DNA from: Dactylorhiza incarnata
Lineage: Eukaryota; Streptophyta; Magnoliopsida; Asparagales; Orchidaceae
Direction: 5' to 3'
Assembly (NCBI GenBank): GCA_033032865.1
Contig: JAWHQI010000099.1
Location: forward strand, 1,373,001 to 1,437,000
DNA: 64,000 bases
In this document: in pieces, positions 1 to 64,000 of the stretch
How positions within the stretch are numbered: position 1 is the first letter of the stretch
Layout: each line of letters begins with the position of its first letter
Notes under the pieces: model-generated
Seen by the model: the letters and a program-made list of their open reading frames with translations, nothing else
Databases searched by the model: none
Told to the model about the DNA's origin: nothing
Position numbers and translations under genes: made by a program

Positions 1-318
1 ATGCTAAAACCAACTGGTTTGTGGGGATATAAGTCGGTATAGAAAAGGAAAAGATATTTTCATTTGTACGCCTCTGATTTCTAGCGATATTGAAATCAAA
101 TTTATGTAAACACTTTTTTATATAATACAATCATGTCTCTATTTGTATTTACTTGATTTCTTTCATTTGGCGTAAATTTTATTATTGCAAATTACTTTTT
201 GCTAAATTGTAATTTTGCTCTCATTTATTCCTAAACAATTTAGTAATTTCCATAAAATTATAAAAAAAATTTGTATTCCCCTATTCACTCCCCTCTAAGG
301 GTGCCTATCGATCCAACA
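1..318 (+). repeat. LTR 3'-end fragment (element Z, copia)
   Basis: The block ends in TTCACTCCCCTCTAAGG followed by GATCCAACA. This matches the terminal box of the complete LTR of element D (TTCACCCCCCTCTAAGG then GATCCAACA at 34306-34341). It is immediately followed by copia integrase coding sequence of another element, with no primer binding site. It is therefore the right end of an element (3' LTR or solo LTR) inserted in element A. The rest lies left of the window. The body is AT-rich, as in the D U5 region. Confidence 0.75.
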
Positions 319-1120
319 AAATGGGCAAGCAAACTAGGGCCACCTTTAAAAGTATTAGCTCCAAAGACACTGAAAGATGTCTATATTTGTTGCATATGGA
401 CTTGTTTGGTCCTTTGCCCATTCAGAGCCTAGGTGGAAAGTTGTATACTTTAGTGTTTGTTGATGATCACTCAAAATATACATGGGTATTCTTCCTTAAG
501 AAGAAATCTGATACTTTAGATATCTTCATAAACCATGTCAAGGCAATCCAAAATGAACTATAATGTACTGTGGTCAGAACTAAAACTGACCACGGTACAA
601 AATTTCAATCTGGGTCCATGACAGTTTTGTCAAGAATTTGGTATCACCCAAGAGTTTTCCTCACCAAGGACTCCACAACAAAATGGTGTGGCTGAGAGGA
701 GGAATAGGACCTTGATAGAAGCTGGGTGAATATTGCTTAGTGACTCCTCACTCCCAGAATATTTCTGGGCTGATGCAGTCAATATTGCTTGTTATATACT
801 TAATAGAGCTTCCATCAATAAGGCCCTTGGAATAACCCCCTATGAGATTCTGAAAGGCAAAACAACCAACAATTTCACATTTTAGAATCTTTGGTTGCAG
901 ATGCTATATTTTAAATAATGGAAAATCCCAACTAACATAGTTTGCTGAAAAATGTAATGTTGGGGTTCTTGTTGGATATAGCTCACATAGTAGAGCCTAT
1001 AGAGTATTCTACAAGAAGACTCATGTTGTAGAAGAGTCTATGCATGTTGTTTTTGATGATACCAGCCTACTTTATAAGGGCTGGTCCATTTCTCCTATTT
1101 GGATAGGTAACGAATAGAAG
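319..1120 (+). pseudogene. copia integrase remnant of element A
   Basis: This is the core of a Ty1/copia integrase, which inserts retrotransposon cDNA into the genome. An open stretch at 321-563 carries the HMDLFGP-type first catalytic Asp context and the VDDHSKYTWVFFL block. A second Asp (TDHGT context) follows near 590, and the PQQNGV-AE-R-NRT catalytic Glu block lies near 675-715, in shifted frames. The C-terminal GYSSHSRAYRVF block lies near 975-1010. Several stops and frameshifts (stop at 561, TGA near 727, shift near 880) make it non-functional. The N-terminal part (gag, protease, start of integrase) was separated by the Z insertion and lies outside the window. Confidence 0.85.
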
Positions 1121-2704
1121 ATGGAAGAAATGTCTATCCAAGATATACCCAGCACTAGCAGAATCTATTCAGAGGCTGTTGTTTCTAAAGATGAAGATCA
1201 GCAAGCTGCTGAAGAACTTGCTGCTCCAGAAGAAGAGCTGCAGAATGTAGACAGATTGCCTGCAACAACCAGGCATCTGAGGGATCATCAAAGGAACCAG
1301 ATAATTGGAGATGAGAGCCAAGGGGTGATCACCAGAAGCAGGGCTCACAATGAAGATCTATTCCTGAGCTTTCTATCTCAGATGGAGCCCAAGAAGTTTG
1401 ACGAAGCTAATCAATATACCTTCTGGATTCAAGTCATGCAAGAAGAGCTTCTACAATTCAAAAGGTGCAAAGTATGGAAGTTGGTGCCAAAACCTCAAGG
1501 ACACAACATAATTGGCACCAAATGGATCTACAGAAACAAGCTAGATGAGAATGACATCATCATCAAGAACAAGGCTAGACTAGTAGCCAAAGGATACACG
1601 CAAGAAGAAGGTATTGACTTTGATCAAACCTTTGCCCCAGTTGCAAGGTTAGAAGAAATAAGGTTATTCCTTGCCTATGCTGCCCACAAGGGGTTCAAGG
1701 TATACCAGATGGATGTCAAGTCAGCCTTCCTAAATGGAGATTTAAAAGAGGTGGTATATGTGGAATAACCATCAGGTTTTTATACATCCAACTCTTACCT
1801 CCCATGTTTATTTACTTAGGAAAGCATTATATGGTCTAAAGCAAGCCTCTAAGGCTTGGTATGAGACCTTGTCTAGCTTTCTTATCAAGAATAAGTTCTT
1901 GAGGGGAATGATAGATAGTACATTATTTCTTAGGGAAACAAAAGGCAAGTGTCTCCTAGTCCAAATTTATGTTGATGACATAATCTTTGGGTCTACTGAT
2001 GACAACCTTTGCAAAAGGTTTGCCAACCTTATGCATGGGGAGTTTGAGATGAGCAGTATGTGATAGCTCAAGTACTTTTTAGGCCTCTAAGTGAAATAGT
2101 CTGATGAGGGGATATTCATCTCTCAGACCATGTACACTAGAGATCTTATCAAGAAGTTTGGGATGGAATCTTCTTCCACCATGAAAACTCCCATGGGGTC
2201 AAATATGTCCCTAGACAAGGATGAGAAGGGAAAACCCTTTGATGAATCCATGTACAAGTGTATTATTGGATCCTCGTTGTATCTGACTGCTAGTAGACCA
2301 GACATTATGTATGCTACATATGTTTATTCTAGGTACCAAGCATTCCCTAAGGAATCTCACTACTCAGTTGCAAATATGATTTTGAGATACCTTAAAGGCA
2401 GCCAACATCTTGGCCTTTGGTACCCTAAGAACAATGATTTTGAACTGACTGGCTTTTTAGATGCAGATTTTGTAGGATGCAAAGAAGATAGAAAAGTACA
2501 AGTGAAACTTGTCAATTCCTAGGAAGGAGGTTGATCTCTTGGAGTAATAAGAAGCATACTAGTGTGGCAATATCCACAGCTGAGTCTGAGTACATTGCTG
2601 TAGGGAGCTGCTATGCACAATTGCTGTGGATACAACACCAGCTAGAGGACTACAACCTCAAGATAAGTAATTCTCCACTATTTTGAGACTCATCCAGTGC
2701 TATA
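1121..2704 (+). pseudogene. copia reverse transcriptase/RNase H remnant of element A
   Basis: This is the reverse transcriptase of a Ty1/copia element. The linker and first RT blocks ([39 protein letters not shown]) are in 1121-1765. An in-frame TAA and a one-base insertion near 1767-1785 shift the frame. The catalytic YVDD lies at 1968-1979 in the second frame. Two consecutive stops (TGA TAG, 2062-2067) sit where other copia RTs have Trp-Glu. The thumb/RNase H region continues at 2130-2522 and, after another shift, to the STAESEYIA-like RNase H block near 2575-2600. The gene is cut at 2704 by element B and resumes at 46320. Confidence 0.9.
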
Positions 2705-2740
2705 TGAAAGTGCATAATGTGCCTCTGAGTATTATCTAGA

Positions 2741-2765
2741 GGGGGGGGGGGGGGGGGGGGGGGGG
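2741..2765. repeat. poly-G run (G25) in LTR of element B
   Basis: There are 25 consecutive Gs, 36 bp from the LTR end (poly-C in the element sense). The same place has 18 G in the right LTR of B (44754-44771), 18 in the left LTR of C (22566-22583) and 19 in the right LTR of C (32685-32703). In the related D LTR the box has only 6 C. Confidence 0.95.
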
Positions 2766-3006
2766 TGAATAGAGTTTTAAATATTTGCTTCCCTAAATGT
2801 ACACACACAATAAAACTACTAAGGAATATGCAATCAACACTACTAAATCAGAATAAAGTAAATGCAGGAAATATTAATACAGAAAACTGTAAAGAGGGAC
2901 ATCATAGAAAATTCAATCTAGAAGACACAAGCTTTTTATAGTGGTTCCCCAAAATGTGGGTAGTCCACTCTTTTACCTCCCCGGTAGGATTGCACCAACT
3001 GTGCCT

Positions 3007-3110
3007 GAGTCTTTTGATAAGGAGACTCTTAAAACCACAGAGTCTTTTGATAAGGAGACTCTTAGAACCACTGAGTCTTTTGATAAGGAGACTCTTAGAA
3101 CCACTGAATC
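3007..3110. repeat. 33-bp tandem repeat in LTR of element B
   Basis: There are three near-identical 33-bp units with the core GAGTCTTTTGATAAGGAGAC, whose ends GAGTCT and AGACTC can pair as a hairpin. A degenerate fourth unit follows. The right LTR has the same array near 45009-45115. The LTR of C has a related-looking array (TTTTTGATCAGGTG units, 22807-22915) at an equivalent distance from the LTR end. Confidence 0.85.
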
Positions 3111-3774
3111 CTTTGAAAGAAGGATTAATAAAACTCTTTTACAGATGGTGCATAAAGAAGAAGAAAGAGATAAAAAGGAGAATAGAATTCTGCTTTTAGA
3201 ATTCTTCAGAAGCTATTTCTTTTAAACTGCTGCTTCTGTTTATCACTTGATCTTAATATAATGAACCCTTGCTTATGATTGTGATGATTACAAGGGTTAT
3301 TGGCTTGATCCTTATTCTCTGAGCACTTCTTGTAAACTTGCTGCTGTGTGGTGAAGAAGAAGAAGCAGCTATGATGTTTTCCTGTGTAGAGAGATAGCTT
3401 TTTTTCTATTTTAGGGTTGAAGGAGGAAGAAGAGAAAGCCCTATTCGACAGATAAAAAAATATGTGATCAATGCTTCTATTTTTTTCTTCTCCTCTCAGC
3501 ATACTTATTCTCCATGATTGGAATTTTAATTTCTTTCTTCTTTTGGGCTGTCCTGAAAAGGAATTCCTATTGGATAGTTGATTTCCCTTTCTTCTTTTGT
3601 TCCCGACCCATCCATCAGATTTGAATCCATTCCAAGATTATTTTTGCTGTCTCCTGGAATACTCCATTCCATTCTTGGCAATAAACGAGCTGTTGGAGAA
3701 CTGTCTTTAGAATTGTGGACTATCTAAAAAGGTATTTAAAGGACAACTAAAAAAAGCTTATATTTCAGGCTGTA

Positions 3775-4140
3775 TTCGACGCCGCGTCGACTTCATCATT
3801 CTTCATATCGACACACCTCTGAGTTCTTATAGGAGTATCTTCAAATTCCTTCTTAGCTCTGGCTAAAGTCAGATGTCAACGTTGCGTCGATGACTTCTCG
3901 ACGTAACCGTCGAGTTGAAGACTTGGGCTTGAACTATATCTTCTGCTTCAAATTGAAGTCGAAGTTGCGTTGACTTCTAAGATGGATTCAACAAGCTCTT
4001 CCTTCTGCGTCGAGTTCCTTTCAAAGTTGCGTCGACTTGACTTATACTTTGACAAGCTGATTGAGATGATTCAACTTTCAGTCAGAGTTACGTCGACTTC
4101 TAGTCGAAGTTGCATCGACTTCTATTCGACGCAAGTTATA
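3775..4140 (-). promoter_or_regulatory. palindromic motif cluster in U3 of element B
   Basis: There are about ten copies of a motif with arms TGCGTCGA / TCGACGCA, often spaced by a CTTCTAT-like linker; a clear pair is at 4110-4133. In the element orientation the cluster lies about 175-540 nt from the start of U3. A TATA-like TTTAAATA (3735-3742, - strand) follows 35 bp downstream. CpG-rich repeated palindromes upstream of the TATA box are a described feature of Sirevirus LTRs. The same cluster is in the right LTR at 45775-46135. Confidence 0.7.
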
Positions 4141-4314
4141 ACTCAACTGAATTTGTGCTTATCTTGACCTGGTCTTGACACTATACGGGGAGTGTGACAT
4201 CCTAAGACATCTAATGACCAATTTTCCCTTTCTATACAATGTGGGTAATACAACCTAACTGATGAAATCACTTTAAGTAATTTGTTAGATAAATCATAAG
4301 GATTTTTCCCAACA

Positions 4315-4487
4315 ATCTCCCCTATTTATCATAACAAATTTTACAAAACAAAGTAATTGATTTCAAACATACAATTGAGCAAAAGCATAGTACAAACACA
4401 TATACAATAACATAATGATATGGTAAACTGAAAACTTCTGATTAATATAAATAAATGTTTATCAGAGTTAGTTACACAAGAAATAGT
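4315..4487 (-). other. polypurine tract and 3' untranslated segment of element B
   Basis: On the - strand the polypurine tract AAATAGGGGAGAT abuts the LTR at 4314. It primes plus-strand DNA synthesis in LTR retrotransposons. The rest is AT-rich with no coding signal. Confidence 0.75.
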
Positions 4488-5756
4488 TTACTTTCTTCCT
4501 TTAAGAAAAGTAGATAAGGCCTCATAGACTTTTCTGAATTTACTCTCCACATATTTGAAGTTTACTGGGGTGGCTTTCTCTGGATTCTTCTGTATTCTCT
4601 CATGTCCCTTGAAGAGCTTTTCCAGATCAGTTTCTACTTCAGAATGAACATATTTAAGTTTGAAACCTAGACCAAAGACTTTAGCTATCATCAAGTTGAT
4701 TTCTTCCAAATCTAGATCTTCTGCTTCAGGGTCTAGTACAATGAATGTTGACCGTGGATTATCAGAAGTTGGAGTAGTCTTGAATACAATCTTCCTTTAC
4801 TTTTGAAGATTCTGCTTTGCTTTATCCAGATCACAACCAAGACCTCCTTTGTGAAGTTGCCCTCTATTTTCAAGAAGTTTTGCTCGAGGAAATGCTGCAA
4901 CATTCTTTGTAGGATCAAAGAGTGTGCTTGGGATTTGGATTGCCTCCTTGAGTTGTTTTTTTTCCATAGCATCCTTATCCTTCTTCAGCCTTTCAATGAA
5001 CAACCTTCTCTTTTCATCAAGCTCTCTTTGAGAAGCATCAAATTCATATTTATCTCTTTCTCTAATTTCATCTAGGGCACTATCAACTTTGGATCAATAT
5101 ACTCCTTCATTGTATTTTCAGGGATTTCAACTTTCTCAAAAGTTTTGTAATAGGATCTGTCCTTCTTGTACAGTTTTCTTTGCTCTTTTATATACCTCTC
5201 CCAAATGGGTATATTACTTCCATATCCTCTTCCTCTCCCATCTCTTCCCCTTCCTCAATAATTCCTTCCATGCCCTCTTCCTCTGTATGGAGGTCTTCCT
5301 CCGAAGGCTGGTGCTTGGACAATTGGAGTGGGTGCTGGAGTAGGATCAGGAGGGAGCTGAGATGGTAGTGGAGATGATGGAGTAGATTTAGGGACCTGAT
5401 CAGCAGGTTTGACTGGAGATGGTGCTGTTGTAGATTCTTCAGAGTAAGGCCAGAAGTCAGGTGTTTCAGGGAGAGGTAACTCAGTCCACTCTCTTGACTC
5501 ATGCAGACTCTTTAGGTAGTCATTATCATATGAGAATAATTCACTCTCCCCCTATTTTGATGACTCCCCATGTATTGAAGGCAGGGTTCTTGGAGGAGAA
5601 AAAGATTCTGGGAGTGGAAGAAACTTGGAGGAGATGTCAGTCTCTCCTTCAAAAACAAAGGAAAAGGGGAGAGTTGTAGTGTATACTGAATCTTGAGGTG
5701 GCCTGCTAGTACACTTCTCCCCCTACTTTATATCATTGAACAAGGATATAAAGGCA
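4488..5756 (-). pseudogene. ORF3 of element B, C-terminal part
   Basis: This is the downstream part of an extra ORF located after RNase H; its N-terminus is at 18292-18498, beyond the inserted element E. Read on the - strand, 5756-5300 is one frame broken by two TAG codons. It encodes a Ser/Pro-rich stretch, then a proline-rich segment, then an Arg-Gly-rich segment near 5210-5290 with RGRG repeats. Next comes a highly charged Lys/Glu helical region near 4800-5180 (KKDKDAMEKKQLKEAI context). A last block at 4488-4709 ends in a stop. Both TAGs sit inside polypurine motifs (TAGGGGGAG). I do not recognise a catalytic domain. RG-rich and coiled regions suggest nucleic-acid binding, which is an inference. 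Third ORFs downstream of pol are known in Sireviruses. Confidence 0.7.
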
Positions 5757-5761
5757 TTAGC
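5757..5761. other. target-site duplication of element E (TTAGC)
   Basis: TTAGC at 5757-5761 is repeated exactly at 18292-18296 on the other side of E. Removing E and one copy joins the two parts of the ORF3 of B in the same frame. Confidence 0.9.
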
Positions 5762-6118
5762 TATAACATACCAATTCGAGCTAGACCCCTCGAGTGACAC
5801 GGGTCACTTGGAGATGCCTGGGCTAGGTAGGAGTCTTGAGATCCTAGTGGTGCCATAGGTGCGCCCTGACCTCCAGGAATGGGTGTAACCCTCACCCTTA
5901 GAAGTTAAGAAGCAATTGGCCAAGGAAGTGGTAGCAAGGAGCTAGCGTCGGTGGTAGCTTTAGCTAGCGCCGGCGATAGCAGCCAAAATCACTACCCGTG
6001 ACTTTTCCATGGGGAGTGGTCTAGATTGCATAAATGTGAGATGTTGGTGGAATAAAATGTCAAGTAATTGGCTGGCACAAGCCTTGGATGTTGGAATTTC
6101 TTTAAAGACTCTTTCATG

Positions 6119-6251
6119 CTCTCTCTCTCTCTCTCTTTATTTTCTCTTAAGCTCGAGTGGGCTGAAATACCTGGAGGAGATGACTATTCATCTTCTTCTT
6201 CACCGTCTTCTTCTTCTTCTTCTTCTTCTTTTCTTCATTTTCTTCTTCATC
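6119..6251. repeat. CT and TTC microsatellites
   Basis: A (CT)n run at about 6119-6137 is followed by a (TTC)n-rich stretch at about 6189-6251. Both lie in the part of the E LTR that is missing from the 3' copy. Confidence 0.9.
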
Positions 6252-6829
6252 CCTTAAGATGGTTAATTTAGGGTTCTTGAAAGAGCAAGGTTGGAGAAGG
6301 ATTGGAGCTTGGCCAACCACCGCCATGCCGCCATCAAGACGAGATCCAACCATGGCCGAAAAATAAGGTGACTTCCAACCCCTCTTCCTTGGTGCTAGAT
6401 CGTAGAAGAAAGTAGGAGAGGTGTTGAGCTCAAAAGAGCTAGGCTTGTGAGCTAATGAAGATTCTTAGGAAAAGACCAAACCGGAGCTTCCATCTTAGGG
6501 CACCGATTGCCGCGAAAGCTCCTTCGATCATTTCTTCTCTCCAAAAGGAAGAGATAGGATTTGATTTCATGAAAATCCATGATCATTTGAGGGAGTATTG
6601 GAGGAGAGAAGATCAAAACCCTAATTTCATAATTGGGGAAGATGATGAATAGTTAGGTTAAAAAGGGGCTAAATCATATAGCAATTGTTGACTTAAAACA
6701 TATTGATTTTATGCACTTGAATAGAGATAAAGGTCCATCCATTGGGGAAAAAGAGGATTGGTATGTGATTTGGAACTGGACTTCCAGGGAAGATGTTTGG
6801 AAATGAAATGGCAAAGGAACAACTCCCTG

Positions 6830-7206
6830 TTAGCTAGCGCCCGATGGTAGCGCTATCGCCGGTGCTAGCGTGTCGATGGGCCGACGGGAAGGGTTAACTT
6901 CCCGTCGACACTGAAGAACGACGAGAAGGCAAGTTGTTAGAATCACTAGCGCCCGGCGGTAGCGCTACCGCCGGTGCTAGCGGGTTGACTTGTTGGCGGG
7001 ACGGGAGAACTTCCTGCCGACCCTTTCGATCAACGGGAAGGAGGTTTGATAGAAATAGCTAGCGCCCGATGGTAGCCTTACCGCCGGTGCTAGCAAGTCG
7101 ATGGGTCGACTGGAAGGCATAAATTCCCATCAACATCCAATGTCGATGGGAAGGTGCGTCGACTGGATCGCTAGCACCCGGCGATAGCGCTACTGCCGGC
7201 GCTAGC
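6830..7206 (+). repeat. palindromic tandem array in 5' LTR of element E
   Basis: There are four units of roughly 110-115 bp, each with a GC-rich near-palindrome, best seen at 6946-6980. The arms are CTAGCGCCCGGCGGTAGC and GCTACCGCCGGTGCTAG around AGCGCT. Units are separated by a second short dyad (GTCGACGGGAAGG-type). The core occurs near 6834, 6946, 7060 and 7170. A single outlying copy is at 5941-5985. The 3' LTR repeats the array at 11264-11646. Confidence 0.85.
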
Positions 7207-9294
7207 AAACATAGAACTTTTGGGTTCTCCTCCTTGGTGTGGTAGGAGTTCCTGGAATCCCATGTCAATTGGGTGAGGTTAGATGAATTTTATGATCTTG
7301 ATATGGGGCATTTCGATGCACAATTGAATGAAGAATTCAGGTGACTCGTTTACCTAAATTCTCCCACAGGTTGATAGTCTATTAGATGATTAAGCTTGTG
7401 ATAACAATATGTACACTCTTGTTGGATTTCATAATCATGGATAAGTAGTAATGGAGATATTGCCGTTTCATTCGATAACTCGAAGGAGATATAAATGCCG
7501 AATGTGAAGACCGATTGGGCCGAGAAGTTGTATGAATCATGTACAAGCTAGTGTGGGCCTGTGAGTATAATTAAAGATTTATTCTGTCGAGATGCCTCCT
7601 TAGATCAATCATCAATTGTTAGTTCATGTGGAATCGTAAAAGCATATGTATGAATTAATGTTCATATCACGTGGAAATCTATTGGATGGTTAGCTTAGTG
7701 ATAACCCTTCAATAAGGTTGATACCTTGATCATGTTAAAGCACGTTGTAATCGGTGAATGAGGGTTGAATATTGGTGATATGTGCGAGCTTACTAAATTA
7801 GTAGAATATGAATATGACACAGTGACCATAAGTAGTCCTGGAGGATGTGGTAGAGTAATTTCCATTTTTGCGCACGCCACTGCACGAGAGTTATGATAAC
7901 TCAGTATGGGTAGAATTGATGTCTTGATGCGGGTTATAAGATATGATTATATCTTATGGTGATATGTTGGGAGGCCCGATTGTTGGGGGCCCTGTGATGC
8001 TAGTTAGCATCGGTGGAACTGGCATGATGTGAAAAGTGAGAAGACTCCTTCCGTGAGTCCTTGGGTGCTTGATAGCACATGTTATGCATGGAAATTACAT
8101 GAATGTGCATAGTTTACACATGGCCTGGTTGGAGGATTACTAGTGGCGGGTCTACGGGCTTGCTAGTCATGACACCAACTAAATCCGGCAGTTAGACTCT
8201 AGACCGGTTGGGCTGTGTTCTTGGTGTGCACTTCCTAAGAACCCTTCCGTGTTATGAAGACTCAGCATGATGCGAGGAGTACGCAGGGGCTCCGCTGTGT
8301 GTTCTTAGCGTTGAGGCGTACATAGGCCTAGGTCTGGTAGTGTTCATACCCGCCTAATTGTGGAGGAGCCCATTCCACAGTCTCCATCTGGCCACGACGT
8401 GAGGTGCCAGAGTGGTTAGATACCCTCAAAAAGAGGGAATTATAGGTCTATGTTGACATAGCAAAAATGCATGTGTGAGTTCATCATATCATAATCATTG
8501 CATTGCATTCATCCTTCATGATCATAGCATTGCACTGCATCGGGTCCATCATATAAATTTGTATGGGCTCTTTTATATGATGGGTTCCAAATTGGAATCC
8601 TTAACTTATAAGTTTGTATGGGCATTCATATAAGTTAAGGTACGATATGAACTGCTAACTTCTGTGCTGTTTCACTACTTGCTTATACTCTGCCATTGTC
8701 ATATTAATTGTTAGTTGTGCTTCTTATACATTGATACACTGCTGAGATTATGTTCTTCCTGTCACCTGCTCTTGCTACTACTGACACTATTGCATCTACT
8801 CTTTATTCCCTTCTGCCTAGTGCCTTGGAGTCACCGGGGGAGAGGATGTGAAGCCACTTAGTCTTTATGACTAACAGTTGTTACACCACTACTTTTAGGA
8901 GCACCCCCAGTTGGAGCAGCAGCGTACGACATAGGAGGCCAGCCAGGTCAGGGTAACATGACTGGAGTTTATGATACATTGGCTACCGTTAGCGGCAGAT
9001 GTGAGCGAGTGGTTAGAATGCAGCCTTAGGGCAAGTTTATACTCTGATGATTTGCAGGAGCTGGTGTAGCTTCCTGTCACTTTGTATTGTATGGACATTA
9101 CTACTTAATTGTGAATCAATGAATTATAATGCTTTCTATTATTGATGGGTTGGCATGATGATATGTGAGAACAACCAGCAGGATAGGCGTCTTGTGGAGG
9201 GAGCTAGCCCGTGTGCTGGCACTTCCGCAAGGCAGCTGTCCTGGGCATAGGACTCGCCTCGGTCGTGTCTTGTGTTCCGAGAGGGGGACTTACA

Positions 9295-11263
9295 AATGGT
9301 ATCAGCTTGCAACGATCCTGAGATAAAAGAAGTCCATTAAACCACTAGGACACCCCTGCTAGCTAGATCAGTCTGAGGACAATCTGATGCAGCGGAAGCG
9401 GTGGTGTGCACATGTGGGATTCATATTAAGTATGCCCGCTAATACTTAGAACTAGTGCCAACCTAACTAGGACACCACCTTATTCTAATTGACCAAGATA
9501 TTCTGTGGCGTACCCTAGTCAAAAGTCGACCTCAGGTATGGATTGGGTTGAGACGCAAGGACACACAAAGTGATTATGGGAAGAGTTTAGTGTGAGAGTA
9601 GATCTTCAAGTCTTACACTATAATGCGCAGCTTAGCTTATTGAGAGATATTGCCACCTCTTACCCAGACTAATAAGTAATCTGGAGGAAAAGTTGATGCC
9701 CAGAAACTATTATTGAAGTAGTGAGAGACTCGTAAGCATAACTGTGTTTATGATAATCCGACACTTCCCATTTTGTTGTATTAAAGCAATCACTGCGACG
9801 AATACCAGAGGTCGAATAAAAATTTGAATCCGGAATAGGCCTATTTTTGATTCGGTCACATGTTGACCTTGAAAAGGGTGTCGTGAAGGGTAACTCTAAG
9901 GGTCTAATAGGGATTAAGTGCAGGATAAAACTCCGAGTCGAAGATGGTATGCCCTCACAATGGTGTGTGGATATAAGACGAATGTACCATGTTGGTGGTC
10001 GAAAAGGCTCAGCCCAGGAACTCCGGGGGGGCTGATATCTTCGTTTATTGGGCTAGTAACCTACCGACTGAGAGTTATCAGGGAGTTGGAAAATTTTCAC
10101 AACTTCTCAACACTAGAAGGTCGTAATCCTTGAACAATTAGTTCACCCTGAGCAAGGGGGACTACTAACACCAAGTTTTGATCGAGAGAAGATTTCGCTT
10201 TCAGATTTAGAGAATAGAACATTTCAAGGATGAGCATTGTTTTCTCTATGCTCTTAGGATGATTGGATGCGACTTGACTGTCATTAGAAAAGTTGATTAA
10301 TTGATCTCCTATTCCACGATTGACTTTTATCGACGTTGAAATTATTAAGAGTATTGGCCACAAACAAATTCTAAACATACATAGTAGTAGTCATGGCACC
10401 TTAATGCATGACGATCTCCCTTCTGTAAGATGCAGTTGTAAATGCACGAAGAGGGTGAGCAAATTACTTTCAAAGGGTCAAATTTTGGGATGACCTTAGA
10501 GTTTGGGAAGAATACCTGTGCAAGTAGGAGTATGTGTAACAGTATTACCTCGATGAGGCAGTTTTCTAGAGGCTCTGTATCGTAATCCAACTGTTGGATA
10601 ATGTTTATGTTCACGGTTGAAGAGCCCTTAAATGAAATGATCTAAACTGCAAGAGAAATTGACACCAATTTCTGGATTCGGTGCATGTATAAGTAAGACC
10701 TAGATTAGATAAAAGTAACACCTAACTTGGGTCTCGTGTTCTTAGAAAGGAATGATGTGATTTTAACCTATGCGAGGTGTAGAGTCATGAATTCACCTCA
10801 CCATGAGCCTACAATAATGCTTGGTAACAGGAATATTTTTAATTTGCATGATAAAGGTTAAGGGTTAATGAGATCTCCCTCATGGCGAGATCGGCTCATG
10901 ACAAATCTTAGGTTTGTAGAAGATTTTACCTTTAAATAATAGCAAGTTAACTTCTTTTGGAAAGGATGATGTTGATGGGCTACGTAGGCGTACTTGGTGG
11001 AGATCAAGAATTTGATCATGCTGGGAAAATTTACGGGTCACTACATATACAAGCAATGAGAACTCTCATCACGAATGAGAAGTCTGTACTTATCTCGGGA
11101 ATGTTGATATTGCTTCAATGTATGATATTAAGGATTGTTATTTAAATAGACATGTCTTGAACGGTCATTGGCGGAGATGGTAGGGCGCTTGGAATTGATT
11201 CGATTGGTTTATCATATTGGGAATTATGCCTTACCTTCGGTGTTCGCATAACCCACGTCGTAG
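9295..11263 (+). mobile_element. non-coding internal region of element E
   Basis: It begins with the primer binding site TGGTATCAGC (9297-9306). About 1.97 kb follows without any recognisable gag, protease, RT, RNase H or integrase motif in six frames. The longest open frames (about 60-90 codons) are not credible genes. A very long LTR around a short non-coding interior fits the LARD (large retrotransposon derivative) class, which depends on partner enzymes. The polypurine tract and the first ~1.2 kb of the 3' LTR are missing, so an internal deletion has also occurred and coding sequence could have been lost. Confidence 0.7.
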
Positions 11264-11646
11264 GGAAATCACTAGCGCCCGACGATAGCGCTACTGTCGA
11301 CGCTAGCGGGTCGACTTGTCGGTGGGACGGGAGAACTTCCCGCAGACCCTTTAGATCGACGGGAAGGAGATTTGATAGAAATAGCTAGCGCCCGACGGTA
11401 GCCCTCCACCGACGCTAGCGAGTCGACAGGACGACGGGAAAGGATTACTTCCCGTCGACCCTTAAGATCGATGGGAAAGAGGTGCGATAGAAATAGCTAG
11501 CGCCTGGCGGTAGCCATACCACCGGTGCTAGCAAGTCGATGGGTCGACTGGAAGGCATAACTTCCCGTTGACATCCAATGTCGACGGGAAGGTGCGTCGA
11601 CTGGATCGCTAGCTCCTGGCGGTAGCGCTATCGCCGACGCTAGCAA
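11264..11646 (+). repeat. palindromic tandem array in 3' LTR of element E
   Basis: Four units correspond to those in the 5' LTR, with the CTAGCGCC / GGCGCTAGC type dyad near 11273, 11386, 11500 and 11610. The array starts exactly at the truncation point of this LTR. Confidence 0.85.
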
Positions 11647-13655
11647 ACAAAGAACTTTTGGGTTCTCCTCCTTGGTGTGGTAGGAGTTCCTGGAATCCCA
11701 TGTCAATTGGGTGAGGTGTAGATGAATTTTATGATCTTGATATGGGGCATTTCGATGTACAATTGAATGAAGAATTCAGGTGACTCATTTACCTAAATGC
11801 TCCCACCGGTTGATAGTCTATCGGATGATTAGGCTTGTGATAACAATATGTACACTGTTGTTGGATTTCATAATCTTGGATAAGTAGTAATGGAGATATT
11901 GCCGTTTCATTCGATAACTCGAAGGAGATATAAATGCTGAATGTGAAGACCGATTGGGCCGAGATGTTGTATGAATTATATACACGCTAATGTGGGTCTG
12001 TGAGTATAATTCCAGATTTATTCTGTCGAGATGTCTCCTTAGATCAATCATCAATTGTTAGTTCATGTGGAATCGTAAAAGTATATACGAATTAATGTTC
12101 ATATAACGTGGAAATCTATTGGATGGTTTAACTTAGTGATAACCCTTCAATAAGGTTCATACCTTGATCATGTTAAAGAACATTGTGATCAGTGCATGAG
12201 GGTTGAATATTGGTGATATGTGCGAGCTTACTAAATTAGTAGAATATGAATATGACACCGTGACCACAAGTTGTCCTGGAGGATGGGGTAGAGTAATTTC
12301 CATGTTTTGCGCACGCCACTGCATGAGAGTTATGATAACTCAGTATGGGTATAATTGATGGCTTGATGCGGGTTATAAGATATGATTATATCTTATGGTG
12401 ATATGTTGGGAGGCCCGGTTATTGGGGGCCCTGTGATGCTAGTTAGCATCGGTGGAACTGGCATGATGTGAAAAGTGAGAGGACTCCTTCCGTGAGTCCT
12501 TAGGTGCTTGATAGCACAGGTTATGCATGGAAATTACATGAATGTGCATGGTTTACACATGGGGGTGTAATGATCCTGGTTAGAGGATTACTTGTGGCGG
12601 GTTTACGGGCTTGCTAGTCGTGACACCGACAGAAGCCGCCAGTTAGACTCTAGACCGGTTGGGCTGTGTTCTTGGTGTGCACTTCCAAAGACCCCTTACG
12701 TGTTATGAAGACTCAGCATGATGCGAGCAGTATGCAGGGGCTCCACTGTGTGTTGTTAGCATTGAGGCGTACATAGGCCTAGGTCTGGTAGTGTTTATAC
12801 CCGCCTAGTTGTGGAGGAGCCCATTCCACAGTCTCCGTCTGGCCACGACGTGAGGTGTCTGAGTGGTTAGCTACCCTCAAAAAGCGGGAACAATAGGTCT
12901 ATGTCGACTTAGCAAAAGTGCATGGGTGAGTTCATCATATCATAATCATTGCATTGCATCCATCCTTCATGATCATAGTATTGCACCGCATCGGGTCCAT
13001 CTTATAAATTAGTATGGTCTTTTTTATATGATGGGTTCCAAATTGGAAACCTTAACTTATAAGTTTGTATGGGCATTCATATAAGTTAAGGTACGATATG
13101 AACTGCTTACTTCTGTGCTGTTTCACTACTTGCTTATACTCTGCCATTGTCATATTACTTGTTAGTTATGCTTCTTATACATTGATACACTGCTGAGATT
13201 ATGTTCATCCTGTCACCTGCTCTTGCTACTACTGACACTATTGCAGCTACTCTTCAATCCCTTCTGCCCGGTGCCTTGGAGTCGCCGGGGAGAGGATGTG
13301 AAGCCACTTAGTCTTTATGACTAATGGTTGTTACACCACTACTTTTAGGAGCACCCCCAGTTGGAGCAGCAGTGTACGACACAGGAGGCCAGCCAGGTCA
13401 GGGTAACAGGATGAGAGTTTACGATACCTTGGCTACCGTCAACGGCAGATGTGAGCGAGTGGTTAGAATGTAGCCTTAGGGCAAGTTTATACTCTGATGA
13501 TTTGCAGGAGCTGGTGTAGCTTCCTGTCACTTTGTATTGTATGGACATTACTGCTTAATTGTGAATCAATGGCTAATAATGCTTTCTATTATTGATGGGT
13601 TGTCATGATGATATGTGAGAACAACCGACATGATAGGCGTCTTGTTGAGGGGGCT
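11264..13655 (+). repeat. 3' LTR of element E, part 1 (5'-truncated)
   Basis: It is collinear with 6941-9214 of the 5' LTR. The breakpoint lies inside the palindromic array: homology starts at AATCACTAGCGCCC, 11264 versus 6941. It is interrupted at 13655 by element F, whose target duplication GGGCT occupies 13651-13655. It resumes at 18196. Confidence 0.88.
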
Positions 13656-15531
13656 TGTAACACCTCCCCTGTAATGACCATATAATATGTGTCCGGCCGG
13701 GACCCCACAGCATATAACCGCCACAATTTTAGTATTAAAAGATGATATTAACTACCCAATCTCAAAAATCAGATAGTACAGCGGAAACAAACCAAAACCA
13801 CAGAGATTGTCCACAGTACAAAGGAGTCCAACTGGCCTTAAGGCCTTACAAAACCAACGTCCAAATCATCAAACATTCAATACTAATAAGACATCCCAAC
13901 AAAAGGGGAAAGATAGTTTTTCCTAAACTACCTCGGCATGCAAGCCGGATATAACAGGTACGAAGAAAGTAATGCAAAAAACAACTAAGCACTTCATGAG
14001 GCTTTAGGCCTTTTTGGCCGGCGCGCTGGGTCCAGCGTGCGATTCTTGCCCTGCAACCAAATCACAAAGAGCAGTAAATGAGGGTCAGCTATGGCTGACC
14101 ACAAACGGTGTAACAACATCCCTCCTCCCGGCCGTCCTAGCGGACCCCGGGGAACTACTTCACCCTGCAAGTCAGCACTTCGTATGCAAATGTACATAAA
14201 GAAAAGCAACATAAATACAGACATGAGTGTCACAAACATCATCCACGTTTCTATGTTGAGCAGGTAATAAAAGGGGCCTAACAATGCAAAATGAATGCAA
14301 ACCCGGGTTTCACCCAAGGCACCCTAAAGCGTATGAATCTAACACATCATCATACATCACCAACACAAGGGTACTCATTATTTCCCCACAAGGGCATCGT
14401 AGCCCCAAAGCCAAGAGCTCTCGCTGAGACCCACCTCGCCTGGCTCACCACGCCATTGGGCTTGTCTAACAGCTCACATGCTCGGGCCGCCAACAACACA
14501 CAAAGACTGATACTAAGAATTCTGGCTTAAACAAAACGTCCCAAGGCCCCGGACTTACACTCGGGACAACGTCCACCAATTGCCTCTCCTGGCGACCGTC
14601 ACCGGACTCATCCGTAGCACAGACATTCTCGTCAGTCAACACCGAAGGGACTAATCTTGCCGGGACACTCTCCACACGTGAATCTCAGTCTTCACGGGAT
14701 AGCCAGCCGACCACAAAGACCAATTGCGCCTTTGCACAACCCTAGGCATCACAAGCCCCATAATCCGCACATTATTTCCCTGCCCAAAACTCAACATTCG
14801 TTACCACACGAAGCTACAAGGGCATCACAACGACGAGTTCGCCGTAATCGGATTTCTAACAAAACCCCTAATATGCGCGTCATTCAACATCACCGAATCG
14901 GACCAATGGTAACGGAGCGGATCTCTAGTGCAAATCATGTCGGGGACAGACTCAATCAACCCGATGGTTCCTTTTGAACCAAGGTGACCCGGATCCCTCT
15001 CACTCGACGGATCCGGTGCCAAAAATGCAGAAAATAAGGGATGCCATGCACACATCCTAAAACCGGGAGGAGAAATGTCGTTAAATTTTGAGATCTCCTC
15101 CTAGCCATGAGAAGCTTGCAAACAAATGGTGGAGAAGAAGCGCCTTGACGCCCTCTACGCGTTGCCGGTCTCGGATCGGCGAACGGAGCTCCGAAGCTCC
15201 AACAATGGCGGATCTCCCCTCTTCTTCCTCCTTGCCACCTTCTCCTTTCTCCAACCTAAGAGAGAGAATAGACTTGAAAATATGAGGGAATAACCCCTCA
15301 TCCAAGCCCTAAAGCCCCCCAGCGAATCATCACAACCGTTGGATCAAATCCCAATGTTTTTGATCGGTCGGATCGTCATCTCCGCACCTTTTCGCGGAGC
15401 AGAATAAATAGGTCGCACGAGCAGTGGCGCACGATCAGTGGTCGTGCGCAAAGACTTCCCCTGATCGTGCACACTATCCGCAACAGAACTCCGTCAATCC
15501 TTCGAATTAGCGCACGATCATTGGCGCACGA
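13656..15531 (-). repeat. 3' LTR of element F (gypsy, truncated)
   Basis: It starts TGTAACACCTCCCC on the + strand, as the right copy does at 16151. The two align until CGCACGACCA (15531), where this copy stops and gag coding sequence begins. It therefore lacks about 120 bp of the start of U3 in the element sense. A gap of roughly 35 bp relative to the right copy lies near 14909. Divergence from the right copy is a few percent by eye. Confidence 0.88.
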
Positions 15532-15990
15532 CCATAACTTCGCATCGCCCTCTAACATGAAACTCGCATAGTGAGACTGCCTCTCCTCTGGGGTCTCAGC
15601 TGCCTTCAAGAGTTCCTGGATCCTCGAAAGCCAATCCTCGGCATCCGTTGGAGTGCCAACTCCCTTGAATGTTGGAGGGTGGAAACTCAAGAAGTACTTC
15701 ATGAATCGATCACCCATCAGAATAGCTCTCTCCGCTAAAGGCTCTGCTTGCCTTACTTCGACATCCGGTGTATCCGGCGTAGCCGCCGGAGTGACAGGAG
15801 TCGCAACTTGCACCACCGGCGTAGGAACCCGTGGCATCGCTCTAGCTTGAGCCGCTACCATTGCCTCCGCTAGCATGCGACAGAAATCAGCCGGGGACAT
15901 GCCCACATTCATGAGGCCTGGAGCAGTAACACTGCTCCCCGAAGGCTCCTCTTGCCTCCTCGACGTCCCTGCATCGTCGCCAACATCCTA
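15532..15990 (-). pseudogene. Ty3/gypsy gag, 5' part, element F
   Basis: This is the N-terminal part of a gypsy capsid (gag) protein, open on the - strand from about 15990 to 15535. It reads through an Ala/Pro/Thr-rich segment (VATPVTPAATPDTP) into the typical retrotransposon-gag block FHPPTFKGVGTP, then AEDWLSRIQELLKAAETPEERQ. The frame then runs directly into LTR sequence at 15534, so capsid C-terminus, zinc knuckle and all of pol are deleted. A pyrimidine-rich stretch ending in TATGCTAG just upstream (about 15985-16010) resembles a splice acceptor, but that is weak. F is non-autonomous. Confidence 0.85.
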
Positions 15991-16135
15991 GCATAAGCAA
16001 GGAAAATAAAAGCTCATCAAGCTCTAATCGCAAGACTCGAACACAGGGATACTCATGATCTCGCACAATACTCCTATGTGGACAATCTCTTACGCGATCC
16101 AAATACACTAGACCTCGCAAGAATACTCAAACCTA

Positions 16136-16147
16136 GCTCTAATACCA
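16136..16147 (-). other. primer binding site of element F
   Basis: The - strand reads TGGTATTAGAGC, one mismatch from the initiator Met-tRNA complement TGGTATCAGAGC. It lies 3 bp from the LTR start at 16151. This fixes the right LTR as the 5' LTR. Confidence 0.85.
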
Positions 16148-16150
16148 AAT

Positions 16151-18190
16151 TGTAACACCTCCCCTGTAATGACCATATAATATGGGTCCGGCCGAGACCC
16201 CACAACATATAACCGCCACAATTTTAGTATTAAAAGATGATATTAACTACCCAATCTCAAAACTCAGATAACACAGCGGAAACAAACCAAAACCATAGAG
16301 ATTTTCCACAGTACAAAGGAGTCCAACTGGCCTTAAGGCCTTAAAAACCAACGTCCAAATCATCAAACATTCAATACTAATAAGACATCCCAACAAAAGG
16401 GGAAAGATAGTTTTTCCTAAACTACCTCGGCATGCAAGCTGGATATAACAAGGTACGAAGAAAGTAATGCAGAAAAACAACTAAGCACTTCATGAGGCTT
16501 TAGGCCTTTTTGGCCGGCGCGCTGGGTCCAGCCTGCGATTCTTGCCCTGCAACCAAATCACAAAGAGCAGTAAACGAGGGCCAGCTATGGCTGACCACAA
16601 ACGGTGTAACAACATCCCTCCTCCCGGCCGTCCTAGCGGACCCAGGGGAACTACTTCACCCTGCAAGTCAGCACTTCGTATGCAAATGTACATAAAGAAA
16701 AGCAACATAAATACAGGCATGAGTGTCACAAACATCATCCACGTTTCTATGTTGAGCAGGTAATCAAAGGGGCCTAACAATGCAAAATGAATGCAAACCC
16801 GGGTTTCACCAGAGGCACCCTAAAGCGTATGAATATAACACATCATCATACATCACCAACACAAGGGTACTCATTATTTCCCCACAAGGGCATCGTAGCC
16901 CCAAAGACAAGAGCTCTCGCTGAGGCCACCTCGCCCGGCTCACCACGCCATCGGGCTTGTCTAACAGCTCACATGCTCGGGACGCCAACAACACACAAAG
17001 ACCGATACTAAGAATTCTGGCTTAAACAAAATGTCCCAAGGCCCCGGACTTACACTCGGGACAACGTCCACCGATTGCCTTGCCTGGCGACCGTCACCGG
17101 ACTCATCCGTAGTACATACATTCTCGTCAGTCAACACCGAAGGGACTAATCTTGTCGGGACACTCTCCACACGTGAATCTCAGTCTTCAAGGGATAGCCA
17201 GCCGACCACAAAGACCAATCGCTCCTTCGCACAACCCTAGGCAACACAAGCCCCATAATCCGCACATTATTTCCCCGCCCAAAACTCAACATTCGTTACC
17301 ACACGAAGCTACAAGGTCATCACAACGACGAGTTCGCCGTAATCGGATTTCTAACAAAACCCCTAATATGCGCGTCATTCAACATCACCGAATCGGACCA
17401 ACGGTCGCAAATCCGGCTTCACCCACAATGCCTAATCCGCTAACGGAGCGGATCTCTAGTGCAAATCATGTCGGGGACGGACTCAATGAACCCGATGGTT
17501 CCTTTTGAACCAAGGCGTCCCGGATCCCTCTCACTCGACGGATCCGGTGCCAAAAATGCAGAAAATAAGGGATGCCATGCACGCATCCTAAAGACCGGGA
17601 GGAGAAATGTCATTACCTTTTGAGATCTCCTCCTAGCCATGAGAAGCTTGCAAACAAATGGTGGAGAATAAGCGCCTTGACGCCCTCTACGCGTTGCCGG
17701 TCTCGGATCGGCGAACGGAGCTCCGAAGCTCCAACAATGGCGGATCTCCCCTCTTCTTCCTCCTTGCCCTCTTCTCCTTTCTCCAACCTAAGAGAGAGAA
17801 TAGACTTCAAAATATGAGGGAATAACCCCTCATCTAAGCCCTAAAGCCCCCCAGTGAATCATCACAGCCGTTGGATCAAATCCCAATGTTTTTGATCGGT
17901 CGGATCGTCATCTATGCACCTTTTCGCGGAGTAGAATAAACAGGGCGCACGAGCAGTGGCTCACGGTCAGTGGTCGTGCGCAAAGACTTCCCCTGATCGT
18001 GCACACTATTCGCAATAGAACTCCGTCAATCCTTCGAATTAACGCACGATCATTGGCGCACGACCACTGGTCATGCGAGAAGAGGCCAGTGACCGTGCGC
18101 GAAGGATCTTCTATGGAATTTTTGGCCTATCCCAAGCGCAACGCTACCACTCCGCCTATCTCGCCGAGCTACAATTTTTGGGGTGTTACA
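16151..18190 (-). repeat. 5' LTR of element F (2040 bp)
   Basis: It starts TGTAACACC and ends GGTGTTACA, a perfect terminal inverted repeat TGTAACACC/GGTGTTACA. The target duplication GGGCT is exact at 13651-13655 and 18191-18195. U3 is at the right end. Between about 17944 and 18103 it holds several imperfect inverted repeats with arms like GCGCACGACCACTGG and GTCGTGCGC. No gene is present. Confidence 0.92.
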
Positions 18191-18195
18191 GGGCT

Positions 18196-18291
18196 AGCCT
18201 GTGTGCTGACACTTCTGCAAGGCGGCTGTCCTGGGCATAGGACTCCTCTTGACCGTGTATTGTGTTTCGGGAGGGGGGGGGGGGTCTTACA
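18196..18291 (+). repeat. 3' LTR of element E, part 2
   Basis: This is the terminal segment of the 3' LTR of E after the F insertion, ending CTTACA at 18291. It matches 9209-9294. It contains a G12 run (18273-18284) where the 5' LTR has G5. Confidence 0.9.
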
Positions 18292-18498
18292 TTAGCAGGC
18301 AGTCCTAATAACCTTACTTCTTCATCAATGGCTTTTATTTGAGCATTGAGGTTCTGTAACCTCCTATATTTTTCACAATGCTTTCGTTAACAGTCTTTTG
18401 AGAAATCAAGATAGAGACGCACTGAATTGAGAAAGCAAATTCTCTAGATCTAGATCAACTGCTTCGATAATGTCTCTTTGATTTGGAGGAGATGCCAT
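18292..18498 (-). pseudogene. ORF3 of element B, N-terminal part
   Basis: It starts at ATG 18498 on the - strand (MASPPNQRDI context) and is acidic and helical (VDLDLENLLSQF). A frame break follows near 18410, then a second helical block to the junction with E at 18292, where it is in frame with 5756 downward. No known domain is recognised. The ATG is 17 nt downstream of a pyrimidine-rich tract ending TTTCAGTGCAG, which resembles a 3' splice site. Upstream lie a TATA-like ATATAAC (18644-18650) and a palindrome cluster. Expression by a separate or spliced RNA is an inference. Confidence 0.6.
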
Positions 18499-18639
18499 TG
18501 ATGTCCTGTGAGTACCTGCACTGAAACAGAAAGAGATAAGGAGAAAGGAAAATGGAGGAGAGTGAAAGGGAGAGAATTTGAAAAGCACAATAAAGTCGAA
18601 TGTCTGAGTTGCTTTGAGTAGATAAATCATCACAACTTG

Positions 18640-18920
18640 GGTTATATTCGAAGCAACGTCGAAAAGAGATGAATTCAACGCACCAAAACATGTCGATGTC
18701 GCTTCTGGAAGTAGTCTGCGCGCGCTTTGTCAAGTTGACGTGACGTCGAGTAGAAATCGGCGTTGCTCCGAATATAGTCAGCAACTATGATGTCGATGGA
18801 GGCGTCGATATGTATCCGATGTTACATCGAGTGCTATTTGAGTGAACTATCACAGTCATCTATCGAAGCTGGCATCGAGTAGAAATTGACGGTGCGTCAA
18901 TTTTTATTCGACGCAGCTCT
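18640..18920 (-). promoter_or_regulatory. palindromic motif cluster between pol and ORF3 of element B
   Basis: There are repeated CGTCGA/TCGACG half-sites of the B family. One clear inverted pair has TGCGTC at 18893-18898 and GACGCA at 18910-18915. The motif is the same as in the U3 of B (3775-4140). It ends about 150 nt upstream of the ORF3 ATG; the sequence ATATAAC (18644-18650) lies at its downstream edge. Confidence 0.6.
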
Positions 18921-19049
18921 GATTGAAATAGCTATATTTTTCTTAAATTTTTGCTGTTTTTCCCAGCAATACTTTTCTATGGAAAATAAGTTTGAATACA
19001 TAATAGAGTTGTCCTAGAGAGCTCCATCAAACATTCCCAGTGCATTGAT

Positions 19050-20546
19050 GAAGAACTCGTGCTAACTTTCATCAAGTGGCTTAGTGAAGATGTCAGCCCT
19101 TTGAATATCAGTGAAAATGTATTGAAGATTGATCTTACCCTTCTCAACATTATCCCTGAGAATGTGGTGCATTATCTCTATGTGCTTAGTTTTGCTGTGG
19201 AGAATAGGACTGGAAGATATAAAAATCGTACTAGAGCTATCACAAAATATTGTGGAATTGTCAAGGGAAAATTTGTAGTCTAACAACTGATTTTGCATCC
19301 ACAATATTTGTGAGCAGCAGCTTCCTGCAGCTATATACTCATCATCTACTGTAGAAGTGGAGACCGTGGTTTGCTTCTTGCTAAACCATGAGATCAGTCT
19401 AGCACCCATGAATTGACATGTTCCTGAGGACCTTTTTCAATCCAGCCTACATCCAGTATAGTCTGCATCTGAATAGCCAACTAGATCAAATCCAGAATCT
19501 GCTGGATACCACAAGCCAAGTTCAGATGTACCCTTTAGATATCTGAGTTTCCTTTTTACAGAACTCATGTGGGATTCCTTAGAGTCAACCTGAAACCTAA
19601 CACAGATATAAGTAGCAAATATTATATCTGGTCTGCTGGCTGTCAGATAGAGAAGAGAGCAAATGGTTGCTCTGTAAGTCTTCTGATCAAAGGACTTACC
19701 CTTTTCATCTCTATCTAAAACAACATTAGTAGCAATGGGGGTTTTCATTACAGAGGCATTTTCCATCCCAAACCTCATGATAAGTTCTCTGGTATACTTG
19801 GATTGGGATATGAAGATGCCATTTGCAGTGTGCCTTACTTGGTGGCCAAGGAAATAGGATAATTCCCACATACTACTCATTTCAAATCTAGACTGCATTA
19901 GGTATGCAAAATTTTTGCATAGTGATTGATCTGTTGACCCAAATATAATATCATCTACATATATCTGTACTAGTAAGAGCTGATTCTTATATGCTCTTGT
20001 GAAGAGTGTTTTATCCACTTTCTCTCTTTCAAAGGAGTGTTCTAGAAGAAAGGTTGATATGGTCTCATACCAATCTCTTGGAGCTTTTTTGAGGCCATAC
20101 AGTGCTTTATCTAACCTATATATAAAGGAGGGAAAAGATGGATTGACAAAATCTGGGGGATGCTCCATATACACTTCTTCCTGAAGAGTTCCATTTAGGA
20201 ATGCACTCTTTACATCCATTTGATAGACTTTAATCTTCATGTGTGCAACATATGCAAGAAACATTCTAATGGCCTCCAACCTTGCTACTGGAGAAAATGT
20301 CTGGTTGAAGTCAATCCCCTCCTCTTTCCTATATCCTTGAGCCATAAGTCTGGCCTTGTTCCTGACTATGACTCCTGTTGAATCCATCTTGTTTTTGAAT
20401 ACCCATTTAGTTCCAATAACTGGGTAATTCCTTGGTCTCTTAACTAATGTCTAGACCTTGTTCCTCTTTAATTGAGTTAGCTCTTCTTGCAATGGAGATA
20501 TCCAGTGAGGATCACTCTCTGGTTCTTCATACTTCTTAGGTTCATA
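19050..20546 (-). pseudogene. copia reverse transcriptase/RNase H of element B
   Basis: The main open stretch, 20387-19437 on the - strand, covers RT from KARLMAQGYRKEEGIDF through [11 protein letters not shown] and ALYGLKKAP. The catalytic YVDD is near residue 143, followed by the SRPDI block. RNase H follows at 19409-19062 in another frame, with KKQTTVSTSTVDDEYIAAG, then FCDSSS and the terminal DIFTKPLDE motif. Stops between 20388 and 20546 break the N-terminal linker. The order continues upstream into integrase at higher coordinates, as expected for a - strand copia pol. Confidence 0.92.
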
Positions 20547-21678
20547 TTAAGAGAGAAAACATTGCAACATTGTTTCATTTGTTAGTTGATTCCTTGTCTT
20601 GACTCCCACTGTCAAATCTCCTATAACTTGTGTTGAAGGATGATCCTTTAGGGTCATCCTGGTTCTTGTTGAGTTATTAAGGGAATTCTCTTCTTCCTGA
20701 AGATCCACTTGCTCATTGATAGTGGGATCACCATCTTCATTCTCTAGAATGATCTCAGTAGCTGGTAGTTCAGGTGCTGTAAGTTCCTCTTCATATGCTG
20801 TAGAGTCTTCATCTGAATAAGTGTCAACTTTCTGTTTTCCTTTGTATTGACACTCTGATGAATGATCCATGATGCTGAGCCTTTCAACTTAATCTGCTAG
20901 TTGGTCTACTTTCTACAAAATAGTGCTGGTGGAAGTTTCCTACCCCTTATAAAACATGTTAGCTTCATCAAAGACCACATGCACAGACTCCTCAATCTTG
21001 AGAGAGCTTTTATTATATCACCTATATGCCTTGCTTGATGATAAATATCCCAAAAATATTCCATCATCAACCTTCTTGTCAAATTTGGTAAGATGACTTT
21101 CCCATTGTTTAGGATAAAGCAAGTACAACCAAAGATCCTAAAGTATGTGACTATATGTGCCTTTCCCTTCAATAACTCATCGGGAATCTTCAACTTTGTC
21201 TTGTGGATGAGACTTCTATTCAGAACATAGTTGGCAGTATTCATTGCCTTAGCCCAAAAGGACTTTGGCAAGTTGGATTCAGCCAATAATGTCCTTCCCG
21301 ATACAATTAGAGTTCAATTTTTCCTTTCAGCCACCCCATTTTGTTGGAGGGTTCTAGGAGCTGAAAAGCTCTGTCTTATCCCTTCATCCTAACAGAATCT
21401 ACACATTACCTGATTTTCATAGTCAGTACCATGATCACTTCTGATCACAACAACTTGAGTATTGAATTCAAATTGAATCTGTCTAATGAATCTTGAGAGG
21501 ATCTTGAGGGTGTACGACTTAGCTTTTAGAAAGAACACCAGTTGAATCTAGAAAAGTCATCAATAATGACTAGAGTATAAGACTTACCTGCTAAGCTCTG
21601 AGTGGAGATAGGACCAAATAGGTCCATGTGTAATAGGTATAGCATTCTGAGGGAATCATTCTTACCAATTGGTTTGAA
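20547..21678 (-). pseudogene. copia integrase and pol linker of element B
   Basis: On the - strand, 21678-21290 holds the degenerate integrase catalytic core; the D-x-G-x-D and PQQNG-like blocks are visible on the complement near 21330-21450, with stops. 21286-20906 encodes the following part (SFWAKAMNTANYVLNRSLIHKTK, YFRIFGCTCFILNN) and the GYS/YR-type C-terminal block. The acidic linker to RT at 20870-20547 carries the DHPSTQVIGDLTVGVKTR block seen before copia RT. Multiple frame changes show inactivation. Confidence 0.85.
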
Positions 21679-22203
21679 TCATGATTTAATCTGCTTTCCT
21701 AGTTGGCAAGCTCTACAGGGATGGTCTTTATTAAACTTCCCTATTGGTAAGCCTCTTACTAGGTTATGCTTAGAAAGTATAACAATGGTCTTAAAAGTGA
21801 GATGACTAAGTCTCCTATGCCACAACTCATTATTTTCTAACTGAGAGTTGAATAAGTAGATCTTTGACTTAGTATACTTAAAATCTACAACATTGACTTT
21901 ACCTTTCCCAGGACCAGTCAATACAATTTGGTTAGTTACAGAACTAACTATATGACATAAAGACTTAGTGAATACAACTTTGTATTCACCATCACACAAC
22001 TGACTAATACTAATTAGATTATGTTGAAGTCCTTCAACATAAGCTACCTTAGAGAAAGGGACTTCCCCAATCCTGAGCAAACCATATCCTTTGGTTTGAC
22101 CAGAGTGGGAATTCCAAAAAATTACCTTAGGCCCTTCCTTGGCTTTGTAGTTGTCCAGCAATTCCTTTGCTCTAGTCATATGCATGGAGCATCCACTATC
22201 CAT
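21679..22203 (-). pseudogene. copia protease and GAG-pre-integrase region of element B
   Basis: It begins with the aspartic protease active site DSGCSMHMT near 22200. The protease cleaves the gag-pol polyprotein. It continues through the protease core (VAYVEGLQHNLISISQLCD). The GAG-pre-integrase zinc-binding block follows (ELWHRRLSHLTFKT, then CRACQLGKQ), matching the H-H-C-C finger of copia integrases. The frame is open for 174 codons. An in-frame stop precedes it, separating it from the gag tail at 22204-22530. Confidence 0.92.
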
Positions 22204-22530
22204 ATACCACTACTGGTTTGTGGTTGAACAGTCTCCTTTCTGCACAAGAAATCAAACATTAGTATAGACCCTCACTTGCTGGTGTCTCTTTCTTCTATCA
22301 TCATATGGAGTTATGAAAGAATAAGATGATCTTTCAGTATACCCCTTAAGGTGAAGAAGTGATGCATTATTATGCCAACAATGTTTGGCTATGTACCCAA
22401 TTTTAGAATAATAGAAACTTCTAGGAATATAAGTAGAGAGAGATTTAGATGTTTGAAAAATTCTTGCTGGAAGCATGCGTCGAGAAGAAATCGACGCATC
22501 TTTAGAGTTGCATCGAGTGTAATTCGACGA
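22204..22530 (-). pseudogene. gag tail of element B
   Basis: This segment joins gag (continuing at 42916 beyond element C) to protease. It has a degraded zinc-knuckle-like CWHNNAS region. The 60 bp next to C hold B-family palindromic half-sites (GCGTCGAG, ATCGACGC, ATTCGACG). The same motif continues at 42955-43090 on the other side of C. Confidence 0.65.
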
Positions 22531-24085
22531 TGAAAGTGGAGGTTAGATCTTAATGTTACTCTAGAGGGGGGGGGGGGGGGGGGTGAATAGAGTATCAAAA
22601 CATTTCCCTTAATTTTATAGAGAAATTAAAATAGTGATATATATATATGTGTATATTGAGTGATTTATAAAAACTAAATAAAAACAAATCACCACAGCAC
22701 AACAACACAGAAAATCACAAGCACAAAGACACAAGGAATTTTATAGTGGTTCTCCAATAAACCTGGGTACGTCTACTCTTCTACTACACTTGGTAGGATC
22801 CACTAGGTTTTTGATCAGGTGCCCTAGCACCAAGGGATTTTTGATCAGGTGTCCACACACCAAGTGAGCTTTTGATCAGGTGCTCTAACCAAACCACAGG
22901 TTTTTGTTCAGGTGCCCAACCACCAAGAGTTTTACTTTTGAAGGTAGTAAGAACCCTGTACAAGATGGAATAAAAGGGATTAGAATGTTCTTCTCTGTCA
23001 ACAATCTGAGAGAAGACTCTAGTGGATGATGGTGTAAAGCTCCCCCTGTCTGATTGAAATTATTGACAGCTTGAGGATGGAGCTTTCTCTTGAAAATATC
23101 TTCCTTGATAAGCTGATGAATCTGAGAGACAGATGTTCCTTAGATTATTATTGCTCTATAGAAGATTTGAAACTTGCAGCAGAAAGACTGAGAGATTGAT
23201 CTTGAAGATGTTCTCAGAGAATGAGATGCTTCTTGAGGAAGATGAACTTTCTTTTTCTTTCTAAATGATTTCTCTTGACAGAACCTCTGATATTCTCTAT
23301 GTCTATGTCTGTGTCTATTTTCCGTTTTCTTTTCTGGTATACTATATTTTTTGGAAGAATACGACTGATTTGAATTTCAAATCTCTCTGAATAGGAATAG
23401 AATAATCTGCAATAAATCTTTTCTTGGAACTTCCACTGATTCAGCCAATCTTAATTCCTTTCCTCTTCAATAATATATGATATCCTTTTCCAATAAGCCA
23501 AACATCTATATTTCTCGATAGAAGGAATTGGAAGGAGAATAAAATTAAAGGAGGAAAAAAACTTGTCTTATCTGGAAGAATAACTCCAAATGAAGAATAA
23601 AACTGAATCTGATGGATGAACTGAGTTCAGAGAAATAGAATGACTTATCTAAATAATCTGAGAGAACATTCGTCGATCCGAGATAAGATTTTGTCGACCT
23701 GAAGGAAGAGTTCGTCGAACTGAACATCTTATAAAGAATTCGTCGAACTCAGGCTGGAGTTCGTCTATCTCAATATAGAGTTCGTCGAACTGAAGAATTC
23801 ATCGACCGCTGAGCCGCTGAGAACTGAAGATCGTCGACCGCTGAGACGCTGAGACTGGAGCACGCCGTTCGTCAAACACAGAGAGATGGCCGTTCGTCGA
23901 ACGCAGAGAGCAGTTCGTCGAACACAGTGTTGAGTTCGTCGAACATAGAAACTTAGAGAAATTCTAAGTTCTGGCTATCTAATTAGCCTAAAACTATGAC
24001 CCTTAGACTATACAATGGGTGTCAACTTAATCCTAGTCAACACATAGTAATCCTAGCCCAAATCAGTAATAGGGTTGTTCCAACA
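22531..24085 (-). repeat. 3' LTR of element C (copia, 1555 bp)
   Basis: It begins TGAAAGTGGAGG and ends GTTGTTCCAACA. The - strand polypurine tract AAATAGGGGCAGAT abuts its right end. The left flank GACGA (22526-22530) and right flank of C GACGT (42916-42920) match in 4 of 5 bases. It has an 18-G run near the left end. A direct repeat TTTTTGATCAGGTG lies at 22807-22915. The palindrome cluster TTCGTCGAA(C) lies at 23664-23945, which is U3 in the element sense. The other copy is split by element D. Confidence 0.93.
23664..23945 (-). promoter_or_regulatory. palindromic motif cluster in U3 of element C
   Basis: At least ten copies of TTCGTCGA(A/T) or its complement are seen, 140-420 nt from the U3 start. 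The second copy in the 5' LTR is at 42500-42775. The motif differs from that of B, but the position is the same. Confidence 0.75.
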
Positions 24086-24371
24086 ATCTGCCCCTATTTG
24101 GGTTAGGATACTATTTGACAAATTTCAAATTATAAATAGCAGAAAAACAGCAGAGCATAAAATATATCTGACAGAATGAGAAACCATTTCAGCAGATAAA
24201 ATAAGGAGTGCTCTGAGTTTGACAATATTACAATAAAATAGAAATGTCAACCAAAAACAAATAGATCAAAACCTTTTACTTCTTTGTTGATGGAGGCTTG
24301 AAGATGATTTATCTGTTTGGGTTTTCAGATTCTTTCTTACTCATATACATATCCTGAGATCCCAGAATAGT
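24086..24371 (-). other. polypurine tract and 3' untranslated segment of element C
   Basis: A purine tract abuts the LTR at 24086-24099. AT-rich sequence without a gene follows, up to the ORF3 stop at 24372. Confidence 0.75.
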
Positions 24372-26928
24372 TTAAGATTTGGCATGAGGAACTACTGCTT
24401 CTGGGTGCTTCTCTAAGTATTCTTCAGCATTGAATACATTTCTGGATTTGTATTTTTCAAATTCTTTCTTTCTGAAATCTGACATAGTTGTGAATCTGGA
24501 GTAATCTTTACCTTCTGCTTTACCTTTGTTGATCTGGGCAATTGCAATGGATTCTTGGAATCTTGCCATTTGAGCAGTCCTTTCTTCTTCAGGATTGGGA
24601 AAAGAAGGACTATACTCTGAAATGTTGTCTTGAGCATAAGAAAGATTTTGAGGGTTTTTATTTCTGTGAGTTGAGCCATCAGAGATATGATGCTTGTATT
24701 CTGAAGATACTAATCTTGAAGATCCTAAGGGAGGTTTTGAAGACTTAGAACTTTGAGAACCACTAGAACTAGCTGGTCTCTTAGATTGCTGAGAGGAATA
24801 TCTTTGGGAGGAAGAAGAGAACTTAGCTGAGCCAGCTGCACCTGCTGCTGGAGGAGGAGGAGGATGATTGAACTTAACTGGCTTATCAGGGTAATAACCA
24901 GTTTTCCTCATTTTCTTTCTTCTGTTTGCTTCATTCCTTGAGATCCTCATCCAAGCTGGAGAGTCCTTGGTGAGAGTAATGTTATGCAAAATATAATATG
25001 GAATGTCATTGTAGGGATTGGGAGGCTTAGGAGCAGCCTTTGACTTAAGCTTAGCTTTTCTTTTCTTAGATGATCTGTCATCAGAATCATCAGAATCATT
25101 GTCATCATCATCATCATCATCATCACTGTCATCAGATGATGGAGGATTATCATAAATAGCTCAATCAATTTCAGGAATTTAGAAGTATCTTTCTCAGGAA
25201 TAACTGGAGCTGATGGAGCTGGACTTTCAACAACTGGAACTGGAAGAGCTGGACTATCTTCAACAACTGGAACTGGAATTTCAAAACTCTTGATAATTTC
25301 TTTCTAAATATCTTTATTTAAAGGAGTAGTATAGGGAACAATTGCTTTTGAATAGCCTTGATATTCTGGCAAAACTCTGAAAACTCTATTAAACTGGGAA
25401 ATCAAATGAATAATATCTATAGAGGGATTAATAGAAATATTTTTTATTTCTTCTACTGCTGGAATCACTGTATCTATCATTTCTGAATCACTAATTTCAA
25501 CAACTGCATCTGCTTGAACTGAATCTACACTGAAGACTGTGAGAACTGGAGCTTCTTCATCAGACAACTCCCCCTGCCTAGTCTCAGGAAATCCTGAAGC
25601 TAGGCCCCTTGAAGAAGGGACAGATAAGGAGGGTGAAGGGAAGGAAGCTATTTTGGCAGAGAAATCAACAATAGCTTGAAGAATTGGAGTAAGTTTTGCA
25701 TCCAGAAGGTCATTTAGCCTTGGAGCAATGTGATGATAGATCTGATCAGAAACAGATTTAAAATCAACATAAATAAGATCTGGATTGGAGTTAGGAGAGG
25801 ATGGGATGGGATATGGGAAAGCAATGTTGGTAGCTTGAGCTATGGGTGGATGAGAGTGAATAGGGCAATGAGGGTTGATAGGTGATTGAGGTTGAAAAGA
25901 TGATTGAGGTAGATGAATATGTGAGTGAGGTGGAGAGATATCTTGATGGATAATTTGTGTAGGAGATTGAGGAAGAGAGATATCTTGATGGATAATGGGT
26001 GATTGAGGAAGGGTTGGTGAATGAGAATTAATGTTGATGGGGGAAGGAATATCATTTAAAGATGAAGTTCTTCAGATGGGTGAGTCTGAAGAATGGGAGA
26101 AGATGGCAATGAGGATGAAGGGATAATAAGAGAGTTGGGAGGAGGATTTTCTTCAAAAGAAATGATAGGTGGAGAAGGGAGAGGAGGAGGAGAAACAACA
26201 TGAGAAACTTCTGGAAGGGTTGGGGGAGTGACTTGCACAGTCCTTGTGCCTTCTGAAGCTATTTCTGATGGATCTGCTCTAGGAGTCCTTTTAGGGATAA
26301 CCCTTTCCCATCTTCCAAACAAGGCTGAGCTCAGCCTTTTACTGGCATTGATGAAAACTTTTGGAGAGACCAGGAGGTCTGGATGCCTTTCCTCAAGAAA
26401 TATTCCCAGAATTCTATCATTCCCCAATTTATTTTCCTTTTCTCAACCAAGGCCACCATCACCAGAAATTGGTGCCTTGTAATGTAGTCATGAGCAGAAG
26501 TTTTCCCAAGCAAAACCTTGCCTACTACATCAGCCAAAAACTTATACTCCACAGATAAGTTTTTCTTTTCCACTGGAATAACCCATCTTTACAAATGCAA
26601 CATTAAACTCATCAGACGTGATTTCCAAATCATCATCTCCATTTACTAAGCCAAAAACTTTAGATAATTTTTCTGGGGTTAGAATAACCTGATTTCCTGA
26701 TATTGTTCCTGATAATGCATCATTCTCTGGCTTTACTGTATAAGCCCATTCCTTAGTTTCAGCCACTGGTAGTTTGATTCTAGTTGTCATCATCTTCTTT
26801 AGTTGTTGTTCTTCAAACGAGTGAAGAATATCCAGGAAAACTTGGTTAGAATGCTCAAAAGATTTGAAATCTATGTCGAATCCAGCGTCGAACTTCATTG
26901 ATGAAAGCACTGCTTGCGAAATCGCCAT
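24372..26928 (-). pseudogene. ORF3 of element C (about 850 codons)
   Basis: This is a long extra ORF after pol, starting at ATG 26928 (MAISQAVLSS). The N-terminal domain is about 190 residues, with HSFEEQQLKKM and ILTPEKLSKVFGL. A helical block follows in the shifted frame (FLADVVGKVLLGKTSAHDYI, then KRKINWGMIEF). This block resembles the plant-specific domain called 'putative plant transposon protein', by memory only. Then come a long Pro/Ser-rich region, an acidic region with an Asp run (about 25090-25130), and a Lys/Arg-rich motif. A Ser-rich region and a basic C-terminus (EYLEKHPEAVV) ending at 24372 complete it. Frameshifts near 26560 and 26410 and a stop at 25306 break it. No transmembrane segment is evident, so an envelope role is not supported. 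Confidence 0.75.
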
Positions 26929-27265
26929 TTGTACCTGCAAAAGAGAGCGATCAAGTGCAAAGGGGAACTGGAGGGAAAAAGAGCAAATTCTGTAGGCGCA
27001 AGAATAAAATAAAATGAAAACTTTGATTATATAGAGAGATCGGAGAAGGGCGCACACTTTCATAGAGCAGGGTTCGGCTAAACCTAATAGAATCAGAAGT
27101 CGAAAAGACTTAGGGCTTCGTTTGACTGCGTTCGATGAAAAATAAACTTTCGTCGATCTCAGTTCGACAACCGCGCTTGTCTTTATCGTTCCCGACTTAT
27201 TAAGTATTGCCGATCTCCGTTTGACGAACGATAGAATTTCGTCGTTCTCCGTTCGACGAAATGAG
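26926..27265 (-). promoter_or_regulatory. candidate internal promoter for ORF3 of element C
   Basis: Reading the - strand, a cluster of C-family palindromes lies at 27265-27095. One has perfect 8-bp arms, TTTCGTCG (27237-27244) and CGACGAAA (27254-27261). A TATATAAT box follows at 27033-27026, about 105 nt before the ORF3 ATG (26928). Just before the ATG is a pyrimidine-rich tract ending TTTGCAGGTAC, a splice-acceptor-like site. The order palindromes, TATA, start mirrors U3 in the LTR. Confidence 0.5.
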
Positions 27266-27299
27266 GGGATAAATAGAAAATTTAATTTTTATCAGATTG

Positions 27300-29336
27300 A
27301 GTCTCCATCTATCATTCCCAACTGATTTATAAAGAAAATATGTTTTTTTTCATCCAAGGGTTTGGTGAAAATGTCAGCTCTTTGCAAATCAGTAGAGATG
27401 AATTGTAGGCAAATTTTATTTTTATCCATATTATCTCTGATAAAGTGGTGCCTAATTTCTATGTGTTTGTCCTACTATGGAGAACTGAATTTTGTGCTAT
27501 AGATATTGCACTAGTATTGTCACAAAATATAATTGAATTATTTAAGTTGACACCATAGTCTAGGAGCTGATTTTGTATCCACAATATCTGTGAGCAGCAA
27601 CTGCCTGCAGCTATATATTCAGCTTCAGCTGTTGATATGGACACAAATGTTTGTTTCTTACAAAACCAAGACACAAGCCTATCACCAAGAAACTGGCAAG
27701 TTCCTGATGTGCTTTTCCTGTCTACTCTGCATCCAGCACAATCTGAATCTGAGAATCCAGTTAATTCAAATTCAGATGCTGTTGGATCCCAAAGTCCTAG
27801 ATTAGGACAACCCTTTATATATCTCAAAATTATTTTTAATAAAATTAGATGAGATTCTTTGGGGTTAACTTGAAACCTAGCACAAATACAAGTAGCAAAC
27901 ATTATATCTGGCCTACTTGCTGTTAAATAAAGTAGTGAGCCAACAATTGCTCTATATACTTTCTGATCAACAGGTTTCCCTGATTCATCAGTATCAACAA
28001 CAACATTAGAGGGCATGGGTGTTTTCATGGTGGAAGCATCAGACATACCAAACCTTTTCATTAATTCCTTAGTATACTTGGATTGTGATATGAATATGCC
28101 ATTGGGAGTTTGCTTTACTTGAAGACCAAGGAAGTATGATAGTTTACCCATACTACTCATTTCAAATTTAGATTGCATTAGATTAGAGAACCTTTTGCAT
28201 AAATTTGAATCAGTAGAGCCAAAAATAATATCATCTACAAATATTTGAACTAGTAGAGTTTGATTTTTATGTATCCTGAAAAATAAGGTTTTATCAACTA
28301 TGCCTCTACAGAACTTGTTTTCCAAAAGAAAATTAGCTAAGGTCTCATACTATGCTCTGGGAGCTTGTTTGAGACCATAGAGAGCTTTATTAAGCTTAAA
28401 TACATAGGAGGAGTGAGTTGGAGAGATGAAACCTGGTGGTTGTTCCACATAGACTTCTTCTTTGATGTCTCCATTAAGAAATGCACTATTTACATCCATT
28501 TGATAAACTTTGAACTTCTTGTATGCAGCAAAGGCCAAAAAGATCCTTATAGCTTCAAGTATTGCAACAGGAGCAAAGGTCGGATCATAGTCTATGCCTT
28601 CTTCCTGTGAATATCCTTGAGCTACCAATCTTGCTTTGTTTCTGACTATGTTGCCTTGATCATCAAGCTTGTTCCTAAAGACCCATTTGGTGCCAATAAC
28701 TGGATGGCCTTTTGGTCTTGGAACCAAATCCCATACCTTGTTCATTTCAAATTGGTTGAGCTCCTCTTGCATTGCAAGAATCCAGTTTGGATCTTGTTCT
28801 GCATCTTTTATGGTTTGAGGTTCAACTTGTGATAGGAAGCAAGTATGCATCTGATTTTGATGTAGTTGATGCCTTGTTTGAACACCTGCTGAAATATCAC
28901 CAATCACTTGTGATATTGGATGATCTCTAACTGTGATGTGGTCAACAGTTGGAGTTGGTTCAGCAATAGTATCCACTTGGGGAATTTGTTCAGCTGTCAC
29001 TTGATTTGAGCTGTCAACAAGATCTGGATGATCTTCTTCTTCACTGTCTTCAAGGTTTTGTGTTGATGGAGGTAAAGATTCTTCTTTCTGTAGATTTAAT
29101 CCATTGAGCTCTTCACATAGAGCTGGTACCTGCAAAATATTCTTGGTAGAGGTGGTGTTCCTCTCCTCAATTAACATGTTAGTCTCATCAAAGGATACGT
29201 GCATGGACTCTTCTATCTTAAGAGTAGATTTGTTGTAAACCCTATATGCCTTACTAGAAAGAGAATATCCAAGGAAAATGCCTTCAACAACTTTTGCTTC
29301 AAACTTCCTGAGATACTTCTTATCATTGTTGTGCAC
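27300..29336 (-). pseudogene. copia integrase C-terminus, RT and RNase H of element C
   Basis: Two long frames: 29336-28350 holds the integrase C-terminal block ([13 protein letters not shown]), an acidic linker, [18 protein letters not shown], then RT blocks [22 protein letters not shown] and [10 protein letters not shown] stop replaces Trp at about 28348. The frame resumes at 28325 with the catalytic FVDD (residues 29-32 of that frame, usually YVDD), SRPDIMF and the RNase H blocks STAEAEYIAAGSC and FCDNTSA. A frameshift at 27465 precedes the terminal DIFTKPLDE motif near 27350. It is the most complete copia pol in the window after D. Confidence 0.93.
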
Positions 29337-30423
29337 ATAGCATTTATATCAAAATATCTTAAAATAGTTAACCTTAGGCCTTTTATTGTTAAGTAATTCA
29401 TAGGGAGTCTTGCCCTTAAGCTTATGTATAAGGCTTCTGTTCAACACATAATTAGTCGTGCTCACTACCTCTGCCCAAAAAGAGAGTGGCAAGTTTGCAT
29501 CAGCAAGTAATGTAGTTGCTGATTCAATAAGGGTTCTATTTTTCCTTTCAGCTACCCCATTTTGTTGAGGAGATCTAGGAGCAGAGAAACATTGCCTGAT
29601 CCCTTCTTTTCCATAGAATTCTCTCATCAGAAGAAACTCAAACTCAGTGCCATGATCACTTCTGATCAATGCAACTACAGTAGAGTACTCACTCTTAATG
29701 GACTTGAGAAAGTATGTCAGAACACTAAAGGTTTCAGACTTATTCCTAAGAAAGAACACCCAAGTGAATCTTGAGAAGTCATCTACAATCACTAAAGAGT
29801 AATGCTTCCCTCCTAAGCTTTGTATTGTAGTAGGTCCAAAAAGGTCTAAGTGGAAAAAATACAAAATCCTAGGTGAATCACTCTTGGATAAAGACTTTAA
29901 ACTACTTCTAGTTTGCTTACCTAATTGACAAGCCCTGCAAAGTCCTTCCCTCTTGTATGAACTAGATGGCAGTTCTCTAACAAGATTGTCCTTAGAAAGC
30001 TTAGATATAGTTCTAAGCTTAATATGTCCAAGCCTTTTATGCCATAATTCATTACTTTTACTTATAGAATTGAATAAACAAATATCAGAATTGGCAGAGT
30101 CAAAATTGACTAAATAAATATTTCCATGTCTAATACCAGATAATACAGTAATTTTTTTTATTATTGGTAATAAGACATAAGGAATGATTGAAAGTTACCT
30201 GATAACCTTCATCACATAACTGGCTTATGCTGATGAGGTTGTGCTTCAGACCCTTGACATAGGCTACTTCCTTGAAGGTCACTGCTCCAACCTTGATCTG
30301 ACTATAGCCTTTGGTTTGTCCACAATTGGAGTCTCCAAAGATCACCTTGGGTCCAAGCTTTGCCTTATAGTTGTTTAGGTTGGCCTTGTTTCCTGTCATG
30401 TGTTTTGAACAACCACTATCCAA
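29337..30423 (-). pseudogene. copia protease and integrase of element C
   Basis: Protease starts at 30423 with DSGCSKHMTG (catalytic Asp) and continues with AYVKGLKHNLISISQLCDEG. A frameshift follows near 30135. The GAG-pre-integrase finger (NELWHKRLGH-like, then CRACQ-like) is in the broken stretch 29865-30130. The integrase core is open at 29864-29349: first Asp in HLDLFGP, second in RSDHGTEF, Glu in PQQNGVAERKNRT. The three catalytic residues are present. Confidence 0.92.
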
Positions 30424-30426
30424 ATA

Positions 30427-32548
30427 CCATTGTTCATTCTTTCTTGGATAGCTGTGTACCTGTGAAAAAGAAAAATAAACTAGTTGTTTTTGACCCAGAC
30501 TACCTTGGGTCCTTTTGTATTACCATAAAACTCTGAAATAAAAGACATTTCAGGCTGGTCCTTATAACCTTTTGGATGATATCTTCTTGGAGGTATTATC
30601 CATTCAGTGAAAAGATTGTAAGTATGTGAAGAAAAAGAATTCCTTAAATTTTCTGTATATCTTCTGTTCGACGAACTGGGCTGAGTTTGTCAATCGCCGT
30701 TCGACGAAGGGATATGCTTTCGTCGAGCGTCGTTCGAATAATGACTATGCAGAAAATCTGTCTTCATAGTTCGTCGATCTCCGCTCGACGAATTCGCCTG
30801 ATTTCGTCGAGCTCCGTTTGACGAATTCTGCTGAATTCCCTTATTATTTACAGCCTTGCTTGAAATGTTTTTATTTTCATCTACAACCTCTTTGCTCTTA
30901 GCAGAAATAAATTTTATAGGTGTAGAGAGTATGTTCTTCTTAATTAGAGGTGGCTCACTTGATGATGTACCCAATCCTAGTTTGCCATTTAATCTGGCAT
31001 TTACTGTGCTTGTAATGCCCATCAGTTTGATGCTTCTTCCATTTAGGGATTCTTCAAATTTCTTGGCCGCAGAAAGTTTATTCTCAATGAGAATTATTTG
31101 TTCTCTAGAGGCAGCCAAATCTTTCTTAAGATTAACATTTTCTTCACTTATTTTGTTCATTTCAGCTAGCTTATTTCTGAGAGTGATTATTTCCTTCTCA
31201 GATTTTATTAAGTCTAAGCAAAGAACCTTGAATTCATCTTTGAATTCAACTGAAGTAAAATCAAAATTAGATATTACCTGATCTGCATCATTGTCAGCTT
31301 CAGCTTTTGATTCTTCTTCTTCTGAGTTGTTTGCTGAGGCATTGATAACCATCATACAGAAGCTCTGTTCTTCTTCATCATCTTCATCATCAGAGGAGCT
31401 GGATGAAGATGCACTTGCTGACTCACTGCTTGAGTCGTAAATGGCCATCAAGCATTGGTCTCTTTCTTTTGATTCTTCTTCATCATCAGAAGAGCTTGAT
31501 GAAGATTCTGATTCAGTGTCACTCTTGGTTTCTGCTACAAATCCTCTTCCCTTGTCTTTGTGCTTGTAGGAGGAAGACTTGCTGGAGTGCTTCTTGTCTT
31601 CTTTCTCTTTTCTCTTTTCTTTCTCCTGATTCTCTGGACATTCTGGCAGAATATTTTCAGGTTTCCTTCAACCAAAACAGATAATCTCCTTAGGATTTGA
31701 TTTATCATACCTTGGATTTTCCCTTGATCTGGAGTCTTTCTTTCTGTAGTCCTTCTTAGCCATCTTGTAGAACCTTTTGGCTAGAAGGCTCATGAACTCC
31801 TCATCTCTTGGAGCCTTTTCTTCTTCTTCAGTAGCTTGGAAAGCTATATTCCTCTCCTTCTTGGATCCTGAAGATGAAGTTGATTGTTCAGCTTTTCTGG
31901 TTTTGATAAGCTGCTCATTGAACTTGAGTTTGCCTAACAAGCTCTCAGTTGAGATCTCATTAAGGCTTCTGGCTTCCTTGATTGGCCAGATCCTAGAGTC
32001 CCATGTGCCGGGGAAGCACATAAGTACTTATCATTGATCTAAGTGATAGAGATCACTTTGTCCAAGGTCTTCGGCTCATTGATTATGAGGCTGAGCCTAT
32101 TATACATATTAGCAACTGTTTCAGATTCTCCCTTTTTGAAATTCTCATATTGAGAAATGAGGTGGGATCTTCTGTCCTTTCTTTCATCAGCTGATCCTTC
32201 AACCATATTGTTGAGTGAGATCCATATTTCTCTTGCAGAAGTGCATTCTACCACTTTTTGAAAAATGTCAGCAGACATTGTTTGTGCTAGAATGTTCATT
32301 GCTTTTGCATCTGCACTTCTTTGCCTCTTCTGGGCTTCAGTCCACTCAGGTGGTGGAACAACATTGTTGTTAGTTGTGGTGTCAGCACTAGTTGTTGCTG
32401 TGGGAGCTGGAGGTCCTGTCAAAATCATATTGAAGATTTCCTCATCAATAGAATTCATGTACAACCTAATCCTTGCCTTTCATAGTGCAAACTTACTGAG
32501 ATTGCACATAGGAGGTCTTGTGCTAGAATATTCTTTATTCTGTGCCAT
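30427..32548 (-). pseudogene. copia gag of element C
   Basis: The capsid protein starts at ATG 32548 (MAQNKEYSSTRPP). A Trp-to-stop change lies near 32480 and a further break at 32039. Typical blocks are REIWISLNNMVEGS, LISQYENFKKGESETVANMYNRLS and WDSRIWPIKEARSLNEISTESLLGKL. A degraded zinc knuckle (CFG-RKP-NILPECP) is near 31640-31690. After it come long Ser/Asp/Glu runs, then a coiled coil at about 31050-31240 (SEKEIITLRNKLAEM). A large gag with a coiled coil is a Sirevirus trait. The tail at 30665-30830 carries repeated palindromes that encode a short SS-G-RR type peptide repeat. The protease follows at 30423. Confidence 0.88.
30665..30830 (-). promoter_or_regulatory. palindromic motif cluster inside the gag tail of element C
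   Basis: There are at least four C-family palindromes. The cleanest is at 30770-30792, with arms TTCGTCGA and TCGACGAA and a 7-nt spacer. Another is at 30803-30825. They have the same motif as the U3 cluster (23664-23945) and lie in the reading frame. Confidence 0.7.
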
Positions 32549-32635
32549 GAGTTTTAACAGAAAAAGAAACTCTAAAATAAATTAAGATCGAATTGATCTT
32601 TATGATTCAGGTGTTAGCCTGTAAAAATCAACTAC

Positions 32636-32647
32636 CCTCTGATACCA
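32636..32647 (-). other. primer binding site of element C
   Basis: The - strand reads TGGTATCAGAGG, complementary to the 3' end of initiator Met-tRNA, 2 bp from the LTR at 32650. Confidence 0.9.
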
Positions 32648-32649
32648 AT

Positions 32650-33124
32650 TGAAAGTGGAGGTTAGATCTTAATGTTACTCTAGAGGGGGGGGGGGGGGGG
32701 GGGTGAATAGAGTATTAAAACTTTTCCCTTAATTTTATAGTGGAATTAAAATAGTGATATATATATATATGTGTATATTGAGTGATTTATAAAAACTAAA
32801 TAAAAACAAATCAGCACAGCACAACAACACAGAAAATCACAAGCACAGAGACACAAGGAATTTTATAGTAGTTCCCCAATAAACCTGGGTACGTCTACTC
32901 TTCTACCACACTTGGTAGGATCCACTAGGTTTTTGATCAGGTGCCCTAGCACCAAGGGATTTTTGATCAGGTGTCCACACACCAAGTGAGCTTTTGATCA
33001 GGTGCTCTAACCAAACCACATGTGTTTGTTCAGGTGCCCTTCCACCAAGAGGTTTACTTTTGAAGGGAGTAAGAACCCTGTACAAGATGGAATAAAAGGG
33101 ATTAGAATGTTCTTCTCTGTCAAC
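32650..33124 (-). repeat. 5' LTR of element C, part 1
   Basis: It matches 22531-23002 of the other LTR at about 97% by eye, including a 19-G run (32685-32703). It breaks off where element D starts. The AATC at 33125-33128 is shared by both partners. The equivalent of 23007-23564 is missing. Confidence 0.92.
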
Positions 33125-34341
33125 AATCCCGAATGTATTTGATCCTATTTTTGATTAATGGTGTGCAGATAACAGGTGCAAGAATAACATGTTTGCAATT
33201 GGAAGCAAAATATCGATTTTCCAGAAATTGGAGCTATCGGATTTCTGACAGCAGTACCGGATTTCCGACAGCGCACGATTTCTTCCGTTCTCCGATCTCT
33301 ACTCAATGTTTTAGAGCTATCGGATTTCCGACAGCAGTAACGGATTTCTGACAGTGCACGATCTTCCCGTAACTCTACGACGTGCAGCAGTTACGCAAGC
33401 TAACAGATATCCGATAGTGCTATCGGATATCCGACAACCCACGTCTCAACCACGACTCAATCGCGATCGCCACTCTCCGCAAAAAAGCCGAATACATGGG
33501 ACACGTGGCACCTCTGGAGCTATCAGATTTTGGCGATAGCTAGCTAACGGATGGCGTTATCTATCTTTTATACAAAAGGGCTCAGAACTTTGTTTAATTC
33601 ATGCTTTCAGACCTCCAAGCTTTCTTCCTGAGTGTTATCGTCCAGAGAGCTCCAGAGAACGAAAATCCCCATCCTTGAAGAAGAAAAGAGAGAGCGAAGT
33701 CGAAGATTGTACACGCGTTCCAAGGAGATTTTCTCAAGGATTCTTCGCTGCTTTGTTCCAGAAATTTTAAAGGGTGTTTTTATTTTTTATTTCATTTACA
33801 TTTACATTCATCTTATAATCGTTGGAGAAATCGTCATCTAGCGTGCGACATCCAAGCCCTTGCGTGGCTTGGTGGGAAAATCGCCTCCTTGTGCGTGGCA
33901 TCCAAGTCCTTGTGCGGCTTGGTTGGGAAAGCGTAGTCTTGTGCACTACATCTAGATCTTGAGAAGATCTAGAGGATAGGCTTGGGCTTGGTCTAGGGAG
34001 AGACAAGTGATAGCCTTCCAATCCTTGGGAGAAGGATTGGTAAACTCAAATTGTTAAAAGTTTATTATCATATTTGTGCTTTGATCTTAAGCATTGTTAA
34101 GATTATTTTTATTGTATGTGAATTTCATGATTAAAAAATTATGACTTTTTCTTTAATTGCAAATTTGGTTGCTTAATCTTTAACTTAGAAATTTGTGTTT
34201 GAATTAATTTAAAAATTACATTGGTTTGAAATTTTTTATAAGTAATTTTTAGAAAAGTAAAATTTGTTTAAAATTTCTTAAAAATTATAATTTAAACACA
34301 CCCTTATTCACCCCCCTCTAAGGGCGTCACACGATCCAACA
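33125..34341 (+). repeat. 5' LTR of element D (copia, truncated by 43 bp)
   Basis: It is collinear with the complete right LTR (41132-42394) but lacks its first 43 bp (41132-41174). It ends GATCCAACA, followed by CG and the primer binding site TGGTATCAGAGG (34344-34355). In U3 there are repeated GCTATCGGAT...CCGACAGC dyads. A long inverted repeat is at 33406-33431, with arms GATATCCGATAG and CTATCGGATATC and a 2-nt spacer. A TATA-like TATACAAA follows at 33569-33576. The body after 34060 is AT-rich. Confidence 0.93.
33220..33576 (+). promoter_or_regulatory. U3 palindrome cluster and TATA-like box of element D
   Basis: TATCGGATTTCCGACAGC-like dyads recur at about 33236, 33263, 33325, 33400 and 33420, followed by TATACAAA at 33569-33576. 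The same arrangement is in the right LTR: dyads 41280-41481, with 14-bp arms at 41452-41481, and TATACAAA at 41617-41624. The conservation of the order in two LTR copies supports an LTR promoter. Confidence 0.65.
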
Positions 34342-34390
34342 CGTGGTATCAGAGGGAGGTTACTCCAAAACGGTTTTACCACCGGGAGTA

Positions 34391-36358
34391 ATGGCGCACA
34401 ACGATCACGCGTTCGATGAGGGGCAAGGAATTAGTAGGCCACCACTTTTTACGGGCACAGACTATAACTATTGGAAAACCCGAATGCGGTGTTTTCTAAT
34501 AGCTCTCGACATAGAAGTTTGGAATATGGTCGAGACGAGTTATACTTCCCCAATAATTGTTGTAGGAGATGTAACTATGGACAAACCTAAAGACAAGTGG
34601 GATGACAATGATAAATTAAAATGTTAGAAAAATGCAAAAGCCATGAATGCTTTATTTTGCGCACTAGATCGCACTCAATTTAATAGAGTTTGTGCTTGTG
34701 ATACTGCATTTGAAATTTGGAATCTTTTAGAAATTACTCATGAAGGTACTTCGCAGGTAAATGATTCAAAGCTATTTCAACTGGAGTCAGAGTTCGAAAG
34801 CTTCAAAATGGAGGTGGATGAAGAAATTGATACAATGTACACACGATTCACTAAAATCGTGAACGATTCAAATGTGCTGGGTAAGGTTTTCTCCAATGGA
34901 GATTTAGTAAGGAAAATATTAAGATCACTTCCCCCGAAGTTCAATCCTAAAGTGACTGCAATTTCTGAGTCACATGATCTTAAGACCTTACAATTGGAGA
35001 GCCTCATTGGGAATCTAAAAACCCATAAAGTGGAGTTGAAGATTCAAAGCCAAGAGTACAATTTGGAGCCCAAAAAGAAGAGCTTGGCGTTGAAATCTAA
35101 AAAGGAAATTGAAAGTGAGACTGAAGAAAGTGAGGAATATGAAGAAGGACTGTTTGTGAGGAACTTTAAGAAGTTTATGAGAAATCCTGAGAGGAGAAAC
35201 TCATTTAGAAAATTTTTCAAAAAGAAGGATTTTTCCTACAACAAAGGCGAAGGAAAAATGGATGATGAAGAAGAACGTCCGCTAACGGAATGCTATTATT
35301 GCAAAAAGATTGGACATATAAGAAGCAAGTGCCCAAAATATCTGAGAGAGCAGAAAGAGAAGAGGTACGATAAGAAGTTCAAAAAGAAGGTTCTGAAGGC
35401 GGAGACTTGGGATGACACAACTTCTGAAGGCTCAAGTGAAGCAAGCGATGAAGATAAAGAAGAAGCAAATGTATGCTTGATGGGGAAAGTAAATGCGTCA
35501 TCTGATGACGATAGCAGTGTCCAAAGTGACACTGAGGTAACTCCTCCATCTTATGATGATTTATATTCTGAATTTATGAAAACTTGCAAATTTTTGGATA
35601 AAAGCCTAAAGGAAATTGATTTTTTAAAATGTGAAAATAAAGATCTTTTGAAAGTAAATAAAAAGTTATCAAATGAGTTGAAATCTATTGGGAACGAGAA
35701 GGTAATTTGTCAAGAGTGTGATCACTCTTCGACAAGGATAAAAGAACTTGAAAACACTATTTTTAAGTCCGATCAAAAAATTGATCAACTTCTAAAAGAG
35801 AAAAAGGACTTAGAAAAGGTTGTCAAAACTTCTCATTCTCAATTAGAGAATTACAAGAAATTTTTTGCAAATCGATGTGGCATGATAGTGAAAGAAAATT
35901 CAATTTTAAAGTCCAATGTAAATGAATTGAACATGGCAATTGGAAAATTTGGTGTTGGGAAAAAATCTCTGGATATGATTTTAGGCAACCAATGCCATGG
36001 GTCAGCAAAATTTGGATTAGGATACGTTTCTGGAAGCTCTGAAAGCTATCGGAAACTTTCGACAGCTGCTGTCGCCAGCGACAGCTCCAGGTTCAGAAAA
36101 CCTCTTTTTCAAAATAAAAATTTTTCTAAGTCCACACATAAAGATGTTTCCTCCAGCAAGAGTCCAGAGAAACCATTAAAGAATGGTTCCTCACTATTCA
36201 TTGCATGTGCCAAATGTCATCGATTTGGTCATATCTCGGACTCATGCTGGAAGAAAGGAAAAGTTAGTGTTAAACAAATCTGGGTACCTAAGGCTTCCAC
36301 CTATACCATGGGAGGGACCACTTGGGTAACCAGATCTTTACTCTCATCATCTTTTTAG
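34391..36358 (+). pseudogene. copia gag of element D
   Basis: The capsid protein of a Sirevirus-like element is about 655 codons long. I chose ATG 34391 because it precedes the conserved gag block (RPPLFTGTDYNYWKTRM); the earlier ATG at 34343 overlaps the primer site. TAG at 34625 (codon 79) interrupts it. Visible blocks are FEIWNLLEITHEG, TMYTRFTKIVND and KILRSLPPKF. The first CCHC knuckle (CYYCKKIGHIRSKC) is at about residue 301. A long coiled coil lies at about residues 400-510. A second knuckle-like C-x2-C-x4-H-x4-C (CAKCHRFGHISDSC) starts at about residue 606. It ends in TAG at 36356-36358, immediately followed in the same frame by the ATG of pol. Readthrough of a gag-pol stop is known for SIRE1; whether it applies here is inference. 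Confidence 0.9.
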
Positions 36359-38020
36359 ATGTCCGTGCAGGCTAGGAACAAGGAAGACGTGTGGTATTTG
36401 GACTCTGGATGTTCAAAACACATGACGGGCGATAAATCAAAGTTCCTTAGCCTAGAGATGAAGAAAGGTGGAATAGTGACATTTGGAGATAATGGCAAGG
36501 GTAAAGTCAAAGGCATTGGAGTAGTAGGTAACGAAGAATTTAAAATTTCAAATGTTTTATATGTTAAAGGTTTGAAACATAATTTAATTTATATTAGTCA
36601 ACTATGTGATAAAAATCTAAATGTTTTATTTGACTATAGCTCAAACCTTTGCAAAATTATTGATTCTAAAACAAACGAAATCGCACTAACTGCACCAAGA
36701 ATAAACAATGTATATACAATCACTTTCCATGATTTATCTCATTCTACACTTAAATGTTTTATTTCAAAGAATGATGAACTTGAATTATGGCATAGGCGAC
36801 TAGGACATTCTAGTGCTAAACGAATAGTAAAGCTTTCAAAGAATAAAATAATTAAAGGTTTACCGAATTTAAATGGAAAGCTTTCATCATTGTGTTCACC
36901 ATGCCAAAAAGGAAAGTTTACTAAATCATTGTTTAAGAGCAAAAATGTTATTTCTACTTCTAGACCTTTACAGTTAGTACATATGGATTTATTTGGTCCA
37001 ATTACACAAAGTCTAGGAGGTAGAAAATATACATTTGTTATTATTGATGATTATTCTAGATTTTGTTGGACACTGTTTTTAAATTCAAAATTTGATGCTT
37101 TTGATGAATTTGTAAAACTAATTTCACGTATTCAAAATGAACTTGATTTAAAAGTAAAATGCATTATTTCAGATCATGGAGGAGAGTTTGATAATGGAAA
37201 ATTTATTTCATATTGTAATGAATTTGGGATAAAACACAAATTTTCCGCTCCTCGCACACCACAGCAAAATGGTGTAGTGGAGAGGAAAAATAGAACACTT
37301 CAAGAATTAGGACGTACTATGCTTTGTGAATTTAAATTGCCAAAATATTTTTGGGCCGAAGCGGTTAGTACTGCATGCTATATTATTAATCGTGTCATGA
37401 TTCGTCCTACATTACAATTAACTCCTTATGAAATTTATTTTCAAAGAAAACCAAATGTATCTTACTTTAAAGTTTTTGGTTGTAAATGCTTTATTTTGAA
37501 TACAAAAGATAACTTAGGTAAATTTGATGAAAAATGTGATGAAGGAATTTTCATTGGTTATTCTTCAACTAGCAAGGCCTATAGAGTTTATAATAAACGT
37601 ACTAAAGTAGTTGAAGAAACTATTCATGTAAAATTTGATGAAAACATTTCTTGTGTAGAAAATACTAAAGTTGCAGGTAATGAGAAAAATGAAGAAGATG
37701 TGGAACAAAATCTGAGGAAAAATGACGATGATGATGAAGAAAAAGTAGAGAAAGAAGACGAAAAAGATGGTGAAGAAGAAGAAGAACAAGGATATGTACC
37801 TTCAACCGAGCTAAGGTTCTCAAAAGATCATCCACAAGAATTTGTTATTGGAGAACCATCAAGTGGGGTACGTACACGTTCTAGTTTAGATGAAAGTTTT
37901 TCAAATTTATATTTTGTCTCTAATATAGAACCAAAAGATGTTGCCACCGCTTTAAATGATGAATCTTGGTTTTTAGCTATGAATGAAGAACTTAACCAAT
38001 TTGAAAGAAATAAAGTTTAG
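36359..38020 (+). pseudogene. copia protease and integrase of element D
   Basis: This is an open frame of 553 codons in the frame of gag. Protease catalytic site DSGCSKHMTG is near 36401-36430. The GAG-pre-integrase finger is near 36780-36910 (ELWHRRLGH, then CSPCQKGK). Integrase catalytic residues are present: Asp in HMDLFGP near 36983, Asp in SDHGGEF near 37171, Glu in PQQNGVVERKNRT near 37278. The [13 protein letters not shown] block follows, then a very acidic linker (Asp/Glu runs 37690-37790) and DHPQEFVIGEPSSGVRTR. TAG at 38018 ends the frame where RT-upstream Trp is expected. It is the longest intact stretch of copia pol in the window. Confidence 0.93.
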
Positions 38021-39460
38021 ACTCTTGTTGATAGACCTAGTGATCATCAGTGGTAGGAGTCAAATGGGTTTTCAAAAATAAATTAGATAGTGACTCTAGG
38101 GTCACTAGAAACAAAGCTAGGCTTGTAGCGAAAGGATATAATCAAATTGAAGGGGTAGATTTTGATGAAACATTTGCACACATAGCACGATTGGAAGCAG
38201 TTAGAATTTTTGTTGCATTTGCTAGTCATAAAAGATTCAAATTGTTGCAAATGGATATTAAAACTACATTTTTAAACGGGTTGATTAAAGAAGAAGTTTA
38301 TGTTGAACAACCCCCACCCCAGGATTTATAAATGAAAAATTTCCTAATCGCGTATATAGATTGCTAAAAGCTTTGTATGGTTTAAAACAAGCACCACGAG
38401 CATGGTATGATATATTGACTTTATATTTATTACAAAATGGTTTTAAAATGGGTGGTGTTGATTGTACACTCTTCATTAAGCAAGTTGATGATAATTTAAT
38501 TGTGTTACAAATTTATGTTGATGATATTATTTTTGGAGCCACTAATGAAGAGTTGTGTAATTATGTTGTAAAAATGATGGAAAGTGAATTTGAGATGAGT
38601 ATGGTAGGAGAATTAAAATATTTCTTAGGATTTCAAATTGTTCCAAAACATGATGGAGTTTTTATTAACCAATCAAAATATATTCATGATGTTTTAAAAC
38701 GATTTGGATTTGAAAATCTCAAACAAGAAAATACTCCTATGAGTGTATCTTTAAAATTAGGAAAAGATGAAAATGGAATATCTATAGATCAAACTTTATA
38801 TAGAGGCATGCTAGGTTCACTTTTATATTTGACTGCATCTAGACTAGATATTATGTTTTCAGTTTGTTTATGTGCTAGATTTCAAGCTAATCCCAAAGAA
38901 TCTCATTTAAAAGCGTTAAAAGAATCTTTAGATATTTAATTGGCACATCTAAACTTGGTTTGTGGTATCCATACAGTGATGATTTTACTTTATTTGGTTA
39001 TTCTGATTCCGATTATGCCCGTTGTTCACTAGATAGGAAAAGCACTAGTGACACTTGTCATTTTTTAGGCCCTTCACTTATCTCTTGTTCGAGTAGGAAA
39101 CAGAATTCTGTTGCCCTCTCAACCACTGAGGCCGAATATATCGCACTTGGTAGTTGTTGTGCACAAGCTCTTTGGATGAAACAAACATTAGAAGATTTTA
39201 ATATTAAACAATAAACTATTGAATTATGGTGTGATAATAAAAGTGCAATTAATTTAACATACAACCTGGTCCATCATTCAAGGTCTAAACACATTGATGT
39301 GAGACATCATTTTATTAGAGATGATATTAAAAATAACCACATTAAAATTTCATTTATAGGCACAGATAATCAACTAGCGGATATATTCACTAAACCGTTA
39401 CCGAATTCCCGTTTTTCTATGCTTAGGCTAGAATTGGGAATCCTAGACATTTCACAATGA
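38021..39460 (+). pseudogene. copia reverse transcriptase/RNase H of element D
   Basis: RT blocks are [11 protein letters not shown] (38050 on), [20 protein letters not shown] and [12 protein letters not shown] frameshift at about 38320 in a C-run leads to [14 protein letters not shown] and the catalytic YVDD at 38514-38525. A second frameshift lies near 38925. RNase H blocks are STTEAEYIALGSCCAQ near 39115 and a stop at 39212-39214, then LWCDNKSA and DIFTKPLP near 39385. The last codons end at TGA 39458-39460. The order and motifs are standard for Ty1/copia. Confidence 0.92.
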
Positions 39461-41131
39461 TTATATCACTACTTATAATCTATATATCAACATCACAAGA
39501 TCTAAACCCTCTTTTGAACACCAAGATCTAAAATGTCTAGATCTCCTAAAACTTCTACATTTTTTCTTCACAAAAACTCAATGAAAACCAAGAGGAATAT
39601 CAAAATCACAAAAAATTTGAAAATTTTTAAACAAAACTTGAAAAATCAAAGTTCCTCACCTTAGATCTAAAGTTTTTCGGCGACCTGGAGCTCTAAATCT
39701 CGGAAAATTTCCTAAAAGTGAAGTGAGGCGTCGGTGGAAAGACGAAACGATTCTTTTTATCTTTTTAGAGGTGTCGGATGGCGACATCTAGCTGTCGGAT
39801 ATCCGACAGCTCCCAAAAATAAACTTTTATTCTTCTCTAGCTTTTTCATTCCCTGTTTCTATTAATGTTCATATAAGAATTTTTTAATCTTGTATAAATG
39901 ATTCTTTATGTGTTATTTTTCGTAAAAATAGCTTAACACATGATTATGATGTTCAATCTTAAGTTATCATTGTAATGACACTTTCATATAGGAATTAAAA
40001 ATTGTTTTCGCATGCCTCTAAGTATAAGAAATCTTTTATCTATGACAATGATCAATCACAAACACTTACTTTGCAAATACATGTTAATAAAATTTATTTT
40101 ATACATACATCATGATTGATCGAACATAACAAAATACATTTCATAAATGCTACCTTCAACTTTGCTACTTTGCACTTATTCAAATTATACCATTTTTTGC
40201 CTGCTAGTGAATTCGGAGATCCTTTACATACATAAATATTAAAAAAAAAACAAATTCAAATGCAAAACATATATTTTGCCAAAAATTTTGAAAGAAATAA
40301 ATTAAAAAAAAAAAATTGAAAAGGATCCTCCACCAAGCACTACTTAGCCTCCTGATAAGTCTTAATGAGCATTGTGAGGTTAAGCACCTTGGAAAGAATT
40401 GTAAAGTGTCTTGTTATGCAAAAACAAAATGGTCCTTTTATGTATACTTGCAAAGTTTCTATAAGTTCATAAGTTTAGCTTTATGTATATTTATGTTATG
40501 TTTAACAATTCCATGATCATGTATATTTAAAATATACACATGTATTCTTTCTCAAAGTATCACTACTACACTTCATTGTTATTTATAAAATTTCTTCTTA
40601 TGAGAATTGGACCGAAACGATTCAATATTCTATCTGCTAATGTGTCGTTCTCTGATAATTGAACTTGAATCTCATAATGGTTAAGTATATTTTCTTTATG
40701 TATATTGGTAACAGATAACTAGAATGCTTGGCCTCATCTCTAAGGTTTCCTATCTTGATATCATATCACTTACAAAGCTTCCGCAAGTGTACTCCAACTT
40801 TCCCTATAATCTTTCTTATTTTCTACCATATCTCTATGATACTCCTTCCTCGTCTCTATTCATTACTTTTGATAATATCAAAGGGGGAGAAGATAATAAG
40901 AAATCACTTAAATCACTTAAAATACTTAATTAATACACTGAGCATACATGTAGGGGGAGTTTATATGTCGGGGGAGAATATTTTTGGAAGGAGCTAATAT
41001 TAAGGGGGAGATCATATTAAGGGTGGAGATCATGGAGATCATATGTTCACACTTGATATAATTTTCAATATCTCTATAGGATTTATTTGATTTCTTTTTA
41101 TAAGGATTTGTTATTATCAAAAGGGGGAGAT
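39461..41131 (+). other. post-pol non-coding region of element D with repeated polypurine tracts
   Basis: The region is 1.67 kb of AT-rich DNA with no credible gene. It holds a perfect 22-bp palindrome of the D-family motif at 39790-39811 (AGCTGTCGGAT and its complement). Near its end are repeated polypurine motifs: AAAGGGGGAGA (40880), TAGGGGGAG (40951), CGGGGGAGA (40969), TAAGGGGGAGAT (41001), and the functional one AAAAGGGGGAGAT adjoining the LTR (41119-41131). Multiple polypurine tracts near the 3' end are described for Sireviruses. No ORF3 like those of A and C is seen. Confidence 0.8.
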
Positions 41132-42394
41132 TGTTGGAGCATGCGTTCCGCACTCGTCCGATTTGAGAATAACAAATCCCGAATGTATTTGATCCTATTT
41201 TGATTAATGGTGTGCAGATAACAGGTGCAAGAATAACATGTTTGCAATTGGAGCAAAATACCAATTTTCCAAAAATTGGAGCTATCGGCTTTCCGACAGC
41301 AGTACTGGATTTCCGACAATGCACGATTTCTTCCGTTCTCCGATCTCTACTCAACGTTTTAGAGATATCAGATTTCCGACATCAGTAATGGATTTCCGAC
41401 AGTGCACGATCTTCCCGTAACTCTACGACGTGCAGTAGTTACGCAAGCTAACGGATATCCGATAGTGCTATCGGATATCCGACAGCCCACGTCTCAACCA
41501 CGACTCAATCGCGATCGCCACTCTCCGCAAAAATGTCGAATACATGGGACACGTGGCACCTCTGGAGCTATCAGATTTTGGCGATAGCTAGCTAACAGAT
41601 GGCGTTATCTATCTCTTATACAAAAGGGCTCAGAACTTCGTTTAATTCATGCTTTCAGACCTCCAAGCTTTCTTCCTGAGTGTTATCATCCAGAGAGCTC
41701 CAGATAATGAAAATCCCCATCCTTGAAGAAGAAAAGAGAGAGCGAAGTCGAATATTGTACATGCATTCCAAGGAGATTTTCTCAAGGATTCTTCGCTGCT
41801 TTGTTCCAGAAATTTTAAAGGGGGTTTTTATTTTGTATTTCATTTACATTTACATTTATCTTGTAATCGTTGGAGAAATCGTCGTCTTGCGTGCGACGTC
41901 CAAGCCCTTGCGTGGCTTGGTGGGAAAATCGCCTCCTTGTGCGTGGCGTCCAAGTCCTTGTGCGGCTTGGTTGGGAAAGTGTAGTATTGTGCACTACGTC
42001 TAGATCTTGAGAAGATCTAGAGGATAGGCTTGGGCTTGGTCTAGGAAGAGACAAGTGATAGCCTTCCGATCCTTACGAGAAGGATTGGTAAACTCAAATT
42101 GTTAAAAGTTTATTATCATATTTGTGACTTGATCTTAAGCATTGTTAAGATCATTTTTATTATATGTGAATTTCATGATTAAAAAATTATGACTTTTTCT
42201 TTAATTGCAAATTTGGTTGCTTAATCTTTAACTTAGAAATTTGTGTTTGAATTAATTTAAAATTACATTGGTTTGAATTTTTTTATAAGTAATTTTTAGA
42301 AAAGTAAAATTTGTTTAAAAATTCTTAAGTTAAAAATTATAATTTAAACACACCCTTATTCACCCCCCTTCTAAGGGCGTCACACGATCCAACA
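41132..42394 (+). repeat. 3' LTR of element D (1263 bp, complete)
   Basis: It starts TGTTGGAGC after the polypurine tract and ends GATCCAACA, giving the inverted terminal repeat TGTTGG/CCAACA. It is about 96% identical to the left copy by eye. It is followed by GTCTTATCTGG, which is the LTR of C at its position 23565. The left target duplication has been deleted. Confidence 0.95.
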
Positions 42395-42915
42395 GTCTTA
42401 TCTGGAAGAATAACTCCAAATGAAGAATAAAACTGAATCTGATGGATGAACTAAGTTCAGAAAAATAGAATGACTGATCTGAATAATCTGAGAGAACATT
42501 CATCGATCTGAGATAAGATTTCGTCGACCTGAAGGAATAGTTCGTCGAACTAAACATCTGATAAAGAATTCGTCAAACTCAGGCTGGAGTTCGTCGATCT
42601 CAATATAGAGTTCATCGAACTGAAGAATTCGTCGACCACTGAACTGCTGAGAACTGAAGATCGTAGACCACTGAGACGCTGAGACTGGAGCACGCCATTC
42701 GTCGAACGCAGAGAGATGGTCGTTCGTCGAACGCAGAGAGCAGTTCGTCGAACCCAGTGTTGATTTCGTCGAACATAGAAACTTAGAGAAATTCTAAGTT
42801 CTAGCTATCTAATCAGCCTAAAACTATGACCCTTAGACTATACAATGGGGGTCAACTTAATCCTAGTAAACACATAGTAATCCTAGCCCAAATCAGTAAT
42901 AGGGTTGTTCCAACA
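42395..42915 (-). repeat. 5' LTR of element C, part 2
   Basis: It matches 23565-24085, including the U3 palindrome cluster (42500-42775) and the end GTTGTTCCAACA at 42915. Element B resumes at 42916. Confidence 0.93.
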
Positions 42916-44613
42916 GACGTGTATGCATAGTTACGTTGATAATAATTCAATGCAGAATATTGGTTGCGTCGAATAGAATTCGACGTACCCTCATACTTGC
43001 TTCGAGTTGATGTCGAAGCATATGCTGAACTCTGCCGAGTTACATTCGACGCATCTTTAAAACTGCGTCGATTTCTAGTCTACGTATGTTTTTTTTATTA
43101 AGATTTTTATGATTTTTATTTGCCTTTTCTAAGGGGGGTTTACCTAGAATCCCTATTTGATTAGTAATATTTACCCTATTGAATATAGTGAGTTTATTAG
43201 GGTTATTATTTTGACTCCTACCATTGAGTGAGTCCTCAAAGGCTTTTGCCTTTGTAAGTTCTTTCTCTAAATCAGAATTTTCATTAACTAATGTGTATAT
43301 TTCTTTTTCTTTCTTAAACAATTGACCTCTCAGATCATAGTTAACTAAGTACAGAATGTCTTTCATAAGGTCTTTTAGTTCTATTCTGATTATGTTAAGT
43401 TCCTTTTGACTGTTAATATAATCTTGACAGAATTGTTTGAAACAATCTTTAAAGTCTTCTGAGGAATATTCAAAATCATCAAAAATAGTTACCTAATTTT
43501 CAGCAGTAGAGTCTTCCAGAGCCATTAAGCAGGCTTCTTCAGTTCCACACTCTTCATCACTATCAAATGAGGAGGAGCTTGGCCCAGACTCTGAATCACT
43601 CCAAGTTTCAGCAATGAAACCTTTCTCTCTTTTCTTATCCTTCCTCATGAAGGATTTCTTCTTATGCTCCTTCTTCTGCTTATCTTTGTTACTGCTCCTG
43701 TCCCTTTATTCCTGTGGGCACTCGGGGGCTATGTGCCTTGGCTTGTTGCAGGAGAATCAAATCACTTACTTCTTCGGAGTCTTATAAAATCTGGGTTTTG
43801 AGCTCCTCTCTCTTCTTCTTGAGTCTTCTGTCTTGACCCACTTTCTGAATCTCCTTGCTAAGAGACTGAACATCTCACCTTCAGGAGTGGAGGGCTCTCC
43901 TTCAGCAACCTTCAAAGAAAGGCTCCTTTGGATGGGAGTTGAGGTTGTCTCCTTTGCCTCTGTTTCAACCCTGCTTTTCTATAGCATCTAATAAGATTTG
44001 AGCTTTCCTAGCAAAACAGCAGTAGAGATCTCTCTATAGCATCTGGACTCTCTGATGGCCCAGATCCTTGAGTCCCATGAGCTTGGGAAGCACATGAGGA
44101 TCTTATCATTGATCTCTGTCAAGGATCTCCTGTCCAGACTCTTTAGCTCATTGATAATGATGCTGAGTCTGTCATACATTTCAACAACACTTTCCTCAGC
44201 TTTCTTTTGAAAGTACTCATATTAGGATATGAGAAGGGACTTCCTGGCCTTTCTTTCATCAGAGCTCCCTTCTACAATTCTGGAAAGGGATTCCTACATC
44301 TCTTTTGCTGATTGACAGCCAGCTACTTTCTGGAAAATGTCATGTGACATTGTGGAAACCAGAATGTTCATTGCCTTGACATCACTGCCTTCTGCTTCTT
44401 CTCAGCCTCTGTCCACTCATTCCTTAGAACAACATCCAGTGTTGAAGATCCACTGACATCTTGTCTGACTGGAGCTGGGGGACCTGAAATTATACCATCA
44501 AAGATGTCTTCATCAATAGAGTTCATGTACATCTTTATTCCATCCTTCCAAAGTGTAAACTTATTTAGGTTACACACTGGTGGTCTTATTGATGCATAAT
44601 CCTTAGAACTCAT
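42916..44613 (-). pseudogene. copia gag of element B
   Basis: The capsid protein starts at ATG 44613 (MSSKDYASIRPP, close to the start of the C gag). It is open to 44368, then in other frames through LISEYEYF-like, EMYDRLSIIINELKSLDRRSLTEI and WDSRIWAIRESRCYREISTAVLLGKL. A degraded zinc knuckle (FSCNKPRHIAPECP) is near 43730-43770. A Ser/Asp-rich region follows, then a coiled coil at 43366-43230 (LFKKEKEIYTLVNENSDLEKEL). The tail at 42955-43090 carries B-family palindromic half-sites. It is broken by several stops and shifts and is split from its C-terminus by element C. Confidence 0.87.
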
Positions 44614-44707
44614 TTTCTTTAGAAAATAGATTTGGTTAATTTAAAATACAGAAATGAGAGTGAGGAGATCTTTTGATCAAGGTGCTAACCTTTTAATGAT
44701 CAACCTC

Positions 44708-44719
44708 CCTCTGATACCA
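44708..44719 (-). other. primer binding site of element B
   Basis: The - strand reads TGGTATCAGAGG, initiator Met-tRNA type, 2 bp from the LTR start at 44722. Confidence 0.9.
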
Positions 44720-44721
44720 AT

Positions 44722-46319
44722 TGAAAGTGCACAGTGTGCCTCCGAGTATAGAAGGGGGGGGGGGGGGGGGGTGAATAAGGTTTTAAATATTTTCTTCCCT
44801 AAATGTACACACAATAAAACTACTAAGGAATATGCAATCAACACTACCAAGACAAAATAAAGTAAATGCAAGAAATATAAATACAAAAAACTGTAAAGAG
44901 GGACATCACAGAAAATTCAATCCAGAAGACACAAGATTCTTATAGTGGTTCCCCAAAATGTGGGTAGTCCACTCTTCTACCTCCCTGGTAGGATTGCACT
45001 AACAGTGTCTGAGTTTTTTTGATAAGGAGACTCTCAGAACCACTGAGTCTTTTGATAAGGAGACTCTTCAAACCACTGAGTCTTTTGATATGGAGGCTTT
45101 TAGAACCACTAAATCCTTTGAAAGAGGGATTAATAAAACTCTTTTACAGATGATGAATAAAGAAGAAGAAAGAGAGAAAGAGGAGAATAGAATTCTGCTT
45201 TCAGAATTCTTCAGAAGCTATTTCTTTTAAACTGATGCTTCTGTTTATCACTGGATCTGAATATAATGAACCCTTGCTTATGATTGTGATTATTGCAAGG
45301 GTTATTGGCTTGATCCTTATTCTATGAGCACTTCTTCTAAACTTACTGCCGTGTGATGAAGAAGAAGAAGCAACTATGATGTTTTCCTGTGCAGAGAGAT
45401 AACTTCTTTTCTGTCTTACGGTTGAAGGAGGAAGAAGAGAAAGCCTTATTCGACAGATAGAAAAATTTGTGATCAATGCTTATGTTTTTTTATTCTCCTC
45501 TCATCATACTTATTCTCCATGATTGGAATTTAAATTTCTTTCTTCTTTTGGGTTGTCCTGAAAAGGAATTCCTATTGGACAGTTGATTTCCCTTTCTTCA
45601 ATTGTTCCCGACCCGTCCATCAGATTTGAATACATTCCAAGATTGTTTTTGCTGTCTCTTGGAATACTCCATTCCATTCTTGGCAATAAACGAGTCGTTG
45701 GAGAACTGTCTTCAGCATTGTGGACCTTCTGAAAAGGTATTAAAAGAATAGCTGAAAAAGATTCATTTTCAGACTGTATTCGATGCTGTGTCGACTTCAT
45801 CATTCTTCATATCGACGCACATCTGAGTTCTTATAGGAGTAGCTTCGAATTCCTTTTTAGCTCTGGCTGAACTCAGATGTTGACATTGCGTCGATTACTT
45901 ATCGACGTAACTGTCGAGTTGAAGACTTGGACTTGAACTATATCTTCTGCGTCGAATTGAATTCGACATTGCGTCAACTTCTAAGATGGCTTTGACAGGC
46001 TCTTCCTTCTGCATTGAGTTCCTTTCGACGTTGCATCGACTTGACATGTACTTTGACAGGCTGATTGGGATGCTTTGTCTTTCAGTTAGAGTTACGTCGA
46101 CATCTACTCGATGTTATGTTGACTTCTATTCGATGCAAGTTTTAACTTAACTGAATTTGTGCTTATATTGACCTGGTCTTAACACTCCAAGGTGAGTGTG
46201 ACATCCTAAGACATCTAATGACCAATTTAACCATTCAATACAATATGGGTAATACAACCTAACTGATGAAATCACTTTAAGTACTTTGTTAAATAAATCA
46301 CAAGAGTTTTTTCCCAACA
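44722..46319 (-). repeat. 5' LTR of element B (1598 bp)
   Basis: It starts TGAAAGTGC and ends CCCAACA, with an 18-G run at 44754-44771. It pairs with 2705-4314. The open frame at 45510-45803 on the - strand is not conserved as a protein and is discounted. U3 palindromes lie at 45775-46135. Confidence 0.92.
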
Positions 46320-46531
46320 CTATCTCTATTGCTAAGAATCCTATCTTTCATAGCAGGACTAAGCATATAGAGATAAGATATAATTTTATTAGAGAACATG
46401 CAGAATGTAAAGATATCTGCCTTGAACATGTACCCATTGACAATCAAGTTACAGATATATTTACAAAGCCATTGGATGAGGCTAAATTTAATGGTTTCGA
46501 AATTGAGCTAGGAATGTTGAACTTAGAATAG
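46320..46531 (+). pseudogene. RNase H C-terminus of element A
   Basis: This is the continuation of the pol interrupted at 2704. Its blocks are ISIAKNPIFHSRTKHIEIRYNFIRE and the terminal DIFTKPLDEAKF motif, ending in TAG at 46529-46531. Its frame joins that of 2704 when element B and one target copy are removed. Confidence 0.93.
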
Positions 46532-46675
46532 GCTTCAACATTTCATTTTGTCAATCATGTTTGTTGTTTTATTACTTAAGCTTTGCTAAACGATAGTCAT
46601 GCTTTAAAACACTTAGTGACATGATTAATGGTAATACAATCCAATTTAAAAGGGTTCACTACTAGGCAGTGAGTT

Positions 46676-46898
46676 CAGCTGAGACAGTCTTAGCTGAACT
46701 GCTGAGATAGCTAAGTCGTCTCAGCGGTTATCACTGAGACAGTTAAGTCATCTCAGTGGTTAAGTTTTCATTGTCCCAACGGTCAAGATTTCCATCTCAG
46801 CAGATCCTCTGAGACGGGATTGCTTAATTAAAATATCAATTAATTAAGTCTAATAAACATCGCACTTTAAGAATAAATTGTAATACACCTATAAATAG
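46676..46898 (+). promoter_or_regulatory. candidate internal promoter for ORF3 of element A
   Basis: Two tandem 32-bp units (46702-46733, 46734-46765) have arms CTGAGA / TCTCAG. They are flanked by further dyads, for example TCTCAG 46795-46800 with CTGAGA 46809-46814. A strong TATA box CTATAAATAG is at 46889-46898, 103-112 nt before the ORF3 ATG at 47001. The palindrome is specific to A. The arrangement equals that seen before ORF3 in C. Confidence 0.55.
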
Positions 46899-47000
46899 TG
46901 CTATGTTGATTAAATCACACTTTTCACACTCTAAACCCTATCTAACCATCGAGAGGACCCTTCATTTCCCGCCGACTCAGCGACTCATTTTTCTTCATGA

Positions 47001-48661
47001 ATGGCGCCAAAGAGTTCAAAGGATCTTCTGGAAGGGTATGAGATAATAAGGAATGGCTTTCAACATGTTTAACCGGAGATTAGAGAACTGATTCAACTTC
47101 TGGAAGGACATGAGATAGAATATCTACTGTCAGAGCCATCAGTGATTCTCAGAACCGAAGTTATGGAACTGTACAGTAAAGCAAGGCTTTCTTCTTTCAA
47201 GTCCTCTATAAATTCCAACATTGGAGGTTTGAAGATTAAGATATCTCCAAGGAAGATGGAGAAAGCATTTCAACTGCCATCCTGTAGTAATGATGTGGAA
47301 GACAGTGTGTCTGAAAAAGACAAAGAGAAAGCCCTCAAATGGTGTGAGTATAGTGATGCCAAGACTGGCTCACTAAAGAGAAAATATTTCAATCAAAGAG
47401 GGAAGCTACTATCAGATATTGTAGACAAAGCATTAATTTGCAAACTAGGGTCCCATGATACTATTTCAAAGTTTATGTTTGAGCCTATGATAAGAGTGGT
47501 CTTGAAGAAAAAGTCCTCATAGGCTGCTGTGATCTTCCAAAGGATCAAAGAATGTATGTAGGATCCAAACCTAGGCATAATTCTTTCTCTTTATCTTCTG
47601 AACTCATATCCTAAAGAATTTGATAGCTCCAAAGGATCCAACCTTCACTACCTGAAAAGAATGGACAGAAAAACTCTGTATAGGTTCTCAAGAGTGCTCC
47701 CAATGAGTCAGCCCTCTGAGGGTAAGGAGAAGAAAAAGGAAGTTAGTCAAAGGACTAAAGAATGCTAGAATAGTAAGTTCTGATTCACATTCAGAAGCTG
47801 CTGAAAATGTCCCTGCTGAGGATGATCAAGGATCTGCCAGCAATCTAGACAAAGATGTTCATGAAGAGCATGACAGTGAAGAACATGAGGATCATGCTGC
47901 TACTATAGAGCATGAGAAAGATGAGGATGATGCTGCTGATGAAGAGAAGTCTGATGGAAATGAAGGAGATCATACTCAAAGTCATTCTCCTAATCCTCAA
48001 GATGCTGATAATAATGCACACACTGTGCCTGCTAAGTCTGCAAGACATGAAGAGGAGCAATCTGATTCTCTTGGTGATTTGCAAAGTAAGATTGACACAA
48101 TTATTCTTAATCTTGAAAGAAGAATAAGTCTAATTCCTGATAACTCCCTAGATTTCTTGGATTCAACTGATCCAGAAAGGATGGATGCCCTATCTGAGGG
48201 GGAGGATCAAGAGAACTTATAAGGTAATGGAGATGTTAGCATTGACAGTGATGATGGAATTGCTGCTGATAAGAATGATCAGACTAAGGGGGAGCATATC
48301 CCTACTCTGGCTGAGGAGGAGCATGAAGAACATGCAAAGGAGCCATCCACTGTACATGAGTGTGCTAATCAAGACCTATAAGAGAAAAGCATTCCCACTG
48401 TGGTAGCAGAAGTACAACCCTCCACCTCTGCAATCTCAAATGAACTTATCCTAAGTTCCATCAGTACACTTATTGATGGTCATATGACCTCAATAAAGGA
48501 ATATATTGATAAATATATTTCTTCAGTCAAGAGTGAAGTAATGTCTGAAATTCAGATAACAAAGGAAGAATCTTCTTACCTTAATAGGCAGATGGCCAAG
48601 TGGTTTGATCTAGCTGAAAAGTCAGTTGTAGCTTAGAATACAATACTGAGATCAATGGACA
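47001..48661 (+). pseudogene. ORF3 of element A (about 550 codons, 3'-truncated)
   Basis: This extra ORF after RNase H starts at ATG 47001 (MAPKSSKDLLEGYEI). The N-terminal domain has RTEVMELYSKARLSSFKSS and a helical block GKLLSDIVDKALICKLGSHDTI. The latter aligns with FLADVVGKVLLGKTSAHDYI in the ORF3 of C. A very acidic segment (47790-48000) and a C-terminal helical segment (about 48430-48630) follow. TAA at 47070, TAG near 47520, a frameshift near 47760 and TAAs near 48220 and 48380 break it. Element G cuts it at 48661. Polypurine motifs (GAGGGGGAGG, AAGGGGGAGC) are embedded in frame. Function is unknown; there is no signal peptide or membrane segment. Confidence 0.75.
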
Positions 48662-51124
48662 TGTAAGACCCTCCTTTTTTTTTTGCAAAAACCACCGGGT
48701 CTTAGGCCCAGAACCGCCGTTTTGCGGTGACACCTTCGCTTTGGAAGGTCGCCACTACAAAATGCCGATCCTGCCGGCCAAATCGATCACAAGAAAAGTA
48801 AGCTAAACTGAATAGTAGATCAAACTAAGTCCACATCACATATATAAGTAAATCATCGGAAGATGTCCACAATGTAACTGAAAGAAAGGAAACAAGATAA
48901 CTAGGGCCTTGCCCAATACATCAAAGCCTCACTACATGGTTCACTCGCGGAAGCAAAACAACTAAATCAACACTCACGGATCCTGTTATCTGAGCTCCTG
49001 AGCTAGACTGCCCCGCCTCCATTTGCACCGGCCTCCGGTGCTGCTCCGTCGCCGCGGTCTCCTAAAATGATAAGGTCCACCGACCGTCAGTCATAAAGAT
49101 TCAGCCAATTCCCCACCCCTCCCCCCCAAGGCTCCTAGGCACCGGATGGGAAGGAGGAAGCGGAGGACAAACAAGGGGTAGAAACAAATGCAGGTGACAA
49201 GGTAATATCTACGCTACACAGGTGATATATATATATAAATGAAACAAGAAATAGAAACAGCAGGGTAATGTATAGGAAAAGCAGTAATGAGCAGAAGTAG
49301 AGGCAATTAAGTATTATATTATTAACCATTGATTTATAGGAGTGCTCATGCAAACCTATAGACCAAGGTGTCGTTTAGCAGGGCCTATTGTATAAAAAGT
49401 CCCATACCAATTTATACGATAGGTGTCAGGGGTTGAATGCAATGATTATGCTATGTCATGCAAGTATGTTGTTATGCGGTGATCAAACAAGTGCAACTCA
49501 CCCACTACGACTCTATGCGCATAGACCTTTAGTTCCCCCTTTTTGGAGCGAGCTAGACTCCCCGGATACTCCCGTAGTGGCAAACGGAAGCGGTGGGTTG
49601 GGCCCCGCCCACCTCTAGGTTGGTATATGCACTACCCGACCTAGACCTATCGTACGCCTCCACAAAACCCGCGGAGCGTCTGCGTACTCTTACTGACTGG
49701 ACCGCCAGATTTTATGGCTAAGTGCAAATACCGCACCAGCCGAGCCCAAGTATCAACGTCGGTGCAACGACCGCCAACACGAAGGACCCACCACCTTATG
49801 CTCATGCAAGATATCTTTCAACAACACCGAGCTACAAGCTCCCTGGGCTAACCCGCCCGTCACCAATAACCTTCCGAGCCATAAGCTCACCAGACTAACT
49901 AGTCTGCTGCAACAGCCACCGAGCCCATCGCTCGGACAGCCAATCCAACTAAACTTCCGAAACCACAGGGTATGGATGAGTGTGTTATTAGTTAATCTCG
50001 TACAATGTCTTACTCCTATGAGTTAGGGTTAGTCTTGGACTTCCCGAGGGTTACCCTGTGAGGGGCTCGCTACGGTACTAGGAACCACTATGGGATGACA
50101 CCCCAAAGTTCCCACTCCCAAGACACTTAATTTTATTAGTTACTACCCTTAAGAAACCCTCTTAACATTTCACCTGGTCTAATCCTAAGTGCTTTAAGAC
50201 ACTTAGGGGAAAAGACGATCTTTCGCCAAATCCCAAGATGACCTACCCCAATGGAGGCACCCCACCATCCCAGAACTCTTCAACCTTAAATCTCTCCAAG
50301 GGTCCTCTCATACCATACATTCACCATTCAATTCCCACATCTCCAAACAATGTATTCCAAATTGGCCTGTAACTCCAAAACTGCCAATTTACTAAACGCA
50401 GACCACCCTTAACGTTTTGATCCTCATGAAGGGAAGTAGACTAAATAACCAACTCCTGGACCCAAGGGATTTACTGGGGACCCATGCTACCTATTTCAGA
50501 TTAAATCTAGGGTTTCATAATTTTTCCAATAATAATAGTATTTTAAATAATTTCCCAAAGGGCCATTTTACCAAGGTTTGAACTACAAGTGTACTTTTCT
50601 GACCTCCAATGCCTACTCCAATTTTTACATAAAACAATAGTACCTAATAAACAGTAGGTATAAAATTTTAGGAAAAACTAGCAAGATTTACTATTTTTAG
50701 AAATTCCAAAACACAATTATTTCCAATAAATTACAAAGGAGGTACCCTCATATGATCTCTAAACCTCTTGCAAATCAGTACAGTGGTGCTTCATAATATA
50801 ATATGCAGTCCTACAAAGTTTGACCATGTTCCACAGAGGGCATATTTGTAATTACATCCAAGGATATATTTGCAATTTCTTCCAAAATGAACTAGAGGCA
50901 CCAAGAATATTGATCCATAAATTATGGGAAAATTACAGTGGTAACATATTGTTATGAAAAGACAACCAGCAAAGTTTCATGTATTTACAGTAACTCAACA
51001 TCATAAATTTAACCAACCCAAAAATTGCCAATAATGAGGAATATTACAATTTGGACCTCCAAGGGTTAACTCATGTTCTAACCAATTCTTCCAGAGATTA
51101 ATATAATTAAAACCATGTTTATGA

Positions 51125-51690
51125 CAGAAGATGGTAAATTGATAAGTACTATTTCTCCCTAAAACCCCAAACCCTAATTATTTACAAATCTACCCAAGGG
51201 TTTATTGCCTATGATGGCAACTCCAAATCCCTCCAAATTCTCGCAGTAGCATTCCCTAGTCACCAAGGCCACATCCCCAAAATTTCAAGTCAAACCATTA
51301 AGGTTTGACCCCTCTTCCTTCATTAGCTTCTAATTGCACCCCATTAGGGTTTAGCCTAGGGTTAGGGTCTAACCTTCTCCAATAGCTCAAGTAGGAACTC
51401 CAGAGATTCATAACCTCAAAAACAAGTGGGAGACAGAAGGTGATGATTCCCTAAGTGTTATTTCTTCCTAGAACTCCAAATTCCAATTATTTACAAATCT
51501 ACCCAAGGATTTATTACCTAGGTTAGACAACTCCAAACCTCTTCAAATTCACAAGGGAGTCTTCTCTGGTCACTATGACCTACCCACCAAAACTTTAGGT
51601 CAAACCACTAGGGTTTGACCCTACTCCCTTCATTGACCTCTATTTGCACCCCATTAGGGTTTAGCCTAGGGTTAGGGCCTAAACATCTCC
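51125..51690. repeat. internal ~300-bp tandem duplication in the LTR of element G
   Basis: Two diverged copies (about 51150-51390 and 51455-51690) share TTATTTACAAATCTACCCAA, the CCCATTAGGGTTTAGCCTAG region and the order between them. The same pair is in the right LTR near 61670-62210. The AGGGTTTAG strings look telomere-like, but they are not tandem. Confidence 0.75.
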
Positions 51691-53464
51691 CAAACCACTC
51701 AAACCTCTTGAGGGGAAATTATACCACTCCTAGAACTCAGAGAGGTCTATTGCACTTCTCCCCATGGACACTTACTCCTTCATCCTTCACAAAACCCTAA
51801 AAGGCACCATAAACTCAACCACTAGGATTTATGGGCACAATAGGCCCTAACCCACCCAAAGTTGCTCCTTGGGGTGCCTCCTACCTCCCAAGTCCATACT
51901 ACTCACTATACTGACCATGGGTCAGTGAAAGACCACCCAAGATCCTACCAACATTTGGTGGGGAGTGGAATTCCAATGGGTACCTATTTGGGGTGCAAAT
52001 AGCAATTTAGCCCCTTTTTGATTTACTAAGGCAAAACTCCTCCAATGGCCACCAAACTTGGACCAGAGGTTGGCATGGGGGAGGGTGAGGTGCACCCCAA
52101 ATATGGAGCCAAAAGACCTTGTGGAAGAGTGGGGGCACTCACCCAAAGTTTTGCCTAAACCTAGGGAGCCTAAGGTTGTTTTGGTGGAATACCCTACCAA
52201 AACAACTCCATAAATCATGATATTTTAACCAGGGCCTATACATACCCCCTAAGACCACCCCTCCAAGATTGGAAGGGTTTTGAGGTGTTTAGGACACCTA
52301 ATTAGGTTAAACTAGGATTATTGGTCTTTCCTAAAAAATTAAGGAGAAAGCTTCTCCAATCCTTGTGATCTTTGGACATGACCTATACATGCCTAATACT
52401 AGACCACACCCCAAATATCAAGTCATTTGGAGTTATATAATGGGGTGGGCATCAAAAATAAGTTCTGATTAGCCCTAAAGACAGCCCCCACTAAAATGAG
52501 TGATGAGCCCTAACCAGGACTCCAAATTGAGTGATCTCAATTTTGTATGAAACTAGACATCAAGGGCTACATTTTCTATGTTGACCACTTTTTACGATTC
52601 GGCCTCTAACTATTTTTCCCAGATTTAAATAGAGGCTGCAGATTTAATCATAGAAATAAAAGAGAATGAACTAAGCCGCACGAATCTTAAAGCAGATCGG
52701 ATGGCGCTGGGTCATCGTCCCCAAGGAATCAACGGCATGGATTTTACGCGCCTGGGCCGTCTTGGTAAGTGATTTCCCGGCCACCTGAGCGCCGCCCCGG
52801 CCGACCAACGCCACCACCACCTCCGTTGAGGTGGGGGCCGACGATGAGCGGTGTTTGATCGGCCGGAGGTGGCCGGAATTGTGTTCTGCAGAAGGATACC
52901 CAACCCGATCAACGGGAGGCTTGGCCGACTCGATTCACGGCCGATTGACCCCGATTTGAGCCGCCGTCGATTTGGATCTAATCCTTAGGGTTCAGGGAGG
53001 AGAATGGGACCTGCTGGAGGGCTTGCCGTCGGGTCAATCTCGAGTACACCATGGGAGCTGCCGTCGGTTGAGATGCCATGCCAATTCCTCCTACAGTGCA
53101 CGAAATATCCAGGTGACTTAGGGGTTTCTCTCCTCTCTGGTCTCTGAAGGTGAAGGGGGGTTCGAATGGGGGTGATGGTGGCTTTAAGCTTCATTGCCAT
53201 TAATGGCCCCTTCGGTTTCTTCAAAGGCCGGCCCCTCTTCCTCTCCTTTGCCTTAATCTTCCTTAGTAACTGATGGAAACTCCTCCTAATCGGCTGAGGA
53301 GTTGAATGGAGGCATCAATTGGGGAGGCCAAGAGGTAAAACCTCTTAATGGCCATGAATGGCTTCCTCTCTCTCTTCAAAAATGGGGAAACCCCCATTTT
53401 CTCTCTCCTAATCACCATGGTCGGTTTCTATACTCTCTCCTGAGTTTAATGAGGGTCCACATGG

Positions 53465-54035
53465 GCTGGTTGACCATCCAATTGAGTTAGCCCAAAGAGA
53501 TTGGGTTAGGTTTGAGTATTTTGACCTAAATTGGGCAATTTTGACTTTTGGTCAAATTGGTCAATTGGGGAACCCTAGGATGGGGCTTTTGGGTTCAATA
53601 GGTTCCAAATTAAGTTTAGGAACTAATGGTGGAGTCAATTTGGTCATATGGTTCTTGGTTGACCCAATCTAAGTTGATTTGACCAAAATAGGCTAAATTG
53701 ACTTTGGTCAAATTGAGCCCTAGGGTTGACTTGGTCATGGGGCTTTTTGGTCCACTAGCTCCCTTATGACAAGATAGCCCTATGAGTGAGGTAAATTTAA
53801 TGTGGTGAAGGTCAATTGGGGTACTTTGAGAAGAAAAGTCATTTTGACCTAAAAAGGGCATTTTGGTCAATTTGCACCCCTGGGGGTCCCATGATGGGGC
53901 TTTTGGGGCCACTAGGTCTATAATGGTATTCTAAACCTAGGGGTGTGATCAATTTGACATAGTGAGGGTTGATTGGCTCTAAATGGGCTACTTTGACCAA
54001 TTTGAGGGTTTATGTTGACTTTGGTCAAATTGGTC
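53465..54035 (-). promoter_or_regulatory. TTGAC/GTCAA-rich cluster in U3 of element G
   Basis: There are about 20 TTGAC or GTCAA pentamers in 570 bp, many paired as TTTGAC...GTCAAA dyads. The position is about 260-830 nt from the start of U3 in the element sense. TTGAC is the core of the W-box bound by WRKY transcription factors (established); that it is used here is inference. Confidence 0.5.
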
Positions 54036-54295
54036 CCTTAGGTTGTCTTCAATGGGCCCTTGGTGCCCTAAGGGGACCCCTAAAGGGTTAGGGACACTAT
54101 GGTGGGGTCCAAGGGTTAAGTTGAAGCCCTAAATTCCAATCCCAAGCTTGGAAGATGGGAATTGCTATTTGCAGACCAAGGTGGTTCCTCCTCCTTTCTT
54201 AAGCTCTTAAGGTCAAAAGGCTCTTCCTATGGTTTTGTCATGACCCTGTCATGACAAAACCAACTTAGGGGTCTAGCAGTTTGGGGGATGTTACA

Positions 54296-55223
54296 AATCC
54301 CAATACATAAAAATAAAAATTTCGTCCCCGAAATTCAGACAAGCCTATGGGGTTTCTACTAGAGGAAAACTGTAACACCCTAAAAAGTAAGTTGTACCTG
54401 TCGTAAAAAGCTGCGGATATTTTTGCTGCATCAAGTCCAGTGGCTCCCAAGTATGTTCTTCCTGCCCATGGTTCCTCCATAGGACCTTGACCAGCGGAAC
54501 CTTCTTGCGCCGCAAGACTCGTAGCTCTGTGTCGTCTATCCGAACCGGCTCCAAGTGAATCGATCGATCTGTAGCTACTGGCCCTTCTGAAGTAGACACC
54601 TGCTGCTCAGGCCGAAGTAACGCCTTCCTAAGTGAAGAGACGTGGAATACGTCATGCAGTCCCTCTAAATCCGGCGGTAGCTCCAGTCGGTAAGCCAAGG
54701 GACCGATCCGCTCCAGGATCCTATAAGGTCCCATAAACCTCGGACTGAGCTTCTTTCGGCCGCGAACCCTCGAGACTCCGTGCATCGGACGTATCTTCAA
54801 GAAAACCCGGTCTCCCATCTGGAACTCCACCATACGATGACGCGCATCGTAATACTTGGCCTGCCTGCTCTGGGCCTCCAGCATCCTATCTCGAATCAAT
54901 CTCACCTGGGCCTCCGTATCCTCCACGAACTCTGAGCCAAGAGCCTTGGGGTCCTCATCCTGAATCCAAGACAATGGTGTCCTGCACCTCCGTCCATATA
55001 ATGCCTCGTAAGGTGCTCTGCCTATGCTAGCCTGGTGACTGTTGTTATAAGAGAACTCGACCAACGGCAACAGTCTCTCCCAAGGCTCCCGCGGTCTAGA
55101 ATACAAAGACGCAAAAGATCCTCCAAGGTCCGATTGGTGCGCTCCGTTTTCCCGTCTGTCTGGGGGTGAAAAGCCGTACTGAAGGTCAATCGGGTGCCTA
55201 AATAGGCATGCACTGCTCTCCAC
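54296..55223 (-). pseudogene. gypsy integrase C-terminus and chromodomain of element G
   Basis: The open frame 55223-54345 on the - strand encodes the integrase C-terminal GPY-like region ([38 protein letters not shown]). The C-terminal DTELRVLRRKKVPLVKVLWR then GQEEHTWEP block is a chromodomain with the aromatic Trp and Glu of the fold. A frameshift near 55060 separates it from the integrase core and another near 54440 alters the very C-terminus. The FRGRNF-type tail near 54320 is typical of plant chromoviruses. Chromodomains target integration to heterochromatin. No strong polypurine tract adjoins the LTR; the tract is GGGATT only. Confidence 0.88.
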
Positions 55224-57196
55224 TCCCTTGACGTAAAACGTCCATCTCGGTCAGAAACTATCGTCCTTGGCACGCCATGATAACGGATAAACTGCTCCAT
55301 AAACTTTCGAACCAAAACTCTGACTGAATCATCCTTCCTGATCGGAATGAATCTAGCCACCTTTGTCAACCTGTCGACGATCACCCAAATCGAGTCATTC
55401 CCCGTGCGAGATCGGGGAAGACCATGAATAAAATCCATCGCTATATCGTCGAACTTCCACTCCGGCACTGGGAGTGGCTGCAATAATCCTGCGGGGTTCC
55501 GACACTCCGCCTTCACCAGCTGGCAGGTCTCGCAGTGGGTCACAAAATAAATGATATCTCTCTTCATACCCGGCCAGTACATGGTCCTCTTCAGATCTGC
55601 CGTCATCTTGGTAATACCCGGGTGCACCGAATACTTACTGCAGTGAGCCTCTGCCATAATATCTTCCCGGATCTGATCTCCTGCCGGCACATACACCCGA
55701 CCTCTAAAACTCAACAGGTCGTCCTTCATCGAATATTCTCCAGCTGAACCTGCCTCCAAGGCTCTGAAAATCGGCTCTAGCTTGGCATCCTGTCTCTGCC
55801 ATTCCCTGATGCGGTCTCGAATGTCATAAGTGGCACCAGTCGCCGCTAGGTACTCCTCGTACCGCTCCGGATCATCTTCAGATACCAGGGAGATCTGCAT
55901 ATCTTCGAACATTCGCACCAACTCCATGGCCATCAGCTTAGGCTCTGCTCCTGATGTAGTAGCTCTCCTGCTCAGAGCGTCTGCTACTACATTTGCCTTC
56001 CCTGGGTGGTAATGCATCGTATACTGGTAATCTGATAAGAACTCCACCCATCGCCTCTGTCGGATATTCAACTCCTTCTGCGTATCTACATACTTCAGAT
56101 TTTTGTGATCTGAGAATATGTCGCAGTGGACACCATAGAGGTAGTGTCGCCAGATCTTAAGAGCGAATACGACTGCTCCCATTTCCAAATCATGCACTGG
56201 GTAATTCCGCTCGTGGTCCTTCAACTGGCGGGAGGCATAAGCTATCACATGCCCGTTCTGCATCAGAACGGCACCCATCCCCTGATAAGACGCATCCGTA
56301 TACACTTGAAATCCTTCCTTCCCTGACGGAAGGGCAAGGATGGGAGCTGAAGTGAGCCGACCCTTCAGCTCCTGGAAAGCTGTCTCGCACTGCGGCGTCC
56401 AAGTAAAAACAGCATCCTTTCTTGTCAGAGAGGTAAGCGGGAGGGCTATCTGGGAAAACCCCTGAACGAACTTCCGGTAGTAGCCGGCAAGTCCCAAGAA
56501 ACTTCTTACGTCGGTGGCCGTCTTCAGCGGCGGCCAGTCCCGTACTGCCTGAACCTTTGCTGGATCTACTGCCAAGCCTGCTCCACTGATGATGTGGCCC
56601 AGGAAGGCTACCTCCTTCAACCAGAACTGACATTTACTGAACTTTGCATATAACCGATGCTCCCGAAGCTTCCCCAAGGTCAGTGCCAAATGCTGCGCAT
56701 GCTCCTCCTCCGTCCTCGAGTAGATGAGGATGTCGTCGATGAACACTATGACAAAGATGTCAAGGTAAGGCTCAAACACCCGGTTCATCAAGCTCATAAA
56801 TGCTGAAGGTGCATTTGTGAGCCCGAACGGCATCACCGTGAACTCGTACAATCCATACCGGCTGCTGAAAGCCGTCTTCGGGATGTCCTCCTCTTGGATC
56901 CTCAGCTGATAATAACCTGACCTCAAATCCAGCTTCGAGAAGCAGTGGGCTCCCTCTAGCTGGTCAAAGAGCTCGTCTATCCTTGGCAGCGGATACGTGT
57001 TCTGCACCGTCAGCCTATTCAGAGCTCTGTAATCGATGCACAGTCTGAGCGTCCCATCCTTCTTCTTTACGAATAACACCGGAGCTCCCCAAGGTGAGGA
57101 ACTCGGCCTAACGAACCCTGCTTCCACCAGCTCCTGCAGCTGGCTCCGAAACTCTACCAACTCCTTCGGGGCCATCCGGTAAGGAGCTTTGGACAC
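55022..57196 (-). pseudogene. gypsy reverse transcriptase, RNase H and integrase of element G
   Basis: A single 724-codon open frame. The RT core runs from [10 protein letters not shown] with [11 protein letters not shown], then the catalytic FIDD ([10 protein letters not shown], about residue 155) and [10 protein letters not shown]. RNase H starts near residue 297 ([14 protein letters not shown]) with the active Asp. The integrase HHCC finger is near residue 525 (VHPG...HCETC). The catalytic triad is visible: DFIHGLP, SDRDGRF and [14 protein letters not shown]. It is preceded by a frameshift to protease near 57180 and followed by one near 55060. The order RT-RH-IN identifies Ty3/gypsy. It is the best preserved enzyme gene in the window, consistent with a young insertion. 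Confidence 0.95.
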
Positions 57197-57773
57197 GGCT
57201 TGGCCCCTGGTACCAGCTGAATCTGAAAATCCTTCTCGCGGTGCGGTGGTAGCCCAGGAAGCTTCTCCGGAAAAACATTAGCAAAATCTCGCACTACCGG
57301 GATACTTGGCACCGAGTCCTTGACTTCAGTCGCCTCAAAGAGCACCTGATAAACCTCGTCTCCCTGCAGGTGGGCCTTGACGGCCTGAATGGATGATAAA
57401 AAGAGACGAGAGGTAGGTTGAGTACCTTCAAAAGTCACTACACCGTCTTTATGCTCTAGCACGATCCGCCTTGCCGGGCAGTCAATCCTTGCCCGGTTCT
57501 CATACAACTAACTCATGCCCAGGATCAGGTCGTAATCCCTCATCTTTAGCACAGATGCCGGGGCCTCGAACAGTCTTCCTCCAATCTCCAGACTCATTAT
57601 GCACGTTAAATTGGTTAGAACCTCCGATCCGTCCGGAAATCGCACCCTCCTATAGTCGCTTTTGGTGTGCTTGACTTGGTCTAGGTCTTCAATAAACTTA
57701 GTCAAGACGAACGAGTGCGAGGCACCCGTATCGAACAAGGTAAAAGCAGGTTTGCCAAAAATGGATACTAAAC
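57154..57773 (-). pseudogene. gypsy protease of element G
   Basis: The aspartic protease has active site FDTGASHSF near 57735-57709. It continues with DYDLILGMS, then a TAG at about 57505 where family members have Trp. The frame goes on through VFEGTQPTSRLFL-like sequence to the LPGLPPHRE region before RT (57240), ending in a frameshift. Upstream the frame is open only to the candidate intron boundary at 57774. Confidence 0.9.
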
Positions 57774-57860
57774 CTGAAGGTTTGATGCTAGGTTCAATGC
57801 TAAGGTAAAACTAAAACTTTAAAAGACATTATCAAATTAAATGAATGTACAACAAAGTAC
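57774..57860 (-). other. candidate 87-bp GT-AG intron between gag and protease of element G
   Basis: On the - strand the segment begins GTACTTTG (57860) after CATCGCAG and ends CCTTCAG (57774) before GTTTAGT. It is AT-rich with a T-rich 3' half, and contains in-frame stops. Removing it joins the gag frame (DPARVIAG context) to the protease frame leading to FDTGAS without any shift. See findings. Confidence 0.55.
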
Positions 57861-58985
57861 CTGCGATGACCCTTGCTGGGTCCCGGGGCCTGGCCAAGTC
57901 TAGGGCATAAGCCTGTTCCCTGTACTGCCTCCGATCGTCACCCTGAAATCCACGTCCTCGACCACGTCCTCGGCCCCCGAGATGCTGACCCCGTGGTGCT
58001 GCCTGAGGTGCTGGAGGAGTATTCCTCTGGGGGCAGTTCCTCTTGAAGTGGCCGACCTGATGGCAGTAGAAACACTCCGGAGGTTGCCCATTCCCTCCAA
58101 TCCTTGGCATCTCTCTCATCTGCAGAGGTTGAGGAGCCAGCACTACCGGCTCCCTTTGCTCATGCCTCTCCCCCTGACGGGGTCGGACCTCCGTCCTTCC
58201 TTCTCCAGCGTCTCTGTTTCTCGGCTGATCTCTCCTGCCATTTCTTCCCTGGTCCTCCATGGGTCTCTTCCTCCCACGAACAACTTGTTGGTCTCCTTCC
58301 AGCTTCTTCGCCATCTCCAGAATCCTGGACATACTACCGTCGGAGACAAAAAGGAGGGTCTGCCTCAACTCATCACGGAGGCCCTTATAGAATCTCTTAG
58401 CATATCCCGCATCGTCAGTTGGTAAGATACCGCAAACCGGGACAGGTGGGTGAACTCCTGGTGGTACTCCAATACTGATCTATTCCCCTGCCTTAACTGC
58501 AAAAATCTGTCCTCCAGATCGTCTCTTGCCGACTGCGGCACAAAATGTTCCAGCAGTGCCATCTTGAAATCTTCCCACAAAACGTCTGCTGCCTCAAGTC
58601 CCGGGTAAGCTGTAGCCAGGAACCTCTTCCACCACCTCTTGGCATGAGACTCCAAGCAAGAAACCACCAGTGGCACCTCCATGTCTGCCGGGCACTAGAT
58701 TCCTGACAACATCTCCTCCATGATGTCTACCCATTCTTCGGTCCTCACAACAGTCTCCGTCCCGATGAATGCTGGTGGGGAGAGACCCCGAAAGATGCTC
58801 AGCCAGTTGGCCCCGGGGTTCTGCTGAGGAGCCGGTGCTTGCTGTGCCCTGAATGTCTCCAAAATGGCAGTCAGAGTCTGCCCCAACTCCGTCTGCTGGA
58901 ACGGGGTAGGAGCCGGTGGTGGTGGAACGACGTTCGGAGCCGGCGGGACTCCATGCTGAGGTGAAGGTTCCGTTGCCGGCTACAT
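57861..58985 (-). pseudogene. gypsy gag of element G
   Basis: The capsid starts at ATG 58985. The second codon is TAG, apparently from CAG. A Pro-rich N-terminus is followed by NWLSIFRGLSPPAFIGTE and TEEWVDIMEEML, then a stop near 58695. The capsid core follows at 58682-58370 (LESHAKRWWKRFLA, FVPQSARDDLEDRFLQLRQGN, FTHLSRFA). A frameshift near 58375 leads to an Arg-rich region and the CCHC knuckle (CFYCHQVGHFKRNC, about 58074-58033). A Gly/Arg-rich tail follows. The layout matches Tekay/Del-type chromoviruses. Confidence 0.92.
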
Positions 58986-59166
58986 AAGAAAGATTGCACT
59001 TATAAGGGACTTAGCTAAAGGGAAGAAGAATTCAGTTATAAGTGGACTTTTACATGTGATTTTCCCTATGGGCACACTATTGCTTCCGCTGCTAGTTTGT
59101 CCGCAAACTAAGCTCACGCGGGGTGGCCTAGGGTTTGTGGACTTCTTTTCCTTGGATCGATGTTTC
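58986..59166 (-). other. leader between primer site and gag of element G
   Basis: Short 5' untranslated leader of the - strand element. No coding feature was seen. Confidence 0.7.
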
Positions 59167-59179
59167 GCCTCTGATACCA
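59167..59179 (-). other. primer binding site of element G
   Basis: The - strand reads TGGTATCAGAGGC, matching initiator Met-tRNA, 2 bp from the LTR at 59182. This fixes the right LTR as the 5' LTR and the element as - strand. Confidence 0.92.
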
Positions 59180-59181
59180 CT

Positions 59182-62100
59182 TGTAAGACCCTCCTTTTTT
59201 TTTGCAAAAACCACCGGGTCTTAGGCCCAGAACCGCCGTTTTGCGGTGACACCTTCGCTTTGGAAGGTTGCCACTACAAAACGCCGATCCTGCCGGCCAA
59301 ATCGATCACAAGAAAAGTAAGCTAAACTGAATAGTAGATCAAACTAAGTCCACATCACATATATAAGTAAATCATCGGAAGATGTCCACAATGTAACTGA
59401 AAGAAAGGAAACAAGATAACTAGGGCCTTGCCCAATACATCAAAGCCTCACTACATGGTTCACTCGCGGAAGCAAAACAACTAAATCAACACTCACGGAT
59501 CCTGTTATCTGAGCTCCTGAGCTAGACTGCCCCGCCTCCATTTGCACCGGCCTCCGGTGCTGCTCCGTCGCCGCGGTCTCCTAAAATGATAAGGTCCACC
59601 GACCGTCAGTCATAAAGACTCAGCCAATTCCCCACCCCTCCCCCCCAAGGCTCCTAGGAACCGGATGGGAAGGAGGAAGCGGAGGACAAACAAGGGGTAG
59701 AAACAAATGCAGGTGACAAGGTAATATCTACGCTACACAGGTGATATATATATATATAATTGAAACAAGAAATAGAAACAGCAGGGTAATGTATAGGAAA
59801 AGCAGTAATGAGCAGAAGTAGAGGCAATTAAGTATTATATTATTAACCATTGATTTATAGGAGTGCTCATGCAAACCTATAGACCAAGGGGTCGTTTAGC
59901 AGGGCCTATCGTATAAAAAGTCCCATACCAATTTATACGATAGGTGTCAGGGGTTGAATGCAATGATTATGCTATGTCATGCAAGTATGTTGTTATGCGG
60001 TGATCAAACAAGTGCAACTCACCCACTACGACTCTATGCGCATAGACCTTTAGTTCCCCCTTTTTGGAGCGAGCTAGACTCCCCGGATACTCCCGTAGTG
60101 GCAAACGGAAGCGGTGGGTTGGGCCCCGCCCACCTCTAGGTTGGTATATGCACTACCCGACCTAGACCTATCGTACGCCTCCACAAAACCCGCGGAGCGT
60201 CTGCGTACTCTTACTGACTGGACCGCCAGATTTTATGGCTAAGTGCAAATACCGCACCAGCCGAGCCCAAGTATCAACGTCGGTGCAACGACCGCCAACA
60301 CGAAGGACCCACCACCTTATGCTCATGCAAGATATCTTTCAACAACACCGAGCTACAAGCTCCCTGGGCTAACCCGCCCGTCACCAATAACCTTCCGAGC
60401 CATAAGCTCACCAGACTAACTAGTCTGCTGCAACAGCCACCGAGCCCACCGCTCGGACAGCCAATCCAACTAAACTTCCGAAACCACAGGGTATGGATGA
60501 GTGTGTTATTAGTTAATCTCGTACAATGTCTTACTCCTATGAGTTAGGGTTAGTCTTGGACTTCCCGAGGGTTACCCTGTGAGGGGCTCGCTACGGTACT
60601 AGGAACCACTATGGGATGACACCCCAAAGTTCCCACTCCCAAGACACTTAATTTTATTAGTTACTACCCTTAAGAAACCCTCTTAACATTTCACCTGGTC
60701 TAATCCTAAGTGCTTTAAGACACTTAGGGGAAAAGACGATCTTTCGCCAAATCCCAAGATGACCTACCCCAATGGAGGCACCCCACCATCCCAGAACTCT
60801 TCAACCTTAAATCTCTCCAAGGGTCCTCTCATACCATACATTCACCATTCAATTCCCACATCTCCAAACAATGTATTCCAAATTGGCCTGTAACTCCAAA
60901 ACTGCCAATTTACTAAACGCAGACCACCCTTAACGTTTTGATCCTCATGAAGGGAAGTAGACTAAATAACCAACTCCTGGACCCAAGGGATTTACTGGGG
61001 ACCCATGCTACCTATTTCAGATTAAATCTAGGGTTTCATAATTTTTCCAATAATAATAGTATTTTAAATAATTTCCCAAAGGGCCATTTTACCAAGGTTT
61101 GAACTACAAGTGTACTTTTCTGACCTCCAATGCCTACTCCAATTTTTACATAAAACAATAGTACCTAATAAACAGTAGGTATAAAATTTTAGGAAAAACC
61201 AGCAAGATTTACTATTTTTAGAAATTCCAAAACACAATTATTTCCAATAAATTACAAAGGAGGTACCCTCATATGATCTCTAAACCTCTTGCAAATCAGT
61301 ACAGTGGTGCTTCATAATATAATATTCAGTCCTACAAAGTTTGACCATGTTCCACAGAGGGCATATTTGTAATTACATCCAAGGATATATTTGCAATTTC
61401 TTCCAAAATGAACTAGAGGCACCAAGAATATTGATCCATAAATTATGGGAAAATTACAGTGGTAACATATTGTTATGAAAAGACAACCAGCAAAGTTTCA
61501 TGTATTTACAGTAACTCAACATCATAAATTTAACCAACCCAAAAATTGCCAATAATGAGGAATATTACAATTTGGACCTCCAAGGGTTAACTAATGTTCT
61601 AACCAATTATTCCAGAGATTAATATAATTAAAACCATGTTTATGACAGAAGATGGTAAATTGATAAGTACTATTTCTCCCTAAAACCCCAAACCCTAATT
61701 ATTTACAAATCTACCCAAGGGTTTATTGCCTATGATGGGCAACTCCAAATCCCTCCAAATTCTCACAGTAGCATTCCCTAGTCACCAAGGCCACATCCCC
61801 AAAATTTCAAGTCAAACCATTAAGGTTTGACCCCTCTTCCTTCATTAGCTTCTAATTGCACCCCATTAGGGTTTAGCCTAGGGTTAGGGTCTAACCTTCT
61901 CCAATAGCTCAAGTAGGAACTCCAGAGATTCATAACCTCAAAAACAAGTGGGAGACAGAAGGTGATGATTCCCTAAGTGTTATTTCTTCCTAGAACTCCA
62001 AATTCCAATTATTTACAAATCTACCCAAGGATTTATTACCTAGGTTAGACAACTCCAAACCTCTTCAAATTCACAAGGGAGTCTTCTCTGGTCACTATGA

Positions 62101-64000
62101 CCTACCCACCAAAACTTTAGGTCAAACCACTAGGGTTTGACCCTACTCCCTTCATTGACCTCTATTTGCACCCCATTAGGGTTTAGCCTAGGGTTAGGGC
62201 CTAAACATCTCCCAAACCACTCAAACCTCTTGAGGGGAAATTATACCACTCCTAGAACTCAGAGAGGTTTATTGCACTTCTCCCCATGGACACTTACTCC
62301 TTCATCCTTCACAAAACCCTAAAAGGCACCATAAACTCAACCACTAGGATTTATGGGCACAATAGGCCCTAACCCACCCAAAGTTGCTCCTTGGGGTGCC
62401 TCCTACCTCCCAAGTCCATACTACTCACTATACTGACCATGGGTCAGTGAAAGACCACCCAAGATCCTACCAACATTTGGTGGGGAGTGGAAATCCAATG
62501 GGTACCTATTTGGGGTGCAAATAGCAATTTAGCCCCTTTTTGATTTACTAGGGCAAAACTCCTCCAATGGCCACCAAACTTGGACCAGAGGTTGGCATGG
62601 GGGAGGGTGAGGTGCACCCCAAATATGGAGCCAAAAGACCCTGTGGAAGAGTGGGGGCACTCACCCAAAGTTTTGCCTAAACCTAGGGAGCCTAAGGTTG
62701 TTTTGGTGGAATACCCTACCAAAACAACTCCATAAATCATGATATTTTAACCAGGGCCTATAAATACCCCCTAAGACCACCCCTCCAAGATTGTAAGGGT
62801 TTTGAGGTGTTTAGGACACCTAATTAGGTTAAACTAGGATTATTGGTCTTTCCTAAAAAATTAAGGAGAAAACTTCTCCAATCCTTGTGATCTTTGGACA
62901 TGACCTATACATGCCTAAGACTAGACCACACCCCAAATATCAAGTCATTTGGAGTTCTATAATGGGGTGGGCATCAAAAATAAGTTCTGATTAGCCCTAA
63001 AGACAGCCCCCACTAAAATGAGTGCTGAGCCCTAACCAGGATCCAAATTGAGTGATCTCAATTTTGTATGAAACTAGACATCAAGGGCTACATTTTCTAT
63101 GTTGACCACTTTTTACGATTCGGCCTCTAACTATTTTTCCCAGATTTAAATAGAGGCTGCAGATTTAATCATAGAAATAAAAGAGAATGAACTAAGCCGC
63201 ACGAATCTTAAAGCAGATCGGATGGCGCTGGGTCATCGTCCCCAAGGAATCAACGGCATGGATTTTACGCGCCTGGGCCGCCTTGGTAAGTGATTTCCCG
63301 GCCACCTGAGCGCCGCCCCGGCCGACCAACGCCACCACCACCTCCGTTGAGGTGGGGGCCGGCGATGAGCGGTGTTTGATCGGCCGGAGGTGGCCGGAAT
63401 TGTGTTCTGCAGAAGGATACCCAACCCGATCAACGGGAGGCTTGGCCGACTCGATTCACGGCCGATTGACCCCGATTCGAGCCGCCGTCGATTTGGATCT
63501 AATCCTTAGGGTTCAGGGAGGAGAATGAGACCTGCTGGAGGGCTTGCCGTCGGGTCAATCTCGAGTACACCATGGGAGCTGCCGTCGGTTGAGATGCCAT
63601 GCCAATTCCTCCTACAGTGCACGAAATCTCCAGGTGACTTAGGGGTTTCTCTCCTCTCTGGTCTCTGAAGGTGAAGGGGGGTTCGAATGGGGGTGATGGT
63701 GGCTTTAAGCTTCATTGCCATTAATGGCCCCTTCGGTTTCTTCAAAGGCCGGCCCCTCTTCCTCTCCTTTGCCTTAATCTTCCTTAGTAACTGATGGAAA
63801 CTCCTCCTAATCGGCTGAGGAGTTGAATGGAGGCATCAATTGGGGAGGCCAAGAGGTAAAACCTCTTAATGGCCATGAATGACTTCCTCTCTCTCTTCAA
63901 AAATGGGGAAACCCCCATTTTCTCTCTCCTAATCACCATGGTCGGTTTCTATACTCTCTCCTGAGTTTAATGAGGGTCCACATGGGCTGGTTGACCATCC
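59182..64000 (-). repeat. 5' LTR of element G (truncated by window end)
   Basis: It repeats 48662-53480 almost exactly. The first 4819 bp of an LTR expected to be about 5.63 kb are in the window; the U3 end, including the TTGAC cluster, and the right target duplication should lie within about 0.8 kb beyond it. It holds no gene. Confidence 0.93.

What the first reader, a model, noticed from the sequence alone, without database searches (positions are those of the whole stretch)
46676..47003. Palindrome cluster plus TATA box directly upstream of ORF3 in element A: a possible internal retrotransposon promoter
Between the end of pol (46531) and the ORF3 ATG (47001) there are two 32-bp tandem palindromic units (arms CTGAGA/TCTCAG, 46702-46765), another dyad at 46795-46814, and a canonical CTATAAATAG at 46889-46898. 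This reproduces the order found in the U3 of D (family-specific palindromes, then TATACAAA). Repeated palindromes upstream of the TATA box are described for Sirevirus LTRs; a second set in front of a third ORF is not something I know of. It suggests that ORF3 is transcribed on its own.
Basis: partly seen in the sequence, partly recalled or inferred. Interest (0 to 1): 0.85.

Follow-up and report, generated by a model that had tools for sequence, protein, structure and literature searches.

The report
Palindrome array before retrotransposon third gene
An old plant jumping gene carries a cluster of palindromes and a TATA box just before its third gene, which looks like a second promoter; the idea is already in print for this group of elements, but sister elements in the same stretch show such clusters matching their own terminal repeats, and a further cluster inside an earlier gene.

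Summary
Between pol (stop 46529-46531) and the ORF3 ATG (47001) of element A lie eight CTGAGA-type half-sites (46679-46817). The tile at 46651 has the most perfect dyads of 1276 tiles, and 0 of 500 shuffles reach it. A canonical CTATAAATAG follows 72 bp after the array.
A's own LTRs are not in the window and the genome search did not complete (16 attempts), so the proposed test could not be done on A. Two sister elements here (D, F) hold both an LTR and a pol-ORF3 spacer, and each spacer shares its own LTR's words above chance. This is the published Sirevirus 'repeated motif' layout (Bousios 2010), where an internal promoter for the third ORF was already proposed.
Against a simple promoter reading: D and F carry a further array inside the gag 3' end, and high-ranking splice-acceptor-like sites sit at the pol and ORF3 starts of D and F. 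A has the TATA box but no such site directly before ORF3.
Verdict: a family-specific regulatory palindrome array, most likely serving an internal ORF3 promoter in A (0.5), with splicing and an element-wide address signal as live rivals.

The parts
46322..46531 (+). 3' end of pol (RNase H C-terminus) of element A, resuming after the nested insertion of element F
   Evidence: Reading by eye; F insertion 2705-46319 bounded by CTATA/CTATC; Pfam finds nothing on this 69-aa piece alone
46672..46817 (+). Palindrome array: eight CTGAGAYRG-like half-sites in mostly alternating orientation
46672..46700 (+).
46702..46765 (+). Two 32-bp tandem units with CTGAGA/TCTCAG arms; 29-bp copies 86% alike
46795..46814 (+). 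Dyad TCTCAG-N8-CTGAGA
46823..46848 (+). AT-rich dyad CTTAATTAA-N8-TTAATTAAG
46889..46898 (+). TATA box CTATAAATAG, 72 bp after the last half-site; transcription start about 46920-46935 is inferred only
47001..48658 (+). ORF3 of element A, broken by stops and a frame change, cut at 48659 by a Ty3 element
   Evidence: related to D ORF3 and to P0121
27131..27260 (-). Array of element D between pol and ORF3 (TTCG-A/T-CGAA motif), with CTATATAATC at 27025-27034 and ORF3 ATG at 26926-26928
26935..26949 (-). Splice-acceptor-like site CGCTCTCTTTTGCAG directly before the D ORF3 ATG, second of 8644 AG sites
18648..18915 (-). Array of element F between pol and ORF3 (TGCGTCGA motif); ORF3 ATG at 18496-18498; acceptor-like AG at 18516
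30667..30825 (-). Array of element D inside the gag 3' end, 207 bp before the acceptor-like AG at 30460 at the pol start
42965..43071 (-). Array of element F inside the gag 3' end; motif copies continue beyond the D insertion at 22476-22516 (that part was not flagged by the window scan)
23669..23943 (-). U3 array of D (3' LTR 22531-24085); 5' LTR counterpart 42520-42773
45787..46137 (-). U3 array of F (5' LTR about 44722-46319); 3' LTR counterpart 3776-4133

Best explanation
Element A is an old, interrupted Ty1/copia element, probably of the SIRE (Sirevirus) kind, with a third ORF. The region before ORF3 carries a family-specific array of palindromic half-sites. SHOWN: the array, the TATA box, and, in two sister elements of the same window, that an array in front of ORF3 repeats the motif of that element's own LTR. 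INFERRED: the half-sites are DNA-binding sites of a dimeric factor that also acts on the LTR promoter. In A that factor activates a TATA promoter at 46889 whose transcripts would start near 46920-46935 and be translated from the ATG at 47001, so that ORF3 is made separately from gag-pol.
For: Array far above chance. A canonical TATA (score fraction 0.00002 of positions on both strands) lies 72 bp after the array; D's spacer has CTATATAATC (fraction 0.0003) 97 bp after its array. Published averages for Sirevirus LTRs, motif to CpG-island edge about 45 bp plus island to TATA 37 bp, sum to about 82 bp (the sum is mine). F spacer and F LTR share 38 canonical 9-mers against 11.4 expected (0 of 300 shuffles); D 18 against 7.9 (3 of 300); the A, D and F spacers against the other LTR or LTRs of D and F are not enriched at 9-mers. 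A scan along the internal parts of D (83 windows) and F (68 windows) finds enrichment at the pol-ORF3 spacer and the gag 3' end; in D it also runs into the pol 3' end. A lacks a good splice acceptor within 80 nt before ORF3. RNA folding is not a common property of the arrays, which fits DNA sites better than RNA hairpins. A plant precedent, maize Grande gene23 with its own (antisense) promoter, is cited in PMC7264820.
Against: A's own U3 could not be seen. F's spacer has no good TATA (best fraction 0.0034), and neither have the gag 3' ends of D and F (0.0026, 0.0045); the LTRs of D and B give only weak TATA scores too (0.0017, 0.0026), and F's best (0.0004) lies within its array, so the spacing is compared with published LTRs, not with these. 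D and F carry arrays in the gag 3' end although the pol frame there has no Met upstream of the protease motif in D and only the residue directly before it in F, so an array alone does not mean a promoter. Acceptor-like sites at the D and F ORF3 starts suggest splicing. A review states that env-like genes are transcribed from the 5' LTR (PMC7264820). A is a decayed copy and no transcript data are held. The B LTR against the D spacer is mildly raised (14 against 7.1, 12 of 300). The TATA and acceptor matrices are recalled, not taken from a call, and the spacing comparison is after the fact.
Confidence: 0.5

Rival explanations
1. ORF3 (and, in D and F, pol) is made from spliced RNA that starts in the 5' LTR. 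The arrays lie in the removed stretches and act as intronic elements or are bystanders there.
For: Of 8644 AG sites in the window, ranks 1, 2, 4 and 23 are the D pol start (30460), D ORF3 start (26935), F ORF3 start (18516) and F pol start (22240). Best acceptor within 80 nt upstream: matched by 0.07%, 0.13%, 0.25% and 1.4% of positions respectively. In D, a donor-like CAG|GTAATA at 31277 (top 0.6% of GT sites, fifth best inside D) and the acceptor at 30460 would join the gag and pol frames (phases worked out by hand; one in three by chance). Splicing of a plant env-like mRNA is reported for barley Bagy2 (PMC7264820), and of an Ogre intron (PMC6317226 passage).
Against: A has no good acceptor-like AG just before ORF3: 80% of positions have one as good; A's only high-ranking one (rank 14) is at 46356 inside pol, upstream of the array. 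Splicing does not explain why the motif also sits in U3. The 12-mer TTTTGCAGGTAC also occurs once inside D pol at 29126. No leader donor shared by D and F was found. The donor at 31277 is only tentatively matched in F, where MAFFT aligned the site with a shift. Sirevirus gag-pol frame changes have been put down to translational recoding (PMC5009743 passage; PMC2829016).
Confidence: 0.27
2. The arrays are an element-wide address code: family-specific sites in U3, gag 3' end and pol-ORF3 spacer, bound by one sequence-specific factor, perhaps encoded by the element, that keeps the copy unmethylated or marks it, in the way VANC proteins act on VANDAL elements.
For: Three sites per element in D and F share one motif, which differs between D and F. 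VANC targets are short motifs in tandem in introns, intergenic and terminal regions that differ between related families (PMC5735166 passages). ORF3 pieces show no membrane-like stretch (maximum 19-residue hydropathy 1.20 over 12 pieces); a D ORF3 piece holds a basic SSKKRKAKLKSK stretch.
Against: No DNA-binding fold shown; the model of one ORF3 piece is unusable (pLDDT 39). B carries motif copies in LTR and linker although no sense ORF of 150 aa or more lies in its linker. Such motifs are published for elements without an env-like ORF (PMC2829016, Table 3). F ORF3 pieces show no relation to A or D ORF3.
Confidence: 0.13
3. Palindromes and TATA in A are relics without present function in a dead copy, spread by slippage or gene conversion.
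For: A is broken by stops, by F (LTRs 90% alike, so A is older) and by a Ty3 element.
Against: Position and motif matching recur in D and F with different motifs. Loss of function now would not remove a function in the active ancestor.
Confidence: 0.1

Closest known systems
Sirevirus repeated motifs (RM) upstream of the env-like gene and of the LTR TATA box (Bousios et al. 2010, PMC2829016)
   Same: Palindromic, family-specific, clustered; in U3 upstream of TATA and again between pol and the third ORF; internal promoter proposed there
   Different: A, D and F motifs differ from the CGG-CCG core reported for 12 of 13 published motifs; A has an explicit canonical TATA after the internal array; D and F have a further array inside the gag 3' end, which the parts read do not describe; B has linker copies although no ORF3 was seen
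SIRE-lineage extra ORF, eORF-3'F (Neumann et al. 2019, PMC6317226, passages)
   Same: Sense ORF after pol, reported in 74% of SIRE elements, very diverse
   Different: A and D ORF3 are related to each other and to P0121, and P0121 weakly to Pfam Transposase_32; no membrane-like segment in the pieces examined
Maize Grande gene23 (Gomez-Orte 2013; seen only as cited in PMC7264820 and as a reference title)
   Same: Extra gene between pol and 3' LTR with its own promoter
   Different: Antisense orientation; Ty3/gypsy (recalled)
SIRE1 env-like ORF by stop-codon suppression (as cited in PMC2829016)
   Same: Same lineage and gene position
   Different: [quoted passage not shown] here by 362 to 515 bp
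VANC/VANDAL anti-silencing systems (PMC5735166, passages)
   Same: Family-specific short motifs repeated in several non-coding places of one element
   Different: VANDALs are DNA transposons (recalled); no evidence here of a binding protein

Membership tests
Sirevirus (SIRE lineage of Ty1/copia), element A | Copia-type reverse transcriptase | tested here: met
   A 1118-1765: RVT_2 E 1.4e-32; 63% identical to D over 163 aa
Sirevirus (SIRE lineage of Ty1/copia), element A | Several AGGGGGAG polypurine octamers close to the 3' LTR | tested here: inconclusive
   Two in sense in A (48197, 48287), but within the ORF3 region; the end next to A's 3' LTR is outside the window. 11 in the window, 2.5 expected: A 2, B 4, F 2, D 2 (one of them in its LTR), Ty3 region 1
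Sirevirus (SIRE lineage of Ty1/copia), element A | PBS TATCAGAG, long LTR, poly-C integrase signal | not testable with these tools
   A's LTRs are outside the window. D and F have TTGGTATCAGAG and C runs at the LTR 3' end
Sirevirus (SIRE lineage of Ty1/copia), element A | Clade membership on an RT or INT tree with named references | not tested
   No labelled reference set was built
Sirevirus RM cluster (Bousios 2010) | Palindromic motif repeated between pol and the env-like ORF | tested here: met
   A, D and F. Excess of dyads over shuffles is clear for A (0 of 300), weaker for D (18 of 300) and F (8 of 300)
Sirevirus RM cluster (Bousios 2010) | Same motif in the element's own U3 | tested here: inconclusive
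   Met for D and F; for A the LTR is not available. The U3 arrays themselves do not all exceed shuffles in dyads: D 32 and 79 of 300, F 94 and 0 of 300
Sirevirus RM cluster (Bousios 2010) | CGG-CCG core and CpG island | tested here: not met
   A core CTGAGA/TCTCAG, spacer CpG o/e 0.65 at 36.5% GC; D and F spacers o/e 1.72 and 1.35 at about 40% GC. One of 13 published motifs (Tnd-1) also lacks the core
Internal RNA polymerase II promoter | TATA box at a fixed distance before a transcription start | tested here: inconclusive
   TATA present; no transcript data
Internal RNA polymerase II promoter | Capped RNA 5' end in the spacer | not testable with these tools
   Needs CAGE, 5' RACE or long reads
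Spliced env-like mRNA | Strong acceptor directly before ORF3 | tested here: not met
   Not met in A; met in D and F
Envelope protein | Transmembrane segment | tested here: inconclusive
   None in 12 pieces of A, D and F ORF3; the proteins are incomplete

The most novel reading that the evidence does not exclude
In this branch of SIRE-like elements one family-specific palindrome code is written at three places, U3, the gag 3' end (inside coding sequence and a candidate intron) and the pol-ORF3 spacer. It is read by a single sequence-specific factor, possibly the ORF3 protein, that switches the copy on or protects it from silencing; promoter activity at ORF3 is one output of that code.
Probability: 0.12. 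Interest if true: 0.85.

Novelty: new variant of a known kind. Interest (0 to 1): 0.5.

Why it matters
How the third ORF of SIRE elements is expressed, and what the palindromes in their LTRs do, has been open since it was raised in 2002 and 2010 (as told in PMC2829016). This window offers three families side by side. They yield a concrete promoter candidate with a TATA box (A), a promoter-plus-acceptor candidate (D) and an acceptor-only candidate (F). The palindrome array inside the gag coding end is a feature that a pure promoter model does not predict, so it separates the models.

Tried and rejected
RNA hairpins as the common function: fold z-scores over ten stretches run from -5.0 (A) to +1.9 (part of D U3). 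Both D U3 stretches, the D pol-ORF3 array and the B U3 stretch are not better than shuffles, while A, the D gag array, both F pol-ORF3 stretches, the F gag array and the F U3 stretch are. So RNA structure is not excluded for A or F. Rfam has nothing at 46300-48700 at gathering thresholds; no tRNA in the window. Bacterial-type promoter and terminator scan: none in 46532-47003 (not relevant to a plant). Spacer as a duplicated LTR: rejected for D and F, similarity is limited to short matches, at most 39 bp in F and 31 bp in D. Relatives: an ORF3 and an RT query gave no loci in viral contigs; A ORF3 piece, 28 candidates, none below 1e-3; the F RT piece finds plant copia proteins (7995 scored, capped; among the 120 listed identities reach 67%), host not identified; genome contigs gave three distant loci, 29-40% identical, not used; the D ORF3 N-terminal part found one relative among 38 candidates, P0121. 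Structure prediction of one A ORF3 piece failed (pLDDT 39), so no fold search was made. The occurrence of TCTCAGYGG in D's LTRs was not used as evidence for A's LTR, since A and D are different families.

Full report
What is in the window. Element A (plus strand) is read at about 320-2704 and again at 46320-48658 (by eye). The gap is a nested minus-strand element, F (2705-46319; LTRs 90% alike over 1570 bp), flanked by CTATA and CTATC, which interrupts A's RNase H. F in turn hosts D (minus strand, 22531-42915; 3' LTR 22531-24085; its 5' LTR is split by B and has lost part), and D's 5' LTR hosts B (plus strand, 33122-42394). A Ty3 element starting at 48659 cuts A's ORF3; its LTR pair 48659-53479 and 59179-64000 is 99.3% alike. 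None of A's LTRs is in the window. A, D and F have a third ORF after pol; B shows no sense ORF of 150 aa or more in its linker.

The observation. The array is larger than described: eight half-sites, CTGAGAYRG and close forms, strands + - + - + - - +, from 46679 to 46817, seven of them with exact CTGAGA. The largest dyad, 46672-46700, was not listed. Eight perfect dyads stand against 0.64 expected and a maximum of 6 in 500 shuffles, and the tile is first of 1276 in the window. Counting only dyads with two or more G/C per arm, A has 6, no shuffle of 500 reaches it, and 6 of 1276 tiles, its own among them, have as many. The two 32-bp units differ at four of 29 positions, all transitions, among them CG against CA and TG, as expected of old methylated DNA (by eye).

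The key test. This cannot be answered for A, but it can for D and F. F's pol-ORF3 spacer shares 38 canonical 9-mers with F's LTR (11.4 expected, 0 of 300 shuffles reach it) and D's spacer 18 with D's LTR (7.9 expected, 3 of 300). At 9-mers the other pairings of the A, D and F spacers with the D and F LTRs are not enriched; at 8-mers the F LTR against the A spacer is 47 against 37.5 (33 of 300). The B LTR against the D spacer is mildly raised (14 against 7.1, 12 of 300) and B's linker matches B's LTR (71 against 46.5, 1 of 300). In a scan of the internal parts in 300-bp windows against U3, those with at least 8 shared 9-mers that 0 of 100 shuffles reach are: in D, 9 of 83, namely 6 running from the pol-ORF3 spacer into the pol end and 3 at the gag 3' end; in F, 4 of 68 (3 at the pol-ORF3 spacer, 1 at the gag 3' end); in B, 3 of 65, all in the linker. 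In D the two windows at 27286-27585 and 27386-27685 contain no array; their shared 9-mers are other words. The motifs differ by family: TTCG-A/T-CGAA in D, TGCGTCGA in F, CGGATATCCG in B, CTGAGA in A.

TATA box. CTATAAATAG of A has score fraction 0.00002 of positions on both strands (recalled matrix); D's spacer has CTATATAATC (0.0003); F's spacer has none better than 0.0034; the gag 3' ends of D and F have none better than 0.0026 and 0.0045. A's box is 72 bp and D's 97 bp after the array. PMC2829016 gives, for LTRs, a TATA on average 37 bp after a CpG island whose edge lies about 45 bp beyond the last motif; the sum, about 82 bp, is mine. The LTRs of D and B in this window have only weak TATA scores (0.0017, 0.0026), and F's best in both LTRs (0.0004) lies within its array, so the comparison rests on published LTRs.

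What does not fit a plain promoter. D has motif copies at 30667-30825 and F at 42965-43071 and 22476-22516, all within the 3' end of gag; the scan flags the D array and the first F part. In the frames shown, pol in D has no Met between its last upstream stop and the protease motif DSG, and F only the residue directly before DSG, so a transcript starting there would not give pol a usual start. High-ranking acceptor-like sites lie at the starts of these ORFs: ranks 1 (D pol), 2 (D ORF3), 4 (F ORF3) and 23 (F pol) of 8644. A's ORF3 has no such site within 80 nt (80% of positions are as good); the only high-ranking one near it, rank 14, is at 46356 inside pol. B's pol start has a moderate one (4.1%). 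In D a donor-like site at 31277, fifth best in D, and the acceptor at 30460 would keep gag and pol in frame, which chance gives one time in three. The arrays end 132-236 bp before the acceptors and 150-203 bp before the ORF3 ATGs, so a promoter and an acceptor could both serve ORF3.

ORF3. A's largest N-terminal piece is related to D's (37 aa at 40%, tblastn 7e-5 and 1e-5) and to a protein from an unnamed ENA source, P0121 (28% over 143 aa, E 2e-13), which is 61% identical to D ORF3 and starts with the same MAISQ, supporting D's ATG. P0121 matches Pfam Transposase_32 at 9.5e-5, below the curated cut-off; the A piece gives 0.077 and the three D pieces tested give no such match. F ORF3 pieces match neither. 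Hydropathy gives no membrane segment in 12 pieces.

What is known. PMC2829016 (abstract, passages, sections 6, 9 and 10 read) describes palindromic motifs in 13 Sireviruses, with extra copies upstream of the env-like gene in the nine that have it (77 of 79 linker copies upstream), recalls the 2002 proposal of an internal promoter, and says that none could be identified conclusively. Thus the pattern is known and the idea is in print. PMC7264820 (section 3, parts 1 and 2 of 3 read) says that env-like genes are transcribed from the 5' LTR. Searches bearing on this point listed no experimental test of a promoter before a Sirevirus third ORF that I recognised from titles, abstract starts and the passages read; absence there is not absence in print.

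Verdict. A is a new case of a known kind, with a clear TATA box. D and F add the motif match to their own LTRs, arrays inside gag, and acceptor-like sites. I hold the internal promoter as the best reading for A at 0.5, splicing at 0.27, an element-wide address code at 0.13 and mere relic at 0.1.

Noticed in passing
window 30667-30825 (-) and 42965-43071, 22476-22516 (-): Copies of the element's own U3 motif inside the gag 3' coding end of D and F, a place not mentioned in the parts of PMC2829016 that were read.
   Followed up: partly
window 30460, 26935, 18516, 22240 (-): Splice-acceptor-like sites ranking 1, 2, 4 and 23 of 8644 AGs sit at the pol and ORF3 starts of D and F.
   Followed up: partly
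window 39542-40041 (+): Element B has U3-motif copies in its linker although no third ORF was seen there; B also has four AGGGGGAG octamers near its 3' LTR.
   Followed up: partly
window 23814-23846 and 42668-42676 (-): TCTCAGYGG, the unit end of A's array, also occurs three times in the two D LTRs (5 in the window, 1.0 expected).
   Followed up: no
window 33122 and 23007-23564: D's 5' LTR lacks about 558 bp present in its 3' LTR, and B's 5' LTR start is missing at the same junction, as if one deletion removed both.
   Followed up: no
window 6834-18066: Long direct duplications about 4.4 kb and 2.5 kb apart (91-97% identical) inside the nested insertions.
   Followed up: no
window 51090-51690 and 61611-62212: Internal repeats of about 310 bp within the long Ty3 LTRs.
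   Followed up: no
window 46933-46940 (+): An AAACCCTA motif lies at the expected start of an ORF3 transcript in A.
   Followed up: no
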